This document shows, piece by piece, positions 1 through 52,391 of a stretch of DNA of 52,391 nt. Source of the DNA: a virus; IMG/VR virus record IMGVR_UViG_3300032236_001850, positions 1-52,391 of that record. One strand, written 5' to 3'. How positions within the stretch are numbered: the stretch's first letter is position 1; each line of letters begins with the position of its first letter. The position numbers were made by a program, and so were the translations under genes. The notes beneath the pieces are model-generated. The model did not search any database, had not been told where the DNA came from, and saw nothing but the letters and a program-made list of their open reading frames with translations.

Positions 1-228
1 ATGAACCATTAGAACCTGAGGAACCATTAGAAGATACTGAACCATTGGAGCCATTAGAACCATTAGTACCTGAGGAATCTGATGAACCATTAGAACCTGA
101 GGAACCATTAGAAGATACTGAACTATTAGAACCTGAGGAACCATTAGAACCTGAGGAACCATTAGAAACTGAGGAACCATTAGAAGATACTGATCCATTA
201 GAACCTGAGGAACCATTAGAACCTGAGG
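1..228. repeat. 18-nt degenerate tandem repeat encoding Ser/Gly/Asn units
   Basis: The plus strand repeats units like ggaaccattagaacctga. On the minus strand, inside the exported-protein gene, these read as GSSGSN-type residues. About a dozen degenerate copies are visible and the array continues to the window edge. Such arrays can expand and contract by slippage. Confidence 0.8.
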
Positions 229-721
229 AACCGGAACTTGTAGAATTTGAGGAGGTATTTTGTTTATTTTCCTTTCTGTTATCTGTTGTCGTTGAGCTTT
301 GTACACTTCCTATTGAAGATAACATGTTTGTTGAACCTGAACTTTCGGATGCTGCTTTTTCTGCTATGCTTGAAGTAATGTCACTTATTGCAGATAATGA
401 ATTTATAACACTTATTAAAGAAATAGCACTATCCTGAGCTATACCAACTGCTGTTGGAAGACCTATAATGGATGAGCACGGATTATTGTTTCCAAATGAC
501 TGATAAACACCATTAGCCCATGAACTAAAAGCACCATTTGTAAAATCGCCGGGTTGAAATGTTTGTATTTGACCGTAATAAGTTACTGTTATACCGTTTG
601 CTGGTACCTGTATTGTTTTAGATGTCCCTGTACAAGGGTCATTATAGGAATAATCAAGCGTCTGCGAATAACAGGCGCTTGATATAAGAAGCAGTATAAT
701 AAGTAAAGCTCTAACATGCAT
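1..721 (-). CDS. Exported Ser/Gly/Asn-repeat protein, C-terminus off the window
   Basis: A minus-strand frame is open from an ATG at 721-719 to the window edge, so at least 240 residues with the 3' end missing. It begins MHVRALLIILLLISSACYSQ, a hydrophobic signal sequence; the SSAC could be a lipobox, or cleavage could follow YSQ as in flavobacterial signal peptides. After about 120 ordinary residues it turns into a low-complexity tail of GSSGSN, GSVSSN and similar units. Its ATG overlaps the TAA of the CsgG-like gene upstream (TAATG), so the two are probably translationally coupled. The function is not recognised. A secreted or surface-anchored partner of the CsgG-like protein is a guess from adjacency only. 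Confidence 0.75.
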   Translation of the reverse strand, partial: MHVRALLIILLLISSACYSQTLDYSYNDPCTGTSKTIQVPANGITVTYYGQIQTFQPGDFTNGAFSSWANGVYQSFGNNNPCSSIIGLPTAVGIAQDSAISLISVINSLSAISDITSSIAEKAASESSGSTNMLSSIGSVQSSTTTDNRKENKQNTSSNSTSSGSSGSNGSSGSNGSVSSNGSSVSNGSSGSNGSSGSNSSVSSNGSSGSNGSSDSSGTNGSNGSNGSVSSNGSSGSNGS

Positions 722-1437
722 TACGATTTAAAGATTCCTTTTTTAATCATTCTAGCAACTATTCTGGAAGAAGCAGTTTCTAGTGATTTTTTTGTTGTTA
801 TACCTATTGTTGATTGGTTAAATTTAACCTCACTGTCGTCAACTCCATCCAGTATTGAAGCTGTTTTTATTGTTTTAGCCTCACCCAAACCAGATCCAAC
901 TAAAACCTCGTTGGTTTCTGCATCAACAAACTTAACCTGTAGACCAAGTCTTGTTACTTGTGTTGTTTTAGATTCGCCATTCACCTTTAATACTTCATCC
1001 TCCGAAACTGAGAAATCATAAACCTCTATATAAACAAAGTATTTAGCAAGTTTAATCTTTCCCTTACCGTCCAATTTGTTTTCAGTAAAACCTTTTGCTG
1101 AAGCTTTGAATTGGGAAATCATTCTTTCCTTAATTTCAAGTTTATCCTCAGTGAAAACAAATCTATTTGTCATCTCAAGAAATTCCAAAACTATATTGGT
1201 AACACCCAGACCAACTCTTTTATCCTTAAGCTCTGGATACATTTCATAAAGTTCCTCGTTTATACCAACTTTCAAAAGTTGAATTGGAACCTTTATCGTG
1301 TCATTATAGTCGGAAACTAAATCTATCGACTGTGTTTTTTCGAATGAAGCTTGATAGGTTTCTGTCTTAACAGAGCCTATTTGTGCCTTACTTGTTAAAG
1401 CAAATAAGACACAAATTATAATAAGCGCTCTTCTCAT
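721..1437 (-). CDS. CsgG-like outer-membrane secretion protein
   Basis: 238 residues with an N-terminal signal peptide (residues 1-19, ending LTSKAQ). The C-terminal half has the pattern of the CsgG/curli assembly family: an aromatic strand (YFVYIEVYDFSVSEDE, near 135-150), then LGLQVKFVDAETNEVLVGSG near 165-185, and a closing Ala-rich helix around KKSLETASSRIVARMIKKG. CsgG proteins form oligomeric outer-membrane pores. The lipobox cysteine usual in CsgG is absent; the signal looks like an ordinary type I one. The gene lies in the lysis/surface operon and overlaps the start of the Ser-rich exported protein. A role in making an envelope pore or exporting its neighbour is inference. Family assignment is moderate. 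Confidence 0.6.
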   Translation of the reverse strand: MRRALIIICVLFALTSKAQIGSVKTETYQASFEKTQSIDLVSDYNDTIKVPIQLLKVGINEELYEMYPELKDKRVGLGVTNIVLEFLEMTNRFVFTEDKLEIKERMISQFKASAKGFTENKLDGKGKIKLAKYFVYIEVYDFSVSEDEVLKVNGESKTTQVTRLGLQVKFVDAETNEVLVGSGLGEAKTIKTASILDGVDDSEVKFNQSTIGITTKKSLETASSRIVARMIKKGIFKS

Positions 1438-1441
1438 TTTA

Positions 1442-1789
1442 TTATTTTTGACCAGTTACATCAGATAGAGAAACTCCATCCTCTTCGTCAACTTTTTGGA
1501 TAAGCATTTTATCTCTGTCTTCAGAGTTAAACCAGTAATCAACAACTTTGTTTAAATTACCAACAAATGCACCTAGAAGGATAAGTAGCATTTCTTTCCA
1601 ATCCTCACCGATCGGCACACCGAAAAATACACCTGAGTTAATACCAAGTATAATTAATGTGAATAAACCCAATACGATTGCAGTTATTCTCCAACGATTG
1701 TTTTGCATCTCTTGAAGCATGTAGTAAAATCTGTTGTTAGCTTCAACAGGCTCTGGCTTTTTAGCCCCTAATAATTCTTTGATTTTCAT
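1442..1789 (-). CDS. Two-TM membrane protein, holin-like
   Basis: 115 residues from the ATG at 1789-1787 (MKIKELLGAKK). A longer upstream reading would overlap the lipoprotein gene and is less likely. The ATG follows an A/C-rich leader (AAACAAAACAAAAC) like those before the T9SS gene and endolysin. There are two hydrophobic segments, about residues 34-58 and 66-85; the second ends in GNLNKVVDYWFNSED, resembling the glycine-rich end of many phage holins before the charged tail. The charged C-terminus ends DVTGQK. Position in the same operon as the endolysin supports a holin role, but no family signature is decisive. Confidence 0.55.
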   Translation of the reverse strand: MKIKELLGAKKPEPVEANNRFYYMLQEMQNNRWRITAIVLGLFTLIILGINSGVFFGVPIGEDWKEMLLILLGAFVGNLNKVVDYWFNSEDRDKMLIQKVDEEDGVSLSDVTGQK

Positions 1790-1811
1790 GTTTTGTTTTG
1801 TTTTGTTTGTT

Positions 1812-2015
1812 TTATCTATGACCGTGGCTATGACCATAATTATGACCATAACCACCATAATAGTGTATTTGGTAATATGGCTTTGGATAATAATATCTAG
1901 GTCCATAATTTGTGTAAATAGGTCTAGGTTCTACATAATATGATGACGGTGTTAATTGAATACCGCACGAGCTCATACCTAGAGCAACAAGTAATACTAT
2001 TATCAATTTTCTCAT
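1812..2015 (-). CDS. Small Tyr/His-rich lipoprotein
   Basis: 67 residues from the ATG at 2015-2013; a TTG three codons upstream is an alternative start. It begins MRKLIIVLLVALGMSSC, a clear lipoprotein signal with a cysteine at residue 17. The mature part is dominated by Tyr, Pro, Gly and His, ending in a GHNYGHSHGHR tail that could bind metal. It sits between the holin-like gene and a small membrane protein in the lysis operon. A small phage lipoprotein there could be an outer-membrane spanin, but the aromatic composition is unusual for spanins. Function unknown. Confidence 0.65.
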   Translation of the reverse strand: MRKLIIVLLVALGMSSCGIQLTPSSYYVEPRPIYTNYGPRYYYPKPYYQIHYYGGYGHNYGHSHGHR

Positions 2016-2017
2016 AA

Positions 2018-2350
2018 TTACCAAGGTGCGTCTTCTGACTCACTTTTCTTTTTCTCCTCCTTTGAAGCTGCTGGTTTCTCAACAGTTTTTTCTTTGATGA
2101 TGGTTGTTGTTCCACCAGCTTGTTGTTTTTGTTGATTAGTGTTATTGTTTGTTAAATTAACCACAACAGGAGCAGCTGGAGCAGCTTGTTCAGTTTTTGG
2201 TTTTTCCTCGTCATCTTTATGACCACCAAATAGTTGTGTTGATAACCAGATACCCCCACCACCGATAACGGTGGTAAGAGTTCCAATTATAGTTTTCTTT
2301 AATCCAGACCAGGTTCCATCTGATTCTGGTACATTTGATTCTTCTGACAT
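2018..2350 (-). CDS. Small membrane-anchored protein with charged tail
   Basis: 110 residues. After a short acidic N-terminus there is one hydrophobic Gly-rich segment at about residues 18-42 (TIIGTLTTVIGGGGIWLSTQ). The rest is soluble, with an Ala/Pro stretch, an Asn/Gln-rich stretch and a Lys/Glu-rich end (EEKKKSESEDAPW). There is no signal peptidase site. The stop lies just before the lipoprotein start. An N-in, C-out inner-membrane protein next to a lipoprotein would fit an i-spanin/o-spanin pair topologically, but this is inference from layout. Confidence 0.6.
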   Translation of the reverse strand: MSEESNVPESDGTWSGLKKTIIGTLTTVIGGGGIWLSTQLFGGHKDDEEKPKTEQAAPAAPVVVNLTNNNTNQQKQQAGGTTTIIKEKTVEKPAASKEEKKKSESEDAPW

Positions 2351-2358
2351 CTTAATTG

Positions 2359-4293
2359 TTATTTTTTTATAATTTTCTCAGCTTCGTTTTGACTTTTAGC
2401 TTGTAAATAAGCTACATATACTCCACTAGCGAAGCTTTGTAGGTCATAGCTATATGTATAGGTACCCGCTGGCATTTCTTTGTCTAAAATAACGCTTTTA
2501 ATAGCTCCGTTCATGTCAACCACACAAAGCTTAACTTTACTAGACTCTTTAACCTCAAATTCTATATTAACAAGATTTGTTGTAGGATTTGGGTAAACTT
2601 TCATTGTTTCTTTGGTTTCTACACCAGTAATAGATGAAGTTTTATAAACCATCAATATTCCATTAGTTGGAGTTATTGACATGTCTTTTGCATTCTGATC
2701 TCCTGAGAATTTTCTTGTAGTGTAAAGTGGTGAAGCACTCCAAGTATCCTGTGGTGTTTTAGCTATAAATCTAAGGGTAAAAACATTATAATTATCAGGA
2801 AGCGAGTAGCTCTTATCAGCTGATGGATCATAACCACCCCATTCTATCTCTCCGTTAGTTGGATTTAGAAAAGAAAGCCAGAACATTGATTTTTCTGAAT
2901 TTTTTATGTCTTTAAATTCCAATAGGTTTTGATCATAAATCATACCAAATTGTAATGCAGTAATAGATTCACCTGCAGTTTTAAGTGTAACCGGGATCTC
3001 AACTAAATTACCTTCATTAACTGAAATACTAGGTACATTAAGTTCCATAGTTGAAGTTGGAAAATCGTAACTTACTTGTGTGTCTATAACATTTTGAGTA
3101 GCTGCTGGCATACCTGGAGCAGGTACAGCAGAAACTGTGATTGGTGTCATACGAGCCATGTGGTAACCTGTACCATTTGCATCACCAGTAACCATTACAT
3201 AATAAACAGAAGGAGCTTGGGCTGCGTCAGTTATAGGAATGTAAAAATCTGTTTGTCCTGGTATTGTTGATGTGTAGTTAGTTGTAGGTGAACCTGTTAT
3301 GGTTGCATACTCTGCTGCAGTAAAGAATTTGATATCAGCTACAGCATTAGGCCAAGTTGTGAATCTACCAGCAATTCTACCAAATACACCGTAAGCATCG
3401 GTAATTGTTACGTTATTAGAACCATTTACATCAGCTGCGTAAAATTGAAATCCTGATGGTGTTCCATTTCCAAGAACCCATTGGTTAATAAGTTCAGCAT
3501 CAGTTGTTGTTATAACGTTACCTGGAGTCATTGTGCTTCCTTTAACTGCTATACGTACATCATAATAAGTTAAATCTATAGGCTCAGTGAATTGGAAGTG
3601 TCCATTTGCATCTGTAGTGTATGAATTATGTATAGTCCAGTTTGATGTTGTTTTAACTTTCTTTTCAAGATTAAATGGTAAGTTCTTAGCTGGTGTTCCA
3701 GTTACGTTAGTAAAATCACCACTATAAGTAAGATTTTGGTTAAGCCAAGCACCACCATATGAATGTAAAGTCATAGCAACGTCTAAACCTGGTTGGTTCG
3801 ATGCAAGATACGGGAAAGAAGGTTGAGAAGCAAGCGGTACCCATGTTAAGTTTCCTATCGAAGTTAAAGAATAGAAAGTAGCAGCAGGTGCGTGCTGGAA
3901 AGTAAGTTCAAATAATTCACCCTGTGGTAAACTGTAATTTGTATCAGTACCAGTATAAACTAGTGTGATTGTAACGTAACCTTGTGACGGTTGATCGATA
4001 AATTGTAATGCTAAATTAGTTGTTGATCCAACTATTGCAGGAGAACATCCTACGAAAGCAGTTTTATCATAGAATAATCTAAACTGTAAACCAGTAACTT
4101 TTTCTGCATTTGTTGATGTGTTACTAAATGTTAATCTAGCTTTAGAAACACCAGCAGTAGATGTACCAATGGTGTAATTCTGTGCAAGTATCGTGTAGAT
4201 ACCATTCCCAGGTGCTGCCGGTACAGTTTGTGAAAATCCTAAAAAGGAAGCACAAAGAAAAGCAGCGATTAAAAAAATCTTCAATTTGTTCAT
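2359..4293 (-). CDS. T9SS-targeted protein with cohesin- and dockerin-like modules
   Basis: 644 residues. Order: signal peptide (1-22, ending FLGFSQ); a cohesin-like beta domain around 45-150 (KVTGLQFRLFYDKTAF); a linker; a dockerin-like segment around 265-315 (AADVNGSNNVTITDAYGVF, a Ca-binding D-x-N-x-S type loop); a second cohesin-like domain around 415-545 (SITALQFGMIYDQNLLEFKD); and a C-terminal type IX secretion sorting domain from about 560 (VYPNPTTNLVNIEFEV, then GVYVAYLQAK and a basic end). The sorting domain is a Bacteroidota-specific signal for outer-membrane translocation and often surface anchoring. A phage gene carrying it should be exported by the host machinery. It lies directly after the endolysin in the lysis operon, behind an A-rich leader. 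Confidence 0.85.
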   Translation of the reverse strand: MNKLKIFLIAAFLCASFLGFSQTVPAAPGNGIYTILAQNYTIGTSTAGVSKARLTFSNTSTNAEKVTGLQFRLFYDKTAFVGCSPAIVGSTTNLALQFIDQPSQGYVTITLVYTGTDTNYSLPQGELFELTFQHAPAATFYSLTSIGNLTWVPLASQPSFPYLASNQPGLDVAMTLHSYGGAWLNQNLTYSGDFTNVTGTPAKNLPFNLEKKVKTTSNWTIHNSYTTDANGHFQFTEPIDLTYYDVRIAVKGSTMTPGNVITTTDAELINQWVLGNGTPSGFQFYAADVNGSNNVTITDAYGVFGRIAGRFTTWPNAVADIKFFTAAEYATITGSPTTNYTSTIPGQTDFYIPITDAAQAPSVYYVMVTGDANGTGYHMARMTPITVSAVPAPGMPAATQNVIDTQVSYDFPTSTMELNVPSISVNEGNLVEIPVTLKTAGESITALQFGMIYDQNLLEFKDIKNSEKSMFWLSFLNPTNGEIEWGGYDPSADKSYSLPDNYNVFTLRFIAKTPQDTWSASPLYTTRKFSGDQNAKDMSITPTNGILMVYKTSSITGVETKETMKVYPNPTTNLVNIEFEVKESSKVKLCVVDMNGAIKSVILDKEMPAGTYTYSYDLQSFASGVYVAYLQAKSQNEAEKIIKK

Positions 4294-4318
4294 GTTATGT
4301 TTTGTTTTGTTTTTTGGT

Positions 4319-5140
4319 TTATTTTAGAAGAGTATAGTACTCCTTAAAATGCTTAATTCTATCTGGTAGACCGATAGTACCACCATTTACTTTTTTAGTT
4401 ACTGCAGTAACTGTTGCATCATCTGCTCCTTTGTCACATATAGGCCAAAGACCATTTGAATTAAAGAAGAAAGCTGCAGAAGCTAAAGGATATTTAGTTG
4501 CAACTAAATCTGGGTTAGCCACGATATCCTCGGTTACCAATTTATCAAAAGAAGCATAATTCGATTTACCCGTTAATTGAATATAACCTCTTCCTCTAAA
4601 TTTAAAGCCTTCACCTGAAGCTTCATCGCCATTACCCATTCTATTAGAATAAACTTTGTTTGCAATTTTTTCCTTGTTTCTGTCGTATGGTTTTGCAGAT
4701 TCAAGGGTTGGGAAATACTTTTTGAATGTTGTATTCAATCCCGCTGCTCCATAGTTTAAATTCTCATAAACTGCTTTGAAACCTCCACTCTCGTGTCCAC
4801 ATTGTGATAGGAAGTGTGCCAATCTTAATGGTGTTGTGATATTGAAGGTTTTTGCAGTGTCAGGAATCTGTGCGATCACCTCTGCAGGTACGTGCCCTTT
4901 TAGAGCATCAAGTTTAAATGGACTAGCTGGTATGGTAGCAGCGGATGTTGTATTATCAGCACTGAACATTTTGTTCCATGTACCATCACCAACTATACCA
5001 TCAGCGGTTAATCCATTAGCAGCTTGCCATGCTTTTACGGCCTTTTCCGTACCCGGACCGAAAGCACCATCTGCTGCTAAACCTAGTTTACTTTGGAGTT
5101 TTTTTACATCATCTCCACTTGATCCAACTTTTAAAATCAT
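4319..5140 (-). CDS. Endolysin: peptidoglycan-binding domain plus GH19-type glycosidase
   Basis: 273 residues. Residues 1-60 form a PG_binding_1 domain (KVGSSGDDVKKLQSKLGL, later GDGTWNKMF). The C-terminal part is a GH19 chitinase/lysozyme-type domain: AHFLSQCGHESGGF carries the expected catalytic Glu, and GRGYIQLTGKSNYASF is the typical substrate-cleft motif. GH19 phage lysins hydrolyse the glycan strands of peptidoglycan. There is no signal peptide, so export would need a holin or other pore. It is first in the minus-strand operon and is preceded by a class B motif and an A-rich leader. Confidence 0.9.
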   Translation of the reverse strand: MILKVGSSGDDVKKLQSKLGLAADGAFGPGTEKAVKAWQAANGLTADGIVGDGTWNKMFSADNTTSAATIPASPFKLDALKGHVPAEVIAQIPDTAKTFNITTPLRLAHFLSQCGHESGGFKAVYENLNYGAAGLNTTFKKYFPTLESAKPYDRNKEKIANKVYSNRMGNGDEASGEGFKFRGRGYIQLTGKSNYASFDKLVTEDIVANPDLVATKYPLASAAFFFNSNGLWPICDKGADDATVTAVTKKVNGGTIGLPDRIKHFKEYYTLLK

Positions 5141-5157
5141 ATTTTGTTTTTTTTCCT

Positions 5158-5166
5158 TTATATATC
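5158..5166 (-). promoter_or_regulatory. Class B (late-like) motif GATATATAA before the endolysin operon
   Basis: On the minus strand the sequence reads GGGATATATAAAGG, then an A-rich leader to the ATG at 5140. It shares GATATATA with the motifs before the other late-type operons and resembles the T4 late box TATAAATA. The promoter call rests on recurrence and position. Confidence 0.5.
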
Positions 5167-5256
5167 CCCCTGGCCCCCAATATTTTTATGATTTTTCTGA
5201 CGTCTCTAACGAAACTTTTTTGACTTTTCCTGTTGAATATTGATAAACAATAAGTT

Positions 5257-5940
5257 ATGAAATATATTTCTATAGATGTGGAAACCAGTGGGTTAGATCC
5301 AGAATCAAATCAAGTTTTATCAATAGGAGCGGTAATTGAGGACACAAATAACCCTTTGCCCTTTGAAGAATGTCCAAAATTTCATGGTGCAATCAAGCAC
5401 GAGGATATAACTGGATCACTCTTTGCAATAAATCTAAATCGTGAGCTGATAGAGACTATAGTTTCTTATCAGACATGTAACAACGACGACGAGAGGAAAG
5501 ACGTCGAGAAAGCATCAGGAATGAAGTTTTATCATAAGGATGATATAGTTGAAGCTTTTTATCATTTTCTTTATCTTAATGGTATGGTTAATGTTGATCC
5601 CGATATGAACCTTCTGGAGAGAGTGATGAAACTAAATGACGATGGGAAATCTGTTCCTGTACTTACCTCCAGAATAAAACCCACCCACATAACAGTGGCT
5701 GGTAAGAATTTTGCTACCTTTGATAAACATTTTCTGGAGAGATTACCTAGATGGAAACAGGTAATTAGAATCAAACAAAGAATACTAGATCCTGCCATTT
5801 TGTATATTGATTGGAAAAATGATACTAGTCTTCCTTCACTGGGACAATGTAAAGAAAGAGCAGGAATTCACGGTATCGTGACTCACAATGCCTTGGAGGA
5901 CGCATGGGATGTTGTTGAATTATTAAGAAAAAAATACTAA
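5257..5940 (+). CDS. DnaQ-like 3'-5' exonuclease (DEDDh)
   Basis: 227 residues. The N-terminal ISIDVETSGLDP supplies the exonuclease I motif (Asp and Glu metal ligands). HITVAGKNFATFDKHFL contains motif II with its Asp, and HNALEDAWDVVELL gives the motif III His and Asp of the DEDDh subclass. Such enzymes trim or proofread DNA or RNA 3' ends. It opens a plus-strand operon divergent from the lysis operon. A degenerate class A-like promoter (ACGAAAC, then ACTTTTCC) is visible upstream in 5207-5230. Which substrate it acts on cannot be read from the sequence. Confidence 0.85.
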   Translation: MKYISIDVETSGLDPESNQVLSIGAVIEDTNNPLPFEECPKFHGAIKHEDITGSLFAINLNRELIETIVSYQTCNNDDERKDVEKASGMKFYHKDDIVEAFYHFLYLNGMVNVDPDMNLLERVMKLNDDGKSVPVLTSRIKPTHITVAGKNFATFDKHFLERLPRWKQVIRIKQRILDPAILYIDWKNDTSLPSLGQCKERAGIHGIVTHNALEDAWDVVELLRKKY

Positions 5941-6210
5941 ATGAATTACACAAGACCAAACAACGAGGGATATAAGGATTCACCAGAGGATTGGCTAAAT
6001 TCTGCACTGATATTTAGTAGAACCATTTCTCTTCTACTTGAAGAGAACGAGGGTGTTGTTGTATCGATTAAAGGTGATGCAATAAATCCAATAAATCCCA
6101 AAAGTGACCGTGTCGTTGTCTTCTATAAGGATAGACAGATACACATCGATGATATACAAGATCCGAATCTCAAGGAGGGTGATTTTATTAGAATAGTTGA
6201 AGAAAATTAA
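5941..6210 (+). CDS. Hypothetical protein, 89 aa
   Basis: It starts immediately after the exonuclease stop codon. The protein is acidic with one central helix (WLNSALIFSRTISLLLEENE) followed by a beta-rich part (VVVFYKDRQIHIDDIQD, then GDFIRIVEEN). No domain is recognised. Its position between the exonuclease and the vWA gene points to co-expression. Confidence 0.7.
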   Translation: MNYTRPNNEGYKDSPEDWLNSALIFSRTISLLLEENEGVVVSIKGDAINPINPKSDRVVVFYKDRQIHIDDIQDPNLKEGDFIRIVEEN

Positions 6211-6221
6211 ATTATATAAAA

Positions 6222-6935
6222 ATGGAAGAAAAAAACAAAAAAATTAAGGAAGAAAATGTTGATGTGGCAAAGCAAACTGAGATAGTTGTTGTTCTGGATA
6301 GATCTGGATCAATGGCAAGTATTTCAAAATCCACAGTAGATGGATTCAATTCTTTTCTTAATGAACAGCAAAATGCCGAGGGTGAAGCTTTTATGACTCT
6401 GGTTCAGTTTGATGACAGATACGAGATTGACTATAAAAGTGTTCCAGTAAAAGATGTTAATCCATTAATAGATGGAGAAACATTTAAGCCTAGAGGAATG
6501 ACCGCTCTGTTAGATGCTATTGGTAAAACAATTAATGAGCTGGAAACTGACAGGGATGTTGTTTTTGTAATCATTACCGATGGTGATGAAAACTCAAGTA
6601 GAGAATACCAGAGAGATGCGATTATGAATATGATCAAAACCCTGGAGGACGAGAAAGGTTGGTATTTCTTATTCTTAGGAGCAAATCAGGATGCCATTGC
6701 AGCTGGTGGGAATATGGGTATCACCGGAAACAAATCATTTACGTATAGTGCTGATGATATCGGTACCGCTAACGCATTTGCTTCATTCTCTAGTAACATC
6801 TCAAACTACAGATCAGCCAAAATGAACTATTCCGCTATGAACATGGATAAAAATATTTCATTAAATGATTTGCAGGATCTTAAAATGAATCTGGATTTCA
6901 GCGAGGATCAAAGAAAAGAACAAGACAAAAAGTAA
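6222..6935 (+). CDS. von Willebrand factor A domain protein
   Basis: 237 residues. The MIDAS motif is intact: EIVVVLDRSGSMASISK (DxSxS) at about residues 21-37, a conserved Thr in PRGMTALLDAIG, and VFVIITDGDENSS as the later Asp. vWA domains bind a divalent metal and partner proteins. No signal peptide or membrane segment is seen, so it should be cytoplasmic. Its stop overlaps the start of the coiled-coil protein by one base. It is distinct from the DUF2201-type vWA protein at 19676-20644. No MoxR gene is adjacent here, so its partner is unknown. Confidence 0.85.
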   Translation: MEEKNKKIKEENVDVAKQTEIVVVLDRSGSMASISKSTVDGFNSFLNEQQNAEGEAFMTLVQFDDRYEIDYKSVPVKDVNPLIDGETFKPRGMTALLDAIGKTINELETDRDVVFVIITDGDENSSREYQRDAIMNMIKTLEDEKGWYFLFLGANQDAIAAGGNMGITGNKSFTYSADDIGTANAFASFSSNISNYRSAKMNYSAMNMDKNISLNDLQDLKMNLDFSEDQRKEQDKK

Positions 6936-7141
6936 TGATTAAGGATCTATCCGATGAAGATCTGGACATGGCGATCTTCGAAATGAATGTTTGGAATGTT
7001 ATAAATGATCTTGATGATCGAATAATAGAACTAGACTCCAGGACTGAACTTTCCGACGAGGAAAGAGATGAACTGGAAAGATCCAAGACGAGATTAGAAG
7101 ATCTTTTGAAAAGAATAAACAATAAAAAAGGACTCAAATGA
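6935..7141 (+). CDS. Small acidic coiled-coil protein
   Basis: 68 residues, nearly all predicted helix with heptad-like spacing (LDDRIIELDSRTELSDEERD, then LERSKTRLEDLLKRI). The start overlaps the vWA stop. The stop codon lies inside the terminator hairpin. No family is recognised. Confidence 0.7.
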   Translation: MIKDLSDEDLDMAIFEMNVWNVINDLDDRIIELDSRTELSDEERDELERSKTRLEDLLKRINNKKGLK

Positions 7142-7152
7142 GTCCTTTTTTA
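7124..7152. terminator. Bidirectional rho-independent terminator
   Basis: GGACTCAAATGAGTCC forms a 6-7 bp hairpin flanked by A6 on one side and T6 on the other, so it can act in both directions. It separates the convergent coiled-coil gene and the late-type gene at 7170-8624. Confidence 0.85.
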
Positions 7153-7169
7153 ATTTATAGATATATGGA

Positions 7170-8624
7170 TTAATATCCGTTAGCCATATTATTATTCATG
7201 CATTCGTTGATTTTATTAGCAACATGTTCTTGTTTAGATTCCTTTATGTATTTTGTTATCTTAGCAAGTTCTGGATTTGTATAATCACCAGCGTCTAGAT
7301 ATTTGTCTACAAGTTCATGAAGATCTGCTTGTGACATATTTTCATAATCATCCTCTGTTGCAGGTGCAGGTGCTACTGGTTCCTCATCGTCAGGTGTAGG
7401 ATAATCCTCATCGTCATCATCTCCATAATCAGAATCACCTTTAAGACCAGCTTTTTCCATTTCGTAATCGTTAAGCATTTCTGCTATACCGTCTATTATT
7501 TCTTGAACCTGTTCTCTTGCTTCAGCAGTTCCTGATAAGATACCACTGAACAATTCTAAGAATTCTCTAGCTGGCATACGCATCATTTCACCAAAGACAT
7601 ATTCCTGTAGATTTTTGATCTTATCAGCTTCCTTGAAACTATTGATATAATCTCTTAAATCTGCTGCTATTTCTGGACCAAATCTAAGATCTTCCAATTC
7701 ATCAGCTAACGAGTCAGTGTTTGCTATAATGGTTTCAGCTTTTTCTGTATCATCGGTAGGTAGTGCAGCAGCAGAGATCAACTCATAGATACCCTTTACT
7801 GTCTCGTGTAACAGCATAACAAATTCCGTTCCGATAGCATTAATTGTTGGTCCGATCGAATCCATCAGATCTTCAAGATCCTCAGCATCTGGCTCGTCTG
7901 TATTCATAAGCTCATCTAGAATTTTTTGAGCTAATTTTTCGGCATCCTCTGGGTCTTCTGGTGTGTTCCATTCAACTTTAACCGATCCTGAAAATCCAGA
8001 TTTGTCTCTTGTCCACATTTCTTTTTGAACTGCTAATGGTATAGCCCAATCGAAGAATGATGCTATTTCTGATATCTTATTAAGTAATAGGATATACTCC
8101 TCACCAAGTTCGTTACCTAATATTGTTTTAAGTCCATCCGAACAATCCTCAAGATTAAGTATTAATTTGGTATTCTTAGCCATACCTTGTGCTATGTTAT
8201 TAGCAATTTTTCTTCTGTGAACTTCGGATATGATATCCTCATCCTCTAGAGCTTTAAGCATTTGATCCTCTGGTGGTTCACCTGGTACGTCCTTCATCAT
8301 CTTCTGAATCTCGTCGTCCCTTTGTAATTTTATCTTAAGGTTTACGCCGTCAAGAATATCTCCATAGTGTTCCATTATCACATCAACAGCAAGTCTTTCT
8401 AGTGCATCCTCATGTCCTCTTTGGATTTGTCTTGCTCTACTAACGTGTTGCATGAACATTGGAATTTCTCTACCGAATCTTCTTTGAAAATCTGCATTTA
8501 TTTGTTGTGCTCTTGCTTCAACATCATGCAAATAATTACCTGGTGTATCTCCCTCCCCAGGAATTCCTGGATTTCCTTGCAATGATGCTTCGTCTATTGC
8601 ATATTCATCAAACTTCTTAATCAT
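7170..8624 (-). CDS. Large acidic late-type protein with N-terminal targeting-like peptide
   Basis: 484 residues, mostly helical and acidic. It begins MIKKFDEYAIDEASLQGNPG; the I-D-E followed by A is a good prohead-protease-type site. The early segment GNPGIPGEGDTPG is Gly/Pro rich, and a DDDDEDYPTPDDEEPVAPAP linker precedes a short C-terminal helical region. It resembles conserved hypothetical proteins of T4-like phages as I recall them, but no function is known to me. It overlaps the proline-rich gene by 8 bases and shares its class B promoter. A virion or packaged protein is the inferred role. Confidence 0.75.
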   Translation of the reverse strand: MIKKFDEYAIDEASLQGNPGIPGEGDTPGNYLHDVEARAQQINADFQRRFGREIPMFMQHVSRARQIQRGHEDALERLAVDVIMEHYGDILDGVNLKIKLQRDDEIQKMMKDVPGEPPEDQMLKALEDEDIISEVHRRKIANNIAQGMAKNTKLILNLEDCSDGLKTILGNELGEEYILLLNKISEIASFFDWAIPLAVQKEMWTRDKSGFSGSVKVEWNTPEDPEDAEKLAQKILDELMNTDEPDAEDLEDLMDSIGPTINAIGTEFVMLLHETVKGIYELISAAALPTDDTEKAETIIANTDSLADELEDLRFGPEIAADLRDYINSFKEADKIKNLQEYVFGEMMRMPAREFLELFSGILSGTAEAREQVQEIIDGIAEMLNDYEMEKAGLKGDSDYGDDDDEDYPTPDDEEPVAPAPATEDDYENMSQADLHELVDKYLDAGDYTNPELAKITKYIKESKQEHVANKINECMNNNMANGY

Positions 8625-9003
8625 TGTGTTTAGCTTTTAATTTTGGTAAATCAAACTCCAATGGAATTTTATTTTTTCTTAATTCTGTCATAAATCTAGC
8701 AACAACATCTTTAGCTGATGCTTTTGGGTGTGGTTCGACAGCTGGCTTATCTCTTCTAATTGGACTAGGTCTTTGAGGGGTTTTACCTGGAGCTGTACCT
8801 GGTTTGATTGTTGGTGCAGGCTTAGAAGGAGCTTCTTGAGCTGCTTTTGGATGTGGCTCGACAGCTGGCTTATCTCTTCTTATCGGACTAGGTCTTTGAG
8901 GGGTTTTACCTGGAGCTGTACCTGGCTTAGTTCCAGGTGCAGGTTTACTTGGTGCCTTCTGAGGACCATTCGATAAAAACTCGTCGATTTTTGTATAAAT
9001 CAT
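8617..9003 (-). CDS. Proline/lysine-rich tandem-repeat protein
   Basis: 128 residues from the ATG at 9003-9001; an upstream extension would run through the promoter palindrome. It begins MIYTKIDEFLSNG, similar to the targeting-like peptides but lacking a clear (I/L)-x-E site. Residues about 13-94 are two near-identical 41-residue repeats rich in Pro, Lys and Arg (TAPGKTPQRPSPIRRDKPAV). The C-terminus is a short basic helix. Basic, disordered and late-type would fit a DNA-associated internal head protein, but that is inference. Confidence 0.7.
   Translation of the reverse strand: MIYTKIDEFLSNGPQKAPSKPAPGTKPGTAPGKTPQRPSPIRRDKPAVEPHPKAAQEAPSKPAPTIKPGTAPGKTPQRPSPIRRDKPAVEPHPKASAKDVVARFMTELRKNKIPLEFDLPKLKAKHND
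8720..8965. repeat. Two tandem copies of a 123-nt repeat
   Basis: Copies at 8720-8842 and 8843-8965 are nearly identical and keep the reading frame (41 codons each), duplicating the Pro/Lys-rich module of the gene at 8617-9003. The few differences fall mostly at repeat ends. Confidence 0.85.
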
Positions 9004-9025
9004 AACTATTATTATTTTTATATGT

Positions 9026-9039
9026 GGATATATATATCC
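9026..9039. promoter_or_regulatory. Palindromic class B motif shared by two divergent late-type operons
   Basis: GGATATATATATCC is a perfect 14-bp palindrome, so it presents GATATATAT to both strands. It lies 21 bases upstream of the plus-strand ATG at 9061 and 22 bases upstream of the minus-strand ATG at 9003. It is the only such motif between these two operons. Confidence 0.55.
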
Positions 9040-9060
9040 AAATCTAATATTATATTTATT

Positions 9061-10725
9061 ATGAAGAATCAAAGTTTTCGTACCTTTTTCGATATTGAGC
9101 CGCTAATGGAGAACGTTCAGGATGCAAAATCCTATCTTGTTAAGCTTTATGCGGAAAAAAATAAAATCAAACCTTCGGAAATAGACGAAGAAACAAAGAA
9201 ACACATTTGGGACAATCCAAAATTCCTTGAAGTAAAGGATCTTATGGATAGAAATAAAATGCCAGGTAACACTCTACCGTTTCTTAAATTTGCAGTTGAT
9301 CAAAGAGCAACCATGGAACAATTGGAAGAAATTGTTGAATTATTGAAAGATAATAAAAACAATCTTAATTCCTTGCCTATGTCTATTCTTGAGTATTCTA
9401 AAATTGATAGAAACAAGAAGAAAAAAGAGGGAGAAGATGAAGAGGATGATAATGATCACAGACCAGGATGGGAAATGCTTCGAGATGATCTTTCAAATAT
9501 TGAGAGAAAAAGAAAATTGAAAAATTTCATCGACAGATTAACTCCTAGAATGAAAGAATATGTTAATAAAAAAGCAACAACAAAGCAACTAGAAAAATTA
9601 GAAGAGATATCAAGCCAATTAAAACTTATGCCTAAAAATAAGGAGGGCAGAGAAGCTTGGGATGCTTTTTTCTATCCAGATCTTGGTGTTCTAAATGATC
9701 ACGGTAAGGTAAAAGGTAGAATGGGATCTTATGATGACACCATAACATATACTGATTATAAAGATCCAGCAAAAGCAATGGATGGCATAATATCTGACGC
9801 CGAGGCTTTTATTTCTAAATGGGGAGAAGACGAGGATGCTGTTATCGCTAAAATAAAATCACTTGGTCCACAAGCTGGTATCATTTTCGCAAGAGATGGT
9901 TTTCTAATTATGTCTGCAAGAACACCGGAAGCACAAAGATTAGTTTGTTCAGAAACCGGCTGGTGTATTAGAACAGATTCTACATTTTGGAGCTATAGTT
10001 CAGGTAGAGTCCAAGTAAATGTAATTAATAATAATATACCAACCTCTGAAAGAAATAGTTTGGTTGGTATAACTATTAATAAAAACGGTACAGTTCACAC
10101 CGATGCAGATAGACCTAACGGTAGAATTCAGGCACAAGGTGGAGGAAATTACACTGGAAAACCTGCTACTGAATTACTTAGAAGAATTGGCGTACCTCAA
10201 GCTGGTATAGAAGCATTTGAAAGACAATTTCCAAAGGAAGCAAATGTTAAAATAATTCTAGAGCATTTCTTTAAAAATGCTGGAGGATTAAAACCTGATT
10301 TTATTGTTGAATCTCTTGTTAGCTTTAATAAAGGATTTCTTAAAGGAACTTTACCTGAAGATGAATGGGAAGAAATATCAGCTCTAATCTCTGAAATTAT
10401 ATCGGATGTTGAGGGTCTGAAACCTAAGGATTTCCTATCAGCATTCCTTGGTGACGGAGCAGATAAAACTGGTGGAATTTATGTCGAAGCAGCTTGGAAT
10501 ATATTTGATAAGCTTATTGGTGTTAAGAATGTAACTGAGGCTCAAATCGAGAGAATGTACGAAGATACAAAAGAAGGATACGAGGCTTTAGAACTGCTGA
10601 TTGGAATGTACGATGAAGGTTCCTTACCTGGGGTACCAAGAGAAGATTACGAAGCAATGAAATCTGCATACTCATACAAGGATAAATCTCTTGCTAGATT
10701 TAAGAAATTAATGAAAGAAAAATAA
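9061..10725 (+). CDS. Late-type WCI-motif protein, paralog A
   Basis: 554 residues from the ATG at 9061; an in-frame ATG at 9022 would include the promoter palindrome and is rejected. It begins MKNQSFRTFFDIEPLMEN, with a possible L-M-E cleavage site. The middle has AGIIFARDGFLIMSARTPEA and ETGWCIRTDSTFWSYSSG. The C-terminal 170 residues are helical. The same architecture and motifs recur in the protein at 31257-32756, so the two are paralogs. The charged region KKKKEGEDEEDDNDH near 126-141 is probably a linker. Function is unknown; the N-terminal peptide and class B promoter suggest virion association. Confidence 0.8.
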   Translation: MKNQSFRTFFDIEPLMENVQDAKSYLVKLYAEKNKIKPSEIDEETKKHIWDNPKFLEVKDLMDRNKMPGNTLPFLKFAVDQRATMEQLEEIVELLKDNKNNLNSLPMSILEYSKIDRNKKKKEGEDEEDDNDHRPGWEMLRDDLSNIERKRKLKNFIDRLTPRMKEYVNKKATTKQLEKLEEISSQLKLMPKNKEGREAWDAFFYPDLGVLNDHGKVKGRMGSYDDTITYTDYKDPAKAMDGIISDAEAFISKWGEDEDAVIAKIKSLGPQAGIIFARDGFLIMSARTPEAQRLVCSETGWCIRTDSTFWSYSSGRVQVNVINNNIPTSERNSLVGITINKNGTVHTDADRPNGRIQAQGGGNYTGKPATELLRRIGVPQAGIEAFERQFPKEANVKIILEHFFKNAGGLKPDFIVESLVSFNKGFLKGTLPEDEWEEISALISEIISDVEGLKPKDFLSAFLGDGADKTGGIYVEAAWNIFDKLIGVKNVTEAQIERMYEDTKEGYEALELLIGMYDEGSLPGVPREDYEAMKSAYSYKDKSLARFKKLMKEK

Positions 10726-10745
10726 TAACAAAACTCTAATTAAAA

Positions 10746-12014
10746 ATGGAAAAAAGCATAAAAATAGCAAGATTTGAAGATTATCTTTTAGAAGCTAGAA
10801 AAAGATGGGATTCGTTGAATAACAGAACTAATGAGCTCTATAGATCTTTCGAGGAAACCAACGAAGGTAAAGATTTATCAGCCATTGGGGTTTATATCGA
10901 GGAGAGAACACCACAGGTTCTTATTTGTAAAAGAAGAGGTGGTCCTATGGCAACTGTTGAGCTTTTCAAAGATGAAGATGGAAAATATTGTTACGAATAC
11001 ACATCAACTAAGGAAGGTGTTGAGAGATACAATCTTTCCAAATTTGATTCCCCACATGCTTGTCTGAGAGGTTTCTTTCTAAGAATCATAAGAAACAACA
11101 TTCCAGCTGCAATCATACCTAAAAAAGATATACCAAATCTAAATTTCAATGAGCTTGTTCCTGTTGGAGCAGGTTTACCATTTACTGAAATTCTTGCGAG
11201 AATGAAAAGAGTGATTGGTGGTGAGGAATTAACAAACCTTGATGCTAATGCAGTTCAAAAACTTCCAATTATAAAAAACCTTGAGGATATGGGTATGGTT
11301 GGTAGAAGAGTTGATAATAAAGAAACCATAATCAAGAAGGTGGATATCATATCACCCAAATATAAATTCTACTCAAGAGCAGCATTCAGAGTTGGTGAGA
11401 TATATGGTAAAACCATTGCTGGTATCTTAAAATTGCAGTATGATGATCTAAGAAGATCAAGTAAAGGTAAAGGTCTTTTATTTGACGATGGTCAGGAAAT
11501 CTGGAGAGTTAATAACTCAAACCGTATTCCTTTAAATAGTATAAATTATAGAACTGGTGATAATTCACTTAAATGCAATATTCAAGACGAGGAAGTATTT
11601 GGATCTGTTTTTGTTTCCATATTCGTTAGAACTTTCAAGAGAGCTAAGGGAAGATACGAGAATGAAAAATTAATTAATCCAGAGGCTCACATGATAAAAA
11701 GTGAGGGTGAGGAAACACAAAGAATTGCTACCGAACTTAATGGTCTTCTCTCTGATTACTTTACTGAAGCAGCAGCAAGATTAGAGCCAACCATATTCAT
11801 CAGTCCAGAATTCGATAAAAATCAAGCAATTGTTAATAATGCTAATGCACTTTTGATTAAGTATCTTATGAAAAATGGAACTTTTGAATTAAAGAATAGA
11901 ATAATAAAAAACAGAGAACTTGATGATCTTGTTAATATTACAACTAGACACGAGGATATTGATGACTTAACAAGAAAATTAATTAGAGCTGCTAGAGTTC
12001 TTAGATTTACATAA
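10746..12014 (+). CDS. Late-type protein with strong targeting-like N-terminus
   Basis: 422 residues, starting MEKSIKIARFEDYLLEARKR. The FEDYLLE followed by A closely resembles a T4-type capsid-targeting peptide with an L-x-E site. The rest is mixed alpha/beta with no recognised domain. A stretch around residues 70-125 (GKYCYEYTSTKEGVERYNLS, then LRGFFLRIIRNN) loosely resembles the protein at 17177-18379, so they may be distant relatives. It lies 20 bases after paralog A, and its stop overlaps the zinc-ribbon gene start (ATAATG). Confidence 0.75.
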   Translation: MEKSIKIARFEDYLLEARKRWDSLNNRTNELYRSFEETNEGKDLSAIGVYIEERTPQVLICKRRGGPMATVELFKDEDGKYCYEYTSTKEGVERYNLSKFDSPHACLRGFFLRIIRNNIPAAIIPKKDIPNLNFNELVPVGAGLPFTEILARMKRVIGGEELTNLDANAVQKLPIIKNLEDMGMVGRRVDNKETIIKKVDIISPKYKFYSRAAFRVGEIYGKTIAGILKLQYDDLRRSSKGKGLLFDDGQEIWRVNNSNRIPLNSINYRTGDNSLKCNIQDEEVFGSVFVSIFVRTFKRAKGRYENEKLINPEAHMIKSEGEETQRIATELNGLLSDYFTEAAARLEPTIFISPEFDKNQAIVNNANALLIKYLMKNGTFELKNRIIKNRELDDLVNITTRHEDIDDLTRKLIRAARVLRFT

Positions 12015-12259
12015 TGGAAGCAATAGACGAGAGAAAGAAACAGGAAGTTTGCGAAGGATGTGGTAAACAAATAGCAGACCCTGAAAAAGAATGTCCAACA
12101 TGCGGAACTTTTCCACATAAAGCCTATCACGAGAGAGCAGCAGCTAAAACACTGGGAATTTCAAAATGGGTCAAGAATTCTCCAGTCATGCAACCCAATC
12201 AGAAACTAACTGAAAACACACACAAACTGATAAATATAATATCCTTTGATGATTTTTAA
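12014..12259 (+). CDS. Small zinc-ribbon protein
   Basis: 81 residues with two CxxC pairs (CEGCGKQI and CPTCG, about residues 14-32), the layout of a zinc ribbon. The C-terminus ends KLINIISFDDF, which resembles the aromatic-acidic targeting peptide seen at the N-termini of its operon partners, but placed at the end of the protein. It is last in the operon, directly before a terminator. Function is unknown. Confidence 0.7.
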   Translation: MEAIDERKKQEVCEGCGKQIADPEKECPTCGTFPHKAYHERAAAKTLGISKWVKNSPVMQPNQKLTENTHKLINIISFDDF

Positions 12260-12291
12260 AAAAAATTCCGGCTTTGACCGGAATTTTTTTT
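12259..12291. terminator. Rho-independent terminator
   Basis: ATTCCGG CTTTGA CCGGAAT hairpin flanked by A and T runs, immediately after the zinc-ribbon gene stop. It ends the late-type operon and precedes the glycosyltransferase-like gene. Confidence 0.85.
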
Positions 12292-12313
12292 GATATGTGT
12301 CTAAAAAATATTG

Positions 12314-13183
12314 ATGAGAATATTAAAAGCAACATACGGAGATCAGGATATAACTGAATTGATAAGATCAAGGATCAATAATCAAAAATTAGTTATTAGA
12401 GTAAATAATGATATATGTGGTGATCCAAATCCAGGAACAATAAAATCACTAAATATTGATTGGACCGATGGTGGTAAATTTTTCAGCCAATCCTGGATTG
12501 AAGGCACCACTTGTACAATACCAAAGTCAATAAATAGAAAATTGGGTATATTTTATTCCAATAATAAGGATTATCAAACCTACCCAACCATAAAAGAATC
12601 TTTAGAAAGAATAAAAATTGCATCCGATGGTATTGCTGATGTGTTTACGTGTTTATGGGAAAGAATGGACAGTAATCCATTTCCTGAATCCCCTAGTTGG
12701 TATAAAGTTTCCTCGCATCTAACACAAACAATTCAGATACTACAAACCTTATATAGTGCTAGATCCTCAGGTGAATATGATTATGTAAGCTTTCTTGAGC
12801 ATGATTGTTTATATGCCGAGGGATGCTTCGATTATCCAGATTTTGAAAGTGGACAAATGTTATGTAATATGAATTATATAGGTCTATGTAAAGAGGGATG
12901 GCAGGAAAGAAATCAAAATGACAAACCTTTATCACAAATAACAATGAGATTTCATGATGCAATATCACATTTTGAGTCGATTTTACCAAATGCTATCTTA
13001 ACAAACAGCGGATTGGTTGAACCTCAATGTGAAATTCTAGAATGGAGATCTATAAATCCATCAGTTCATGTTAATCATGGATTTCATTTCACTTCTCATT
13101 TTTCTATCTATAGTAAGGATAGAATATCCGGGTATGATCCATACTGGGGTGATTTTAGAAAATTTTCAAATTTATTTTTTTAA
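12314..13183 (+). CDS. DUF3395-like plus glycosyltransferase-like protein
   Basis: 289 residues from the ATG at 12314. Residues 1-50 (ILKATYGDQDITELIRSRIN, then NNDICGDPNPG and a K-x-L) match the pattern of the small DUF3395-type domain. The rest resembles a family A glycosyltransferase: YDYVSFLEHDCLYAEGCF near 153-172 may be the Asp-containing donor-binding region, with an aromatic, His-rich end (HGFHFTSHFSIY). It could modify phage DNA, the phage surface or host glycans. No clear promoter is visible between the upstream terminator and this gene. Domain calls are from motif memory and moderate. Confidence 0.55.
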   Translation: MRILKATYGDQDITELIRSRINNQKLVIRVNNDICGDPNPGTIKSLNIDWTDGGKFFSQSWIEGTTCTIPKSINRKLGIFYSNNKDYQTYPTIKESLERIKIASDGIADVFTCLWERMDSNPFPESPSWYKVSSHLTQTIQILQTLYSARSSGEYDYVSFLEHDCLYAEGCFDYPDFESGQMLCNMNYIGLCKEGWQERNQNDKPLSQITMRFHDAISHFESILPNAILTNSGLVEPQCEILEWRSINPSVHVNHGFHFTSHFSIYSKDRISGYDPYWGDFRKFSNLFF

Positions 13184-13206
13184 TCCGCAACTTTTTATTA
13201 TCTTTG
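13172..13206 (+). promoter_or_regulatory. Class A promoter before 13211
   Basis: A T-rich run is followed by CCG at 13185, 11 bases, then TATCTTTG at 13199-13206 and GCAAT-type downstream bases. TAnnTTTG is the Bacteroidota -7 element. The ATG follows five bases after the box, so the transcript may be leaderless. Confidence 0.75.
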
Positions 13207-13210
13207 CAAT

Positions 13211-13495
13211 ATGAGAAAAGCAAGAACGATCATACATGTTAACCAGCACAACATAAAAGCGAATGCTAGAGGTGAAAGTAAACCTGTATTAACGTGTAAG
13301 ACCTCTAAGGGTAACAATTACTCTAACGAGATTGTGATTCTCGGGCAAGATGGCAAGGAAGCAGCAAGAGTAATCTACTCTCCCAATAAGCCATTAGCAT
13401 GTGGAGCTAAAGTTTGGATAGAAACATACAGTGGAGTTCAAATAGACAATCCTATTGATGTAAAAGAAGCAACAAAAACAATTTGTAAGATATAA
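13211..13495 (+). CDS. Conserved small phage protein
   Basis: 94 residues. The segments IIHVNQHNIKANARG, PVLTCKTSK and YSPNKPLACGAKVWIET match a small conserved hypothetical family that I recall in phages and bacteria, without a known function. The end is basic with a final cysteine (TKTICKI). It is the first gene after a class A promoter and is followed closely by the Nudix gene. Confidence 0.75.
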   Translation: MRKARTIIHVNQHNIKANARGESKPVLTCKTSKGNNYSNEIVILGQDGKEAARVIYSPNKPLACGAKVWIETYSGVQIDNPIDVKEATKTICKI

Positions 13496-13497
13496 AG

Positions 13498-13887
13498 ATG
13501 TCAAGAAAAAAATCAACCGCTCACGTTGTCGTATTGAACCAAAACGGACAAGTACTTTGTGTTAGTAGAAAGGACAATCATAATGATTTTGGATTGCCCG
13601 GGGGTAAGATTGAAAAGAAAGATAAAAGTAATAAATCTGCTGCGATCAGGGAAACTCTAGAGGAAACTGGAATAGTGGTTAAAAAGGCTACTCTAATTTA
13701 TGCTGAACATAGAAGAGGTGCAATGGGTTACACTTATTTAGCAACCGATTGGTCTGGAGAAATTGGAACTGATGAACCACACATGGTTAAATGGGGAGAA
13801 TTTACAGATTTAGTTGCTGGAACATACGGGGAATGGAATTTGAAGGTTTTCAAATCTTTATCTGATTATAAAAAAGTAAAAAAATGA
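13498..13887 (+). CDS. Nudix hydrolase
   Basis: 129 residues. The Nudix box is recognisable: LPGGKIEKKD, then AAIRETLEETGIVV, giving the REUXEEXGU half exactly. The upstream half is one residue out of the canonical spacing: the expected Glu is a Lys, with Asp one position earlier. Nudix enzymes cleave nucleoside diphosphates linked to another group, for example oxidised dNTPs or RNA caps; the substrate is not evident. Its stop overlaps the next start (ATGA). Confidence 0.85.
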   Translation: MSRKKSTAHVVVLNQNGQVLCVSRKDNHNDFGLPGGKIEKKDKSNKSAAIRETLEETGIVVKKATLIYAEHRRGAMGYTYLATDWSGEIGTDEPHMVKWGEFTDLVAGTYGEWNLKVFKSLSDYKKVKK

Positions 13888-14117
13888 AAAAAGCAGGAAT
13901 TATAATATCAATGTTACTTGGTGGTGCTTTATTGATGTGCATATTAATTAGTGCTACCAAACCAAAGAATGAATTATCAAATTACACAGTAGCAAAAACG
14001 TGTAGTGGTTTCACTGACGCTGAGTATTTTATAAATTCCTATAAAAACAACGGATACACTGTTAAGTTTATGATTGGTGATCGAAATGGTTGTTTGGTGG
14101 TGATGGAAAAAATGTAA
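13884..14117 (+). CDS. Small single-TM protein
   Basis: 77 residues beginning MKKAGIIISMLLGGALLMCI, an N-terminal membrane anchor (about residues 4-24). It is followed by a small soluble domain with two cysteines (KTCSGFTDAEYFINSYKNNG, then GDRNGCLVVMEKM). It overlaps the Nudix stop by four bases. The soluble part may be periplasmic. No family is recognised. Confidence 0.65.
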   Translation: MKKAGIIISMLLGGALLMCILISATKPKNELSNYTVAKTCSGFTDAEYFINSYKNNGYTVKFMIGDRNGCLVVMEKM

Positions 14118-14122
14118 TAATT

Positions 14123-14524
14123 ATGGAAATATTAAAAGGACACGTTACAAAAAATAATAATAATTGGATTTTTAAATGGACCTATCTTATAGAGGATGGA
14201 GACGCTGTTCATATGAAGTCAGCTCCACTTTCACCTGAATACATACACGGAGTAAATGATGGAGATAAGGTTGAGGCCTACATCGTTGAAACAAAAGATG
14301 GTGAAACTCTGGCAAGGCTTTTACCCAAAGATCCGTACGATACGCCATACTCAAATGAATTTCCAGAATTGTGGGTTAAGAATGTTGAGGATGGATCTGT
14401 TCATGAGGTTTTCAAATACATAAAAGATCACGAAGGTGAAATCCATATTTGGTGTAGCACTTGGTATGGACATCACAGAATAGGTAGGGATTGTATATTT
14501 ACACATGTTGCTTACAAAGAATAA
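14123..14524 (+). CDS. Hypothetical protein, 133 aa
   Basis: The ATG at 14123 is preferred over an in-frame upstream start at 14090 that overlaps the previous gene. The protein is beta-rich with EILKGHVTKNNNNWIFKWTY at the start and a Trp/His-rich end (IHIWCSTWYGHHRIGRDCI). The His/Cys content could support metal binding. No domain is recognised. Confidence 0.65.
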   Translation: MEILKGHVTKNNNNWIFKWTYLIEDGDAVHMKSAPLSPEYIHGVNDGDKVEAYIVETKDGETLARLLPKDPYDTPYSNEFPELWVKNVEDGSVHEVFKYIKDHEGEIHIWCSTWYGHHRIGRDCIFTHVAYKE

Positions 14525-14540
14525 TTAAACAAAAGAAAAG

Positions 14541-15164
14541 ATGAGAATGCCAATCGACAATTTTGATCAAATAAGAGGTATGCTGGATTTCTCGATTCCT
14601 GGTACTTTCTATTTTCTTCAGATACTAAAAAGACGTAAAGAAAATCCAGATCTTGGGAAGGACATGGTTCACATAGCAGATTACTATATTGATAGCCTGA
14701 CTAAATATGATGATCTAAAACCCATGATAATCAGACAATGTGATGCTGAGAATGCTAGAGCATACTTCAGACTTAATCGTAGGGACGAAAAACGTGTTGC
14801 TAGCGAGGCTTTAAAGCTTATGGTGGAGTATGTGTTGTCTGAAAATTATAAGCCAGCTAGGAGCGCCTATGCGTCCTGTGCGGGCAAGTACCCATCGGAG
14901 AAAAATAAGACATGGATAGTTGATTTAGATTGGAAAGACATCCCGCAGGGATTCACCAAAGACATTTATATAGATTCTGTTATTTCGTCGATTAACTCCA
15001 TAACCAAATCTTATAAGCCCGATGCAGTCCAAAATATAGTTAAGATACAAACTATGAACGGAATGCATCTTATTGTTAGTCCATTTAGACTTGATGAGTT
15101 TGAGAAACACTGGCCAGAAATAGATGTACACAAGGACAACCCGTCGGTTTTATATCAACCTTAA
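14541..15164 (+). CDS. Conserved hypothetical phage protein, primase-like pattern weak
   Basis: 207 residues. It contains ENARAYFRLNRRDEKRVASE (residues about 73-92), KTWIVDLDWKDIPQGF (about 127-142) and MNGMHLIVSPFRLDEF, then VHKDNPSVLYQP at the C-terminus. The acidic VDLDW strand and the HLIVSPF strand recall archaeo-eukaryotic primase/PrimPol layouts, but the similarity is weak. It lies upstream of the Dda-like helicase, which fits a DNA-metabolism setting. Confidence 0.6.
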   Translation: MRMPIDNFDQIRGMLDFSIPGTFYFLQILKRRKENPDLGKDMVHIADYYIDSLTKYDDLKPMIIRQCDAENARAYFRLNRRDEKRVASEALKLMVEYVLSENYKPARSAYASCAGKYPSEKNKTWIVDLDWKDIPQGFTKDIYIDSVISSINSITKSYKPDAVQNIVKIQTMNGMHLIVSPFRLDEFEKHWPEIDVHKDNPSVLYQP

Positions 15165-15175
15165 GAAATAAAGAT

Positions 15176-15523
15176 ATGAGAGATCCAAATTTTAAAATTG
15201 GACAGTTCGTATACCATAGAGATGTATACGATCACAGAGAACCACTAAAAATTGTGGGGATCAGAGAAACAGAATTGGAACTTGAGGGTGACTACTCGGG
15301 AGGAACTCATGGTGTCACGCAGAAACAATGGATGCCTATAAAGGGTATTTCTAGGATTAGAGACCACAAATACAAAAAAGAATGTAGAGACGCTGCAGTG
15401 GTGATAGAGGAACTAGCAAAACCAGTAGATAGAAACCATGATAACATGACAAGAACTATGTTTGATTTGCTTGACATGGTTTTTAAATTGACCAATGACG
15501 TTTCTTTAAATCCAGAATTTTAA
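15176..15523 (+). CDS. Hypothetical protein, 115 aa
   Basis: The N-terminal half is beta-rich (FKIGQFVYHRDVYDHREPLK) and looks like a small SH3-type barrel. The C-terminal half is one or two helices (AAVVIEELAKPVDRN, FDLLDMVFKL). No family is recognised. It is co-directional with the helicase gene. Confidence 0.6.
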   Translation: MRDPNFKIGQFVYHRDVYDHREPLKIVGIRETELELEGDYSGGTHGVTQKQWMPIKGISRIRDHKYKKECRDAAVVIEELAKPVDRNHDNMTRTMFDLLDMVFKLTNDVSLNPEF

Positions 15524-15525
15524 TC

Positions 15526-15738
15526 GTGGATTTAAAACTGTTTTTTAGAATAAATATTGATCTTAGTAGAAGAAGATGGGAATTCTATCCTGGAAAGGAT
15601 GTAAATTCAACCAGATATTCTATTAGCCTTTCTGAAGCAACTACTGAGAACGATGCTTGGAAAACACTCAATCTAGCTCTTCAAAAAAGTCCAGATTTTT
15701 GCTTCAAAAAATTTTATTTTATAGATATACCAATATAA
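15526..15738 (+). CDS. Hypothetical protein, 70 aa, GTG start
   Basis: The frame opens with GTG two bases after the previous stop, and its TAA overlaps the helicase ATG (TAATG). The protein has alternating hydrophobic strands and many aromatics, ending KKFYFIDIPI. No family is recognised. The tight spacing on both sides supports a real gene. Confidence 0.55.
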   Translation: MDLKLFFRINIDLSRRRWEFYPGKDVNSTRYSISLSEATTENDAWKTLNLALQKSPDFCFKKFYFIDIPI

Positions 15739-17180
15739 TGACCACAAAGAAAAAGAAAAAACCAATAGTTGATATAGACGTTCTAAACTCGGATCAGAGG
15801 GAAGCTTTTGAAGAGTTGAGAGATTTTATATGCGACAGGGATGACGAAAATGTTTATGTTCTTAAGGGTTGGGCAGGTACAGGTAAAACCTTTTGTATAA
15901 GCGTTCTCGTTAGATACATTTTGGAAGTGGTGCATCCTAAAAGCGCTTGGTATAAAATAGCTGTAACTGGACCTACTAATAAATCGGTTAGAGTTATAAA
16001 GAAGACAAGCAATCTAAGAAATCCTAGAGTTACTTTCCAAACAATACACAAGCTTCTTGGTTTAACCGAGAAGATAACCAATGATGGGCAGCAAGTTTTT
16101 GTCAACCAGGAGAAGAACTTCAAACCACAGATCAACTCTGTGAAGCTTCTAATCATAGACGAGGTTTCCATGCTTAATGATGATCTTTTTCATGAGATCC
16201 TTAAATATCGGGACAAGCTAAAGATTATCTGCATGGGTGATCCAGCACAGATACCACCAGTGGGTAAACCTGACTGTATCCCGTTCAGAGACGAGTTAGC
16301 TGATCCTTATGGTATTAAAACTCTTCAACTCAAAAAGATAATGAGACAGAAAGAGGGTAATGCCATCATAGATTCCTCTGTGCTTATTCGTGAAGATCTT
16401 TGGTCTGAAAGAAATCCAGTTAAGCCTGTTACCTCTCTAAATTCACTTGGCGAGGGTGTGGAATTTTTAAATCTTAATGATGGGGAGACAAGGAAGGGCT
16501 TCGGTGATATTCTTGCCAAATATTTCAGATCAGAAGAATTTAAGGATGATTCTGAGTACTGCAAGATTATAGCATGGAGAAATAAAACGGTTTCCAGCAT
16601 GAATAATCTTGTTAGAAGAATCATATTCGGAGAGGATGAATGTAGATCTAAGATACTCGTTGGTGAAAAGTTAATTGCAAATTCTCCGGTTATAATTCAG
16701 GGGAATCTGATACTATTTAATACCAATGATGAATTTTCTGTTGAGTCTACCAAGATAAGGGAGATGAACATGGTTCTAAAAACATTCTCCCCCGTTATAG
16801 AAGTGAAACTAAAGTTCTATGATGCCGTGGTTAGCTATCTTAATGACGAGGATGAGATTGAGAAGACCTCAATAGAAATACTACATGAGGATAGTGAAGC
16901 CGAATTTTCCAAAATTGCAAACCTACTTAAACTGAAGGCAATAGAAAAGAAGGGCAGGGATAGAAGCTGGATAGATTACTACGATTTTATGAGAAACTTT
17001 GCTGATGTTAGCTTTGCATATGCAATAACAGCACACAAAAGCCAAGGGAGCACTTATAACACAACATTTGTACTGGAAGATGATATAGATGTAAACATCA
17101 ACGTTGTTGAAAGAAACAGAATCAAATATACTGCCTACACAAGATCAAGTAAAAAGGTTTACATATTGAAAAGATTTTAA
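15738..17180 (+). CDS. dda: Dda-like superfamily 1 DNA helicase
   Basis: 480 residues from the ATG at 15738; a longer in-frame start would overlap the previous gene. Motifs: Walker A GWAGTGKTFC (about residue 44), Ia-like VTGPTNKSVRVIKK, Walker B LLIIDEVSML, motif III GDPAQIPPVG, and motif V/VI AYAITAHKSQGSTYN with a final YTAYTRSSKKVYIL. This is the RecD/Pif1-like architecture of T4 Dda, a 5'-3' helicase that helps start replication and recombination. It has a full-length helicase core. The gene ends in a 4-base convergent overlap with the late-type gene on the minus strand. Confidence 0.85.
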   Translation: MTTKKKKKPIVDIDVLNSDQREAFEELRDFICDRDDENVYVLKGWAGTGKTFCISVLVRYILEVVHPKSAWYKIAVTGPTNKSVRVIKKTSNLRNPRVTFQTIHKLLGLTEKITNDGQQVFVNQEKNFKPQINSVKLLIIDEVSMLNDDLFHEILKYRDKLKIICMGDPAQIPPVGKPDCIPFRDELADPYGIKTLQLKKIMRQKEGNAIIDSSVLIREDLWSERNPVKPVTSLNSLGEGVEFLNLNDGETRKGFGDILAKYFRSEEFKDDSEYCKIIAWRNKTVSSMNNLVRRIIFGEDECRSKILVGEKLIANSPVIIQGNLILFNTNDEFSVESTKIREMNMVLKTFSPVIEVKLKFYDAVVSYLNDEDEIEKTSIEILHEDSEAEFSKIANLLKLKAIEKKGRDRSWIDYYDFMRNFADVSFAYAITAHKSQGSTYNTTFVLEDDIDVNINVVERNRIKYTAYTRSSKKVYILKRF

Positions 17181-18379
17181 ATAAGCCCTTGATTTAGTTT
17201 CCTTCCAATATTAACAGTTTGTCTAGTTACACCAATTTTTTTCATTATTCTATCTTGCATTTCTTGGAATCCATCGATCTTGTATAATTCTAGCGGATTC
17301 TTTTTGTAGAAATCACAAATTTTATCAAAATATTTTCTATGAAAATCATCAAGGCTTACATTATCTATATAATCTCGTATTAGGTCACTATAAATATTTG
17401 GTAAAATTGATGATAAATCAGTCATACCAAATATGGTATTAACATGTTCTAAAAATCTTAAAGAAAGAACATTGCCCCAACTACCATACCTGTCACACGT
17501 TATTTTGGTTATAGATAGGAGATTGTCAATAATGCATTTTTTTATAATGTCAACAACCTCCTCTGAAGTTGATTTGTTGGATATCTGTAAAAGAATGGTC
17601 CCGTTACTTCTCCTTGTAATGCTTGTTTTTTTTCCATAAACGTATTCGACGGTAATCCAGCTATGTAAGGCGCTATGAAAGTTATTCATAAACACATTTA
17701 AAATAAAATGATCATCCTCCTCTTCCTCGTTTATGGCAAATAAATTTTTTAATATAGCATCCCTAAGACCGCTATGCAGCGTGGGTGAGATAGTATATCT
17801 TTTATTCCCCAAAGTAAGTAGTTGATTATTTATTAATATTTGACTTTTTTTACCATGTTCATTAAAAGTGGCGTGGTACCCAAGATCTACCGAGAATTTG
17901 TTACATATATCTGCTATTTCCCTTAAATCTGCAGGTTCTGTAATTCCAGAATTTTGTTTTATGATTGATTCTATTTCACTTTTGGATTTACCAAGGATCC
18001 TTTTAATTCCTATTTCTTCTATTTTTTTAATAAGATTTTCCTTTTTTATCCCATTGATTGCTACCATTTTTGATATAAGATATAGGTATAAGCTATTTAA
18101 ACATTCGTTTAGAGATGGAAATGCTCTGTCAACAAAAGTATTTCCCTGGGATACGCATTTATATGCATACCCACCATCACCGGTTGGATAAAGCATTGTC
18201 TTGGAGCCGACACCATTCATATGAATAAAACCGCTGGATTTTACATCGAATGTTATGAATCCTGGTTGTTTAAGTGCCATTATTCCATTCATCGTTTCAT
18301 TTCTTCCCAATTCTCTGGTTAGCTCGGCAGCTTGTTCTTTCTTGCTTGCCTCGAATAATCTGAAGTTTAATATTTTCAT
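17177..18379 (-). CDS. Late-type protein with targeting-like N-terminus
   Basis: 400 residues beginning MKILNFRLFEASKKEQ; L-F-E before A is a candidate cleavage site. The region around residues 60-105 (LYPTGDGGYAYKCVSQGN, then FPSLNECLNSLYLYLISK) loosely parallels the protein at 10746-12014. The remainder is mixed and unknown, with a DFHRKYFDKICDFYKKN helix near the C-terminus. It is a single-gene minus-strand unit, with a class B motif only three bases before the ATG. The helicase gene converges on its 3' end. Confidence 0.7.
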   Translation of the reverse strand: MKILNFRLFEASKKEQAAELTRELGRNETMNGIMALKQPGFITFDVKSSGFIHMNGVGSKTMLYPTGDGGYAYKCVSQGNTFVDRAFPSLNECLNSLYLYLISKMVAINGIKKENLIKKIEEIGIKRILGKSKSEIESIIKQNSGITEPADLREIADICNKFSVDLGYHATFNEHGKKSQILINNQLLTLGNKRYTISPTLHSGLRDAILKNLFAINEEEEDDHFILNVFMNNFHSALHSWITVEYVYGKKTSITRRSNGTILLQISNKSTSEEVVDIIKKCIIDNLLSITKITCDRYGSWGNVLSLRFLEHVNTIFGMTDLSSILPNIYSDLIRDYIDNVSLDDFHRKYFDKICDFYKKNPLELYKIDGFQEMQDRIMKKIGVTRQTVNIGRKLNQGLI

Positions 18380-18382
18380 CCT

Positions 18383-18391
18383 CTATATATC
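18383..18391 (-). promoter_or_regulatory. Class B motif GATATATAG three bases before an ATG
   Basis: The minus strand reads TTGATATATAGAGGATG. The same GATATATAG nonamer occurs at 29880 and 23190. A T4-like late box this close to the ATG would place transcription start at or just past the initiator, suggesting a leaderless message. Confidence 0.5.
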
Positions 18392-18405
18392 AAAAAAATA
18401 CAAAA

Positions 18406-18440
18406 TCATTTTTTTATTTCGCGAATCTTTCATATGTTTG
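18406..18440 (+). promoter_or_regulatory. Class A promoter before the UPF0114 gene
   Basis: A T7 run, then TCG at 18419, 11 bases, and TATGTTTG at 18433-18440. Spacing is identical to the other six copies. It makes upstream ATGs at 18434 and 18443 unlikely starts. Confidence 0.75.
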
Positions 18441-18463
18441 CAATGAAATTAAAAACAATTAAA

Positions 18464-18961
18464 ATGATTAAAAAATTAGTAGAAAATTTGATCTTTGGAT
18501 CCCGATGGTTACTTATACCATTCTATTTGGGTCTTATTGTAGTCATGACAATTTACACTTTTGTCTACACCAAGGAGATTCTCCATCTGGTGTCGGAAGT
18601 TAATCACATAACCAAGGAAGAGGTTATGCTGATGATTCTGGAACTTGTGGATATTGTTATGATAGCAAACTTGGTCAAGATGATTATAACGGGAAGTTAT
18701 AATTCTTTTGTTGACAAGTCACACGGAGTTGATGGTGAGAATGTTTCATCAGGAATGCTTAAAGTTAAGATGAGTACTTCACTCATCGGTGTTTCTTCGA
18801 TTCACTTATTACAAACGTTTATTAATGCCTCTGCCATTAGTTGGGATAACCTAAATAAACAAATGCTTATACATGGATCATTCCTTGTGGGCTCGCTAAT
18901 ACTAGCAATAATAGATTACTTACACGAAAAAGCTGAAGCAAATGCAGGAGGACATCACTAA
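18464..18961 (+). CDS. UPF0114 (YqhA-like) integral membrane protein
   Basis: 165 residues from the ATG at 18464, chosen because earlier in-frame starts lie in or next to the promoter box, and because MIKKLVENLIFGSRWLLIPF matches the usual family start. Four hydrophobic segments are visible: about 17-37, 55-80, 105-125 and 140-157. ELVDIVMIANLVKMIITGSY and the following SGMLKVKMSTSLIGVSSIHL are family hallmarks. The biochemical function of UPF0114 proteins is not well defined. A phage copy behind a strong host-type promoter suggests an effect on the host inner membrane early in infection. It ends in a GGHH tail. Confidence 0.8.
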   Translation: MIKKLVENLIFGSRWLLIPFYLGLIVVMTIYTFVYTKEILHLVSEVNHITKEEVMLMILELVDIVMIANLVKMIITGSYNSFVDKSHGVDGENVSSGMLKVKMSTSLIGVSSIHLLQTFINASAISWDNLNKQMLIHGSFLVGSLILAIIDYLHEKAEANAGGHH

Positions 18962-19136
18962 AAAACAGAAAGAGCATCTGGTTATCATTATAGATGACCT
19001 GGGTAAAATCTCGCCAAAAAAGTACTCTTGTCCATTCGAGAACAAGACAAAGGAGGAAGCAGTAAAAGCTGCTAAGGCTCAGTATGAGCTAAACAACAAG
19101 AACATTTATTATAAATCTTATTATTTCGAACACTAA
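18942..19136 (+). CDS. Hypothetical protein, 64 aa
   Basis: It overlaps the UPF0114 gene by 20 bases with a GCAGGAGG-type sequence just after its start. The protein is basic and helical, with a strand (HLVIIIDDLGKIS) and a helix (KEEAVKAAKAQYELNN). No family is recognised. Confidence 0.55.
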   Translation: MQEDITKKQKEHLVIIIDDLGKISPKKYSCPFENKTKEEAVKAAKAQYELNNKNIYYKSYYFEH

Positions 19137-19149
19137 TTTAATTTTAACT

Positions 19150-19632
19150 ATGAAGAATTTTTTCTATCTTTTTCTGACAATCTTTATTGTCTCGTGTGTG
19201 GGTAATCACCACAAAAAACACAATGGTGAAACCTATGCAACTACAGATCGACCTGGATATTGCTATCATGGCAATGATGGCCTTTGGTATCTGTACTACC
19301 TAAATTCTACCGGTAATGGTTACACTTATGCTGGTACAGCCCAAAACTTTACAAGTTACAACTCATCAGAGACTGTTAGCTGGTCTCCAACAGCAGAGAA
19401 TGTAACAAATTTTGAATCTGTTCCTGAAGGAGTAGCGGAATCTATGACAGAAGCAACGGGTGAAACGACAGGTGGAACTGAAGCTACTGAAGGTGCAGAT
19501 GGAAGCATGTCGGAAGCTGATGGAAGTTCTGAAGGTGGATCTGATGGTGATTCAGGTTCTAGCAGTTCAGATTCAGGATCCGGTGGAGGTGACTCTGGTG
19601 GAGGTGGAGACGGTGGAGGTGGCGGAGAATAG
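19150..19632 (+). CDS. Lipoprotein with acidic Gly/Ser-rich tail
   Basis: 160 residues. MKNFFYLFLTIFIVSC is a lipoprotein signal with the cysteine at residue 16. Residues 30-75 are aromatic (NDGLWYLYYLNSTGNGYTY). The C-terminal half is low complexity, rich in Gly, Ser, Glu and Asp, ending in a poly-Gly segment. It would be anchored on a membrane after export. It lies last in the class A unit, followed by a terminator. Function is unknown. Confidence 0.7.
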   Translation: MKNFFYLFLTIFIVSCVGNHHKKHNGETYATTDRPGYCYHGNDGLWYLYYLNSTGNGYTYAGTAQNFTSYNSSETVSWSPTAENVTNFESVPEGVAESMTEATGETTGGTEATEGADGSMSEADGSSEGGSDGDSGSSSSDSGSGGGDSGGGGDGGGGGE

Positions 19633-19644
19633 CCATAAAAACAT

Positions 19645-19674
19645 AAAAAACCCAATCTGATGATTGGGTTTTTT
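19645..19674. terminator. Bidirectional rho-independent terminator
   Basis: AACCCAATCTGATGATTGGGTT hairpin flanked by A and T runs, between the lipoprotein gene and the convergent vWA gene. Confidence 0.85.
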
Positions 19675-19675
19675 A

Positions 19676-20644
19676 TTAATCGTCAAATTCTGTTAATGCT
19701 CCGACTGGGGCAAATATTATTTTACCAAATGGTGGTTTATTGTACATTTGTGGTGAACATATAAACCAAATGACCTTATTCACATATTTTTTAATATTGA
19801 ATTGACTTTCTTTTGGCATTTCACCACCAGTATCCGTTAAATAAATAAAAACCGAGGGGTTTATTTTTTCATCTTCAACGTATTTGAAAGGAGGTAGAAA
19901 TCCACAATCGTTACCCCCTGTGGTTGCCCATTTGGAAAGATCCGGAAGTTGACCTCTTTTAATATTTACTTTATCAACATTATCTATTTGATCGCTACAG
20001 TATATAATATAAAGTGTATCGCACTTAAACTTTTTTGCTAAAAAGACAACCTCGTTAATAAAGGTCTTTGATTGGTTTTCCGATATCGAACCTGAAGTAT
20101 CGACTGCAGCAACTATTGTTTTCAATGTTTCCACTCCGCTTCTTTTCTGTCCATATATTGCTGTTCCTCCGGCTATAAATCTTCTATTTGGAAAAACCCA
20201 ATCCATTTTATTTACCGCCTTGTCAAAGAATCTTTTTAATTCTCCTTTCCAATCAACTAGAGCTGTTGTTCCTATTGAAGAATCAAGCATGGATCTTATG
20301 CTATCTGTTACTGCTCCCCCGTTAGTTGAAAGAGCCGATGCTGTTATTTTTCCCCAATCCGGCATTTTTATTTTTTTGTCGTAGGTTGTTGATTTTTTAT
20401 CTCCCTTATATTCTTTAGCATCAGTTTTTATAAGCTTTCCCTTGTTAGCAACATCGTTTGTTGTCGCAGCAGAATCACTTCCCTTACCAGTTGCTTTTGG
20501 AATATCTGACATAATATTGGGATTTTCTGAGAATTCAACATTCCCAATTTCCCCTTCCGGTTCACCATTATTGTTAACTTTTTCTCCTCCCTTTTTGGAG
20601 TCTTTTTTATTAACTACTGAATATTGACCTTTTTTTACTAACAT
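19676..20644 (-). CDS. DUF2201-type vWA protein
   Basis: 322 residues. The N-terminal third is basic and low complexity. The C-terminal half holds a vWA-like fold: TIVAAVDTSGSISENQSK (MIDAS DxSxS), a conserved Thr in KWATTGGNDCGF, and FIYLTDTGGEMP. This matches the VWA-like domain that in many bacteria is fused behind a DUF2201_N metallopeptidase; here it is a separate gene 3 bases downstream of that peptidase. With the MoxR ATPase gene it makes a three-gene ATPase/peptidase/vWA set. Such sets are thought to remodel or activate protein complexes. Confidence 0.8.
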   Translation of the reverse strand: MLVKKGQYSVVNKKDSKKGGEKVNNNGEPEGEIGNVEFSENPNIMSDIPKATGKGSDSAATTNDVANKGKLIKTDAKEYKGDKKSTTYDKKIKMPDWGKITASALSTNGGAVTDSIRSMLDSSIGTTALVDWKGELKRFFDKAVNKMDWVFPNRRFIAGGTAIYGQKRSGVETLKTIVAAVDTSGSISENQSKTFINEVVFLAKKFKCDTLYIIYCSDQIDNVDKVNIKRGQLPDLSKWATTGGNDCGFLPPFKYVEDEKINPSVFIYLTDTGGEMPKESQFNIKKYVNKVIWFICSPQMYNKPPFGKIIFAPVGALTEFDD

Positions 20645-20647
20645 GTT

Positions 20648-21664
20648 TTAAATTTCTATATCGCCGTTATTGTACACTTTTTTTATTGTACCACTTCCAC
20701 CTGATTTTAATACTACCTTATCGCCAACCTTAGGTAATAGTTTTCCGTTACTTTCCCCTGGTTTACCTTCTCCAGGTTTTCCTTCACCTTCTCCAGGTTC
20801 TCCGTTACCTTCCCCTTCTCCAGGTTCTCCGTTACCTTCTCCAGGTTCTCCATCACCTTCTCCAGGTTCTCCATCACCTTCTCCAGGTTCTCCATCACCT
20901 TCTTCATCTCCATCTCCATCTCCATCACCTTCTTCTGATTCTCCATCACCTTCCCCAGGTTCTCCTTCTCCAGATTCGTTATCTCCTTCCGCATCTTCCT
21001 GTTCATCTGAATCGTTTTTTCCCTCTTGTACTTGAAGATCTTCATTTGCTTCCGGTGTTTTCTCCTCTGGATCGTTAACTTCGCCCATCGCTGCCTGCAT
21101 CATAAGCTGATCTATTCTATTCATTGCTCCATCCTCTAAGAGTAGCTGGTAAATATCTTCAGCTCTCATACCAGCATATTTTCTTTCGTATAATCCAGCT
21201 TCCTTACCGCCCATTATTGGTTTTTTCCATTTACCGTTTATGAAATTGTCGTCGTGAATTAATAGCGGGTTTATTGCATAATCACAAGCAACGTTCCATA
21301 ATCTTGGATCTCTATTCTCTCTTCTTATATTATGCTGAAACATACAATGAAGAACCTCATGTGCAAGAACAAATCTTAGTGCTTCATCCGATTGATCCTG
21401 CACAAATTTTGGATGGAATATAATGGAAATTCCATTTGTGCACATTGTTGGTGGATCTATTTTATCTGAACCATAGATATCCAAATGCGCCAGCAATCTT
21501 CCGTAAAGATTTGCATTAAGATTAAGCCATAAAATGGCTCGCTTCATCTTTTTGTTTATCTCCTCAGAATCATAGGATTCCGACTCGTTTATGGCTTTAA
21601 TGTAAACATTAAAGCTAGTTATAGCCTTTCCTATGCCGGATCTAGTTTCTAATAATCTTTCCAT
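20648..21664 (-). CDS. DUF2201_N-type putative metallopeptidase with Gly/Glu/Pro repeats
   Basis: 338 residues. FVLAHEVLHCMFQHNIRREN has the HExxH zinc-protease motif at about residue 88, followed by DPRLWNVACDYAIN, typical of this putative metallopeptidase family. Near the N-terminus VYIKAINESESY contains an I-N-E site like the predicted prohead-protease sites of the cohort. Residues about 225-315 are GEGDGEPGEG-type repeats. The last 25 residues form a small KOW/SH3-like patch (KVVLKSGGSGTIKKVYNNGD). The gene lies 5 bases after the MoxR gene. Catalytic activity is inferred only. Confidence 0.75.
   Translation of the reverse strand: MERLLETRSGIGKAITSFNVYIKAINESESYDSEEINKKMKRAILWLNLNANLYGRLLAHLDIYGSDKIDPPTMCTNGISIIFHPKFVQDQSDEALRFVLAHEVLHCMFQHNIRRENRDPRLWNVACDYAINPLLIHDDNFINGKWKKPIMGGKEAGLYERKYAGMRAEDIYQLLLEDGAMNRIDQLMMQAAMGEVNDPEEKTPEANEDLQVQEGKNDSDEQEDAEGDNESGEGEPGEGDGESEEGDGDGDGDEEGDGEPGEGDGEPGEGDGEPGEGNGEPGEGEGNGEPGEGEGKPGEGKPGESNGKLLPKVGDKVVLKSGGSGTIKKVYNNGDIEI
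20742..20975. repeat. Low-complexity repeats encoding GEGDGEP-type residues
   Basis: Repeats of ccttctccaggttctccatca and close variants on the plus strand encode Gly-Glu-(Asp/Pro)-rich residues of the metallopeptidase on the minus strand. The tract is a likely slippage site and an acidic disordered linker. Confidence 0.75.
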
Positions 21665-21669
21665 GGATA

Positions 21670-23166
21670 TTATATGTGTCCACTTGATTTTAATTTCCCC
21701 GTTAATAGAACAACAGCATCTCTTTTTGGACCTTCTTTATCTGTTGGAAGCGGTGTAAATTCTGGGAATTTACCAAGTATTAATGTTTTGTACATCCAGG
21801 ATAAAACTTCATTTTCATCATATCTAGAAATGTATTTTAATGCATTGTAAATTTTAGTAGGATCATACTCCTCTATTCTACCAAGTAGTAATGTTGCTAT
21901 ACCGTAAAGAACTGCGATGTCTGTCTTTGCTTTCATTACCAATGGAACATCGTCTGGATCTTCTAATATTCTATCAAGATCACTTTCCGGTATTTCTTTA
22001 AGAACTTTAAGGTAGTCTACGAAATCTGTTGCTCCTTCTATACCAACGGATGGTGAGAATATGTCAAATATTTGATCCATTGGAAGTTGTCTCCAGTTTT
22101 TCAAACCTTTAATTTTTAATTTACCAGCTAATTTAAGTGCTCCATCGGTCCAAGATCTAGGTGATGGATAAACTTTACCTTGATCTGGATCATTCTTATG
22201 AAATAAATGTTTCTTTCTCATAATGAATGCAGGTAATTCTGGTAATATTTTACTGTGTCCTACTGCAAATTCTTCCCATTCTTCTGGTTTAGGCACAAAG
22301 TTATAAACATCAAATCTATTTGCAAGAGCTGTCGACATTGGGTGGATATCAGCATCCGGGTCATCCTCTTGTCTGTTACCAGCTCCAACTATAATCCATT
22401 TATCAGGTAATTGGTAATCACCAATTCTGCCAGCTTGTACGAATTTAAGAAGCACATTATAGATTGGACCTTGAGCTCTGTTCATCTCATCAAGGAATAC
22501 TATACCACCTTTTCCATTCTCACCGTTATCTCTTGGTAATATAGATGGCGGGTTATCTCTGGTAAATCCTGAACCTGGATCGATAATAGCACCATTTTTA
22601 ACAACAGATGGTGTTATCTCGTGCTGTGATGGTATACCTCTAAAATCCTCAGGCAACATTGTTTCCAAATCTAGGAATAGGAAATTACATCCTATTTTGG
22701 AAGCTGCTTCAACCACAATTTCAGTTTTACCAATACCTGGTGCACCGTACATAAAAATAGGTTTTGCTCTTTCTCCTGCAACTTTTAATTCATATAGATC
22801 AATGATTTGGTTTTGTAGAAATTTACCTGATTTATCTATCGGGTTACCAGATTTAACTCCCCCTGGCCAACCAGTTCCAACCACAGCCTCATCTAGAGAT
22901 TCAGTAATACCAACTTCTCCAAAGAAATTTCTAAATTGGTCCAGAATAGGTCCATTCTCAGGCACAAATAACATGGCTCCAGGAAGTCCTTTTTTAGGAC
23001 CTCTTTTAATTTTTCTAATTTTATCATTTGCAAGAAGCTCAAAGAAATCCTTTGTCCATCCTGTGAATTTATCTATAACATTTGCTTTTAACCAGCTAAA
23101 AAGTCCTTCGTTGACCATGTATGATTCATTAACATAATCCTGAAAATTAAAAATTCTTTTTTTCAT
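21670..23166 (-). CDS. MoxR-like AAA+ ATPase with targeting-like N-terminus
   Basis: 498 residues. It starts MKKRIFNFQDYVNESYMVNE, similar to the other targeting-like peptides. The AAA+ core follows: Walker A IFMYGAPGIGKTEIVVEA (about residue 139), LFLDLETMLPEDFRGIP, Walker B GGIVFLDEMNRAQ, sensor 1 WIIVGAGNRQEDD, and ALANRFDVYNF as the arginine-finger region. The C-terminal third is a helical lid. MoxR ATPases usually work with vWA partners, and here the partner genes follow directly. A class B motif sits 23 bases upstream. Confidence 0.85.
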   Translation of the reverse strand: MKKRIFNFQDYVNESYMVNEGLFSWLKANVIDKFTGWTKDFFELLANDKIRKIKRGPKKGLPGAMLFVPENGPILDQFRNFFGEVGITESLDEAVVGTGWPGGVKSGNPIDKSGKFLQNQIIDLYELKVAGERAKPIFMYGAPGIGKTEIVVEAASKIGCNFLFLDLETMLPEDFRGIPSQHEITPSVVKNGAIIDPGSGFTRDNPPSILPRDNGENGKGGIVFLDEMNRAQGPIYNVLLKFVQAGRIGDYQLPDKWIIVGAGNRQEDDPDADIHPMSTALANRFDVYNFVPKPEEWEEFAVGHSKILPELPAFIMRKKHLFHKNDPDQGKVYPSPRSWTDGALKLAGKLKIKGLKNWRQLPMDQIFDIFSPSVGIEGATDFVDYLKVLKEIPESDLDRILEDPDDVPLVMKAKTDIAVLYGIATLLLGRIEEYDPTKIYNALKYISRYDENEVLSWMYKTLILGKFPEFTPLPTDKEGPKRDAVVLLTGKLKSSGHI

Positions 23167-23189
23167 TACCTCTATTTTTATTTTATTAT

Positions 23190-23198
23190 CTATATATC
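23190..23198 (-). promoter_or_regulatory. Class B motif GATATATAG before the MoxR operon
   Basis: The minus strand reads GCGATATATAGATAA, then an A-rich leader to the ATG at 23166. It is back-to-back with the class A promoter that drives the plus-strand operon at 23259. Confidence 0.5.
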
Positions 23199-23205
23199 GC
23201 CAAAA

Positions 23206-23240
23206 ATATTTTTATATTCCGAAAGAATTTATTACTTTTG
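23206..23240 (+). promoter_or_regulatory. Class A promoter before 23259
   Basis: T-rich run, CCG at 23219, 11 bases, TACTTTTG at 23233-23240, then CAATATAAAA. Same spacing as the other copies. Confidence 0.75.
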
Positions 23241-23258
23241 CAATATAAAAATGAAGAA

Positions 23259-23726
23259 ATGGATAAAGATCTAGCTGAAGCGGAAGCAAGAGTTCTAAAT
23301 TATATAAGAACAACCAAGGAATATTCTGAAATGAATTTCCAGGATAATAACAGTAAAATATGGGTTGCCCATAATTCGCTGATTGCCGCTGCCAAAATAT
23401 ACATCATCGACAATTATAAATTGATTGACGATTACACTGATCTTGATCTTATATTGAGAAGTGGAGCAACAGGCGGGAGGTTTTATTTTGGGCCAAAAAG
23501 AAACAGGGAGGTTTCTAGATCAAAGGAGTTAACCAGAATTTTAAAAGAACTGGATAACCAAACAATAGTTATAGAAAGCTTCGATGAAGCTATCTATGAC
23601 TGGACAGATGGGGATTTTTCAGTGGTGTTCAATGGTGAATCATACAATTGGATAGACGATGATTCAGTTATAAGTATAGCGTCTTACATAGAAAAAAAAT
23701 TAGAGGAAAATGAAATACAATATTGA
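23259..23726 (+). CDS. Hypothetical protein, 155 aa
   Basis: The ATG at 23259 is chosen because an earlier in-frame start falls inside the promoter; an ATG at 23251 opens only an 8-codon frame. It is acidic and mostly helical at the N-terminus (KDLAEAEARVLNYIRTTKEY). The C-terminal part has DEAIYDWTDGDFSVVFNGES and DDDSVISIASYIEKKLEEN. No family is recognised. It overlaps the RNA ligase gene by 17 bases, so they are probably coupled. Confidence 0.65.
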   Translation: MDKDLAEAEARVLNYIRTTKEYSEMNFQDNNSKIWVAHNSLIAAAKIYIIDNYKLIDDYTDLDLILRSGATGGRFYFGPKRNREVSRSKELTRILKELDNQTIVIESFDEAIYDWTDGDFSVVFNGESYNWIDDDSVISIASYIEKKLEENEIQY

Positions 23727-24828
23727 GGAAGTTAACGAATATGTGGCTAAGGGATTGGTTGATAAATGTGAGCATAAAGAACTCCCGATAGCAATCTATA
23801 AATATTCACGTAATTGTCAGTTCGAATGGATCTGGGATAACATCACGATGAATATGAGAGGTACCGTTCTCGATGAGAATGGAAACCTTATAGCCCGTAC
23901 ATTTCCTAAGTTTTTCAATATTGACGAGGGGAACATACCAAATTTACCATTTGAAGTTTTCGAAAAACTTGATGGTTCACTTGGTGTCCTATTCAACTAT
24001 GAGGGAGAATGGCATCTGGCAACACAAGGTTCATTCTATTCTGATATTGCTATTTATGCACAGGAGATATTGAAACGAAACGAAACTTATAAGGATGTGT
24101 TCTCTGAGAAATTTACTTTCCTTTTTGAAATCATATACCCAAAGAATCGAATAGTTTGTTCATATGGTGATGATGAGAAATTGGTGCTTCTTGCTGCTTT
24201 CAATACTAAATCAGGTAGAGAGGTTCCTTATCAGGAATTAAAGGACGTTGCGGAAAGAACTGGATTTGAATGTGCTAAAAGATATGATGGGATCAAGGAT
24301 CTTAAAAAGATAAAATCACTAATCGGTGATAATCAGGAGGGATTTGTTATAAGATTCTCTGATGGAACTAGAGTAAAAGCAAAGGGGGAGGAATATGTAA
24401 GGCTTCATGGGGTTCTGACATCGTTCTCCAACTTAGATATCTGGAGATGCTTAAAAGAGGGAAGCGATTATAGATCTTTAATGGTTGATGTTCCTGATGA
24501 ATATGATGCATGGGTTACAAACATTGAACAGGATCTCCAATCTAATTTTAATTTTATAGAGGCAACGGTAAAGGCCGAATATAAATTATTAGTAAAGAAA
24601 CTTAAAAGTCAAATCCCGACGGAGGAGGAAAGACAAGATCGAAACTCACCAGTACTTAAGGCATACAATAAGGAATTCTTTGAGCTTGTGGAAGGAAACA
24701 GATTAGCTGGGTATTTATTAGATCATCACAGAAATAAGGACTATTCAGGATCAATCTGGAATCAAATAAGGCCGGATTACGAAAAACCATTTTGGACAGA
24801 TTACTCATTAAAAAGAAATAAACCATGA
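23710..24828 (+). CDS. T4 Rnl1-type RNA ligase
   Basis: 372 residues, close to the T4 RnlA length. Nucleotidyltransferase motifs: motif I FEKLDGSLGVLF with the adenylated Lys near residue 88, a conserved Arg earlier in MNMRGTVLDENG, motif IIIa-like TFLFEIIYPKN, motif IV EGFVIRFSDG and motif V RVKAKGEEYVRL. Rnl1 ligases seal 5'-phosphate and 3'-OH RNA ends, classically to repair tRNA cut by host defence nucleases. Downstream in the same operon are a metallophosphoesterase and a kinase-like protein that could provide end healing. Confidence 0.88.
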   Translation: MKYNIEEVNEYVAKGLVDKCEHKELPIAIYKYSRNCQFEWIWDNITMNMRGTVLDENGNLIARTFPKFFNIDEGNIPNLPFEVFEKLDGSLGVLFNYEGEWHLATQGSFYSDIAIYAQEILKRNETYKDVFSEKFTFLFEIIYPKNRIVCSYGDDEKLVLLAAFNTKSGREVPYQELKDVAERTGFECAKRYDGIKDLKKIKSLIGDNQEGFVIRFSDGTRVKAKGEEYVRLHGVLTSFSNLDIWRCLKEGSDYRSLMVDVPDEYDAWVTNIEQDLQSNFNFIEATVKAEYKLLVKKLKSQIPTEEERQDRNSPVLKAYNKEFFELVEGNRLAGYLLDHHRNKDYSGSIWNQIRPDYEKPFWTDYSLKRNKP

Positions 24829-25133
24829 TATACCCAATTATAACAAACCAAAGAAGAAAGTCAAAGATTGAGAAACCCAAGATCGAGACTCTAGGAAGCT
24901 ATACAAAATTAACACCGGAGGAATTCCAGAAACTCATGGCAGAGAGAACAAGAGTTTCTGGTTTAGTTGAATCTATTGGGTATATTAGCAACTGGTACGG
25001 ATTCGATAATCTCAAACATGAGGAGAAGATCGATTTTGTCAGAAGAATCGAAACACCAGAGTATTACACTTTGGCTGCAAGGATTAAAAGAATCATTAAA
25101 AAAGTTAGAAATGGAAGAGGTAATAAGTCATAA
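24825..25133 (+). CDS. Hypothetical protein, 102 aa
   Basis: It overlaps the ligase stop (ATGA). The protein is very basic and helical (LTPEEFQKLMAERTRVSGLV, then RIKRIIKKVRNGRGNKS at the end). Nucleic-acid binding would fit the charge, but no family is recognised. Confidence 0.6.
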   Translation: MIYPIITNQRRKSKIEKPKIETLGSYTKLTPEEFQKLMAERTRVSGLVESIGYISNWYGFDNLKHEEKIDFVRRIETPEYYTLAARIKRIIKKVRNGRGNKS

Positions 25134-25347
25134 GGTAAGAAGTAAAGTTGGTGAATTCTTATGCAAGAATGGATTTGAAGATAATGGACGAGGATTCTTC
25201 AATGAATATTGTTTGGTTATAGTGGAAGAGAATCACTATTGCGTGGAGATGGATCAGGGACACATGTTTAGCAATGATCTAAATATTTATTGGTTGATAG
25301 GTGTTCTTACTTATAATGGTTTAATGAATAAAAATTACATTCAATAA
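25111..25347 (+). CDS. Hypothetical protein, 78 aa
   Basis: Start placed at the ATG at 25111 (MEEVISHKVRSK), because the longer in-frame option would overlap the preceding gene by most of its length. It has a small alpha/beta pattern with EFLCKNGFEDNGRGFFNEY and a C-terminal helix (IYWLIGVLTYNGLMN). Its stop overlaps the next ATG (TAATGA). No family is recognised. Confidence 0.55.
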   Translation: MEEVISHKVRSKVGEFLCKNGFEDNGRGFFNEYCLVIVEENHYCVEMDQGHMFSNDLNIYWLIGVLTYNGLMNKNYIQ

Positions 25348-25748
25348 TGATTAAAGAACAAGAAATAGAAAAAGCAAAATTAGAGTTTGCAATAGAGCAA
25401 TTGGAGCAACATATAGTTCATCCAATGAAACCCGGTTATAGAAGACATGACGTCATGGATAAGATCAAGGAATTAAAATCCCAGCTTAAGTCCATTACTG
25501 ATTCCGAGAGTAAAGAAATCATCATATTAATCCAAACCGATGGATCTTGCGAGATGGCAAGGGTATCAATGGATGGTGTTGGTGTGATGGAAGGCAACTT
25601 TTGGGATTTTCACCCAGGGTGTCACAATATAAATGAATATGGTGACTTTGGAAACTGTGATGATTTAGCAATAAAGATATTGCTTAAGCTCACAAAGGAA
25701 GGTAAAAAAGCCAAGATAATTAAGGAAAAATATAAATACGAATACTAA
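25347..25748 (+). CDS. Hypothetical protein with N-terminal coiled coil
   Basis: 133 residues. Residues 1-50 form a probable coiled coil (IEKAKLEFAIEQLEQHIVHP, then DKIKELKSQLKSI). The rest is a compact domain including MEGNFWDFHPGCHNINEYG. Both junctions overlap neighbouring genes by one base. Unknown function. Confidence 0.6.
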   Translation: MIKEQEIEKAKLEFAIEQLEQHIVHPMKPGYRRHDVMDKIKELKSQLKSITDSESKEIIILIQTDGSCEMARVSMDGVGVMEGNFWDFHPGCHNINEYGDFGNCDDLAIKILLKLTKEGKKAKIIKEKYKYEY

Positions 25749-26395
25749 TGAAAATAATATTACAAGGACATCAGAAGATCTTCTGGACATCTGATTCCCA
25801 CTATAACCACTCCAACATATGTAGTGCTACTAGCGAATGGCCTGCAGGAAGAGGAACTCGGAAATTCAATTCATTGAATGAAATGAACGACCGACTAGTA
25901 TACGAGATCAATGCAATGGTAGGAGAGAATGATATACTAATCCACCTGGGAGATTGGAGCTTTGGTGGCATAGAATCTATCTCGGAGTTTCGAAATAGAA
26001 TTAACTGTAAAAACGTACACATCTTCTTAGGGAACCACGATCATCACATAAAAAACAACAGGGATAATGTGAGAGATCTTTTTGCTAGTGTCAATAAGCT
26101 GGAAACTATAGAGCTTCGAGTTCCACAAGGAAAGGAAACTAAGAAATACACATTTGAATGCTGTCATTTCCCAATAGCTAGTTGGGATGGACTTGGCAAG
26201 GGATATTCACATTTGCATGGACACGTTCATCTTCCTGGTAACTTAAAGATACACAAGGGAAGAGCAATGGATGTTGGTGCAGACGGAAACAACTACAAGC
26301 CATATTCATTGAATGAAATATTGAAGGCATTGGAGGGAAGACCTAAGATGCACTTATCATTACCAAAGGATCATCACACTGAGGAGGGGGACTAA
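25748..26395 (+). CDS. Calcineurin-like metallophosphoesterase
   Basis: 215 residues with the full set of two-metal phosphoesterase motifs: FWTSDSHYNHSNI (DxH), LIHLGDWSFGG (GD), IFLGNHDHHI (GNHD), CCHFPIASWDG and HLHGHVHLPG (GHxH). Phage and bacterial members act as phosphatases or phosphodiesterases on nucleic acid ends or nucleotides. Located between the RNA ligase and a P-loop kinase-like gene, it may remove 2',3'-cyclic or 3' phosphates in RNA repair; that is inference from context. Confidence 0.85.
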   Translation: MKIILQGHQKIFWTSDSHYNHSNICSATSEWPAGRGTRKFNSLNEMNDRLVYEINAMVGENDILIHLGDWSFGGIESISEFRNRINCKNVHIFLGNHDHHIKNNRDNVRDLFASVNKLETIELRVPQGKETKKYTFECCHFPIASWDGLGKGYSHLHGHVHLPGNLKIHKGRAMDVGADGNNYKPYSLNEILKALEGRPKMHLSLPKDHHTEEGD

Positions 26396-26396
26396 T

Positions 26397-26783
26397 ATGA
26401 AAACTTTATATCTATTGAGAGGATTACCAGGATCTGGTAAAACAACACTAGCTAAAAATATTGGCGGAGTTCACTATGAAGCCGACCAATATTTTGAGGC
26501 TAATGCTGGTGTACATTTCGATGGATATCAGTTGCAAAATGCCCATAATTACTGTAGAGAAAATGTAATTGGTGCTATGGAGTTGGGTGAACCTAGCATC
26601 ATAGTTTCCAATACTTTGACTAGAAAAAAAGAGGTCGAAGAATACATGGAACTCGGTGAAAAATATGGCTATAGAGTTTTCTCACTGGTTGTTGAAAATC
26701 GCCACGGTGGTGAAAATTCACACGATGTTGGTGAAGCAACATTAAACAAAATGAAAAACAGATTTGATTTAAAATTAATGTGA
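26397..26783 (+). CDS. P-loop kinase-like protein (polynucleotide-kinase-like)
   Basis: 128 residues. Walker A RGLPGSGKTTLAK at residues 8-20, an acidic EADQYFE strand, and IIVSNTLTRKKEVEEYMELG as the lid-like region. It resembles the short AAA_33 kinases and NEDD4-binding-protein-2-type P-loop domains related to T4 polynucleotide kinase. There is no C-terminal phosphatase domain, so the neighbouring metallophosphoesterase could take that role. It begins one base after the phosphoesterase stop. Confidence 0.78.
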   Translation: MKTLYLLRGLPGSGKTTLAKNIGGVHYEADQYFEANAGVHFDGYQLQNAHNYCRENVIGAMELGEPSIIVSNTLTRKKEVEEYMELGEKYGYRVFSLVVENRHGGENSHDVGEATLNKMKNRFDLKLM

Positions 26784-27523
26784 TGGAAGAAAAATATTTG
26801 ACGCTTGAGGAGGCAAAGAAAAAATATGGGACATTTGAGAATGGTAGATTCTATGGGGTTCATAAAATATTCGACATTTACATAAATGATAAGCCACAGA
26901 GTGTTTATCGTGTGTCTGGATATGAACATCAACTCGGAAAGAATAACGGTGGACCTGCAGAATGGTGGCTTGATTATTCAACAGAAGTAAATCCAGAGAG
27001 GGAATTGGTTCCATATCTTGACCGCGGTGTACACAGGATATGTTGGGAAATCCGTTACAAACAGACCAATAGAACAAAACACAAATGGGGTGAATGGAGA
27101 ATCAATGCCACTGGGCTTTGTGAGATCCACGCAAACGGTAGGCACATTTACACCATGGTTAACTCAGATTTAGGTTCTGCTCTTTCAAATGCGCATGTTA
27201 TGACCGAAAGGCTTCTAAGTCACGTTTACGATTTTATAAATCCTGAGAATGACAATAACAGAAAGATCTATTACTATGGCCTACCAGCAACAGTAAGAAC
27301 TGGTTCAGCTCCCGGTGAGATCTGGGTTTATCCTGACTATGAAAAAATACCTGAAGCTAAATGGTGGAAGATATACTCGGAAAGAAGAACGCCAGCAGAA
27401 GATCTTGGTTCTAGGGAGGATAGAGAAATGGAGGAATCTGATGTGGAAGAGCATAAGGGATACGGATCGATCAATCACGGTGATGCTTTTTGGGATGGTA
27501 TGATTAACTGGTTTAGAAAATAA
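26783..27523 (+). CDS. Hypothetical protein, 246 aa
   Basis: The ATG overlaps the kinase-like gene stop (TGATG). The protein is Trp- and Tyr-rich (GGPAEWWLDYSTEVNPERE, AKWWKIYSERRTPAED) with an acidic DREMEESDVEEHKG segment near the end. It looks soluble and alpha/beta. No domain is recognised. Confidence 0.65.
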   Translation: MEEKYLTLEEAKKKYGTFENGRFYGVHKIFDIYINDKPQSVYRVSGYEHQLGKNNGGPAEWWLDYSTEVNPERELVPYLDRGVHRICWEIRYKQTNRTKHKWGEWRINATGLCEIHANGRHIYTMVNSDLGSALSNAHVMTERLLSHVYDFINPENDNNRKIYYYGLPATVRTGSAPGEIWVYPDYEKIPEAKWWKIYSERRTPAEDLGSREDREMEESDVEEHKGYGSINHGDAFWDGMINWFRK

Positions 27524-27933
27524 TGAAGTTTCTACATAGAGAACTGAATATGAGTTATTTCTCAGAATTTTCTGAGGAGAACATTAGAATTATATCTTTG
27601 AAAATTGATGAGATTAATGAGGATATGGTCAGTATGCTTTTTTCCATTATGCACGAATTTCTTGATTCCAAAACTCTTAACCATATATGTTATCACACTA
27701 GTAAATTACTGGGTATCGATGGCAATAATATGTATATTATAATGGATGGGGATTGGGTAAAAACAAAAGATCTAAATTTTGGTAAAGATTTGGATTTTAT
27801 AGTAATCGATGATAGAAGGGGCGATCCTCAATCCATAATTAATGCAATTAAAATAAAAACGAAACAAGGCGATGTTTTTCCGGTAGAAAGATATCTAGAG
27901 ACATTAATAATATTTTGGAAAACAATAAAATGA
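27523..27933 (+). CDS. Hypothetical protein, 136 aa
   Basis: It starts by TAATG overlap with the previous stop; MSYFSEFSEE ten codons in is an alternative start. It contains RIISLKIDEINEDMVSMLFS and FGKDLDFIVIDDRRGDPQS. Its stop overlaps the start of the cREC-like gene. No family is recognised. Confidence 0.6.
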   Translation: MKFLHRELNMSYFSEFSEENIRIISLKIDEINEDMVSMLFSIMHEFLDSKTLNHICYHTSKLLGIDGNNMYIIMDGDWVKTKDLNFGKDLDFIVIDDRRGDPQSIINAIKIKTKQGDVFPVERYLETLIIFWKTIK

Positions 27934-28346
27934 TGAACACATATAACCTATTTTTGGACGATATAAGACATCCTTATGATTGCATAAGTTATATGCCATC
28001 CCCAGGAATATATTCAAAATACGACTGGAAAACGGTCCGCAATTATGATGAATTCGTTTCTTTCATCACAAAGAACGGACTTCCCGATCTAATCTCATTC
28101 GATCATGATCTAGCGGACGAGCACTATAACCCTGACATGTACAACGGCCAGGAGATCTACAACAAGCACTATTCAGAATTCAATGAGAAGACTGGTATGG
28201 ACTGTGCAAAATGGCTCGTTGACTATTGCATAGACAACAAAAAGGAACTTCCTGATTTTGTGGTTCATTCCATGAATCCAGCGGGAGGCGAGAACATCAG
28301 ACAACTATTAACACAATTTAAAGAATTTCAACACAAAAATCAATAA
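27930..28346 (+). CDS. cREC-like receiver-fold protein
   Basis: 138 residues from ATGATG at 27930. LFLDDIRHPYDCI near the start, LPDLISFDHDLADEHYN in the middle and FVVHSMNPAGGENIRQLL near the end are typical of a small receiver-like family (cREC) found in phages and mobile elements. The acidic cluster and the conserved Asp occur where receiver domains bind phosphate, but no kinase is adjacent. TGMDCAKWLVDYCIDN is the conserved helix. Function is not established. Confidence 0.7.
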   Translation: MMNTYNLFLDDIRHPYDCISYMPSPGIYSKYDWKTVRNYDEFVSFITKNGLPDLISFDHDLADEHYNPDMYNGQEIYNKHYSEFNEKTGMDCAKWLVDYCIDNKKELPDFVVHSMNPAGGENIRQLLTQFKEFQHKNQ

Positions 28347-28347
28347 C

Positions 28348-29025
28348 ATGGATTACGGAGCAGAATTTAGAAAGTACGCACAGAGCGAAAAGGGAATTAG
28401 TTCATTAACAATGGACTATCATGCAAAACACGTCGAAGCATCAATGACTCCAATGATTCTCGAAGAAAGAGAATTAAGGGTAACACAGATGACAGTTTTT
28501 GACAGATTAATGATGGACAGAATCCTTTGGGTTGCTGGACCGGTTAACGATAGAATGTCAACAATAGTTCAAGCACAACTTATGTTCTTGGATTCTGTGG
28601 AAGTGAAGGACATCATCATGCACATTGATTCACCTGGTGGATCTGTTAAAAGTGGTTTAAGTATGGTTGATGTTATGGACTACATCAAATCTGATATCTC
28701 AACGATCAACACAGGTATGGCTGCTTCAATGGGATCAGTGCTTTTAGGTGCTGGTACAAAAGGTAAAAGATCATCGTTAAGATTTAGTAAAGTGATGCTT
28801 CACCAATCCAGCGGTGGTTTCAGAGGAAACATCCAAGATGCTGAAATTGACTGGAAAGAGTGGCAAGAGGTAAACTCTATCCTATTTGATTTGCTTGGTG
28901 ATTTCTGTGACAAAGATCCAGAACAAGTTAAGAAAGACTCACAAAGAGATTTCTGGATGAGTGCTCAGGAAGCAGTTGATTATGGAATCATTGACGAGAT
29001 CGTAAAAGGTAAAAGAGTAAGATAA
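28348..29025 (+). CDS. clpP: ClpP-like serine protease
   Basis: 225 residues, slightly longer than bacterial ClpP because of an N-terminal extension of about 50 residues. The triad is visible: NTGMAASMGSVLLGAG (Ser), SKVMLHQSSGGF (His) and DSQRDFWMSAQEAVDYGIID (Asp). IIMHIDSPGGSVKSG is the family's Gly-rich strand. No Clp ATPase gene is nearby, so it may dock on a host ATPase or act alone. Some phages use ClpP-fold enzymes as head-maturation proteases, but this gene is in an accessory operon rather than a structural one. Confidence 0.88.
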   Translation: MDYGAEFRKYAQSEKGISSLTMDYHAKHVEASMTPMILEERELRVTQMTVFDRLMMDRILWVAGPVNDRMSTIVQAQLMFLDSVEVKDIIMHIDSPGGSVKSGLSMVDVMDYIKSDISTINTGMAASMGSVLLGAGTKGKRSSLRFSKVMLHQSSGGFRGNIQDAEIDWKEWQEVNSILFDLLGDFCDKDPEQVKKDSQRDFWMSAQEAVDYGIIDEIVKGKRVR

Positions 29026-29435
29026 TGGAAAGAAAGATACCAAGTAATTTGGGAGCACAAATCCTACACCCCCTAATTGGGTGGAGTGACGAGATGCACA
29101 CGGAGGAAAGGTATGTTGAGAAGATACAAGAATTTGAGAGAAAGGTTGAGAAGTCAATCATAGAGACATTCAAAAGAATTGATATTCATGGGATCGTTAA
29201 AACCGATCCCTATTCTCTTCCATACAAGAATGAGGTTAAAGTAACACTAAGAGGTGAAAGTTATCTTAATGGACCTTATGAGATCTTTAGAGTTGTTAGA
29301 CCCATTATAAAGCAATTACTAAATGAGAATCTTTATAAAATTAGATTCTATGTTTATATTGATGTTGATACTAAGGGAAGACATCCATTAAGCATGGGTG
29401 AGATTAATTATTATTTCAGATATTATGAGCACTAA
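29025..29435 (+). CDS. Hypothetical protein, 136 aa
   Basis: One-base overlap with clpP. An N-terminal part with an amphipathic helix (YVEKIQEFERKVEKSIIETF) is followed by a beta-rich part (KIRFYVYIDVDTKGRHPLS). Part of the tail overlaps the next gene. No family is recognised. Confidence 0.6.
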   Translation: MERKIPSNLGAQILHPLIGWSDEMHTEERYVEKIQEFERKVEKSIIETFKRIDIHGIVKTDPYSLPYKNEVKVTLRGESYLNGPYEIFRVVRPIIKQLLNENLYKIRFYVYIDVDTKGRHPLSMGEINYYFRYYEH

Positions 29436-29688
29436 GGAGGAAGCACTAGAAAAAAGACATCAGTTTATTTTGAACTCAGTGGAAACTTTTGGTCTTAATG
29501 TTGATTTTGATCAATGGAACGAGAAGGGATGGATCAGAATAGAAAGTAAGGTTTGTAAAGATTTTAGACCTTTGATAATCTTCCAGGATTTTACTGAGGA
29601 TGCTATTCTTGATGAATTAAGAAATTATATGTATTGTCTAGGTGAATACAGCTTTAAATTAAAGTTTAAAAATTTATTGGATTTATAA
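29425..29688 (+). CDS. Hypothetical protein, 87 aa
   Basis: Start set at the ATG at 29425 (MSTKEEALEKRHQF), overlapping the previous gene by 11 bases; an earlier in-frame ATG overlaps more. An N-terminal helix is followed by strands (KGWIRIESKVCKDFRPLIIF) and a final helix. No family is recognised; it may be related in fold to the gene just upstream. Confidence 0.55.
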   Translation: MSTKEEALEKRHQFILNSVETFGLNVDFDQWNEKGWIRIESKVCKDFRPLIIFQDFTEDAILDELRNYMYCLGEYSFKLKFKNLLDL

Positions 29689-29879
29689 TGGCACGTCTTA
29701 CTATAAACGAGAAGGAGCAAGAGTCTCTTGATAAATGGAAAAAAGCAATATCTGAACTTTATGAAGATCCAGGTAATATCCATTTCACTGTCAATGTAAC
29801 AGGAATCGGAACCACGGTAATAGCACACAGTAGTAAGGTTCAAGTTACCAAGGATATAACTGATTACAGTTCTTGGTAG
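29688..29879 (+). CDS. Hypothetical protein, 63 aa
   Basis: One-base overlap with the previous gene. A helix (EKEQESLDKWKKAISELYED) is followed by a beta hairpin (FTVNVTGIGTTVIAHSSK). It is the last gene before the class B motif of the transglycosylase. No family is recognised. Confidence 0.55.
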   Translation: MARLTINEKEQESLDKWKKAISELYEDPGNIHFTVNVTGIGTTVIAHSSKVQVTKDITDYSSW

Positions 29880-29888
29880 GATATATAG
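29880..29888 (+). promoter_or_regulatory. Class B motif GATATATAG three bases before the transglycosylase ATG
   Basis: GGATATATAGTGGATG, with the same nonamer and the same 3-base spacing to the ATG as at 18383-18391 on the other strand. It overlaps the stop of the preceding gene. Confidence 0.5.
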
Positions 29889-29891
29889 TGG

Positions 29892-30623
29892 ATGCTTAAA
29901 CACATAAAGGAATATGAGGAATACGATCCCTCACTGGAAAAACTAAACGAGGGTCTGGGAGATCTTTGGGAGAGATTTAAAAAAGCTGTTAGTGACTTTT
30001 TCAGCAGAAAGAAAACTGTTGTGGTGAAGAAGCCGGGAGCTAAAGTTATGGATCCAAGTCTTATAACGGGGGAACATATGATATATTTAACACATCAGCA
30101 AGGACCAACTGGACTTGCTAATATCTTAGATATACTTAGAGGCGATGCTAAAATTGAGGACAACTCAAGAAATAAGCTGCTTAATAATATGCCACAGTCA
30201 GATCCAAGATACCAAAAAGTTCAGACAGGCAAAAGCAAACAAGCAGTCAAGGCATTTTTAGAATATCAAAAATCCACTTGGGATGAATATAAAAAAGAGG
30301 CTTTAACCAAAATTAATGATCCTCAGAATGCCAAGGTTAAACAAGCCATAGAGAAGGCTAAGGCTAAGATACCGGATTTCACTAAAGATTTTATAACAAC
30401 AGTGGCTTATAAGGAATCAAGATTTGATCCTAATCCAAAAACAAATAAGGCATATAGAGGTTTATTTCAGATAGGTGATAGTGCTTGGGCTGAACTTAAA
30501 AGAGTTTATCCAATGAAATATAAAGGTGCTAAAGCTCCTCTTGCACCAATCAAGAACACGGAAGCTGGGTGTGATTATTTAAAATTGGTTTATGATAGAT
30601 TTGAGAATCTAATTAAGCATTAA
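29892..30623 (+). CDS. Virion-type lytic transglycosylase (SLT-like) with targeting-like N-terminus
   Basis: 243 residues. It begins MLKHIKEYEEYDPSLEKLNE; L-N-E followed by GLGDLWERFKKA is a possible cleavage site, paralleling NEGLFSWLKANV in the MoxR protein. The C-terminal domain has the SLT pattern: TTVAYKESRFDPNPKTNKAY with the catalytic Glu near residue 176, then RGLFQIGDSAWAELK. Lytic transglycosylases cut peptidoglycan glycan strands. Without a signal peptide and with a class B promoter, it is more likely packaged in the virion to open the wall at entry than used for lysis. Its 3' end overlaps the convergent amidotransferase gene by 11 bases. Confidence 0.8.
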   Translation: MLKHIKEYEEYDPSLEKLNEGLGDLWERFKKAVSDFFSRKKTVVVKKPGAKVMDPSLITGEHMIYLTHQQGPTGLANILDILRGDAKIEDNSRNKLLNNMPQSDPRYQKVQTGKSKQAVKAFLEYQKSTWDEYKKEALTKINDPQNAKVKQAIEKAKAKIPDFTKDFITTVAYKESRFDPNPKTNKAYRGLFQIGDSAWAELKRVYPMKYKGAKAPLAPIKNTEAGCDYLKLVYDRFENLIKH

Positions 30624-31239
30624 ACCTCTCACAGAATTTATAAAAGTTTCTAAAAGGTATACCATCAGTCCAGCTTTTTTCTGGATGAAACTGCAAACCA
30701 AAAACTCCAATATCTAGATTTTCGAATCCTGCTATTGGAGTTTCTTTTGTTTCTGCTATTAGTCTACACCCTCTAGGTAGTGAAGCTAACATATATGAAT
30801 GTGCCATGAAAACCATCTGGTCTTCCGTTATATCTAGGCCTTCAAATAGGATGCTAGGGTAGAGGTGTGCAATAACCTCGGAATATTCACCAATACTGTC
30901 GTTGCAATTAATTATCTCCGAACCAAGATAGGAACCAAGTTCCTCATTACCATAACAAAGTCCAAGTTTAGGTAATTTTGATTCGAATATTTTGGAGGAT
31001 GTTCTTATTGACGTGTCTCTAGATCCTGAAATTATAATACCAAAACATTCTGATAATTTGGAATCTAATAATTCATCCAAATTTGGATCATCGTATGCTA
31101 CTGCGACAAAAGGAATTCTGTTAGCTCTTAGTTGTATCTCAACGTCAAGGTGAGGTGCATTCATATGCATCACCAGAAGTTTATTATTTACCCAAGATTT
31201 GAAGGGCTTGACTCTATTTAAAGCTAAATTACTTTCCAT
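30613..31239 (-). CDS. Class I glutamine amidotransferase-like protein
   Basis: 208 residues. KLGLCYGNEELGSYLG has the nucleophile elbow with the catalytic Cys, and GVFGLQFHPEKSWTDG supplies the His and Glu of the triad. ECFGIIISGSRDTSI is the oxyanion-region strand. This is a stand-alone GATase1 domain, as in the glutaminase half of GMP synthetase. The synthetase partner is not in the window. It is last in a minus-strand late-type operon, which is an unexpected place for nucleotide metabolism. Confidence 0.8.
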   Translation of the reverse strand: MESNLALNRVKPFKSWVNNKLLVMHMNAPHLDVEIQLRANRIPFVAVAYDDPNLDELLDSKLSECFGIIISGSRDTSIRTSSKIFESKLPKLGLCYGNEELGSYLGSEIINCNDSIGEYSEVIAHLYPSILFEGLDITEDQMVFMAHSYMLASLPRGCRLIAETKETPIAGFENLDIGVFGLQFHPEKSWTDGIPFRNFYKFCERFNA

Positions 31240-31256
31240 CCGTTTTATTTTTGGCT

Positions 31257-32756
31257 CTATTTGGCCCTTTTGTTAAATTCTCCCATCATTTCCTCTCTGT
31301 CTGCTATAAGCTCTCTCATTCTTGTCAAACTCTGAATAAAACTAGGATCAAGTCCATTGGTATCTTCATAATCATCAATAAGTGATTCCATGCTTTCCCA
31401 TCCTCCTATAGAGGTCTCTTTGATTTCATCAATTTCAGATTTTGTGTAATCCTTACCTATAATTGCATCAAATACTCTCCATCCTGCAATTGTATAAATC
31501 CCTTGACCTATAAACCAATCCATAAAATCTGATTTTGGTATTTTCTTATTGTTGTAGATTATCTCTGAAACCGTTCCAGCAATCTTATTCCAGATACCCT
31601 CCGGCATTTCACCTGCAAGATCACCTTTACTTGCACCTAATAATGCCTCAATTATTTGATCTTTGTTTTTACTTTTGTATAACTGTGAAAGTGACTTCTT
31701 TATTGCAAATTCTGAATCTAGTGAATCTACTATGGTGTCAACTAAGGATTTTGGATAACCCAATTTGGTAAAATGTTCCTCTGGTGAATTGCTTTTTTTA
31801 ATGTTTACATCGTTTATATCATGTGAATCTGTAACAGATCCAGCAAATGATACGGTGTTACCAGTTAGAAAAAGAGGATCTGCTGGATCTATTCCAAAAT
31901 TAAATATATTAATCTGTAGACCCTTGGAAGAATACCCTTCGAATGAACCCCTATTGATACACCAGTTTGCAACGGCGCATAATTTTTTCTGTGCGTCTTC
32001 GGTTCGGATTGTCATTACTAAATATTTATCGTCAGAGTAAATAATACCTGCTTCAGGCTCAAGACTTTCAAGTTCATCAATTTTCTTTTTCATCCCAAGA
32101 TTTGAAAACCCACCAATGTAATTTGATATGTATTGAATCACATCGTCAATTTTCCATCTCTCCATGGATTTTATTTTTTCAAAAAGACGATCTATAGCAG
32201 ATTTACCAAGTTCTTGTAATTGAACTGCCATGGTGATTACTTTTTTCTGTTTTTCTGTATCCAATGAACGATATTGATCTCTTAATCCCTTAGGTAGCGA
32301 ATTTACAAACCATTTAGATTCTTTTTCTCTCTCTATAGTTCTAATTTCGTCGGTCAACTGTTCAAATCCGCTTATTCCCTCTCCTCTTTCTTCATTAGCA
32401 AATTTTTCAATAGGTTTACTCAATTGTTGAACTATATACTTCTTAGTTGTTATCGTGTCAAGTAATTGCTTTAATGATCTTACCTCCTCAGTATCTGTGG
32501 AAAGAGCCACAGGTATACCCTGATCAAAGTGAAATTTCACAAAAGGTAAAACGTATCCAGGATGATTTTTCAAAAGATTCATTATTGCCTGGTAAGATCC
32601 ATTTTTCAATGCTTCTTCCTTTTCTTCGGGAGTTAGTTGATTAGTTTCTTTTTTGTGTATTTTTGCATATCTTTTTTGCATATAAGCCTTTGCAGCAGAT
32701 ATGTTCTCATTTAAACTCCAATCTACAAAGGATTCAAATATATAGGATTTTCTCAT
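31257..32756 (-). CDS. Late-type WCI-motif protein, paralog B
   Basis: 499 residues beginning MRKSYIFESFVDWSLNENIS, with L-N-E as a possible cleavage site. It shares with the 9061-10725 protein the segments AGIIYSDDKYLVMTIRTEDA and VANWCINRGSFEGYSSKG, and the C-terminal pattern of PEGIWNKIAGTVSEIIYNN followed by AGWRVFDAIIG. The two are clear paralogs with diverged N-terminal halves. Function unknown. It sits between a DUF5824-like gene and the amidotransferase gene. Confidence 0.78.
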   Translation of the reverse strand: MRKSYIFESFVDWSLNENISAAKAYMQKRYAKIHKKETNQLTPEEKEEALKNGSYQAIMNLLKNHPGYVLPFVKFHFDQGIPVALSTDTEEVRSLKQLLDTITTKKYIVQQLSKPIEKFANEERGEGISGFEQLTDEIRTIEREKESKWFVNSLPKGLRDQYRSLDTEKQKKVITMAVQLQELGKSAIDRLFEKIKSMERWKIDDVIQYISNYIGGFSNLGMKKKIDELESLEPEAGIIYSDDKYLVMTIRTEDAQKKLCAVANWCINRGSFEGYSSKGLQINIFNFGIDPADPLFLTGNTVSFAGSVTDSHDINDVNIKKSNSPEEHFTKLGYPKSLVDTIVDSLDSEFAIKKSLSQLYKSKNKDQIIEALLGASKGDLAGEMPEGIWNKIAGTVSEIIYNNKKIPKSDFMDWFIGQGIYTIAGWRVFDAIIGKDYTKSEIDEIKETSIGGWESMESLIDDYEDTNGLDPSFIQSLTRMRELIADREEMMGEFNKRAK

Positions 32757-32762
32757 AATTTT

Positions 32763-33332
32763 TTATTTCTTTTTCTTAGCTGCTTTTGCTTTTTTAGCTT
32801 GTTTATAAAGAGCTCCATCGCTAACTTCGGTTGTTCTACCTCCAACTATGAAGGAATTAACTCTAGCAAATCCCCACTGTTCAGGATTTGTTCCAGGCAC
32901 GTGTCCTTTTTTCCATGCTGCATAACCCCGATCGAAAATTTTTCTTAATATACCAAGAGGAAATCCAGATTTTTTAGCTTTATTTTTTAAAGCAACAGAA
33001 ACTTTAGAATCCTCAAATAGAGACTCTTCGTTGTTAAGTTCTTCAAACACTTCGAAAGCTGCCCACTCGATTTCGGAATTAAATTTCTCAATCGGCACTA
33101 TATTTCTAGCTGTATCAAAATCCTCACTCTCCCCGTACATCTCCTTGAATTTCTTGGTGTACTTACTTGGCTTTGTTGGTACTTTTTTACCCTTACCTGC
33201 TTTACCACTTTTGTAGTCTGCATCCCAAGGACCGTATGCTGAATCATCATTATCAGCTTTGTTTCCATGTTTTTTGATTTCTCTTTTCATTATGTCCGGA
33301 TTTGTTGTTAGGTATTTCTTTGGGTATTTCAT
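32763..33332 (-). CDS. DUF5824-like protein
   Basis: 189 residues. The N-terminal third is very basic (DADYKSGKAGKGKKVPTKPS). An acidic middle follows (MYGESEDFDTARNIVPIEKF). The C-terminal domain, KKSGFPLGILRKIFDRGYAA, then WKKGHVPGTNPEQWGFARVN, matches the phage family I know as DUF5824, ending in a Lys/Ala tail. Function unknown. It is a member of the 34918-30613 operon with 6-base gaps on both sides. Confidence 0.72.
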   Translation of the reverse strand: MKYPKKYLTTNPDIMKREIKKHGNKADNDDSAYGPWDADYKSGKAGKGKKVPTKPSKYTKKFKEMYGESEDFDTARNIVPIEKFNSEIEWAAFEVFEELNNEESLFEDSKVSVALKNKAKKSGFPLGILRKIFDRGYAAWKKGHVPGTNPEQWGFARVNSFIVGGRTTEVSDGALYKQAKKAKAAKKKK

Positions 33333-33338
33333 ATGAAT

Positions 33339-34184
33339 TTATGCTTTGATTATTTTATGATATTGGCCGTAGTTATTTATTGCCCATCTAACAACTATAT
33401 TTAGATCAGGATTGCCGAATAATATTTTTCCATTTTTCCCGCATATTATATATCTAAATGGATCATTTTTAAATTCTATGAGTATTATATCTTTAGCATC
33501 CCTCCCATTAAAAATCACTTGGTGCTCCTTATCCTTTTCGTGCCAAACTCTAATTCCAGAAGCTCTAAACAGTACTGCATAATTTCCATATCTATGTTGG
33601 TATCCGTATGCTGTAGGATATAAATAATGCTTGGGAAAGTCATCAATAGTAAATCCAAAATTATAGCCTCCCTCCACTTTATCAGAAGCTGGCAAGCCTC
33701 TTGTACATGCCAAGTCATCTATATTTTTAGCTCCGAGTTTGAATCCGGATTTGCTAATTTCTTTAGCGGCATTACTAAAATGTATGAGCCATTGATTTTT
33801 AAGTATTTCTGGTGATTTAAACCACCTCCAGGAGGGATATTTGTTTGGCCTTATGGGTAGAGTTTCTTTCTCTATTTTATCATATAGGTATTCTGCAAAT
33901 TTATCGTAGGTTTTCTTATCGTTTTTTTCTAACCAAGATATTATTTTATTTTCTCCGGCCTCCCTTGGACCTTCAAATTTATACCCAGTATCTAAAACAA
34001 AATCGTTAAAAAGGTGTGAATATTTATACGGGAGTGGATTCTTCTTCGAAGCCTTTGAAGATTTAAGATATTCGTTAAATTTTATTAATTCATTTGTTAA
34101 AAATTCATTTATTATTCGAGATCCAGTAAAACTCTTAAGAGTATCTGAACCCGTAAATTCTTTAAACAATTTAAGTGATTTCAT
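33339..34184 (-). CDS. Late-type protein, possibly ADP-ribosyltransferase-like
   Basis: 281 residues from the ATG at 34184-34182 (MKSLKLFKEFTGSD), which looks like the targeting-peptide class; a longer in-frame start would overlap the upstream gene. The C-terminal half has LIHFSNAAKEISKSGFKLGA, GNYAVLFRASGIRVWHEKDK and EHQVIFNGRDAKDIILIEF. This order recalls ADP-ribosyltransferase folds, with an H/R, then Y/S, then E-x-Q end motif, but the match is weak and made by eye. T4 packages an ART (Alt) with a targeting peptide, which would be a close functional parallel. Confidence 0.65.
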   Translation of the reverse strand: MKSLKLFKEFTGSDTLKSFTGSRIINEFLTNELIKFNEYLKSSKASKKNPLPYKYSHLFNDFVLDTGYKFEGPREAGENKIISWLEKNDKKTYDKFAEYLYDKIEKETLPIRPNKYPSWRWFKSPEILKNQWLIHFSNAAKEISKSGFKLGAKNIDDLACTRGLPASDKVEGGYNFGFTIDDFPKHYLYPTAYGYQHRYGNYAVLFRASGIRVWHEKDKEHQVIFNGRDAKDIILIEFKNDPFRYIICGKNGKILFGNPDLNIVVRWAINNYGQYHKIIKA

Positions 34185-34189
34185 GGTTG

Positions 34190-34918
34190 TTATATTTTTA
34201 TCCAATCTCTGAATCTTATGATTGATTCATTTAGTGTTTCTTTAAAGTTGAATACCTTCATAAATTTAGCAAAATCAGCTTTGTAACCTCTCTGTGTTTC
34301 GTCATATTCATCTTTGGTGTATTGCCAATTGAATGAAAGTTGCTCTGGTGTTTTAAATCCGAAAAATTTAAGTACTTCTCTCTCGGTCTTAACAGCAACT
34401 TCTCCATTCCAATTATGGCCTATTGCAACCACACCACATTCTTTATCTTTTAGCAGATTGGATTCCCCAAGAGTTGTGTGTCTGTTTTCCAACCAGGTCA
34501 ATCTCTCAATTAATTGTGCGTAGATTGCATTCATCTTACCCCATCTGATAGAACCAAAGAATATAATTATATCAGCGTCATAGATGGCATTTGCAACTTT
34601 ATACATTTCGTCTGTTTTGTTGTTTATTGCTGCCCAGCATCTTATGAATTTCTCCGGATTATTGCTTTTTAACATTGCATCCTTAACTCCGCAATGATTA
34701 CCGTCCCTTGTTGAAACATTACCTTCACAAGGAAATATTTTAAGTTTACTAACATCTATAATTTCAGCATTCTTAAGCTTCTTTTTTAGCTCCGCTGCAA
34801 TCATCGATGACTTTGGCAATTCCTTCTCACCACTCCATCTATTGGATGTTGTCAGAAAAAGTATTTTCTTTTTCTTATCTTTCTTTATGTAGTTATAAAG
34901 TCTTTTCAATTTATCCAT
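34190..34918 (-). CDS. Flavodoxin-fold NAD(P)H-dependent FMN reductase-like protein
   Basis: 242 residues. ILFLTTSNRWSGEKELPKSS is the phosphate-binding loop region; IFPCEGNVSTRDGNHCGVKD and ADIIIFFGSIRWGKMNAIY are the flavin-facing segments. This matches NADPH-dependent FMN reductases and related flavodoxin-like proteins. The C-terminus ends ETLNESIIRFRDWIKI, which looks like the cohort's targeting peptide moved to the end, including an L-N-E. It is the first gene of a five-gene late-type operon, with a class B motif three bases before its ATG. Confidence 0.75.
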   Translation of the reverse strand: MDKLKRLYNYIKKDKKKKILFLTTSNRWSGEKELPKSSMIAAELKKKLKNAEIIDVSKLKIFPCEGNVSTRDGNHCGVKDAMLKSNNPEKFIRCWAAINNKTDEMYKVANAIYDADIIIFFGSIRWGKMNAIYAQLIERLTWLENRHTTLGESNLLKDKECGVVAIGHNWNGEVAVKTEREVLKFFGFKTPEQLSFNWQYTKDEYDETQRGYKADFAKFMKVFNFKETLNESIIRFRDWIKI

Positions 34919-34921
34919 GGA

Positions 34922-34930
34922 TTATATATC
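34922..34930 (-). promoter_or_regulatory. Class B motif GATATATAA three bases before an ATG
   Basis: The minus strand reads TATGGATATATAATCCATG. It is back-to-back with the class A promoter at 34933-34967, so this gap fires both ways with two promoter types. Confidence 0.5.
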
Positions 34931-34932
34931 CA

Positions 34933-34967
34933 TAATTTTTTTTATCCGCAAGAATGTTTTATATTTG
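34933..34967 (+). promoter_or_regulatory. Class A promoter before 34986
   Basis: T8 run, CCG at 34946, 11 bases, TATATTTG at 34960-34967, then CATTGTAAAA. Same spacing as the other copies. Confidence 0.78.
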
Positions 34968-34985
34968 CATTGTAAAAAATAAGAT

Positions 34986-35300
34986 ATGACTGTAAGTGAA
35001 TTTAGAAACGACCTGGCTGACCTATCAAAGGTCATTCATGAAAAGTGTGTTAAAGAATTCTACCTCATCTCTGGTAATTTCTACATGAGTAAACATCTAA
35101 TACCAGAGGAGCTAAGAGGTGAATTTGAACCATTCTATTCTGGAGGTGATTATGGAGAATGGACAGCTAACACTGCTGAATTCATACATCAATTTGCTAG
35201 AGACATGGAAGCAAATATGGTTCTGATGGATTTTGAAATAGATGAATTTTTAGAAACGTTAACCGCTGTCAGAAACTCTGAAGCAGAAGAAATGGATTAA
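34986..35300 (+). CDS. Hypothetical protein, 104 aa
   Basis: First gene after a class A promoter, with an 18-base leader. It is acidic and helical (VSEFRNDLADLSKVIHEKCV at the start, DFEIDEFLETLTAVRN near the end), with a Gly/aromatic centre (YSGGDYGEWTANTAEFIH). No family is recognised. Confidence 0.65.
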   Translation: MTVSEFRNDLADLSKVIHEKCVKEFYLISGNFYMSKHLIPEELRGEFEPFYSGGDYGEWTANTAEFIHQFARDMEANMVLMDFEIDEFLETLTAVRNSEAEEMD

Positions 35301-35302
35301 TT

Positions 35303-36088
35303 ATGGGATTAGATATAACAGTTTATCGACCAATAAAGGTTACAGACAATGAAAATTTAGGGGACTATTATGTTCTTAGCGAAATGCCTGAGCTAGAGAA
35401 ATTTGCAGATCTTTCTTTTGAGAAGGAAAACTCTTATTATGACACAGATGGTGCTATAAAAATCATGGGAAGGGATCCTGAAGATTTTCTATGGACAGGT
35501 ACGAGTTACGGAGAGAAACCGGTTTTTAGTTACATTGACACCAAACACGAGCTTTACGAAGCTTCCAAATTTTTAGATAATTGTTGGAACGATGCTTATT
35601 TTGAAACTAAAGAGCAACTATTCGAATCTGAAGTTTTCAAAGAGTACAACAGAAGATTTGCTTCTGTCATGAAGAAATTTGGTTACCGTCCTAGATATAA
35701 ATATTTTGCTAGTGGAAGCATGAAAACATACTACACCCTCAATTATGCAAGATCCTTTGCTGACAAATGGGTTAATGTGAGTGTGATAGATCCACCAACA
35801 TATAAGGTGATAGAAAAATGTATAGGATTTGAAGAAGTTGGTTACCAGAGAAAGGGAGCTAATAAGAAATTCTACGAGGATGGCATGTGGGATTCACCAT
35901 GCGTCGTTGATTCGAAGACACTTAACGAACACTGGAAAAAATACTTCTCGTACCAAACCCCAGAAAGCAAGGGCGGATGGGGATCCGGTGTGGAATACAA
36001 TAAAGAAGACACTGAAATGCGTGAGGATTTCAAAAGGAATATTATTGATAAGTTCATCGAAGGTGAAACCTTTGTGATTTACCATTAG
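35303..36088 (+). CDS. Conserved hypothetical phage protein, 261 aa
   Basis: It begins MGLDITVYRPIKVTDNENLG, a start I recall in phage hypothetical proteins that read MGLDIT. The body is rich in Tyr, Phe and Trp, with a Gly-rich segment (PESKGGWGSGVEYNKED) near residue 235. It begins two bases after the previous stop and ends before the hairpin/promoter at 36111. No function is known. Confidence 0.65.
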   Translation: MGLDITVYRPIKVTDNENLGDYYVLSEMPELEKFADLSFEKENSYYDTDGAIKIMGRDPEDFLWTGTSYGEKPVFSYIDTKHELYEASKFLDNCWNDAYFETKEQLFESEVFKEYNRRFASVMKKFGYRPRYKYFASGSMKTYYTLNYARSFADKWVNVSVIDPPTYKVIEKCIGFEEVGYQRKGANKKFYEDGMWDSPCVVDSKTLNEHWKKYFSYQTPESKGGWGSGVEYNKEDTEMREDFKRNIIDKFIEGETFVIYH

Positions 36089-36110
36089 TATTAATTGTTT
36101 TTATTTTGCG

Positions 36111-36149
36111 AAAAATCCTCGGGAATATTTTTTATTCTCGAGGATTTTT
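36111..36149 (+). terminator. Terminator hairpin overlapping a promoter
   Basis: AAAAATCCTCGGGAAT (36111-36126) pairs with ATTCTCGAGGATTTTT (36134-36149), 16 bp with one G-T wobble, loop of 7, then more T. The 3' arm contains the CG element of the following class A promoter. Confidence 0.75.
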
Positions 36150-36159
36150 ATTATATTTG
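36125..36159 (+). promoter_or_regulatory. Class A promoter before 36180
   Basis: T-rich run, TCG at 36138, 11 bases, TATATTTG at 36152-36159, then CATTATAAAA. It is nested with the terminator stem just upstream. Confidence 0.78.
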
Positions 36160-36179
36160 CATTATAAAATATAAAAAGC

Positions 36180-36545
36180 ATGAGTCTAAAGATAAACAAA
36201 GATCAAATAGCTAGTGTTACCCAGCACAACAACCTGAAATCTCATTACTATGACGAGTGGACTGAAGCAGGCAAGGATACATGGTTTTTCGGCTTATTAA
36301 CGATCAATGAGTGGCGTGCCGGTTATTATTCATCCTTTCTTGAAACATACTCGACTAAAGAACAATGGGAGAAGGATGGATATTACGAGCCAGTTCCTAA
36401 AGGTGGTCTTTATTACGATCCACACTTGATAATCACAATGTCAAGTGGTGAAAATATCAACAAATCGTTCAAAAGTGTCAATGATATGGAATGGTGGGTT
36501 GCTGATAACCTTAAAGGTGTTAATTTAATAAAAATAGTGGACTAA
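36180..36545 (+). CDS. Hypothetical protein, 121 aa
   Basis: First gene of a long small-gene operon. It is Trp- and Tyr-rich (DTWFFGLLTINEWRAGYYSS, GGLYYDPHLIITMSSGEN). A single compact soluble domain is likely. No family is recognised. Confidence 0.65.
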   Translation: MSLKINKDQIASVTQHNNLKSHYYDEWTEAGKDTWFFGLLTINEWRAGYYSSFLETYSTKEQWEKDGYYEPVPKGGLYYDPHLIITMSSGENINKSFKSVNDMEWWVADNLKGVNLIKIVD

Positions 36546-36547
36546 CC

Positions 36548-36937
36548 ATGGAAGATCTATCAATTGGATATTTATTATCCGTAGAATTAATGAAATTCGG
36601 ATTCAATGAACCATGTTTTGCTTACTATGGCGAAATAAATGGTGGAGAGATTGAATTGTTTCATAAGAAACGTTTCGATACCGAACATGCTGGTGTTCTT
36701 GCTCCTACTATTCAACAGGTTGAAAAATGGCTTTTGGAAGTGCATGAGATATTGTTAATGCCAAATTTTGATGATAATACATGGACTTGCGATATTTTTG
36801 AGTTTGCAGTGCCAGATTTGGTTCATATTGAGACTGTAGGTCTAGAAGAGAAAGAATCATATAAGGAATCTCTTCGAGCTAGAAATGAAATTGTAATTAA
36901 GGCAATAAAAGAATCACTAAATAATATAAAGAAATGA
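36548..36937 (+). CDS. EPC-family small protein, copy 1
   Basis: 129 residues. LMKFGFNEPCFAYYGEI at the start and LAPTIQQVEKWLLEVHEILL in the middle form a pattern repeated in the genes at 38545 and 39186, and familiar to me from Bacteroidota phages and mobile elements (about: G-F-x-E-P-C, then A-P-x-x-Q-Q-x-x-x-W). The C-terminus is a helix (EIVIKAIKESLNNIKK). Function unknown. Confidence 0.65.
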   Translation: MEDLSIGYLLSVELMKFGFNEPCFAYYGEINGGEIELFHKKRFDTEHAGVLAPTIQQVEKWLLEVHEILLMPNFDDNTWTCDIFEFAVPDLVHIETVGLEEKESYKESLRARNEIVIKAIKESLNNIKK

Positions 36938-37059
36938 TTGAGTTAATAAAATTCTGCTTCAAGAATGAGAATTCCGGAGCTGCAACCATAATAGTTCTGG
37001 CTATAATGGTTTGGGGAATAGTTTCAATAATTAAAGCTATCAAAGGTACCGATGATTAG
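36934..37059 (+). CDS. Small single-TM protein, 41 aa
   Basis: The frame runs from ATG at 36934, overlapping the previous stop (ATGA), to TAG at 37057-37059. It reads MIELIKFCFKNENSGA, then a hydrophobic stretch (ATIIVLAIMVWGIVSIIKAI) and a short polar end. The overlaps on both sides support translation. It may be an inner-membrane microprotein. Confidence 0.55.
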   Translation: MIELIKFCFKNENSGAATIIVLAIMVWGIVSIIKAIKGTDD

Positions 37060-37432
37060 AGACAGATCTGAAATGAGCAGGGATGAGATCATCGACATGG
37101 AACATTCTTTGGAGTGTGAAATGTATGGAAGAGAATACCCTGACACATTCAAGAAAAAATACCCAAAGATCTCAAATAAGCATACCGAGGAGATGGAACT
37201 AGCATATTGTGATCACTCAGTTAAAAATTTGAAGGTTGGAAATAGACTAATAACCTCATTCTATACACCGTATGGTATATCGGGAATAGATGGATGGTTT
37301 GCTAGACAGATTAAGGATGGCCCAGGTAGGTATACCAAGGAGGACATGATGAGAATGATTAGAAGAAATCCACACCTCTCAAATATTATAAAAACCAATT
37401 TATTGGATAATCTAGAATCGATGTGGAACTAA
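37052..37432 (+). CDS. Hypothetical protein, 126 aa
   Basis: It overlaps the microprotein gene by eight bases. It is helical, with REYPDTFKKKYPKISNKHTE and, later, YTKEDMMRMIRRNPHLSNI. A GWFARQIKDGPGR segment sits in between. It overlaps the next gene, which uses GTG. No family is recognised. Confidence 0.6.
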   Translation: MIRDRSEMSRDEIIDMEHSLECEMYGREYPDTFKKKYPKISNKHTEEMELAYCDHSVKNLKVGNRLITSFYTPYGISGIDGWFARQIKDGPGRYTKEDMMRMIRRNPHLSNIIKTNLLDNLESMWN

Positions 37433-37806
37433 AAACATCAAAAATAGAAGAGAAGCCAACCTATTGCCATGCTTGGGTTTCTAAAGTGTCAGACAAGGTT
37501 ATGTGTAATAGCATTCCTTGCTGTGGCTACGCTCATCATGGTTTAAAGGACAGAGTAACAAATGGTTTTATGAAGTCATTAAATAAGGATATGATTCTTG
37601 AGGATGATCCACATAAACTGGAAAAGATTGGATCACATCCTTTGGTTGATGGAAAATTCATGTTTAATGATGGAACATTTCACGATCCAAATAAAACACC
37701 AGAGCAATATAAAAAAGACATCGAAGAGATCCACAGAAGAGTGGACGAGGAGATGAGAGAAAAATTTGGTGACTATATGAACGATTTAGACGAAGAAGAT
37801 GAGTAA
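37423..37806 (+). CDS. Hypothetical Cys/His-containing protein, GTG start
   Basis: 127 residues from GTG at 37423. The N-terminal 45 residues hold several Cys and His (KPTYCHAWVSKVSDKVMC, then IPCCGYAHHGLK), suggesting metal binding. The C-terminus is acidic and helical (DIEEIHRRVDEEMREKFGDY). It overlaps the next gene by eight bases. Confidence 0.55.
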   Translation: MELKTSKIEEKPTYCHAWVSKVSDKVMCNSIPCCGYAHHGLKDRVTNGFMKSLNKDMILEDDPHKLEKIGSHPLVDGKFMFNDGTFHDPNKTPEQYKKDIEEIHRRVDEEMREKFGDYMNDLDEEDE

Positions 37807-38083
37807 AATATTATTGGAAAAGTACATATCATACCACAAGTGTCCTCGCTGTGGAAGTGGGGAAACATATCATAGTCATGCTATGGAAAATCTAGATATG
37901 AGCAAATATGGCAACGTTATTGGAATAAATCTAGCGAAGAGTCACTTTAATAAAGATGATGTGACATTGACTAAAAAAGATCTTTGTCTATCTTGCGGGT
38001 GTGAATGGGTTATGTTTATACAAAGATTAGATATGGAGGGAGAGGAACCAATGCTTATGTTTAATAGGAGTAAAGATGAGTAA
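37799..38083 (+). CDS. Small zinc-ribbon-like protein
   Basis: 94 residues. YHKCPRCGSGETYHSH and LTKKDLCLSCGCEWVMF give two CxxC pairs about 50 residues apart, typical of a zinc ribbon. The remainder is short and acidic. A nucleic-acid or protein-binding role would fit, but is not shown. It overlaps the next gene by 8 bases. Confidence 0.68.
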   Translation: MSKILLEKYISYHKCPRCGSGETYHSHAMENLDMSKYGNVIGINLAKSHFNKDDVTLTKKDLCLSCGCEWVMFIQRLDMEGEEPMLMFNRSKDE

Positions 38084-38552
38084 TGAATTTGAAAGATACT
38101 GCAACCTGATGTATGCAGCAGGAGGTCACATGTGGACCAGTCTTAACAATGGTACAGCAATGTATCTTTATGAAGGTGAGGTTTATTACGAGGGTAGGGA
38201 TTGTTTTAAGGACGCAAAATACGGTTATCTTTATTTCATAACAAGGGATGAAGAAGGCAAAATGATAGCAAATAGAGCAGCAAAGAATTACAAACAAATT
38301 GGGCATGAGCTCACTTTGAATCTTGCAATCTATCTTCTTAGGAGAGCAGATGAAGAAGTTTACAACGTGGTTCCTGTGGAGAGAGGATTTAGAATATTCA
38401 CTCCGATTGGAACGTATCATTATTACGATGGAAACTTTTACGAAAATCGTGAGATAATAGATAGACTCTGTGTGGCATTCGAGGAGGATCTTAAAAAATA
38501 CCCACTATTTGTGGATAAAGTTGAATTTAAAAATATAGAGCACCATGGATAA
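38076..38552 (+). CDS. Hypothetical protein, 158 aa
   Basis: It is Tyr-rich in the N-terminal half (MYLYEGEVYYEGRDCF, KDAKYGYLYFITRDEEG) with a mid helix (GHELTLNLAIYLLRRAD) and another Tyr patch (IGTYHYYDGNFYENRE). It overlaps the zinc-ribbon gene and the next gene by eight bases each. No family is recognised. Confidence 0.6.
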   Translation: MSNEFERYCNLMYAAGGHMWTSLNNGTAMYLYEGEVYYEGRDCFKDAKYGYLYFITRDEEGKMIANRAAKNYKQIGHELTLNLAIYLLRRADEEVYNVVPVERGFRIFTPIGTYHYYDGNFYENREIIDRLCVAFEEDLKKYPLFVDKVEFKNIEHHG

Positions 38553-39189
38553 AGAATTTGTATCATATGAAATTGCTGAGACTATGAAATCACTTGGTTA
38601 CGATGAACCATGCCTAGCAATGTACTCCGACGAGATTTTGGAAATGTGGCTTCAGGATCAATATAATTTCAGAAGTATCGGTGAAGAAAGCGGATTCCAA
38701 TTTAAGAATTCAATGTGGGATGACTCAAGATTCGTAGCAGCACCTTTATTGCAGCAGGCTTTTAATTGGTTTCTTGATAATTATGGTCTATTTGCTGAAA
38801 CAACACTATGGGGTGACGGTATAGGATATATGAGCTCAATCAAGGAGATAAAACAGGAGGAATTCAAAGTGGTTTATGATCTTGGATTGGCAACACCGAA
38901 TAGGGGGATTCCTAATTGGGACAAGGGGCTGGAGGATTTGGCTTGTTTGAAAAAGATAATTCAAATAGTGGGGGAAAAGAAAGATCTCGACACTGAATCA
39001 TGGAGGGTGCTGATAAATCCGATCGAGAGAGATGATTTCCTGTTATTGGTTAGATCAACTCTCCCGGATCAAAACGGAGACTTGGAGGATGGTAGGTATC
39101 AAGAAACATATAACACCAAAAATGGAACATACCAAGTTGTATGGGAAACCGATAATGAACAACCAATTGTTAGAAAACTTATAGTATGA
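38545..39189 (+). CDS. EPC-family protein, copy 2, with C-terminal extension
   Basis: 214 residues. ETMKSLGYDEPCLAMYSDEI and VAAPLLQQAFNWFLDNYGLF match copy 1 at 36548. The C-terminal 100 residues (from about KGLEDLACLKKIIQIVGEKK) are extra; they may be a separate domain or an old fusion. The gene overlaps both neighbours by a few bases. Function unknown. Confidence 0.65.
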   Translation: MDKEFVSYEIAETMKSLGYDEPCLAMYSDEILEMWLQDQYNFRSIGEESGFQFKNSMWDDSRFVAAPLLQQAFNWFLDNYGLFAETTLWGDGIGYMSSIKEIKQEEFKVVYDLGLATPNRGIPNWDKGLEDLACLKKIIQIVGEKKDLDTESWRVLINPIERDDFLLLVRSTLPDQNGDLEDGRYQETYNTKNGTYQVVWETDNEQPIVRKLIV

Positions 39190-39623
39190 CCGAAGAAATA
39201 GTAAAGTATGAAACCGCTACACTAGCTAAAGAAAGCGGATTTATTTTATCTCACCCCCTATATCTTTATGATGAAAATGGTGAAATAGTGGATACTAAAA
39301 GAAGTTTTGATTTGGCAAGCCGAACTTTTATTTTAGATTCAAAAACAATAATAGCACCCACACAGTCTCTACTCCAAAGATGGCTTAGAGAAATCCACAA
39401 CATTGATGTTGATGTTACTAGAGATAGTGAGGTTCACTATCAGGATGAAACGAGATGGATAGTTAGAGTTTCAAATTGGAATGATATTCGGATAAAGGAT
39501 TTTCCAATTGCCCAATTGAAGTTTCCAAATCATTCACATCACACAGATTTTAAATCGTACGAGGAGGCACTAGAAAAAGGATTAGTAGAAGGATTAAAAT
39601 TTATAGACAATGAGAAAATTTGA
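39186..39623 (+). CDS. EPC-family protein, copy 3, diverged
   Basis: 145 residues. KYETATLAKESGFILSHPLY stands where copies 1 and 2 have G-F/Y-x-E-P-C, so the Cys is lost. IIAPTQSLLQRWLREIHNID is the shared second motif. The end has YEEALEKGLVEGLKFIDNE, like the C-terminal helix of copy 1. It lies directly behind copy 2 with a 4-base overlap, which suggests tandem duplication. Confidence 0.62.
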   Translation: MTEEIVKYETATLAKESGFILSHPLYLYDENGEIVDTKRSFDLASRTFILDSKTIIAPTQSLLQRWLREIHNIDVDVTRDSEVHYQDETRWIVRVSNWNDIRIKDFPIAQLKFPNHSHHTDFKSYEEALEKGLVEGLKFIDNEKI

Positions 39624-40095
39624 GAAATTAACACAGCTTAGAAATTATGTTACAAGGACTTTAAATAGGGGTCTTAAGGAGGTTCATATAGGTGATGGTG
39701 TTTGGCTTTTTGGAAGACAAAAATATGTAAAGGGTAAGGGTATGCACATGGTTGTTTATGGACCTGATCGAAAAACGGAGTATCACATTTGGGGTCAGGA
39801 TGTGAAAGACCTAGTGATCGATGATGATTACGGAAATGATGGCTACGTTAATAGAGATGGCAACAGAGCAGCAGAGTCGAAAGTGAAGATCTACATACTT
39901 ACTACCATCCTAGATAAACGCCAAAATTGGTGCTTTGATTTGAAAGTGATTCCAGAAAACGGTCCGCTTAAAGTTGTTTATTCAAATGGTACTGTTAAGA
40001 ATATAGAATTCAATGGTGTGTTTGAAAATGTACAATTGAAAAAAGATTGGGGTTACAGATACGAGGTTTCTCCTGTGGCGTATCGAATTAAATAG
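39610..40095 (+). CDS. Hypothetical protein, 161 aa
   Basis: It overlaps copy 3 by 14 bases. A short N-terminal helix precedes a mainly beta protein (HIGDGVWLFGRQKYVKGKGM, NGPLKVVYSNGTVKNIEF). No family is recognised. It ends just before the class A promoter at 40100. Confidence 0.6.
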   Translation: MRKFEKLTQLRNYVTRTLNRGLKEVHIGDGVWLFGRQKYVKGKGMHMVVYGPDRKTEYHIWGQDVKDLVIDDDYGNDGYVNRDGNRAAESKVKIYILTTILDKRQNWCFDLKVIPENGPLKVVYSNGTVKNIEFNGVFENVQLKKDWGYRYEVSPVAYRIK

Positions 40096-40099
40096 GAAT

Positions 40100-40134
40100 T
40101 TATTTTTTTATCTCGAATCTTTTATTTATATTTG
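40100..40134 (+). promoter_or_regulatory. Class A promoter before 40153
   Basis: T7 run, TCG at 40113, 11 bases, TATATTTG at 40127-40134, then CATAATAAAA. Same spacing as the other copies. Confidence 0.78.
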
Positions 40135-40152
40135 CATAATAAAATAAAAATT

Positions 40153-40293
40153 ATGACATTTACTGAATGGTGGGCTCAAAATGGTCCGGTTTACGAAAAA
40201 GCTGGAGTTAGCGAATCAATAGCTAAAGCTATTTGGGGAGCAGCTTGTGACAACATAGAAATTGCAATGATAAAAGCTCTTGTTAAAAAATAG
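40153..40293 (+). CDS. Microprotein, 46 aa
   Basis: The frame runs ATG 40153 to TAG 40291-40293. It reads MTFTEWWAQNGPVYEKAG, then VSESIAKAIWGAACDNIEIA and a Lys-rich end. It is first behind a class A promoter with an 18-base leader, and two bases before the next gene. The short helical, Trp/Ala-rich protein looks like a phage host-takeover microprotein, but no family is recognised. Confidence 0.65.
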   Translation: MTFTEWWAQNGPVYEKAGVSESIAKAIWGAACDNIEIAMIKALVKK

Positions 40294-40295
40294 CG

Positions 40296-41084
40296 ATGAA
40301 GGACTTCTATCTCAAAAGCGGTGAAAAAGTAAGGCTTATTGAAAAGATAGGCGATAAAAGATTCTTGGTTGAATCCTATATGTACTACTCCGGATACGAG
40401 GGTGATGAATACGAGGATCTTTCAGGAACACAGATCGTAGTTAATGAAATATTCGAGACAGTTAATCACGTTTTTGCCAAGGAGGTTGAATTCAATAAAC
40501 AGAGACTTATTGAGATAAACAAGGAAATCTCGGATAAAAGAAAAGAGTTGCTCGACATAAAGACTGAATTGACGATCAACGAGAAAAAAAGAAATGATCT
40601 GAATAGATTGATAATTGATCGTAGCCAATTTTTGGATTGCAAGGAGTTTATAGTTTTTATAAAGGACAGGGTAATGCCAGTCAGAAGAGAAGGCGGTGCG
40701 AGAGGATTAAAGATGTCGATTGAAATAAATCTCATAACAGGTGAGCAAAGGAGCTGGGTTTACAAGATTTATGATGATTATAATTCGAGCAGTGACTATG
40801 TTGAAAAATCATCGGATATTCTTTTCGACCCAACAGAGGAGGAGATAACTGAACGCATCAAGGAAAGAATAAAATCAGGAAAATTCTCTGCAACGCAGAT
40901 ATCAATGACTGATGACAAATATCTGGATGAAGCTCAAATCAATGCTAAGCACTCAGAAATCTTGGATAGACAGATGAAAGAATATAACAAGATTGAAGCT
41001 GAGATCGCAGCAGGTAAAGAAAAATTAGATAATCTTGCTACCAAGATTAGCACTAATATAAAATGGCAAAAACAAGAAGCATGA
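40296..41084 (+). CDS. Coiled-coil protein, 262 aa
   Basis: The N-terminal 55 residues are a compact domain rich in Tyr (VESYMYYSGYEGDEYEDLSG). A coiled coil follows at about residues 65-105 (FNKQRLIEINKEISDKRKEL, then LLDIKTELTINEKKRNDL). A second one is near the C-terminus (KIEAEIAAGKEKLDNLATKI). The stop overlaps the next ATG. No family is recognised. Confidence 0.65.
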   Translation: MKDFYLKSGEKVRLIEKIGDKRFLVESYMYYSGYEGDEYEDLSGTQIVVNEIFETVNHVFAKEVEFNKQRLIEINKEISDKRKELLDIKTELTINEKKRNDLNRLIIDRSQFLDCKEFIVFIKDRVMPVRREGGARGLKMSIEINLITGEQRSWVYKIYDDYNSSSDYVEKSSDILFDPTEEEITERIKERIKSGKFSATQISMTDDKYLDEAQINAKHSEILDRQMKEYNKIEAEIAAGKEKLDNLATKISTNIKWQKQEA

Positions 41085-41458
41085 TAAACATAAACAACAT
41101 GAGCTACTCCGGTAGAAGCATATCCATTAGTGGTAACAAGATTATCATAGACGGCAAGGAGGTGACGGGTGATCACAAGGACACAAAAAACATCACGATC
41201 TCAGTTAGTGGGGATTTGGATTCTCTGGATGTCGACTATTGCGACAAGATAGAAATTGGTGGAAATGTCAACAAGGCAAGAACCGGCAGTGGAGACATCA
41301 ACTGTGCTAACATCACAAACGGAGCACAAACAGGATCTGGTGATATTGAATGCGAATCCATCAATGGAGACGTACAGACCGGATCAGGAGACGTAAAAGC
41401 AACAACCATCACTGGATCAGTTAGAACTGGTTCAGGTGATATTAAATACAGAAAATAA
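41081..41458 (+). CDS. DUF4097-like beta-repeat protein
   Basis: 125 residues from the ATG at 41081 (ATGA overlap). The C-terminal 65 residues repeat a TGSGDI/V unit: ARTGSGDINCANITNGA, QTGSGDIECESINGD, VQTGSGDVKATTITGS, VRTGSGDIKY. Period is about 16-18 residues, the pattern of a short right-handed beta-helix or roll as in DUF4097-type adhesin-like proteins. There is no signal peptide, so it would be cytoplasmic or in the virion. Function unknown. Confidence 0.72.
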   Translation: MININNMSYSGRSISISGNKIIIDGKEVTGDHKDTKNITISVSGDLDSLDVDYCDKIEIGGNVNKARTGSGDINCANITNGAQTGSGDIECESINGDVQTGSGDVKATTITGSVRTGSGDIKYRK

Positions 41459-41459
41459 T

Positions 41460-42329
41460 ATGAGTCATTTTACAGTTATGGTTTTCGGGGATGATGCCGA
41501 GAAACAATTAGCTCCTTTCCAGGAGAACAACATGGGTGATTGTCCAGAACAATACATGGAATTTCATGATGAAACCGAGTACATTCAAAAGGAATGGGAA
41601 GGCGAGGATCAAGAAACAAAAGACCAGTATAACAACGACATCGATGCTTATGCAGACGATTATCACGGTTACAAAAAGGACGAGGAGACAGGAAAGTATG
41701 GTTACTGGGAAAATCCAAATAGAAAATGGGATTGGTACCAATTGGGCGGAAGATGGTCAGGCTTCTTTAAATTGAAACCAGGAGCAACTGGGATCGAAGG
41801 TCAAGCGGGATTATTCAGCAAAGGTGCTGAACCTGGACACGCAGATGCTGTTAGAAAATGTGATATTGATTTCGAAGGTATGAGAGCCACTGCAGAAAAA
41901 GAGGCAGGGGAAAAATACGATGGGATCATCTCCATAGTTGGTGAATCTATAAACGAGATGCACGACTGGACACACGTTAGGGAAAATATGTTTCCTGGGG
42001 ATATAGATTTAGCTAGAAACTTCTACAACTCTCAAATAGCACCAACAAAACTGAAAGAATGGAATTCTAAAAATGATCATAAAAATTCTTTTCTTAATCT
42101 GGAGGACTTTAAAACCACAAGAGAGCATTATCTTAAAAGATGTGGTGACGCAGCTTTCTCGAGTTTTGCAGTACTTAAAGATGGTGTTTGGTACGAGAAA
42201 GGTGATATGGGATGGTGGGGAATGGTCTCAGACGAGAAGGAGCAATCAGATTGGAATGCTGAGGTTGCTAGTCTGTTAGCAGATCTTCCTGAAGACACAT
42301 TAATTTCAATTTACGATTGCCACATTTAA
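41460..42329 (+). CDS. Conserved hypothetical phage protein, 289 aa
   Basis: The ATG at 41460 is chosen because the start MSHFTVMVFGDDAEKQLAPF matches a start common in unrelated phages, whose members read roughly F-T-V-x-V, then L-A-P. WDWYQLGGRWSGFFKLKPGA is a second conserved segment. It is acidic and Trp-rich, ending STYDCHI-like (LISIYDCHI). Function unknown. Confidence 0.7.
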   Translation: MSHFTVMVFGDDAEKQLAPFQENNMGDCPEQYMEFHDETEYIQKEWEGEDQETKDQYNNDIDAYADDYHGYKKDEETGKYGYWENPNRKWDWYQLGGRWSGFFKLKPGATGIEGQAGLFSKGAEPGHADAVRKCDIDFEGMRATAEKEAGEKYDGIISIVGESINEMHDWTHVRENMFPGDIDLARNFYNSQIAPTKLKEWNSKNDHKNSFLNLEDFKTTREHYLKRCGDAAFSSFAVLKDGVWYEKGDMGWWGMVSDEKEQSDWNAEVASLLADLPEDTLISIYDCHI

Positions 42330-42339
42330 AAACAACACA

Positions 42340-42612
42340 ATGACACAAGACAAAGATCTATTAATTTGCGACTGTAATAGCACAGAGCACATGATGATGG
42401 TTTTCTATGCAGAAGACGAAATAGGGGATAAGACATATCCAACTGTTTATATTCATATTCATCTGACCAAGAAACCATTCTGGAAAAGAGTCAAATATGC
42501 AATTAATTACATCTTTGGAAGACAGTGTAAATATGGTGCTTTTGATGAGATGATTTTAAATCCGGATGACGCACCTAAATTTGAAAAAATTTCGGAATTT
42601 CTAAAAAAGTAG
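42340..42612 (+). CDS. Hypothetical protein, 90 aa
   Basis: A beta-rich small protein: MMMVFYAEDEIGDKTYPTVY, then IHIHLTKKPFWKRVKYAIN. CDCNSTEH near residue 10 may bind metal. It looks like a single soluble domain. No family is recognised. Confidence 0.62.
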   Translation: MTQDKDLLICDCNSTEHMMMVFYAEDEIGDKTYPTVYIHIHLTKKPFWKRVKYAINYIFGRQCKYGAFDEMILNPDDAPKFEKISEFLKK

Positions 42613-42613
42613 A

Positions 42614-42829
42614 ATGAAAGCAAAAATAACAAAAAGTATGGCTTTAGCTATCGAGATAGGAATAGCAGAGCTTGAAAATAGCGGAATCTGGGAGGATGGT
42701 CTTTCCAAAAAGGAAATAAAGAAAACTTACAAGGGAATAGAGGAGCTTGAAATGCTTCTTAGTAAAATAGAACAAAACAAAAAGGAAAAAGAAAATGGAA
42801 AGAAAACTAGCGAGCATTCGGAAGATTAG
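42614..42829 (+). CDS. Small helical protein, 71 aa
   Basis: It begins one base after the previous stop, is helical and strongly Lys/Glu-rich (LSKKEIKKTYKGIEELEMLL, then a KIEQNKKEKENGKK tail). The last 35 bases overlap the second RNA ligase gene. No family is recognised. Confidence 0.55.
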   Translation: MKAKITKSMALAIEIGIAELENSGIWEDGLSKKEIKKTYKGIEELEMLLSKIEQNKKEKENGKKTSEHSED

Positions 42830-43934
42830 TGATCTCCAGCCAATCGAGGGTGCTGACCTTATAGAATTGGCTATCGTTGATGGCTGGAAGGTTGTGGTTG
42901 CCAAAGAGGTTGGTCACAAGATTGGTAATTTTGTTATCTACTGTGAGGTTGATTCATTCCTTCCAATTAGAGAGGAATTTGAATTTCTAAGAAAAAGCTC
43001 ATATAGAAAGATGGCTGACGGGAATGAGGGATTCAGACTTAAAACCATAAAGCTTAGAGGTCAGGTTTCTCAGGGACTTATTCTACCGCTTTCCATATTG
43101 GAAGGCGAGGAAGAGGATGAAAAATTAGGGTACCTACAAACTCCTGATGGACCAATATACCAATTAGGTCCTTACGAGGGAGCTCTTGTTATTGAGGAAG
43201 GTGCTGATGTTACGGCTAAGCTTGGTATCATTAAATGGGATCCACCAATGCCTGCTGAATTAGCTGGTGTTGCAAAAGGAAACTTCCCAAGCTTCATCCC
43301 TAAAACTGACGAGGAGAGAATCCAAAATCTTGCAAAGAATTACGAGAAAATGAGATCCCAAAAGTACTATGTAACTGAAAAGCTAGATGGTTCATCTTCA
43401 ACATTCTACGTTTACAATGGAGAATTTGGGGTTTGTTCTAGAAATCTAGATCTTTGCCGTCCTGAACCTTTCGTTGAAGGCATGGTTATGTGCGAGGATG
43501 GGATAGAAAGACCTAAAAGGGAGAACACTTTCTGGAAAGTTGCAAGAGAACTTGGAATTGAGGAGAATATGCTTGATCTCAGTGGAAATCTTGCAATCCA
43601 GGGGGAAATCATAGGCGAGGGTGTGCAAGGTAATCCCTACAAGATCAAAGGTCAAACTCTTAGAGTTTACAATGCTTTTGATATTGATGCCCAAGAATAT
43701 TTAACTTTTGAAAAATTCAAGTTGACCGTTAAGGTTCTTGGATTGGAAACTGTGCCTATTATCGATGAGGATTTCACTTTACCAGAAACAATAGACGAGC
43801 TTCTAAAGTTTGCTGAGGGTAAATCAGTGCTTAATGCGTCTGCAGAGAGGGAAGGTTATGTGATTAGAAGTTTTGACATGACAACAAGCTTTAAAGTTAT
43901 ATCAAACAATTTCTTACTTAAGGAGAAAGAGTAA
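42795..43934 (+). CDS. DRB0094-type RNA ligase (second RNA ligase)
   Basis: 379 residues. An N-terminal OB/tRNA-binding-like domain covers about 1-165 (LASIRKISDLQPIEGADLIE, later RLKTIKLRGQVSQGLILPLS). The ligase core follows: motif I YYVTEKLDGSSSTFYVYNG with the adenylated Lys near residue 197, IQGEIIGEGVQGNPY, motif IV REGYVIRSFDM and motif V SFKVISNNFLLKE. This is the Deinococcus-type Rnl5/TIGR02306 family, different from the Rnl1 enzyme at 23710. Such ligases seal nicked RNA or RNA in hybrid duplexes. Confidence 0.88.
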   Translation: MERKLASIRKISDLQPIEGADLIELAIVDGWKVVVAKEVGHKIGNFVIYCEVDSFLPIREEFEFLRKSSYRKMADGNEGFRLKTIKLRGQVSQGLILPLSILEGEEEDEKLGYLQTPDGPIYQLGPYEGALVIEEGADVTAKLGIIKWDPPMPAELAGVAKGNFPSFIPKTDEERIQNLAKNYEKMRSQKYYVTEKLDGSSSTFYVYNGEFGVCSRNLDLCRPEPFVEGMVMCEDGIERPKRENTFWKVARELGIEENMLDLSGNLAIQGEIIGEGVQGNPYKIKGQTLRVYNAFDIDAQEYLTFEKFKLTVKVLGLETVPIIDEDFTLPETIDELLKFAEGKSVLNASAEREGYVIRSFDMTTSFKVISNNFLLKEKE

Positions 43935-44338
43935 TGTTAATCAACCCGGTTTCACCTTATAGAGAGAGGAACGATCTCAAGTTAATAATCTGGAATGGCA
44001 GGAAAGCTACATTCTTCTGTGACCAATGTGAAAAATGTAACAGTACAGAGATATCACAGATCCGATTTAGAGGAGACGATGATATGGAGATCTATATGAG
44101 TAATTCTTATCTACCGATTTCTGGAAAAGTAATGATGAGGTGTAAGGATCACAGAGTGAGCAATGACACAGTAGAGATCGAGACAATATACCATCCAAAT
44201 TACACGGAAATGAACTATGGTTGGGAAAGAAGAAGGATTCAAGCTCCTCCTATACAGGAGAATGTCATATCTCACAGTCCCGGGAGAGATAGCATAATTT
44301 TTGATAAAAATGATTTTGCATGGGTAACTCTGAAATAG
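43934..44338 (+). CDS. Hypothetical Cys-containing protein, 134 aa
   Basis: One-base overlap with the ligase gene. CDQCEKCNSTEISQIRFRGD suggests a small zinc-binding patch, with a later MMRCKDHR segment. The rest is beta-rich, with a Tyr/Trp stretch (YHPNYTEMNYGWERRR). It overlaps the next gene by 19 bases. No family is recognised. Confidence 0.6.
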   Translation: MLINPVSPYRERNDLKLIIWNGRKATFFCDQCEKCNSTEISQIRFRGDDDMEIYMSNSYLPISGKVMMRCKDHRVSNDTVEIETIYHPNYTEMNYGWERRRIQAPPIQENVISHSPGRDSIIFDKNDFAWVTLK

Positions 44339-44541
44339 ATTATACTAGAGTAGCAAGGATGGATAGTGATATAATCGTAATAAAACAATACAGCGATTAT
44401 GTAGGATCAACTCTAAATGATACAATCAACACAATCGAAGACTTGGAGAAAAGGGTTGCCGAATTGGAAACTATACTCAGTATGGTTAAACGCATAGACT
44501 GGACAACAGTAAAATATAAAGAGGCCGAAACTTTCCAATAG
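44320..44541 (+). CDS. Small coiled-coil protein, 73 aa
   Basis: Helical: SDYVGSTLNDTINTIEDLEK, then RVAELETILSMVKRIDWT, a likely short coiled coil. It overlaps the previous gene. No family is recognised. Confidence 0.55.
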   Translation: MGNSEIDYTRVARMDSDIIVIKQYSDYVGSTLNDTINTIEDLEKRVAELETILSMVKRIDWTTVKYKEAETFQ

Positions 44542-44614
44542 ATCTATTGTATAATATAGCATACGGGGAAATCCGAAAACCGTCAATAGAGTAGGTAAAT
44601 CAAAATTTGAAAAA
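44542..44614. other. Intergenic gap before the outer-membrane barrel gene
   Basis: It contains the end of a 14-bp palindrome CAATAGATCTATTG (44536-44549), then TATAATATAGCATACGGGG. There is no class A or class B motif and no convincing -35 box. The barrel gene may be driven from here by an unrecognised promoter, or by read-through. Confidence 0.35.
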
Positions 44615-45145
44615 ATGAAAAAACTTTTATTTATCGCAATTGCTTTAATCGCAATGCAAACGAGCTTTGCTCAAACATTTTCTAAAGGTGATACTTTTGT
44701 AGAGGGCACCGTTAAATTCGTATCTTCAAATGATACAAAAACTTTCGACTTCAATCCAACTGTTGGTCATTTTGTGACAGACAAAGTTGCTGTTGGGATT
44801 TCTGTTAACACAGAAAACACAAAAACTGCAGGTGTAACTACAACTGACTCTTTTGGTTTTGGTGTATTTGCTAGATGCTACTTTTTAAGAATTGGTGAGC
44901 ATTTCAACGTTCATTCGCAATTAGGCGTGAATAGTGATAAAGCAGGTGATACAAAAACTTTAAGTGCTAATTTAGGTTTAGGTGCTAACTATTTTGTTAC
45001 CAAAAACTTATCTTTAACTTTATCTGTTGCAGACTTAGCTTCTTTCAAATCTGTTAAAGATGGAGATAGCACAACTACTATTGGATTCAGTGGGGTTACA
45101 AATCCATTCGCAACACCTACATTTGGTGTGAACTACAGATTCTAA
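44615..45145 (+). CDS. Outer-membrane beta-barrel protein 1
   Basis: 176 residues. Signal peptide 1-20 (MKKLLFIAIALIAMQTSFAQ). The mature part has alternating amphipathic strands (KVAVGISVNTENTKTAGVTT, SFGFGVFARCYFLRIGEHF, FVTKNLSLTLSVADLASF) and ends with Phe (PTFGVNYRF), the usual barrel-assembly signal. About eight strands are possible. Phage-encoded barrels can alter the host surface, for example blocking superinfection. A terminator follows directly. Confidence 0.8.
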   Translation: MKKLLFIAIALIAMQTSFAQTFSKGDTFVEGTVKFVSSNDTKTFDFNPTVGHFVTDKVAVGISVNTENTKTAGVTTTDSFGFGVFARCYFLRIGEHFNVHSQLGVNSDKAGDTKTLSANLGLGANYFVTKNLSLTLSVADLASFKSVKDGDSTTTIGFSGVTNPFATPTFGVNYRF

Positions 45146-45163
45146 TAAAAAAATATTGCTGAT

Positions 45164-45194
45164 AAAAAGGACCAGTACACTGGTCCTTTTTTTT
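45164..45194. terminator. Rho-independent terminator
   Basis: AAAAAGGACCAGT pairs with ACTGGTCCTTTTT around a 2-base centre, followed by more T. It closes the barrel gene unit and precedes the class B motif at 45199. Confidence 0.88.
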
Positions 45195-45198
45195 GTTT

Positions 45199-45208
45199 GA
45201 ATATATAG
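45199..45208 (+). promoter_or_regulatory. Class B-like motif GAATATATAG before a late-type operon
   Basis: TTTGAATATATAGAGTAAAG lies 19 bases before the ATG at 45228, with one extra A compared with the nonamer GATATATAG. Placed between a terminator and a gene with the targeting-like N-terminus. Confidence 0.45.
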
Positions 45209-45227
45209 AGTAAAGTATTACTTAGAA

Positions 45228-45950
45228 ATGAAATATATCAGGATATTTGAAAATTACAGCAAAGAAAATCCAACTGAGGAGGAAGTTTATTCCGATGCAG
45301 ATGAGTATTTTCTTTCACTGAATCCAGATTTGCTTCAAACCACAGGGTTTAACACATATGCACACCACATCAAATCGAGAAAGAATGTTGATTTTGAAGC
45401 ATCCTATGCTATAAATATAAAACATTTTGGTGATAAAACATCCGATGACATATTCAGAGGACTACAGGAATTTTTTGCAAAAAAAGGGTATAATTTCAAA
45501 ATGTATTCTCCTCTCTTAAACGGAGATGAAAAAAGAGTAGCTGATCTTGTAGCCAGAATTAATATGGCAAGACCCTCAAATCGAGGCGGAGAATTGGGAA
45601 GAGCTTTATGGATAAAATGCAGAAGCGGTAAATCAATCTGTTTTTATTTCTCTCCAATAGATGATCCAAATTGGTGGCCAATTTGTTTATCCATACATAG
45701 ATTTGATGATAAAAGAATGAATTCCATTTATTGGACAAGTCTTCGTGAATATGAAAGTTTCAATATGGTTTTCTGGAATAAAACAGAAGTGATTGATGGA
45801 AATTTTTCAATTGTGTATGACTATGATGAAGAAAACGAATGTACTGCCGTGTGTGATTCAGCTTCAGATTCAATTGGATACTCAGCAACAGTAAAAATAC
45901 CGGAGGGTGAGGCTGATCCGGAGGATGTTAAATACATCCATAGAAAATAG
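45228..45950 (+). CDS. Late-type protein, 240 aa, targeting-like N-terminus
   Basis: It begins MKYIRIFENYSKENPTEEEV, matching the basic-aromatic-acidic start of the cohort. The body is alpha/beta with GKSICFYFSPIDDPNWWPIC and YWTSLREYESFNMVFWNKTE. No domain is recognised. It is the first gene of a four-gene operon (45228-47561). Confidence 0.7.
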   Translation: MKYIRIFENYSKENPTEEEVYSDADEYFLSLNPDLLQTTGFNTYAHHIKSRKNVDFEASYAINIKHFGDKTSDDIFRGLQEFFAKKGYNFKMYSPLLNGDEKRVADLVARINMARPSNRGGELGRALWIKCRSGKSICFYFSPIDDPNWWPICLSIHRFDDKRMNSIYWTSLREYESFNMVFWNKTEVIDGNFSIVYDYDEENECTAVCDSASDSIGYSATVKIPEGEADPEDVKYIHRK

Positions 45951-45956
45951 GAATAA

Positions 45957-46367
45957 ATGAACAAGAAACAAGAAGTTAGCGACCTGGAGGTTGCGAGAAA
46001 GATGATAAAAATACATCAAAGTGCTGCAGATAGAAAGCTAGATTTTGATTTAAGTTTAGAAACAGTTAGAAAACTATTATCATACAAAACATGTTATTAT
46101 ACAGGAAGAGAATTTGATGAGGAAGGAGCTTTCGCAAGAAGCTTTGACCGTGTGAATTCATCCAAAGGATACGTGGAAGGAAATGTGGTTTCGTGCACTG
46201 TTGATATAAACGGCAAAAAGAGCAATCTGACATTTGATGAAATATCCGCTCTATACCACAAATTAAAGCCATTAAATGAAGAACAACCTCCCGTTGAGGT
46301 TGAGGTTAAGGTAAAGAAAACAAAGCCTGCTAGAAAGAAAAAAACGAGTGTTGAAGATGTCAACTAA
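45957..46367 (+). CDS. HNH-like small protein
   Basis: 136 residues. CYYTGREFDEEGAFARSFDR, then VNSSKGYVEGNVVSCTVDIN and GKKSNLTFDEI, follows the order seen in HNH/endonuclease-VII-like phage proteins (C-x-x-T-G, D-R-x, G-Y-x-x-G-N-V-x-x-C, N-x-x-K). The catalytic His is not obvious, so nuclease activity is uncertain. The C-terminus is a Lys/Arg-rich tail (VKKTKPARKKKTSVED). It lies between two targeting-like proteins and overlaps the next gene. Confidence 0.6.
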   Translation: MNKKQEVSDLEVARKMIKIHQSAADRKLDFDLSLETVRKLLSYKTCYYTGREFDEEGAFARSFDRVNSSKGYVEGNVVSCTVDINGKKSNLTFDEISALYHKLKPLNEEQPPVEVEVKVKKTKPARKKKTSVEDVN

Positions 46368-47184
46368 AAAATTTAAAGATTGGGATATAGGTGAGTCAAT
46401 CTCCCACGAGTTGGCCGATGAGGTTGCTAAGGATCTGTATGAAATACCTCTCATAAAAAAGTGGGAGGAACACAGGGCAAAAACTTTACATTTTAATGCT
46501 GGAAGATACACCATAAACATATTGAAAGGATTTAAGGTTCATGGGTACACCAATGGATTAAAAATGGCTTTCAATCTGCCAAGGGTTTTTATAAACAAGG
46601 TAAAGGAATTGGAGAAGTATTCACACTGTCACATAGCACCAGATGTTGTTTCGGATAAACTCTATATCACATTGATCGACGACACAAAATTAAGTAGCTA
46701 CGTGAGTGATTCCGATGTGGTGAGAACTTTTAAGGAGACCGGAGACATGGAGCTTGAGGTTAGATTCAACACCAACTCTAAAAGTGAAGTAAGAAAAATA
46801 TTTGAGAAATCCATAGATTTTATAATGGATGATCTTAGGGATTCGCATTACATCTTTAATGCTGACATCAGAAAAATACCAAAACTTAACGCCATCATGA
46901 AGGAACAGGTTAATGAAACCTACCGAAATATGATTGATGATCTAAGCAAGGGAGATTTGGATGCGATTCAAAATAATTACAAATTTGATTCAAATACGAT
47001 TATAGCAATGTTGGGTAGAGCTATCGATGAGGATCCTTCATTGGAAGACCAAATAAATTCCCTACCAGATGAGGCCAAGGATATATGGTTTGAAGCATTA
47101 GGAGGAAGAGGATTCAAGGTCACCAAAAATCTATCAAAATTGTTAAAATCTATCAAAATTGTTAATGCAATGAAAATGATATGA
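46357..47184 (+). CDS. Late-type protein, 275 aa, targeting-like N-terminus
   Basis: The ATG at 46357 (MSTKKFKDWDIGESISHELA) is preferred to a GTG at 46348. I-G-E followed by S could be a cleavage site. The C-terminal third is helical (NETYRNMIDDLSKGDLDAIQ, LPDEAKDIWFEALGGRGFKV). No domain is recognised. It overlaps the HNH-like gene and the next gene by a few bases. Confidence 0.68.
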   Translation: MSTKKFKDWDIGESISHELADEVAKDLYEIPLIKKWEEHRAKTLHFNAGRYTINILKGFKVHGYTNGLKMAFNLPRVFINKVKELEKYSHCHIAPDVVSDKLYITLIDDTKLSSYVSDSDVVRTFKETGDMELEVRFNTNSKSEVRKIFEKSIDFIMDDLRDSHYIFNADIRKIPKLNAIMKEQVNETYRNMIDDLSKGDLDAIQNNYKFDSNTIIAMLGRAIDEDPSLEDQINSLPDEAKDIWFEALGGRGFKVTKNLSKLLKSIKIVNAMKMI

Positions 47185-47561
47185 TGAAAAATGTAAAAAT
47201 ATACGAGGAGTGGGATGGGGAATCCGAAGAGAATCTTGATATACTAAGGAATTATCTCGAAAATAACAAATTTAGATCCGCTTTCGATAAGGCTTTCCTA
47301 GATAGAGGTATGGAAGCTGACGTTGTTAGAGAGCCTCTTTCAGACACTGAGATCATTGTGGAATGGTGGCCATTAGGTGAAACAGTTCCCAATAAGATAA
47401 GTTATTACATTGATGATATTGCAAAAATACTTTCCGGACTTTTTGGTGTCAAGGAGGTCACATGGAGGTTCGAACCAGGTAAGGGTGTATCGAGGATAAT
47501 ATTCGATTTGAATGAACCAATAAATAGAAACATGGTCAGATTTAAAAACATGTTAATGTAG
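47181..47561 (+). CDS. Late-type protein, 126 aa, targeting-like N-terminus
   Basis: It begins MMKNVKIYEEWDGESEENLD, with E-S as in the gene before it. It contains EPLSDTEIIVEWWPLGETVP and LFGVKEVTWRFEPGKGVSRI, mixed alpha/beta. The last gene of this operon, before a terminator. Function unknown. Confidence 0.65.
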   Translation: MMKNVKIYEEWDGESEENLDILRNYLENNKFRSAFDKAFLDRGMEADVVREPLSDTEIIVEWWPLGETVPNKISYYIDDIAKILSGLFGVKEVTWRFEPGKGVSRIIFDLNEPINRNMVRFKNMLM

Positions 47562-47575
47562 TAATTAAAAAAATT

Positions 47576-47610
47576 CAAAATAACCTTAATTTTCATTAAG
47601 GTTATTTTTT
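47576..47610 (+). terminator. Rho-independent terminator fused to a promoter
   Basis: AAAATAACCTTAA pairs with TTAAGGTTATTTT around TTTTCA, followed by an eight-base T run. The T run is also the T-rich start of the class A promoter at 47602. Confidence 0.85.
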
Positions 47611-47636
47611 TTGTTCGAATATTTTTCATATATTTG
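47602..47636 (+). promoter_or_regulatory. Class A promoter before 47655
   Basis: T8 run, TCG at 47615, 11 bases, TATATTTG at 47629-47636, then CAATATAATAATTGCAAT. Same spacing as the other copies. Confidence 0.8.
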
Positions 47637-47654
47637 CAATATAATAATTGCAAT

Positions 47655-47870
47655 ATGGATAAGAAGTATGAAGATTGGTTGTCTCTTAGAGAATCAACAA
47701 AAAATGAGGATGGAGCTTTATGTTACTGTGGTCACACCAAAAGATGCGACTGCGGGGATCCTGACGAGACAACATTTAACGAATCAGTAGCGAGGGAGGA
47801 CATCGTTATAGGCGATCCCAATAACGGTTGGAAAACGGTAGAAAATGAAGGTAATTTCACAAAAGAATAA
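47655..47870 (+). CDS. Small Cys-rich protein, 71 aa
   Basis: The ATG at 47655 is downstream of the promoter; an earlier in-frame TTG lies inside it. GALCYCGHTKRCDCGDPDET carries four Cys and one His, a likely zinc site. The rest is acidic. First gene of the operon that ends in smpB. Confidence 0.65.
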   Translation: MDKKYEDWLSLRESTKNEDGALCYCGHTKRCDCGDPDETTFNESVAREDIVIGDPNNGWKTVENEGNFTKE

Positions 47871-47873
47871 ATT

Positions 47874-48089
47874 ATGAGCGAACTAGTAAAAGTTGGAAAA
47901 ACGATGAAGAGTACATTTGAGCAAATCTCTGAGCAGGGATTCTTGGATGAATTCCCAGATTCAGAATTTAGAAACGAATCAGCATTCTCTGGAATGGGCG
48001 ACGTTTATATTAAAAGCGAATTGGTTGAAAAATTCAACCAAATGAAAGAGCAAAATCTAGGAACTAATGGAAGTTTCCCAATACTATAA
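47874..48089 (+). CDS. Hypothetical protein, 71 aa
   Basis: Three bases after the previous stop. It is acidic and mainly helical (VGKTMKSTFEQISEQGFLDE, then KSELVEKFNQMKEQNLG). No family is recognised. It precedes the CCA-adding enzyme by three bases. Confidence 0.6.
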   Translation: MSELVKVGKTMKSTFEQISEQGFLDEFPDSEFRNESAFSGMGDVYIKSELVEKFNQMKEQNLGTNGSFPIL

Positions 48090-48092
48090 AAA

Positions 48093-48830
48093 ATGCCAAA
48101 ATTATACAAAGTAGGAGGTACAGTTCGGGATGCTATCCTTGGGATTGATTCCAAAGATATAGATTTCACTTTCGTGCTGGATGACTTAAACCAGACGGTC
48201 GAAGAGGGATTCCAAAAGATGGATGACTGGATGACGGAGAATGGATTTGAAATATTTCTCAGAGTTCCCGAAATGTACACCATTCGTGCTAGGTTTCCTA
48301 AAGGAGATCCAAACGAGAAACTGGTAGCAGATTTCGTGATGTCAAGAAAAGAAGTTGGCTACATTGAAGGAACAAGAAGACCTAAGCTTGAACTTGGAAC
48401 GCTGGAGGATGATTTAATTCGTAGAGACTTCACTATCAATGCGATGGCAGTGGACGAGGATGGGGAAATCATAGATCTGTTTGGTGGACAAGATGACCTA
48501 AGAATGGAGATATTAAGAACACCCAGGGATCCAATGATAACTCTAATGGATGATCCGCTAAGGCTTCTTCGTGCTATGAGATTTTGCATAACTAAGGATC
48601 TTGTTATCCATGACGACATCTGGGATGCTATGAAGCAACCAGCTCTGATTGATAAACTGAATCTCACAGTCAGCGGAGAGAGAATCAGAGAGGAGATTGA
48701 GAAGATGATGAAATTCGATACTGTTACATCAATGAGACTAATAACAGATTGTGACGATCACATGGAGGGAAAATTATTAAGAACACTATTCAAAGCAGGG
48801 CTTTGGCTAAAACCAACATTCAAACAATGA
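48093..48830 (+). CDS. cca: CCA tRNA nucleotidyltransferase, short form
   Basis: 245 residues. LYKVGGTVRDAILGIDSKDI (head GG motif and Asp) and DIDFTFVLDD hold the catalytic core of class II CCA-adding/poly(A) polymerases. DLIRRDFTINAMAVDEDGEI, DLFGGQDDL and DDPLRLLRAMRFCITKDL complete the head and neck. Bacterial enzymes are 350-450 residues; here the C-terminal body/tail is missing, though T4-type and short CCA-like enzymes exist. It could repair tRNA 3' ends, or add nucleotides to another RNA. It overlaps the barrel gene by four bases. Confidence 0.85.
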   Translation: MPKLYKVGGTVRDAILGIDSKDIDFTFVLDDLNQTVEEGFQKMDDWMTENGFEIFLRVPEMYTIRARFPKGDPNEKLVADFVMSRKEVGYIEGTRRPKLELGTLEDDLIRRDFTINAMAVDEDGEIIDLFGGQDDLRMEILRTPRDPMITLMDDPLRLLRAMRFCITKDLVIHDDIWDAMKQPALIDKLNLTVSGERIREEIEKMMKFDTVTSMRLITDCDDHMEGKLLRTLFKAGLWLKPTFKQ

Positions 48831-49513
48831 GAAATATAATCATTTTAATTTTATGTGCAACCACAATGTCTGCACAGTTTAAGAAAACATTCAATGAAAC
48901 AGTTACTGGTTCATATAACACAATAAAAACTGGAGAGCAGATCATAGCTTCAGTGAATTCTTTGAATCATGCGGACTATGGAAAGTTTGAGTTTGACCTA
49001 AATCCAATTTATAATGTGACTTACGTGGCTGGGAAAATGACAGCCAATGAGTTCATGAATAAAACTAATATTGGATTTAAGCACAACACCCTGTCCTTTT
49101 TCTATCTTAATCAATATGATACTTCCCTTATAAGAAGCATAGATTGGGACGAGTGGAATGGTCTTGGTGCGGGAAAGAAATTTAAGATAAGCGATAAGTT
49201 TACCACATCAGTTTCATACTGTTTCGAACAGCAACTTAGGAAGTATGTTGGTTCCGATTTAGAAACCATATACAGGAATTCATTCAGGCTGAAATCTTCA
49301 CTGAATTACGAGACAGTGGCTTTCTCAATAGAGTATTATTACCAACCAGCAATAAACACCAATGACGTCAATGTTTTTGGCACATCCAAGATAACAATTC
49401 TACCAAATAAACCAGTTAGCTTTGTTGTACAGAACACGTACAATTATATGAGCACTGACGCTGTTAAAACAATACAGAACACAACATTTGGAGTAAATGT
49501 AAATATAAAATGA
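48827..49513 (+). CDS. Outer-membrane beta-barrel protein 2 (DUF481-like)
   Basis: 228 residues from the ATG at 48827. Signal peptide 1-17 (IIILILCATTMSAQ). Amphipathic strands are visible: NPIYNVTYVAGKMTANEFMN, LSFFYLNQYDTSLIRSIDWD, GLGAGKKFKISDKFTTSVSY, YETVAFSIEYYYQPAINTND. The order loosely resembles DUF481-type barrels. It sits between two enzymes and overlaps both genes by four bases, so it is part of the same transcript. Role unknown; a surface change during infection is possible. Confidence 0.7.
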   Translation: MRNIIILILCATTMSAQFKKTFNETVTGSYNTIKTGEQIIASVNSLNHADYGKFEFDLNPIYNVTYVAGKMTANEFMNKTNIGFKHNTLSFFYLNQYDTSLIRSIDWDEWNGLGAGKKFKISDKFTTSVSYCFEQQLRKYVGSDLETIYRNSFRLKSSLNYETVAFSIEYYYQPAINTNDVNVFGTSKITILPNKPVSFVVQNTYNYMSTDAVKTIQNTTFGVNVNIK

Positions 49514-49992
49514 AAATGAATCCACTGGTAGTTGCAGCATTCCCTGGATCTGGGAAATCCTATTATAGTGAAGAATTGGATCAGTCCGGATCTTCAGTAT
49601 CAGTTGAGGTTTCTGATCTGCTATTAAAATATTACAGCTTCAATACAGAAAGAGTTAATTTAGAAATTAGTGAGATCTACCAGAAATATTCATTATTTAT
49701 AGATGAGAAAATAAATGATGGCTACTCTATAATTTTTATCCCTGCATTCTATGATGATGTATTGGAACTGATGAGATTCGAAAAGTACCGGATCGTTTTA
49801 GTTTACCCGAAACAGGATCTCCTTAATGAGTACCTGACAAGATACAAATCCCGAGGAAGTGACGGGATCTATATAGAAAAGATCTCGAGAGAATGGAACG
49901 ATTCCCTTGATAAATTAAAATCAATAGCTGGATGCAGACATATAGAGTTGAATAGCATGCAATACATATCGGATATAATAAAAGATCTTTAA
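49510..49992 (+). CDS. P-loop NTPase, kinase-like
   Basis: 160 residues. VVAAFPGSGKSYYSEEL is a Walker A motif at residues 6-22. DGYSIIFIPAFYDDVLELM, FEKYRIVLVYPKQDLLNEYL and the following RYKSRGSDGIYIEKISREWN fit a small nucleotide- or RNA-kinase-like fold with a lid. It starts by ATGA overlap with the barrel gene. Its neighbours are RNA-related, so an RNA or nucleotide kinase is plausible. Confidence 0.75.
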   Translation: MKMNPLVVAAFPGSGKSYYSEELDQSGSSVSVEVSDLLLKYYSFNTERVNLEISEIYQKYSLFIDEKINDGYSIIFIPAFYDDVLELMRFEKYRIVLVYPKQDLLNEYLTRYKSRGSDGIYIEKISREWNDSLDKLKSIAGCRHIELNSMQYISDIIKDL

Positions 49993-49994
49993 AA

Positions 49995-50912
49995 ATGAAA
50001 AGAAATCTAAAAAAAATAATCATGAACTCAGATCTCCCAATGACCAGCGGTCCGTTACTCAGATTTGATCAGGAGACAGCTGATAAGATAACAGAGAGTG
50101 GGAAAGAAACCATCAGGGAAGCCATCAAGGTTGTCAGTGCAGGAATATATGGGGAGGTAGGAGACAAATCAGATTTTAAGAAGATGCTGGAGTCATGGAA
50201 CCCAGTTGATTCGCTTGGATCCGGAGAGCCAGAGCAATTAACACAGGAGGAGATCGACGAGAGACAGGCTTATATAGACGACACCAAAAATGGATACTCT
50301 GAAGCTGCCGTTCATAAGATACTCAAGGATCTAAAGATTGACGAACCTGTTCTCAATATCTATAGATACGGAAGCCGAATCTATGGAACTGCTGATCAGA
50401 ATTCAGATCACGATTACATCATAGTTACCAGAGGAGCTATGCTTAAGAGTGGTGCTTTTAAACAGAATGCCATCTCCAGCGAAAACCGTAACATCCAAGG
50501 AATCCTTTATTCCAGAAGCGGATTTACGGATGCTATCAACAACTACGATATTAGTGCATTGGAATGCCTATCATTACATCCTGATGATGTGGTTAAAAGC
50601 ACTTGGCCTTTCAAGGTTCAAAAATGGGACAATAAGGTGATGACAAAAAAGATCATCTCGAAAGTTTCAGCATCCTGGCACACTGCTGACATGCAGGCTA
50701 AAGATGGATTCAAAGATCGTGCTAAGAAGGGTATTTTTCATGCACTTAGAATTCTGCACTTTGCATTACAGTTGAAGGAGAATCAGAAGATTGATGACTT
50801 TGGATGTGTTAACTATATCTGGGAGGATTTTAAATTGATTCCAGATGAGGAGTTTGATACCAGAGACTATATCAAGGAGAGGGATGAACTAATGGAAGAA
50901 TTAAGATCATGA
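49995..50912 (+). CDS. Pol-beta-like nucleotidyltransferase
   Basis: 305 residues. LNIYRYGSRIYGTADQNSDH, then DYIIVTRG, gives the G-S-x(n)-D-x-D nucleotidyltransferase core around residues 118-145, and DISALECLSLHPDDVVKSTW is a later acidic strand. The N-terminal 100 residues are helical with an acidic linker (EPEQLTQEEIDERQ). The C-terminal part is a helical bundle (KKGIFHALRILHFALQLKEN). Phage homologs of this type are known but poorly characterised. The tRNA-related neighbours suggest an RNA substrate. Confidence 0.78.
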   Translation: MKRNLKKIIMNSDLPMTSGPLLRFDQETADKITESGKETIREAIKVVSAGIYGEVGDKSDFKKMLESWNPVDSLGSGEPEQLTQEEIDERQAYIDDTKNGYSEAAVHKILKDLKIDEPVLNIYRYGSRIYGTADQNSDHDYIIVTRGAMLKSGAFKQNAISSENRNIQGILYSRSGFTDAINNYDISALECLSLHPDDVVKSTWPFKVQKWDNKVMTKKIISKVSASWHTADMQAKDGFKDRAKKGIFHALRILHFALQLKENQKIDDFGCVNYIWEDFKLIPDEEFDTRDYIKERDELMEELRS

Positions 50913-51145
50913 TAAAAATAGACGAGAAGAAACTTGACAGATATTACCAGGAATACCTAAATAGTATTGCGGAAAATCCAGAGATTAGTCACAATCTAAA
51001 GAGTCTTGCACCAGTAAATTGGTATAGTACTAGTTTGGTATCGTGTGTCTTTGCATCTATATTGGAAAGTAATTTTCACGACATAGCAACACTCGAAGAA
51101 GTTAAATTTGAAAAATTAGGAAATGAAAATAAAAGCGATTTATAA
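50909..51145 (+). CDS. Hypothetical protein, 78 aa
   Basis: It starts by ATGA overlap with the nucleotidyltransferase gene and overlaps pth2 by 23 bases. Mostly helical: DEKKLDRYYQEYLNSIAENP, then WYSTSLVSCVFASILESNFH. No family is recognised. Confidence 0.6.
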   Translation: MIKIDEKKLDRYYQEYLNSIAENPEISHNLKSLAPVNWYSTSLVSCVFASILESNFHDIATLEEVKFEKLGNENKSDL

Positions 51146-51374
51146 AAGAAATTTGAAGATGCCGGAGGGCAAGGTGGCTTCACAAGTTGCACATGCTGTT
51201 AAGAATCTTGGGATCACTCCGATTGATTCGATTATAGTGGTTCTTTGTGTTTCGGATAAGAAGTTTGAAGAGCTTGTTGCGGAACACCCAAATTGCTATG
51301 TACAAACGGATCTAGGTTTAACCTGCGTTGAAAGTGGTACACGTACTGCTGCAGCATGGATAGAGGAGGAATAA
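51123..51374 (+). CDS. pth2: Peptidyl-tRNA hydrolase 2 (Pth2), short
   Basis: 83 residues. IYKRNLKMPEGKVASQVAHA is the Pth2 N-terminal signature (R-x-D/N-L-x-M-x-x-G-K-x-A-x-Q-x-A-H-A), and LGLTCVESGTRTAAAWI matches the conserved C-terminal strand. Typical Pth2 proteins have about 115-120 residues, so this copy lacks the middle segment around the I-x-D-A-G region but keeps both ends. Pth2 releases peptides from peptidyl-tRNA; Bacteroidota normally use the unrelated Pth1. The stop overlaps the smpB ATG (TAATG). Confidence 0.82.
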   Translation: MKIKAIYKRNLKMPEGKVASQVAHAVKNLGITPIDSIIVVLCVSDKKFEELVAEHPNCYVQTDLGLTCVESGTRTAAAWIEEE

Positions 51375-51820
51375 TGGTAAACAAAGTCAACATAAACAAC
51401 AGGAAAGCAAAGTTCGATTTCGAGTTCATTAGAACTCTAACTGCTGGTATGCAGCTGATGGGATCGGAAGTAAAGGCTATCCGAGATGGCAGAGTTTCCT
51501 TTGTGGATTCCTACTGTTACTTCAACGGCAAAGAACTTTTTCTAAAGAATCTAAATATAACTCCAATATCATCTACATATTCTCACGAACCCAACAGGGA
51601 GAGAAGGTTGCTTCTTAATAGAAGTGAACTTAGAAAACTTCAGAATGATATGGACAGAGGAATGACTATAGTTCCTTTTAGAATTTTTACAAATGAGAAG
51701 GGCTTGATCAAACTAGATATCGCACTTGCTAAGGGAAAGAAGAGTTACGACAAAAAAGAAAAAATAAAGGAGGCAGATATAAAAAGGGATACTAAAAGAT
51801 TCATTGCTGGAGATATATAG
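51374..51820 (+). CDS. smpB: SmpB, tmRNA-binding protein
   Basis: 148 residues, about full length for SmpB. NNRKAKFDFEFIRTLTAGMQ, LMGSEVKAIRDGRVSFVDSY and GKELFLKNLNITPISSTYSH follow the SmpB fold in order. NRERRLLLNRSELRKLQNDM and LAKGKKSYDKKEKIKEADIK carry the conserved basic C-terminal region that reaches the ribosomal A site. SmpB with tmRNA frees stalled ribosomes. The start at 51374 follows GAGGAGGAATA, an unusually clear Shine-Dalgarno for this genome. No ssrA-like RNA is visible in the window, so it may use host tmRNA. Confidence 0.92.
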   Translation: MVNKVNINNRKAKFDFEFIRTLTAGMQLMGSEVKAIRDGRVSFVDSYCYFNGKELFLKNLNITPISSTYSHEPNRERRLLLNRSELRKLQNDMDRGMTIVPFRIFTNEKGLIKLDIALAKGKKSYDKKEKIKEADIKRDTKRFIAGDI

Positions 51821-51838
51821 GTATAAAATCATACCTAT
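51817..51838 (+). other. Small hairpin at the smpB stop / homing endonuclease leader
   Basis: ATAGGTAT AAAATC ATACCTAT, an 8-bp perfect inverted repeat with a 6-base loop overlapping the smpB stop codon. It ends two bases before the next ATG. It has no T run, so it is not a standard terminator; it may limit translation of the downstream gene. Confidence 0.5.
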
Positions 51839-51839
51839 T

Positions 51840-52391
51840 ATGAGACACAGTAAAAAATATCTGATTAATTATTTAATAGAAAATTATAACAAAAAAAGTA
51901 AATCCGAGATAATTAGTGAACTCGACCTTTCGTGGACATATCTGCAAAAAATAGCATCTTTAAATGGTATAAAAAGAGAATTTTGTGAAAATAAAAACGG
52001 AGGTAAATATTCAATATTAACAAATTATGATAATATTATAAGTTGTTATTGGTTAGGATTTATGTTAGCTGATGGTAATATAAGCAAAAAAAATAATATG
52101 ATGCTCAATTTAGCAATATGTGATAAAGATCATATACTCAAAATAGAAACTCATGTTGGAAAAACCTGCGTGTATTATAAAAAAGACAATATAATAACAA
52201 TTGTTTTGAATGATTCTGTTACATTTAAAAAAATAGCATCAGATTTCAATTGGAAAACTAATAAAACAAAAAACCCACCCGTTCTACCGGGATCAATGAG
52301 CCCTGATTGTATATTTTCAATGATCATCGGATTCATTGATGGTGATGGATGTATTGATGAAAGGTATGGACTGAAAGTTAAATGTGATGGA
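51840..52391 (+). CDS. LAGLIDADG homing endonuclease, 3' end off the window
   Basis: At least 184 residues. The two LAGLIDADG motifs are WLGFMLADGNISKKN at about residue 74 and MIIGFIDGDGCIDERYG at about residue 160, in the arrangement of a monomeric two-motif enzyme. The N-terminal 60 residues look like a helix-turn-helix DNA-binding region (SKSEIISELDLSWTYLQKIA, then SLNGIKREF). The gene is more AT-rich than smpB and has many AT-rich codons, as expected of a selfish insertion. It lies 20 bases after smpB and is free-standing. Confidence 0.85.
   Translation, partial: MRHSKKYLINYLIENYNKKSKSEIISELDLSWTYLQKIASLNGIKREFCENKNGGKYSILTNYDNIISCYWLGFMLADGNISKKNNMMLNLAICDKDHILKIETHVGKTCVYYKKDNIITIVLNDSVTFKKIASDFNWKTNKTKNPPVLPGSMSPDCIFSMIIGFIDGDGCIDERYGLKVKCDG

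What the first reader, a model, noticed from the sequence alone, without database searches (positions are those of the whole stretch)
2359..4293. Phage gene with a type IX secretion sorting domain plus cohesin/dockerin-like modules
Seen: signal peptide, two cohesin-like domains, a dockerin-like Ca loop and a C-terminal VYPNPTTN-type T9SS sorting domain, in the operon of the endolysin. Known: the T9SS is restricted to Bacteroidota and exports proteins that carry this domain to the cell surface or medium. Inference: the phage sends a late protein through the host T9SS during infection. It could change the surface, release aggregated progeny, or mark the outer membrane before lysis. Cohesin and dockerin in one chain suggests self-assembly.
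Basis: partly seen in the sequence, partly recalled or inferred. Interest (0 to 1): 0.85.

Follow-up and report, generated by a model that had tools for sequence, protein, structure and literature searches.

The report
Phage scaffold exported by host T9SS
A large virus of Bacteroidota bacteria carries a gene for a protein with the address tag of its host's own outer-membrane export machine, next to genes for sugar-binding and membrane proteins, which suggests that the virus builds something on the surface of the cell before bursting it.

Summary
The 644-aa protein (minus strand) has a Bacteroidetes-type signal peptide, two cohesin folds, a transthyretin-like plus dockerin-like middle and a type A T9SS sorting domain above the curated cut-offs of TIGR04183 and PF18962. 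The record is a 434-kb phage with capsid and terminase genes. The gene belongs to a conserved module in large phage contigs. Of 160 loci found only through a neighbouring gene, 151 encode it with its tail, 8 end at a contig edge and 1 is broken. In 26 of 26 records there is exactly one T9SS tail, on this gene. The module adds a CsgG-fold protein, a putative outer-membrane barrel, lectin proteins ending in the same dockerin-like module, an HExxH protein, small membrane proteins and an endolysin. Best reading: a late scaffold exported by the host T9SS that carries phage lectins on the infected cell's surface. Export is well supported; cohesin-dockerin pairing and purpose are inferred. Phage T9SS cargo has been reported before (PMC7468147, PMC6949934). 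My searches listed no description of this scaffold-lectin-CsgG module.

The parts
2359..4293 (-). Scaffold protein, 644 aa: signal peptide, cohesin, TTR-like, dockerin-like, cohesin, T9SS type A sorting domain
4231..4293 (-). Signal peptide, residues 1-21, with Q22 next (Bacteroidetes Q-rule)
   Evidence: helix 2-14 in the model; Q22 in 57 of 57 rows that reach the column
3730..4206 (-). First cohesin, residues 30-188
   Evidence: fold only: Z 14.3 to 6kgc_A
3541..3729 (-). Transthyretin-like beta domain, residues 189-251
   Evidence: PF00576 20.6 bits, below cut-off 25.3; strands in the model
3364..3540 (-). Dockerin-like module, residues 252-310
   Evidence: PF00404 20.0 bits, below cut-off 22.9; profile match to dockerin 4uyp_B E 4e-4; one invariant Ca loop
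2650..3081 (-). Second cohesin, residues 405-548
   Evidence: PF00963 above cut-off; Z 13.6 to 4dh2_A
2362..2607 (-). T9SS type A C-terminal sorting domain, residues 563-644
   Evidence: PF18962 and TIGR04183 above cut-offs; Z 9.8 to PorU C-terminus 6za2_B
4319..5140 (-). Endolysin, 273 aa
   Evidence: PF01471, PF00182; phrog_181 endolysin E 1.4e-67
2018..2350 (-). p110, small protein with a glycine-rich hydrophobic stretch; next gene in 54 of 59 neighbourhoods
1812..2015 (-). 67-aa ORF with lipoprotein-like start
   Evidence: sequence; no Pfam match
1442..1789 (-). 115-aa small membrane protein (family in 34 of 59 neighbourhoods)
721..1437 (-). p238, exported protein with CsgG fold
   Evidence: model pLDDT 70.7; CsgG rows Z 11.1-12.5, next 9.8; no Pfam CsgG match
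1..721 (-). First part of an exported protein with a Ser/Gly/Asn repeat and, beyond the record's end, a putative outer-membrane barrel; the rest of the module lies at the other end of the record (429731-434509, minus strand)

Best explanation
The gene encodes a late, exported scaffold of a lytic phage of T9SS-bearing Bacteroidota. Host Sec and signal peptidase I bring it to the periplasm; the host T9SS recognises its type A C-terminal domain and carries it across the outer membrane. There its two cohesins, and a dockerin-like module that it shares with the lectin protein of the same operon, hold those lectins in a surface complex on the infected cell before the adjacent endolysin opens it. Shown by sequence and fold: signal peptide, sorting domain, cohesins, shared dockerin-like module, CsgG-fold neighbour, one T9SS tail per genome, conservation. 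Inferred: late timing, actual export, cohesin-dockerin binding, and the benefit (adhesion or receptor masking).
For: Sorting domain over curated cut-offs with the fold of the PorU C-terminus; tail kept in 59/60 and 32/32 representatives; one tail per record in 26 of 26 records; Q after the signal peptide in 57/57 rows, and signal peptide plus Q in 54/59 scaffold, 56/58 p238, 53/57 barrel, 45/50 p150, 37/41 p151 proteins against 11 of 930 other ORFs (own heuristic); cohesin folds; lectin gene ending in the same TTR/dockerin-like module in 192 of 241 loci, with Lectin_C in 42, LamG in 14, GEVED in 10, PA14 in 7 of 79 representatives and legume lectin plus LamG in this phage; in isolated Flavobacterium phage immuto the tail-bearing half is a separate gene with its own signal peptide; purifying selection on the tail; SprA in two Bacteroidota MAGs holding such contigs; over 100 kb from the capsid and terminase genes.
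Against: No experiment. The dockerin-like module is below Pfam's cut-off and its first Ca loop is degenerate; only 2 of 79 lectin proteins match PF00404. The lectin proteins have no T9SS tail, so how they would reach the surface is unexplained. In L054, L057 and L058 a stop separates the tail half, which has no signal peptide; L160 has a cohesin protein without a tail; L184 is interrupted. The window phage's host is not known directly. Late expression was not measured.
Confidence: 0.6

Rival explanations
1. The module is an outer-membrane lysis apparatus, a substitute for spanins: the CsgG-fold protein and the barrel open or weaken the outer membrane, the T9SS cargo and the HExxH protein disrupt the surface layer, and the lectins are accessory.
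For: Endolysin in 35 of 59 neighbourhoods and small membrane protein families in 34 and 27; CsgG fold of p238; HExxH in 41 of 41 p151 proteins; phage CsgG/CsgF was proposed to act in lysis (PMC9004378, passages).
Against: Cohesins and lectin domains have no known role in membrane rupture; the scaffold has no catalytic domain; T9SS export to the outer face is not needed for opening the membrane from inside.
Confidence: 0.2
2. The exported scaffold and lectins mask or occupy surface receptors, so that other phages and released progeny do not bind the infected cell or its debris (superinfection exclusion).
For: Surface address; variable lectin parts on a constant module, as expected for changing glycan targets.
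Against: Exclusion genes usually act early, whereas this one sits with lysis genes; no receptor known.
Confidence: 0.12
3. It is a virion protein (tail fibre or decoration) whose Ig-like domains merely resemble exported domains.
For: Ig-like and lectin domains are common in phage tails (general knowledge); weak structural matches to tail proteins at the bottom of the viral list.
Against: Signal peptide with Q-rule in 57/57 rows; T9SS tail in nearly all relatives; over 100 kb from the capsid and terminase genes.
Confidence: 0.05
4. It is a host gene picked up by chance, without function for the phage.
For: T9SS cargo is otherwise a feature of Bacteroidota (PMC5445135, start of abstract in listing).
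Against: Conserved with its neighbours across 59 phage neighbourhoods, purifying selection; in the genome collection only 3 MAG contigs carry p238.
Confidence: 0.03

Closest known systems
Phage-encoded T9SS cargo of Cryophage (PMC7468147, passages) and BACON/T9SS proteins of crAss-like gut phages (PMC6949934, passages)
   Same: Phage genes with a T9SS type A sorting domain, presumed to use the host's system
   Different: There: three variable genes (endoglucanase, GH39, PA14) in Cryophage, or BACON proteins near head genes. Here: one cargo per genome in 26 of 26 records, a cohesin/dockerin scaffold in a fixed module with a CsgG-fold protein. Cryophage itself could not be compared.
Curli-type CsgG/CsgF genes of pelagimyophages and methylophage Melnitz (PMC7029224, PMC9004378; passages)
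   Same: Phage-borne CsgG-fold protein, with other exported proteins, of unknown benefit; lysis control and 'sibling capture' were proposed there
   Different: Other host phyla; here no Pfam CsgG match and a T9SS cargo beside it
Clostridial cellulosome (cohesin scaffoldins and dockerin enzymes)
   Same: Cohesin folds (Z 13-14) and dockerin-like modules on separate proteins of one operon
   Different: Lectins instead of cellulases; T9SS instead of Gram-positive anchoring; binding untested; dockerin below cut-off
Q-rule proteins of Porphyromonas gingivalis phages (PMC10367356, passages)
   Same: Phage proteins adapted to Bacteroidetes Sec/SPI export
   Different: Five genes of unknown function; the terms T9SS and type IX do not occur in that text
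UniProt A0A6J5M064, 'Secretion system C-terminal sorting domain', uncultured Caudovirales phage
   Same: 49% identical, 636 aa, same fold over 633 columns: a member of this family with an automatic name
   Different: No description beyond the automatic name was seen

Membership tests
T9SS type A cargo (TIGR04183 / PF18962) | C-terminal sorting domain above the curated cut-off | tested here: met
   37.6 bits (cut-off 23) and 45.3 bits (cut-off 27); PorU-like fold Z 9.8
T9SS type A cargo (TIGR04183 / PF18962) | N-terminal Sec signal peptide | tested here: met
   own heuristic 56 of 59; Q22 57/57; no SignalP available
T9SS type A cargo (TIGR04183 / PF18962) | Host with a T9SS | tested here: inconclusive
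   SprA in two Bacteroidota MAGs holding such contigs, none in the Sphingomonadaceae MAG; immuto infects Flavobacterium; host of the window phage unknown
T9SS type A cargo (TIGR04183 / PF18962) | Export abolished in a T9SS mutant | not testable with these tools
   needs an experiment
Cohesin (PF00963) | Match above the cut-off / cohesin fold | tested here: met
   second domain 45.2 bits, 53 of 60 members; both by fold
Dockerin type I (PF00404) | Match above the curated cut-off | tested here: not met
   20.0 bits against 22.9; 17 of 60 members at E 0.01 or better
Dockerin type I (PF00404) | Two Ca-binding loops | tested here: not met
   second loop canonical, first degenerate
Cellulosome-type complex | Cohesin-dockerin binding between proteins | not testable with these tools
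   no complex modelling or binding data
CsgG (p238) | Pfam PF03783 match | tested here: not met
   0 of 13 records while 4 control genomes ring
CsgG (p238) | CsgG fold | tested here: met
   Z 12.5, 3.6 A over 159 residues to 6lqh_A; the eight best rows are CsgG; model confidence modest
CsgG (p238) | Ring-shaped outer-membrane pore | not tested
   no oligomer was modelled

The most novel reading that the evidence does not exclude
Large Bacteroidota phages build a cellulosome-like surface organelle: one scaffold holds the only T9SS ticket of the genome, and dockerin-tagged lectins, which have no ticket, dock on its cohesins in the periplasm and are carried through the host T9SS with it, while a CsgG-fold protein and a barrel remodel the outer membrane. 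The result is an exchangeable glycan-binding coat on the infected cell and its debris just before lysis.
Probability: 0.2. Interest if true: 0.9.

Novelty: new variant of a known kind. Interest (0 to 1): 0.72.

Why it matters
If true, lytic phages do not only break Bacteroidota cells from within: shortly before lysis they use the phylum's own secretion machine to display an adhesive complex. That would link infection to aggregation, receptor blocking and the fate of lysed matter, make the T9SS a factor in phage fitness, and give a natural set (one cargo per genome, variable lectins) for asking whether the T9SS can co-export folded partners. The immuto phages and their Flavobacterium host are in culture, so it can be tested.

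Tried and rejected
Bacterial contamination or prophage: rejected; the record has terminase and Gp23 capsid genes and cultured phages carry the module. Two Pfam cohesins: only one passes Pfam, the first rests on fold. p238 as a sequence member of CsgG: not met. PDB sequence searches with p238 and the barrel protein gave nothing useful; with p150 only ribosomal S1 at E 0.0025, not followed. p150 as a relative of p238: hhalign 97.3%, but that alignment includes the signal peptides, so I give it little weight. PHROGs gave no family for the scaffold, p110, p115 (in a longer form) or p238. Late promoter: TATAAATA with up to one mismatch upstream of the scaffold gene in 20 of 32 loci against 15.2 in shuffles, not convincing; the sigma-70 scan is not above shuffles. 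A first SprA search was uninformative because no control rang; it was repeated with Bacteroidota MAGs. Tail tblastn against 50,697 phage records found only the four immuto records or nothing; BLAST is weak for this domain, so this is no count of phage T9SS tails. Cryophage is not in the collection. Papers on the immuto phages: listings only, no proteomics seen.

Full report
What is there. The ORF at 2359-4293 lies on the minus strand and encodes 644 aa. Pfam and NCBIfam give a T9SS type A sorting domain at the C-terminus above curated cut-offs, a cohesin at 416-544, and sub-threshold transthyretin and dockerin matches in the middle. An AlphaFold model built on 60 aligned sequences has mean pLDDT 85.7. 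In it, residues 30-188 and 405-553 match cohesins (Z 14.3 and 13.6) and 558-644 match the C-terminal part of P. gingivalis PorU (Z 9.8, 2.7 A over 81 residues). A profile of 11 sequences also finds a cellulosomal dockerin at E 4e-4 for the middle part.

Where it is. The window is the first 52,391 bases of a 434,509-base virus record that has a terminase gene at 264 kb and a T4-type Gp23 capsid gene at 299 kb. The gene follows an endolysin by 25 bases and is followed by p110, a 67-aa lipoprotein-like ORF, a small membrane protein, p238 and an exported low-complexity protein that runs off the record. The other end of the record carries, on the same strand, the remainder of such a protein, a 920-aa lectin protein, p150 and p151. 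The record therefore seems to be cut inside the Ser/Gly/Asn repeat of one gene, and the module complete.

Relatives. In 50,697 phage records only the four Flavobacterium phage immuto records have the scaffold (31.7-31.9% identity, 94% of the query). There it is two genes: gene 14 has a signal peptide, the first cohesin region and the dockerin-like part; gene 15 has its own signal peptide, the second cohesin and the sorting domain (TIGR04183 44.8 bits). In IMG/VR, scans with the scaffold, with p238 and with the scaffold alignment returned 11, 80 and 74 loci, and a scan with a divergent p238 alignment 80. The two p238 scans did not use the scaffold. Of their 160 loci, 151 encode a scaffold that reads through to the tail, 8 end within about 400 bases upstream of p238, and one (L184) has interrupted frames (not de-duplicated by contig). 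In all, 226 scaffold genes with tails represent 156 distinct DNA sequences and 91 groups at 90% identity. TIGR04183 matches 59 of 60 and 32 of 32 representatives (the first set includes the window), PF18962 60 of 60 and cohesin 53 of 60. In 26 of 26 records of 100-434 kb there is exactly one TIGR04183 match, and it is this protein. In the collection of 84,980 bacterial and archaeal genomes p238 was found on three MAG contigs only.

The module. In 59 neighbourhoods the recurrent genes are p238 (58), the low-complexity barrel protein (57), p110 (54), p150 (50), p151 (41), endolysin (35), two small membrane protein families (34 and 27) and a secreted non-specific nuclease (15). p238 has a CsgG fold: Foldseek's first 18 chains are all CsgG, and CsgG rows score Z 11.1-12.5 against 9.8 for the next, on a model of modest confidence (pLDDT 70.7). 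It is not a member of Pfam CsgG. The low-complexity protein ends in about 200 residues of alternating pattern that I read as an outer-membrane barrel (alignment; no fold test). The p151 family has HExxH in 41 of 41 members against 15 of 342 other ORFs of similar size, so it is a candidate secreted zinc peptidase. The lectin gene downstream of p238 is found in 192 of 241 loci and ends in the same TTR/dockerin-like module as the scaffold. Its N-terminal part varies: of 79 representatives 42 have Lectin_C, 14 LamG, 10 GEVED, 7 PA14; in this phage a legume lectin and a LamG domain.

Export signals. Q follows the signal peptide in 57 of 57 scaffold rows that have the N-terminus. By my simple scan, signal peptide plus Q occurs in 54/59 scaffold, 56/58 p238, 53/57 barrel, 45/50 p150, 37/41 p151 and 15/15 nuclease proteins, and in 11 of 930 other ORFs of the same loci. 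This is the Bacteroidetes Q-rule (PMC5837995, abstract), also noted for some P. gingivalis phage proteins (PMC10367356, passages). The tail is under purifying selection (dN/dS 0.151; rest of the protein 0.096; 29 pairs), although it is the least conserved folded part (37% mean identity, against 65% for the dockerin-like part). SprA, the T9SS channel, is encoded in the two Bacteroidota MAGs that contain such phage contigs, not in the Sphingomonadaceae MAG, and was not found in G000 or immuto.

Exceptions. L054, L057 and L058 have an in-frame TGA directly followed by ATG at the position where immuto's gene is split; their tail half has no signal peptide. Among 25 genes of L057 this is the only one that ends in TGA. 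L160 has a cohesin protein without a tail, followed by a small lipoprotein. These are variants of anchoring or errors.

Mechanism. Shown by sequence or fold: the export signals, the domain folds, the shared module, the conservation and the single tail per genome. Inferred: late expression (from the lysis neighbours), transport by the host T9SS, docking of the lectins, and the benefit. I rate T9SS export itself at about 0.85, a scaffold that carries the lectins at about 0.45, and any single purpose lower; 0.6 is for the statement as a whole. The lysis reading gains from the CsgG fold, since phage CsgG has been proposed to act in lysis (PMC9004378, passages); 'sibling capture' was proposed for the curli genes of pelagimyophages (PMC7029224, passages).

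Novelty. T9SS cargo in phages is in print: three variable cargo genes in Cryophage (PMC7468147, passages) and crAss-like BACON proteins (PMC6949934, passages). A UniProt entry of an uncultured phage already bears the automatic name 'Secretion system C-terminal sorting domain' (49% identity). My searches for T9SS with phage, cohesin or dockerin with phage and CsgG with phage listed no description of this module; the library lacks most subscription papers. I file it as a new variant of a known kind.

Noticed in passing
L054:7061-7180, L057:7302-7421, L058:1686-1805: In three related contigs an in-frame TGA followed at once by ATG splits the scaffold gene at the place where immuto has two genes; synonymous differences between them speak against one copied error. 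Readthrough, or loss of tail export, is open.
   Followed up: partly
L242:13732-14184 (minus) and 41 loci of the p151 family: Small exported proteins with HExxH in 41 of 41 listed members and a conserved downstream EE..CY..E pattern, without a Pfam match for the copy tested: a candidate new secreted zinc peptidase family of phages.
   Followed up: partly
window 1-721 and record 433376-434509: Both ends of the 434-kb record lie in the same Ser/Gly/Asn repeat of one gene on the same strand, so the record is probably a full, circularly permuted genome cut in a repeat.
   Followed up: partly
L160:4921-10077: A contig in a Flavobacterium MAG has the module with a cohesin protein that lacks the T9SS tail and a small lipoprotein gene next to it: perhaps another way of anchoring.
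   Followed up: partly
upstream of the scaffold gene in L127, L128, L136, L081, L139, L147 and others: A recurring ATATTTAT-like string before the gene, seen by eye; a T4-type late motif test was not convincing.
   Followed up: no
G000:C1:87367-88128 and 299066-300448: Two Gp23-like capsid matches above the cut-off in the same phage record: a second, shorter capsid-like gene.
   Followed up: no

Follow-up and report, generated by a model that had tools for sequence, protein, structure and literature searches.

Does a phage that encodes SmpB among genes for tRNA upkeep possess ribosome rescue of its own, or does its SmpB lend itself to the tmRNA of the host? We investigated this question in a window of 52,391 nt (the whole stretch of DNA analysed, positions 1 to 52,391 of IMG/VR record IMGVR_UViG_3300032236_001850) from a 434-kb phage genome (record length, 434,509 bp), the hosts of which are likely Bacteroidota-type bacteria.

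Translation-maintenance operon

The sequence-only reading had described a five-gene operon encoding a short CCA-adding enzyme, a P-loop NTPase, a Pol-beta-type nucleotidyltransferase, a short Pth2 and a full-length SmpB. All five genes were found close to where that reading had placed them, on the plus strand and with starts and stops that overlap or abut. The gene run is nevertheless longer than claimed, as two further ORFs (48827-49513 and 50909-51145) had been overlooked:

47629..47644, plus strand: promoter-like motif TATATTTGCAATATAA upstream of the operon, an exact copy of a repeated motif
about 47655..47870, plus strand: small ORF of about 71 aa that opens the operon, with relatives in L010 (4995-5213) and L011 (5153-5398)
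about 47874..48089, plus strand: small ORF of 71 aa, function unassigned
48093..48830, plus strand: cca, short class II tRNA nucleotidyltransferase of 245 aa, head and neck (PF01743, phrog_24229)
48827..49513, plus strand: signal-peptide ORF of 228 aa
49510..49992, plus strand: P-loop NTPase/kinase-like protein with GSGKS (phrog_4182, E 4e-26)
49995..50912, plus strand: Pol-beta-type nucleotidyltransferase with GSRIYGTAD..SDHDYI (phrog_388, E 1e-9)
50909..51145, plus strand: ORF of 78 aa, function unassigned
51123..51374, plus strand: compact Pth2 of 83 aa (PF01981; predicted fold)
51374..51820, plus strand: SmpB of 148 aa (TIGR00086), with a possible alternative upstream ATG at 51356
51840..52391, continuing to record position 52874, plus strand: LAGLIDADG-type homing endonuclease, inserted at the extreme 3' end of smpB and outside the rescue set

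Two related genomes (G001 and G002) share cca, the nucleotidyltransferase, the 78-aa ORF (83-87% conserved), pth2 and smpB in that order, whereas neither relative has the P-loop gene or the signal-peptide ORF in its operon, both of which are specific to the present genome. At the position of the ORF at 47874..48089, G001 encodes a tRNA-binding-domain protein (PF01588, 64 bits); family searches with the first small ORF (47655..47870) gave no match. The motif TATNTTTGCANTATAA occurs in the window seven times with at most one mismatch, against 0.05 expected from shuffles, and is a real signal rather than chance. The promoter proposed for the operon thus stands as a non-random motif, although it lies about 450 nt upstream of cca with two small ORFs intervening. 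Matches to the Bacteroidetes promoter consensus TTTG-N18-22-TAnnTTTG were no commoner than chance, and none lay at this operon.

The cca product matches the PF01743 catalytic head (73 bits against a cut-off of 23, E 3e-20) and phrog_24229 (E 9e-64), and keeps the motifs GG-VRD, DxD (D22/D24), RRDFTINAMA, DDPLR (as DDPLRLLRA) and ERIREE. It consists of head and neck only, in agreement with the description of a short enzyme; because the C-terminal body and tail are absent and the top NCBIfam equivalog reaches 110 bits of the 439 needed, we call it CCA-adding-like. The nucleotidyltransferase, also kept in both relatives, scores 20 bits against PF01909 (cut-off 21), and its predicted model, which is of low confidence (pLDDT 48), resembles nucleotidyltransferases at the level of the general Pol-beta fold only. 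No Pfam model exceeded its cut-off and no RlaP family came up in the Pfam search even at E values of up to 1; membership of RlaP is therefore unsupported.

Pth2 passes PF01981 (25.5 bits, cut-off 23), and its model (pLDDT 92) superimposes on the archaeal Pth2 structures 2zv3_H and 3erj_B with TM 0.79-0.81, which bears out the assignment to a short Pth2. The compact protein lacks a middle segment and belongs to a phage family of 23 loci. As it is only 83 aa long and reaches 27.3 bits against the full-length equivalog PRK04322 (cut-off 126), we regard it as a Pfam-level relative of Pth2 rather than a full-length equivalog.

SmpB keeps the residues of trans-translation

SmpB, present in one copy in the whole record, exceeds the cut-offs of TIGR00086 (156.4 bits against 119.1) and PF01668 (159 against 27) over its full length, as had been claimed. 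Loss of the residues that contact tmRNA had been named as one observation that would speak against a role in rescue. Judged against published work on contact and tail residues (PMC8363625 and PMC4151336), these residues are kept: the hydrophobic patch contacting tmRNA G19 (Leu91 and Leu92) is present as L80 and L81, and the tail retains KGKK (120-123), Y125, D126, K127 and K128. Y125 occupies the aromatic position 136 of E. coli SmpB, at which the change His136Tyr is of little consequence (PMC4151336), and K128 replaces Arg139 of the DKR motif, which is Arg in G001 and G002. By sequence, this SmpB keeps the tail residues that trans-translation requires.

Phage SmpBs resemble those of Bacteroidota, with which they share KGKK, the aromatic residue and the DK(R/K) tail, and are up to 56% identical to the nearest Bacteroidota SmpB found. 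This resemblance might suggest that smpB is a recent passenger acquired from a host and of no selected role. In the SmpB tree, however, this phage (G000) joins G017 and G015 in one phage clade (support 98/86) on a long branch with no bacterial SmpB nested inside, which points to an old phage-held gene; smpB and its operon are kept in three related genomes, and the function-critical residues are intact. We consider the passenger explanation already disfavoured and highly improbable.

A divergent tmRNA with a conserved long tag

Within the window, ARAGORN and Rfam gave no tRNA or tmRNA. A search of the whole record for a tRNA array and for ssrA, as suggested by the sequence-only reading, yielded both: about 31 tRNAs and, 350 kb from smpB, a tmRNA gene:

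record 400,049-400,513, outside the window, plus strand: tmRNA (ssrA), full-length but divergent, one-piece (RF00023)

This gene aligns end to end with positions 1-374 of RF00023 (E 2e-14) at 41.4 bits, under the cut-off of 47, and was not detected by ARAGORN. Its orthologues fall on both sides of that cut-off (G002, 51.6; G021, 48.3 and G017, 59.3 over; G001, 38.0 under). In the acceptor, G1-C72, G2-C71 and G3-U70 are invariant in five phages, and G3-U70 is also present in the tmRNA of a 735-kb phage. At the remaining acceptor and T-stem pairs both partners vary among the five, so that the tRNA-like T-arm co-varies. PK1 (6 + 6 pairs) is invariant and hence lacks covariation support, and the region in which PK2-PK4 would lie is conserved among the five phages. 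The RNA as a whole folds no more stably than shuffled sequences (z -0.8), and whole-RNA folding energy is uninformative here. We found no convincing copy of TATNTTTGCANTATAA ahead of the gene.

The tag frame follows PK1 and reads GKNNVWETINAFGTPVAKTELAIAA, 25 aa that end in LAIAA at a stop codon. It is open and conserved in the five phages despite 17 substitutions between G000 and G017, and conservation of the tag residues exceeds random placement (P 0.003). Bacteroidota tmRNAs share with the phage tmRNA the G3-U70 acceptor, T-arm, PK1, G-x-N-N tag start and Ala-Ala end. The phage tag starts with GKNN (GENN, GNEN or GEDN in Bacteroidota), and the likeness to the host G-x-N-N start indicates that resume codon and frame agree. 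In contrast, all eight Bacteroidota genomes encode tags of 9 aa, making the phage tag about three times longer; it lacks the host YALAA or YAMAA end, yet ends in Ala-Ala. The molecules differ likewise in length and score, with about 372-404 nt and 101-151 bits in Bacteroidota and about 460 nt and 38-59 bits in the phage group.

CCA is not encoded by 28 of the 31 phage tRNA genes or by the phage tmRNA gene, and cca fits a genome of this kind. We also considered cca as a special partner of the phage tmRNA; this idea is weakened because the Bacteroidota tmRNA genes examined likewise do not encode CCA, and we do not tie the enzyme specially to the phage tmRNA.

A proposed phage-encoded trans-translation pair

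We propose that the phage probably encodes its own trans-translation pair, SmpB and tmRNA, for ribosome rescue and tagging. In this scheme, SmpB (51374-51820) would bind the phage tmRNA (400,049-400,513), to which a CCA end would be added by the phage's cca enzyme, by that of the host or by the two together, and the CCA-ended tmRNA would be charged with alanine via its G3-U70 acceptor. The SmpB-Ala-tmRNA complex would enter ribosomes that have stalled because their mRNA is broken; such a ribosome would switch to the tmRNA frame, add (A)GKNNVWETINAFGTPVAKTELAIAA and stop at the tmRNA stop codon, thereby being freed, and the Ala-Ala-ended tag would direct the fragment to a Clp protease, either host ClpXP or phage ClpP with a ClpC-like unfoldase. 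Pth2 may recycle dropped-off peptidyl-tRNA, while repair of tRNAs may fall to cca, the nucleotidyltransferase and the window's two RNA ligases. The likely benefit would be that phage translation goes on in late infection or when RNase-type defences act. What the DNA itself shows is the genes, the anatomy of the tmRNA, the conservation of its tag frame and a SmpB tail that is intact; from these we infer that the genes are expressed, that this SmpB and this tmRNA work as a pair, that tagged products are degraded and that the setting is one of defence. Points that weigh against the proposal are the 350 kb between tmRNA and smpB, the tmRNA score under the Rfam cut-off, its unremarkable global fold and Lys in place of Arg139. 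The earlier interpretation is supported in part: a translation-maintenance or ribosome-rescue set is the best reading of these genes, and a response to host defences that cut tRNA or mRNA is a hypothesis.

Alternatively, SmpB could serve the host tmRNA, boosting or redirecting host trans-translation, with the phage tmRNA a decayed relic. The divergence of this tmRNA, its score under the Rfam cut-off and its absence from ARAGORN calls would suit this reading, as would two huge phages (LR756502 and LR745206) with SmpB in which we detected no tmRNA at a lax threshold or by a T-arm/U70 pattern, the plausible pattern matches being tRNAs; going by these two records, a phage SmpB may at times use the tmRNA of its host. 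A relic would not be expected to keep its tag frame, stop codon and G3-U70 in five phages with compensatory changes, and among five Pth2-selected contigs over 170 kb, SmpB and tmRNA are jointly present in two (G015 and G017) and jointly absent from three. For this genome we consider use of the host tmRNA improbable. Somewhat less remote, though still unlikely, is that the cluster is a jumbo-phage tRNA-repair set only (CCA-adding enzyme, RlaP-type nucleotidyltransferase and Pth2) beside which smpB is an unrelated neighbour. Such a set with an anti-RNase role has been described (PMC7824862) and the two RNA ligases would belong with it, but pth2 and smpB overlap and remain neighbours in G001 and G002, a tmRNA partner exists, and the RlaP assignment is unsupported, as described above.

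The tag itself bears on a reading of similarly low probability, in which phage tmRNA and SmpB chiefly compete with the host system or act as a decoy, drawing away from it stalled ribosomes, SmpB or EF-Tu, or alter the fate of fragments, instead of rescuing ribosomes for the phage. The 25-aa tag, against 9 aa in the eight Bacteroidota genomes and without their YALAA/YAMAA end, is compatible with this, and the tmRNA of mycobacteriophage DS6A is hardly more than a tRNA-like domain, a kind of molecule that can inhibit tmRNA (PMC4131195). Against a decoy, the phage frame is complete and ends in Ala-Ala, and the partners Pth2, cca, tRNAs and RNA ligases point to upkeep. We retain a phage-encoded rescue pair as the preferred reading.

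Candidate proteolytic partners

The genome also encodes potential recipients of tagged proteins, among them, in the window:

28348..29025, plus strand: ClpP protease, Ser-His-Asp positions conserved

ClpP matches PF00574 (192 bits) with the catalytic triad aligned, and by sequence is nearer to ClpP (247 bits to PRK14514, whose cut-off is 361) than to head-maturation protease (66 bits to that model). A ClpC-like unfoldase encoded by the genome scores 733 bits to solved ClpC over residues 33-677, lacks the N-domain, and carries SGF aligned with AGF at the hydrophobic loop for ClpP; no NCBIfam equivalog exceeded its cut-off. Phage ClpP is a possible end point for tagged proteins. As specific partners of rescue, ClpP and ClpC are weakened by their distribution, with matches in 161 and 176 phage records, respectively, against 48 for SmpB, and ClpP and Clp ATPases are frequent in jumbo phages without SmpB. 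Infected cells could contain a separate phage tagging-and-degradation circuit, in which the phage's SmpB and tmRNA add the phage-type long tag and its ClpP and N-domain-less ClpC-like unfoldase read that tag preferentially, routing stalled products away from host quality control; we offer this as a tentative extension that is rather doubtful at present.

Relation to known phage systems

The sequence-only reading had called SmpB in a phage rare, which is only partly right. Transfer-messenger RNAs and SmpB have been reported in huge phages for stalled-ribosome rescue (Al-Shayeb 2020, PMC7162821), and tblastn gave SmpB matches for 48 phage records, 15 of them Lak records; some of these 48 probably reflect bacterial contamination or the edges of prophages. 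Several records examined here (the 735-kb phage, Lak phages and LR756504) belong to the kind described in that report. The tmRNAs of the report were called by ARAGORN, and the passages considered here describe no tag sequences or conserved long tag. While tmRNA and SmpB in huge phages are thus already known, the concrete divergent pair with a conserved long tag is new, turning a passing remark in the literature into a testable pair. The mycobacteriophage Bxz1 group, phage G and marine myophages such as Melnitz also carry ssrA (PMC4131195, PMC9004378); these studies cover phage ssrA and not phage SmpB, whereas the protein partner is present here, and the Melnitz tmRNA is two-piece whereas this one is one-piece. 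The RNA repair and ribosome rescue set of jumbo phages, proposed to counter RNase defences (PMC7824862), shares the CCA-adding enzyme, Pol-beta nucleotidyltransferase, Pth2, RNA ligases and tRNA arrays with this phage; the main text of that survey mentions neither tmRNA nor SmpB, both present here.

Of the 11 SmpB-bearing huge-phage records in the initial search, 9 have a full-length tmRNA, and these include Lak phages and the 735-kb phage. ARAGORN misses eight of the nine, so that tmRNA is under-called in SmpB-bearing phages and phage trans-translation is probably commoner than annotation suggests. As the long conserved tag separates phage from host products, tagged proteins could be distinguished by mass spectrometry in infected cells, which would open the way to asking if phages depend on a ribosome rescue of their own and by what its products are degraded.

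An intact SmpB within a translation gene cluster

The window covers bases 1-52391 of a 434,509-bp IMG/VR virus record. An initial sequence-only reading had proposed a run of five genes (cca, P-loop NTPase, Pol-beta-type nucleotidyltransferase, pth2 and smpB) at window 48093-51820, and all five were borne out, lying on the + strand with short overlaps and matching named families with varying strength. SmpB gave the strongest family match of the five (TIGR00086, 156 bits against a cut-off of 119). At just 245 aa, the cca product is similar to two phage families and to the catalytic head of class II tRNA nucleotidyltransferases, and the 83-aa Pth2 matches its family chiefly through its first 27 residues; a Pth2 model built with 15 phage relatives reached pLDDT 92, and the solved structures closest to it were without exception Pth2 enzymes from archaea or human (the top two at TM 0.79-0.81). 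The nucleotidyltransferase carries a GS...DxD motif, and family searches and structure comparison gave nothing narrower than Pol-beta type. Two additional ORFs lie inside the run. The operon probably starts with two small ORFs behind a promoter-like motif at 47629 that recurs in the window (7 matches against 0.05 expected):

13199, 23233, 34960, 36152, 40127 and 47629, + strand: promoter-like motif TATNTTTGCANTATAA
47414, - strand: the same motif

At the matching operon position, the close relative G001 encodes a stand-alone tRNA-binding domain protein (PF01588; L010 5233-5586) resembling the MetG C-terminus and CsaA.

In an alignment with E. coli SmpB and 80 bacterial SmpBs, 79 of them assigned to Bacteroidota, the SmpB of this phage retains the Leu91/Leu92 patch, KGKK, D137, K138 and an aromatic side chain at position 136, all marked by structural or mutational work on SmpB (PMC8363625, PMC4151336). 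Loss of key residues, which the earlier reading had named as evidence against its proposal, is therefore not seen. The R139 position holds Lys in this phage and Arg in its two closest relatives. In the SmpB tree, the proteins of this phage (G000), the related phage G017 and contig G015 cluster on long branches in a single group made up of phage sequences alone (98/86), which argues that smpB is not a recent host capture; the same long branches make deeper placements unsure. A LAGLIDADG homing endonuclease gene (window 51804-52391, running on as far as record position 52874) is inserted in the last codons of smpB; its 3' end reproduces the G001 smpB end (CTAAAAGAAGTTTATAATGGAAAGAG), and SmpB here ends in FIAGDI, not SI. 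Contig G018 (71,144-73,054; L231/L234) carries, besides a complete smpB with a homing-endonuclease-like ORF ahead of it on the opposite strand, a separate truncated smpB start of ~33 residues closed by a stop, whose sequence differs from that of the complete copy.

A divergent tmRNA encoded elsewhere in the genome

The whole-genome tmRNA search suggested by the initial reading, run with the Rfam tmRNA model, returned a full-length match at record 400,049-400,513 (41.4 bits, E 2e-14 in a local scan). The score lies below the Rfam curated cut-off, and ARAGORN did not report a tmRNA there; by its anatomy the match is nonetheless a tmRNA. Its acceptor, GGGCCAA/UUGGUCC, includes G3-U70, the hallmark pair of alanine tRNA and tmRNA, and it has a GAGGG-UUCGAAU-CCCUC T-arm, a PK1 of two stems and a long H2 helix. 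In a comparison of five related phages (G000, G001, G002, G021 and G017), acceptor pairs 1-3 are invariant, whereas pairs 4 and 7 differ on both sides in G001 relative to the other four, and T-stem pairs 2 and 3 differ on both sides in G017, with pairing kept throughout. The G017 acceptor (GGGGCUG/CAGUUCC) is one base off the alignment register, pairs throughout and has G3-U70. The orthologues in G002, G021 and G017 score above the Rfam cut-off.

The tag frame, read from the Rfam-aligned resume codon, encodes GKNNVWETINAFGTPVAKTELAIAA followed by a stop, and frame, length and stop are all kept in G001, G002, G021 and G017 (GKNNVWESINAFGTPVAKTELAIAA, GKNNVWDAINAFGAPAAKAEFAIAA, GKNNVWDAINAFGAPAAKAEYAVAA and GKTNVWDAINAFGAPVAEVEYAVAA, respectively). 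Random placement of the G000-to-G017 changes equalled or exceeded the observed residue similarity in 0.3% of trials and produced a stop in 34%; for the closer pair G000/G021 the test gave just 5%. Bacteroidota tags are 9 aa in 8/8 genomes (GENNYALAA, GEDNYALAA, GNENYALAA, GESTYAMAA, GNTSYAMAA). For other SmpB-bearing huge phages, reading the frame by eye, with the first residue less certain, gave DNVNSFEQSILNELFAPVEMAVAA for LR756504, DGNVLNKMALVGLVRQDELVNVA for G015, GDYKMNAEDMMSIPTSLTGKVATESFVEDLVLA for the 735-kb phage LR756501 and DDEI(D/E)FRMAA for Lak phages. With the G000 group, four phage lineages thus show long tags, and Lak tags are short. In the 735-kb phage, a group I intron (RF00028, 96 bits; near 718,388; L032 1272-1503, - strand) splits the tmRNA T-loop; the exons join as CAGGGUU|CGAAUCCCUG, the acceptor is GGGCUCG/CGGGUCC with G3-U70, and an ORF with zinc-finger-like Cys motifs lies downstream.

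Co-occurrence of SmpB and tmRNA

A full-length tmRNA candidate was present in 9 of 11 records picked for SmpB (G000, G001, G002, LR756501, four Lak records, LR756504, LR756502 and LR745206), which are non-independent, four being Lak relatives and three close kin. LR756502 and LR745206 (SmpB in L018 and L019) gave no tmRNA by Rfam or a T-arm/U70 pattern; both encode ClpP and a Clp ATPase close to those of G000. Among 11 contigs reached through Pth2, nucleotidyltransferase or tmRNA, two had both genes and seven had neither, one short fragment had SmpB only and another had tmRNA only; of the contigs exceeding 170 kb, five in all, two had both and three neither, numbers too small for a firm test. 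ARAGORN missed 8 of the 9 tmRNAs in the first set, one Lak record being the sole exception; of the two from the second set, it missed that of G015 and reported that of G017 with a shortened tag.

Huge phages with tmRNA and SmpB are already described (PMC7162821), as are phage tmRNAs on their own (PMC4131195, PMC9004378); for jumbo phages, Pth2, cca and nucleotidyltransferases have likewise been reported (PMC7824862). Within the literature searched, three points are new: the divergent tmRNA family with a conserved tag of 25 residues, the pairing of that family with this SmpB operon, and the under-calling of SmpB-phage tmRNAs by ARAGORN.

A putative phage ribosome-rescue pathway

Judged from their sequences, an intact SmpB and a complete tmRNA whose coding frame is conserved are both inherited in several related phages, and we consider it likely that they form a working pair. 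On established knowledge, the tmRNA would be charged, enter stalled ribosomes and tag nascent products for proteolysis. CCA addition is needed, since no CCA is encoded by the tmRNA gene or by 28 of the 31 tRNA genes; nor is it encoded for the bacterial tmRNAs examined, so its absence is a lineage trait and no proof that the phage cca serves the phage tmRNA. A phage ClpP (window 28348-29025) is nearer cellular ClpP than head-maturation proteases, and a ClpC-like unfoldase (record 233,854-235,980) lacks the N-domain and has SGF at the ClpP-binding loop position. ClpP and a Clp-type ATPase each occur in 8 of 9 SmpB-bearing records tested, but both are widespread among jumbo phages without SmpB, so phage proteins could complete the pathway without this proving that they do; a separate phage tag-and-protease circuit seems to us rather unlikely.

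Why a phage would need such a rescue set is a matter of speculation: it might counter the cleavage of tRNA or mRNA by RNase-type defences, cope with the load that decaying mRNA imposes during a long infection, or give control over what becomes of tagged proteins. RNA ligases, cca and Pth2 have been described in the context of RNase-type defences (PMC7824862), and the window holds two RNA ligases with neighbouring genes:

23710-24828: RNA ligase, T4 Rnl1-like, phrog_562
25748-26395: calcineurin-like phosphoesterase
26397-26783: small P-loop kinase
42795-43934: RNA ligase, phrog_968

Elsewhere in the window, a 644-aa protein (2359-4293, - strand) combines a signal peptide and a cohesin domain with a dockerin-like repeat and, matching PF18962 at 45 bits, a C-terminal sorting domain of type IX secretion, making it a possible phage-encoded substrate of the Bacteroidota-specific secretion system. 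Two apparent paralogues of ~500-570 aa (9022-10725, + strand; 31257-32756, - strand) share, by eye, the motif AGIIxxxDxxLxMxxRTxxAQxxxCxxxxWCI.
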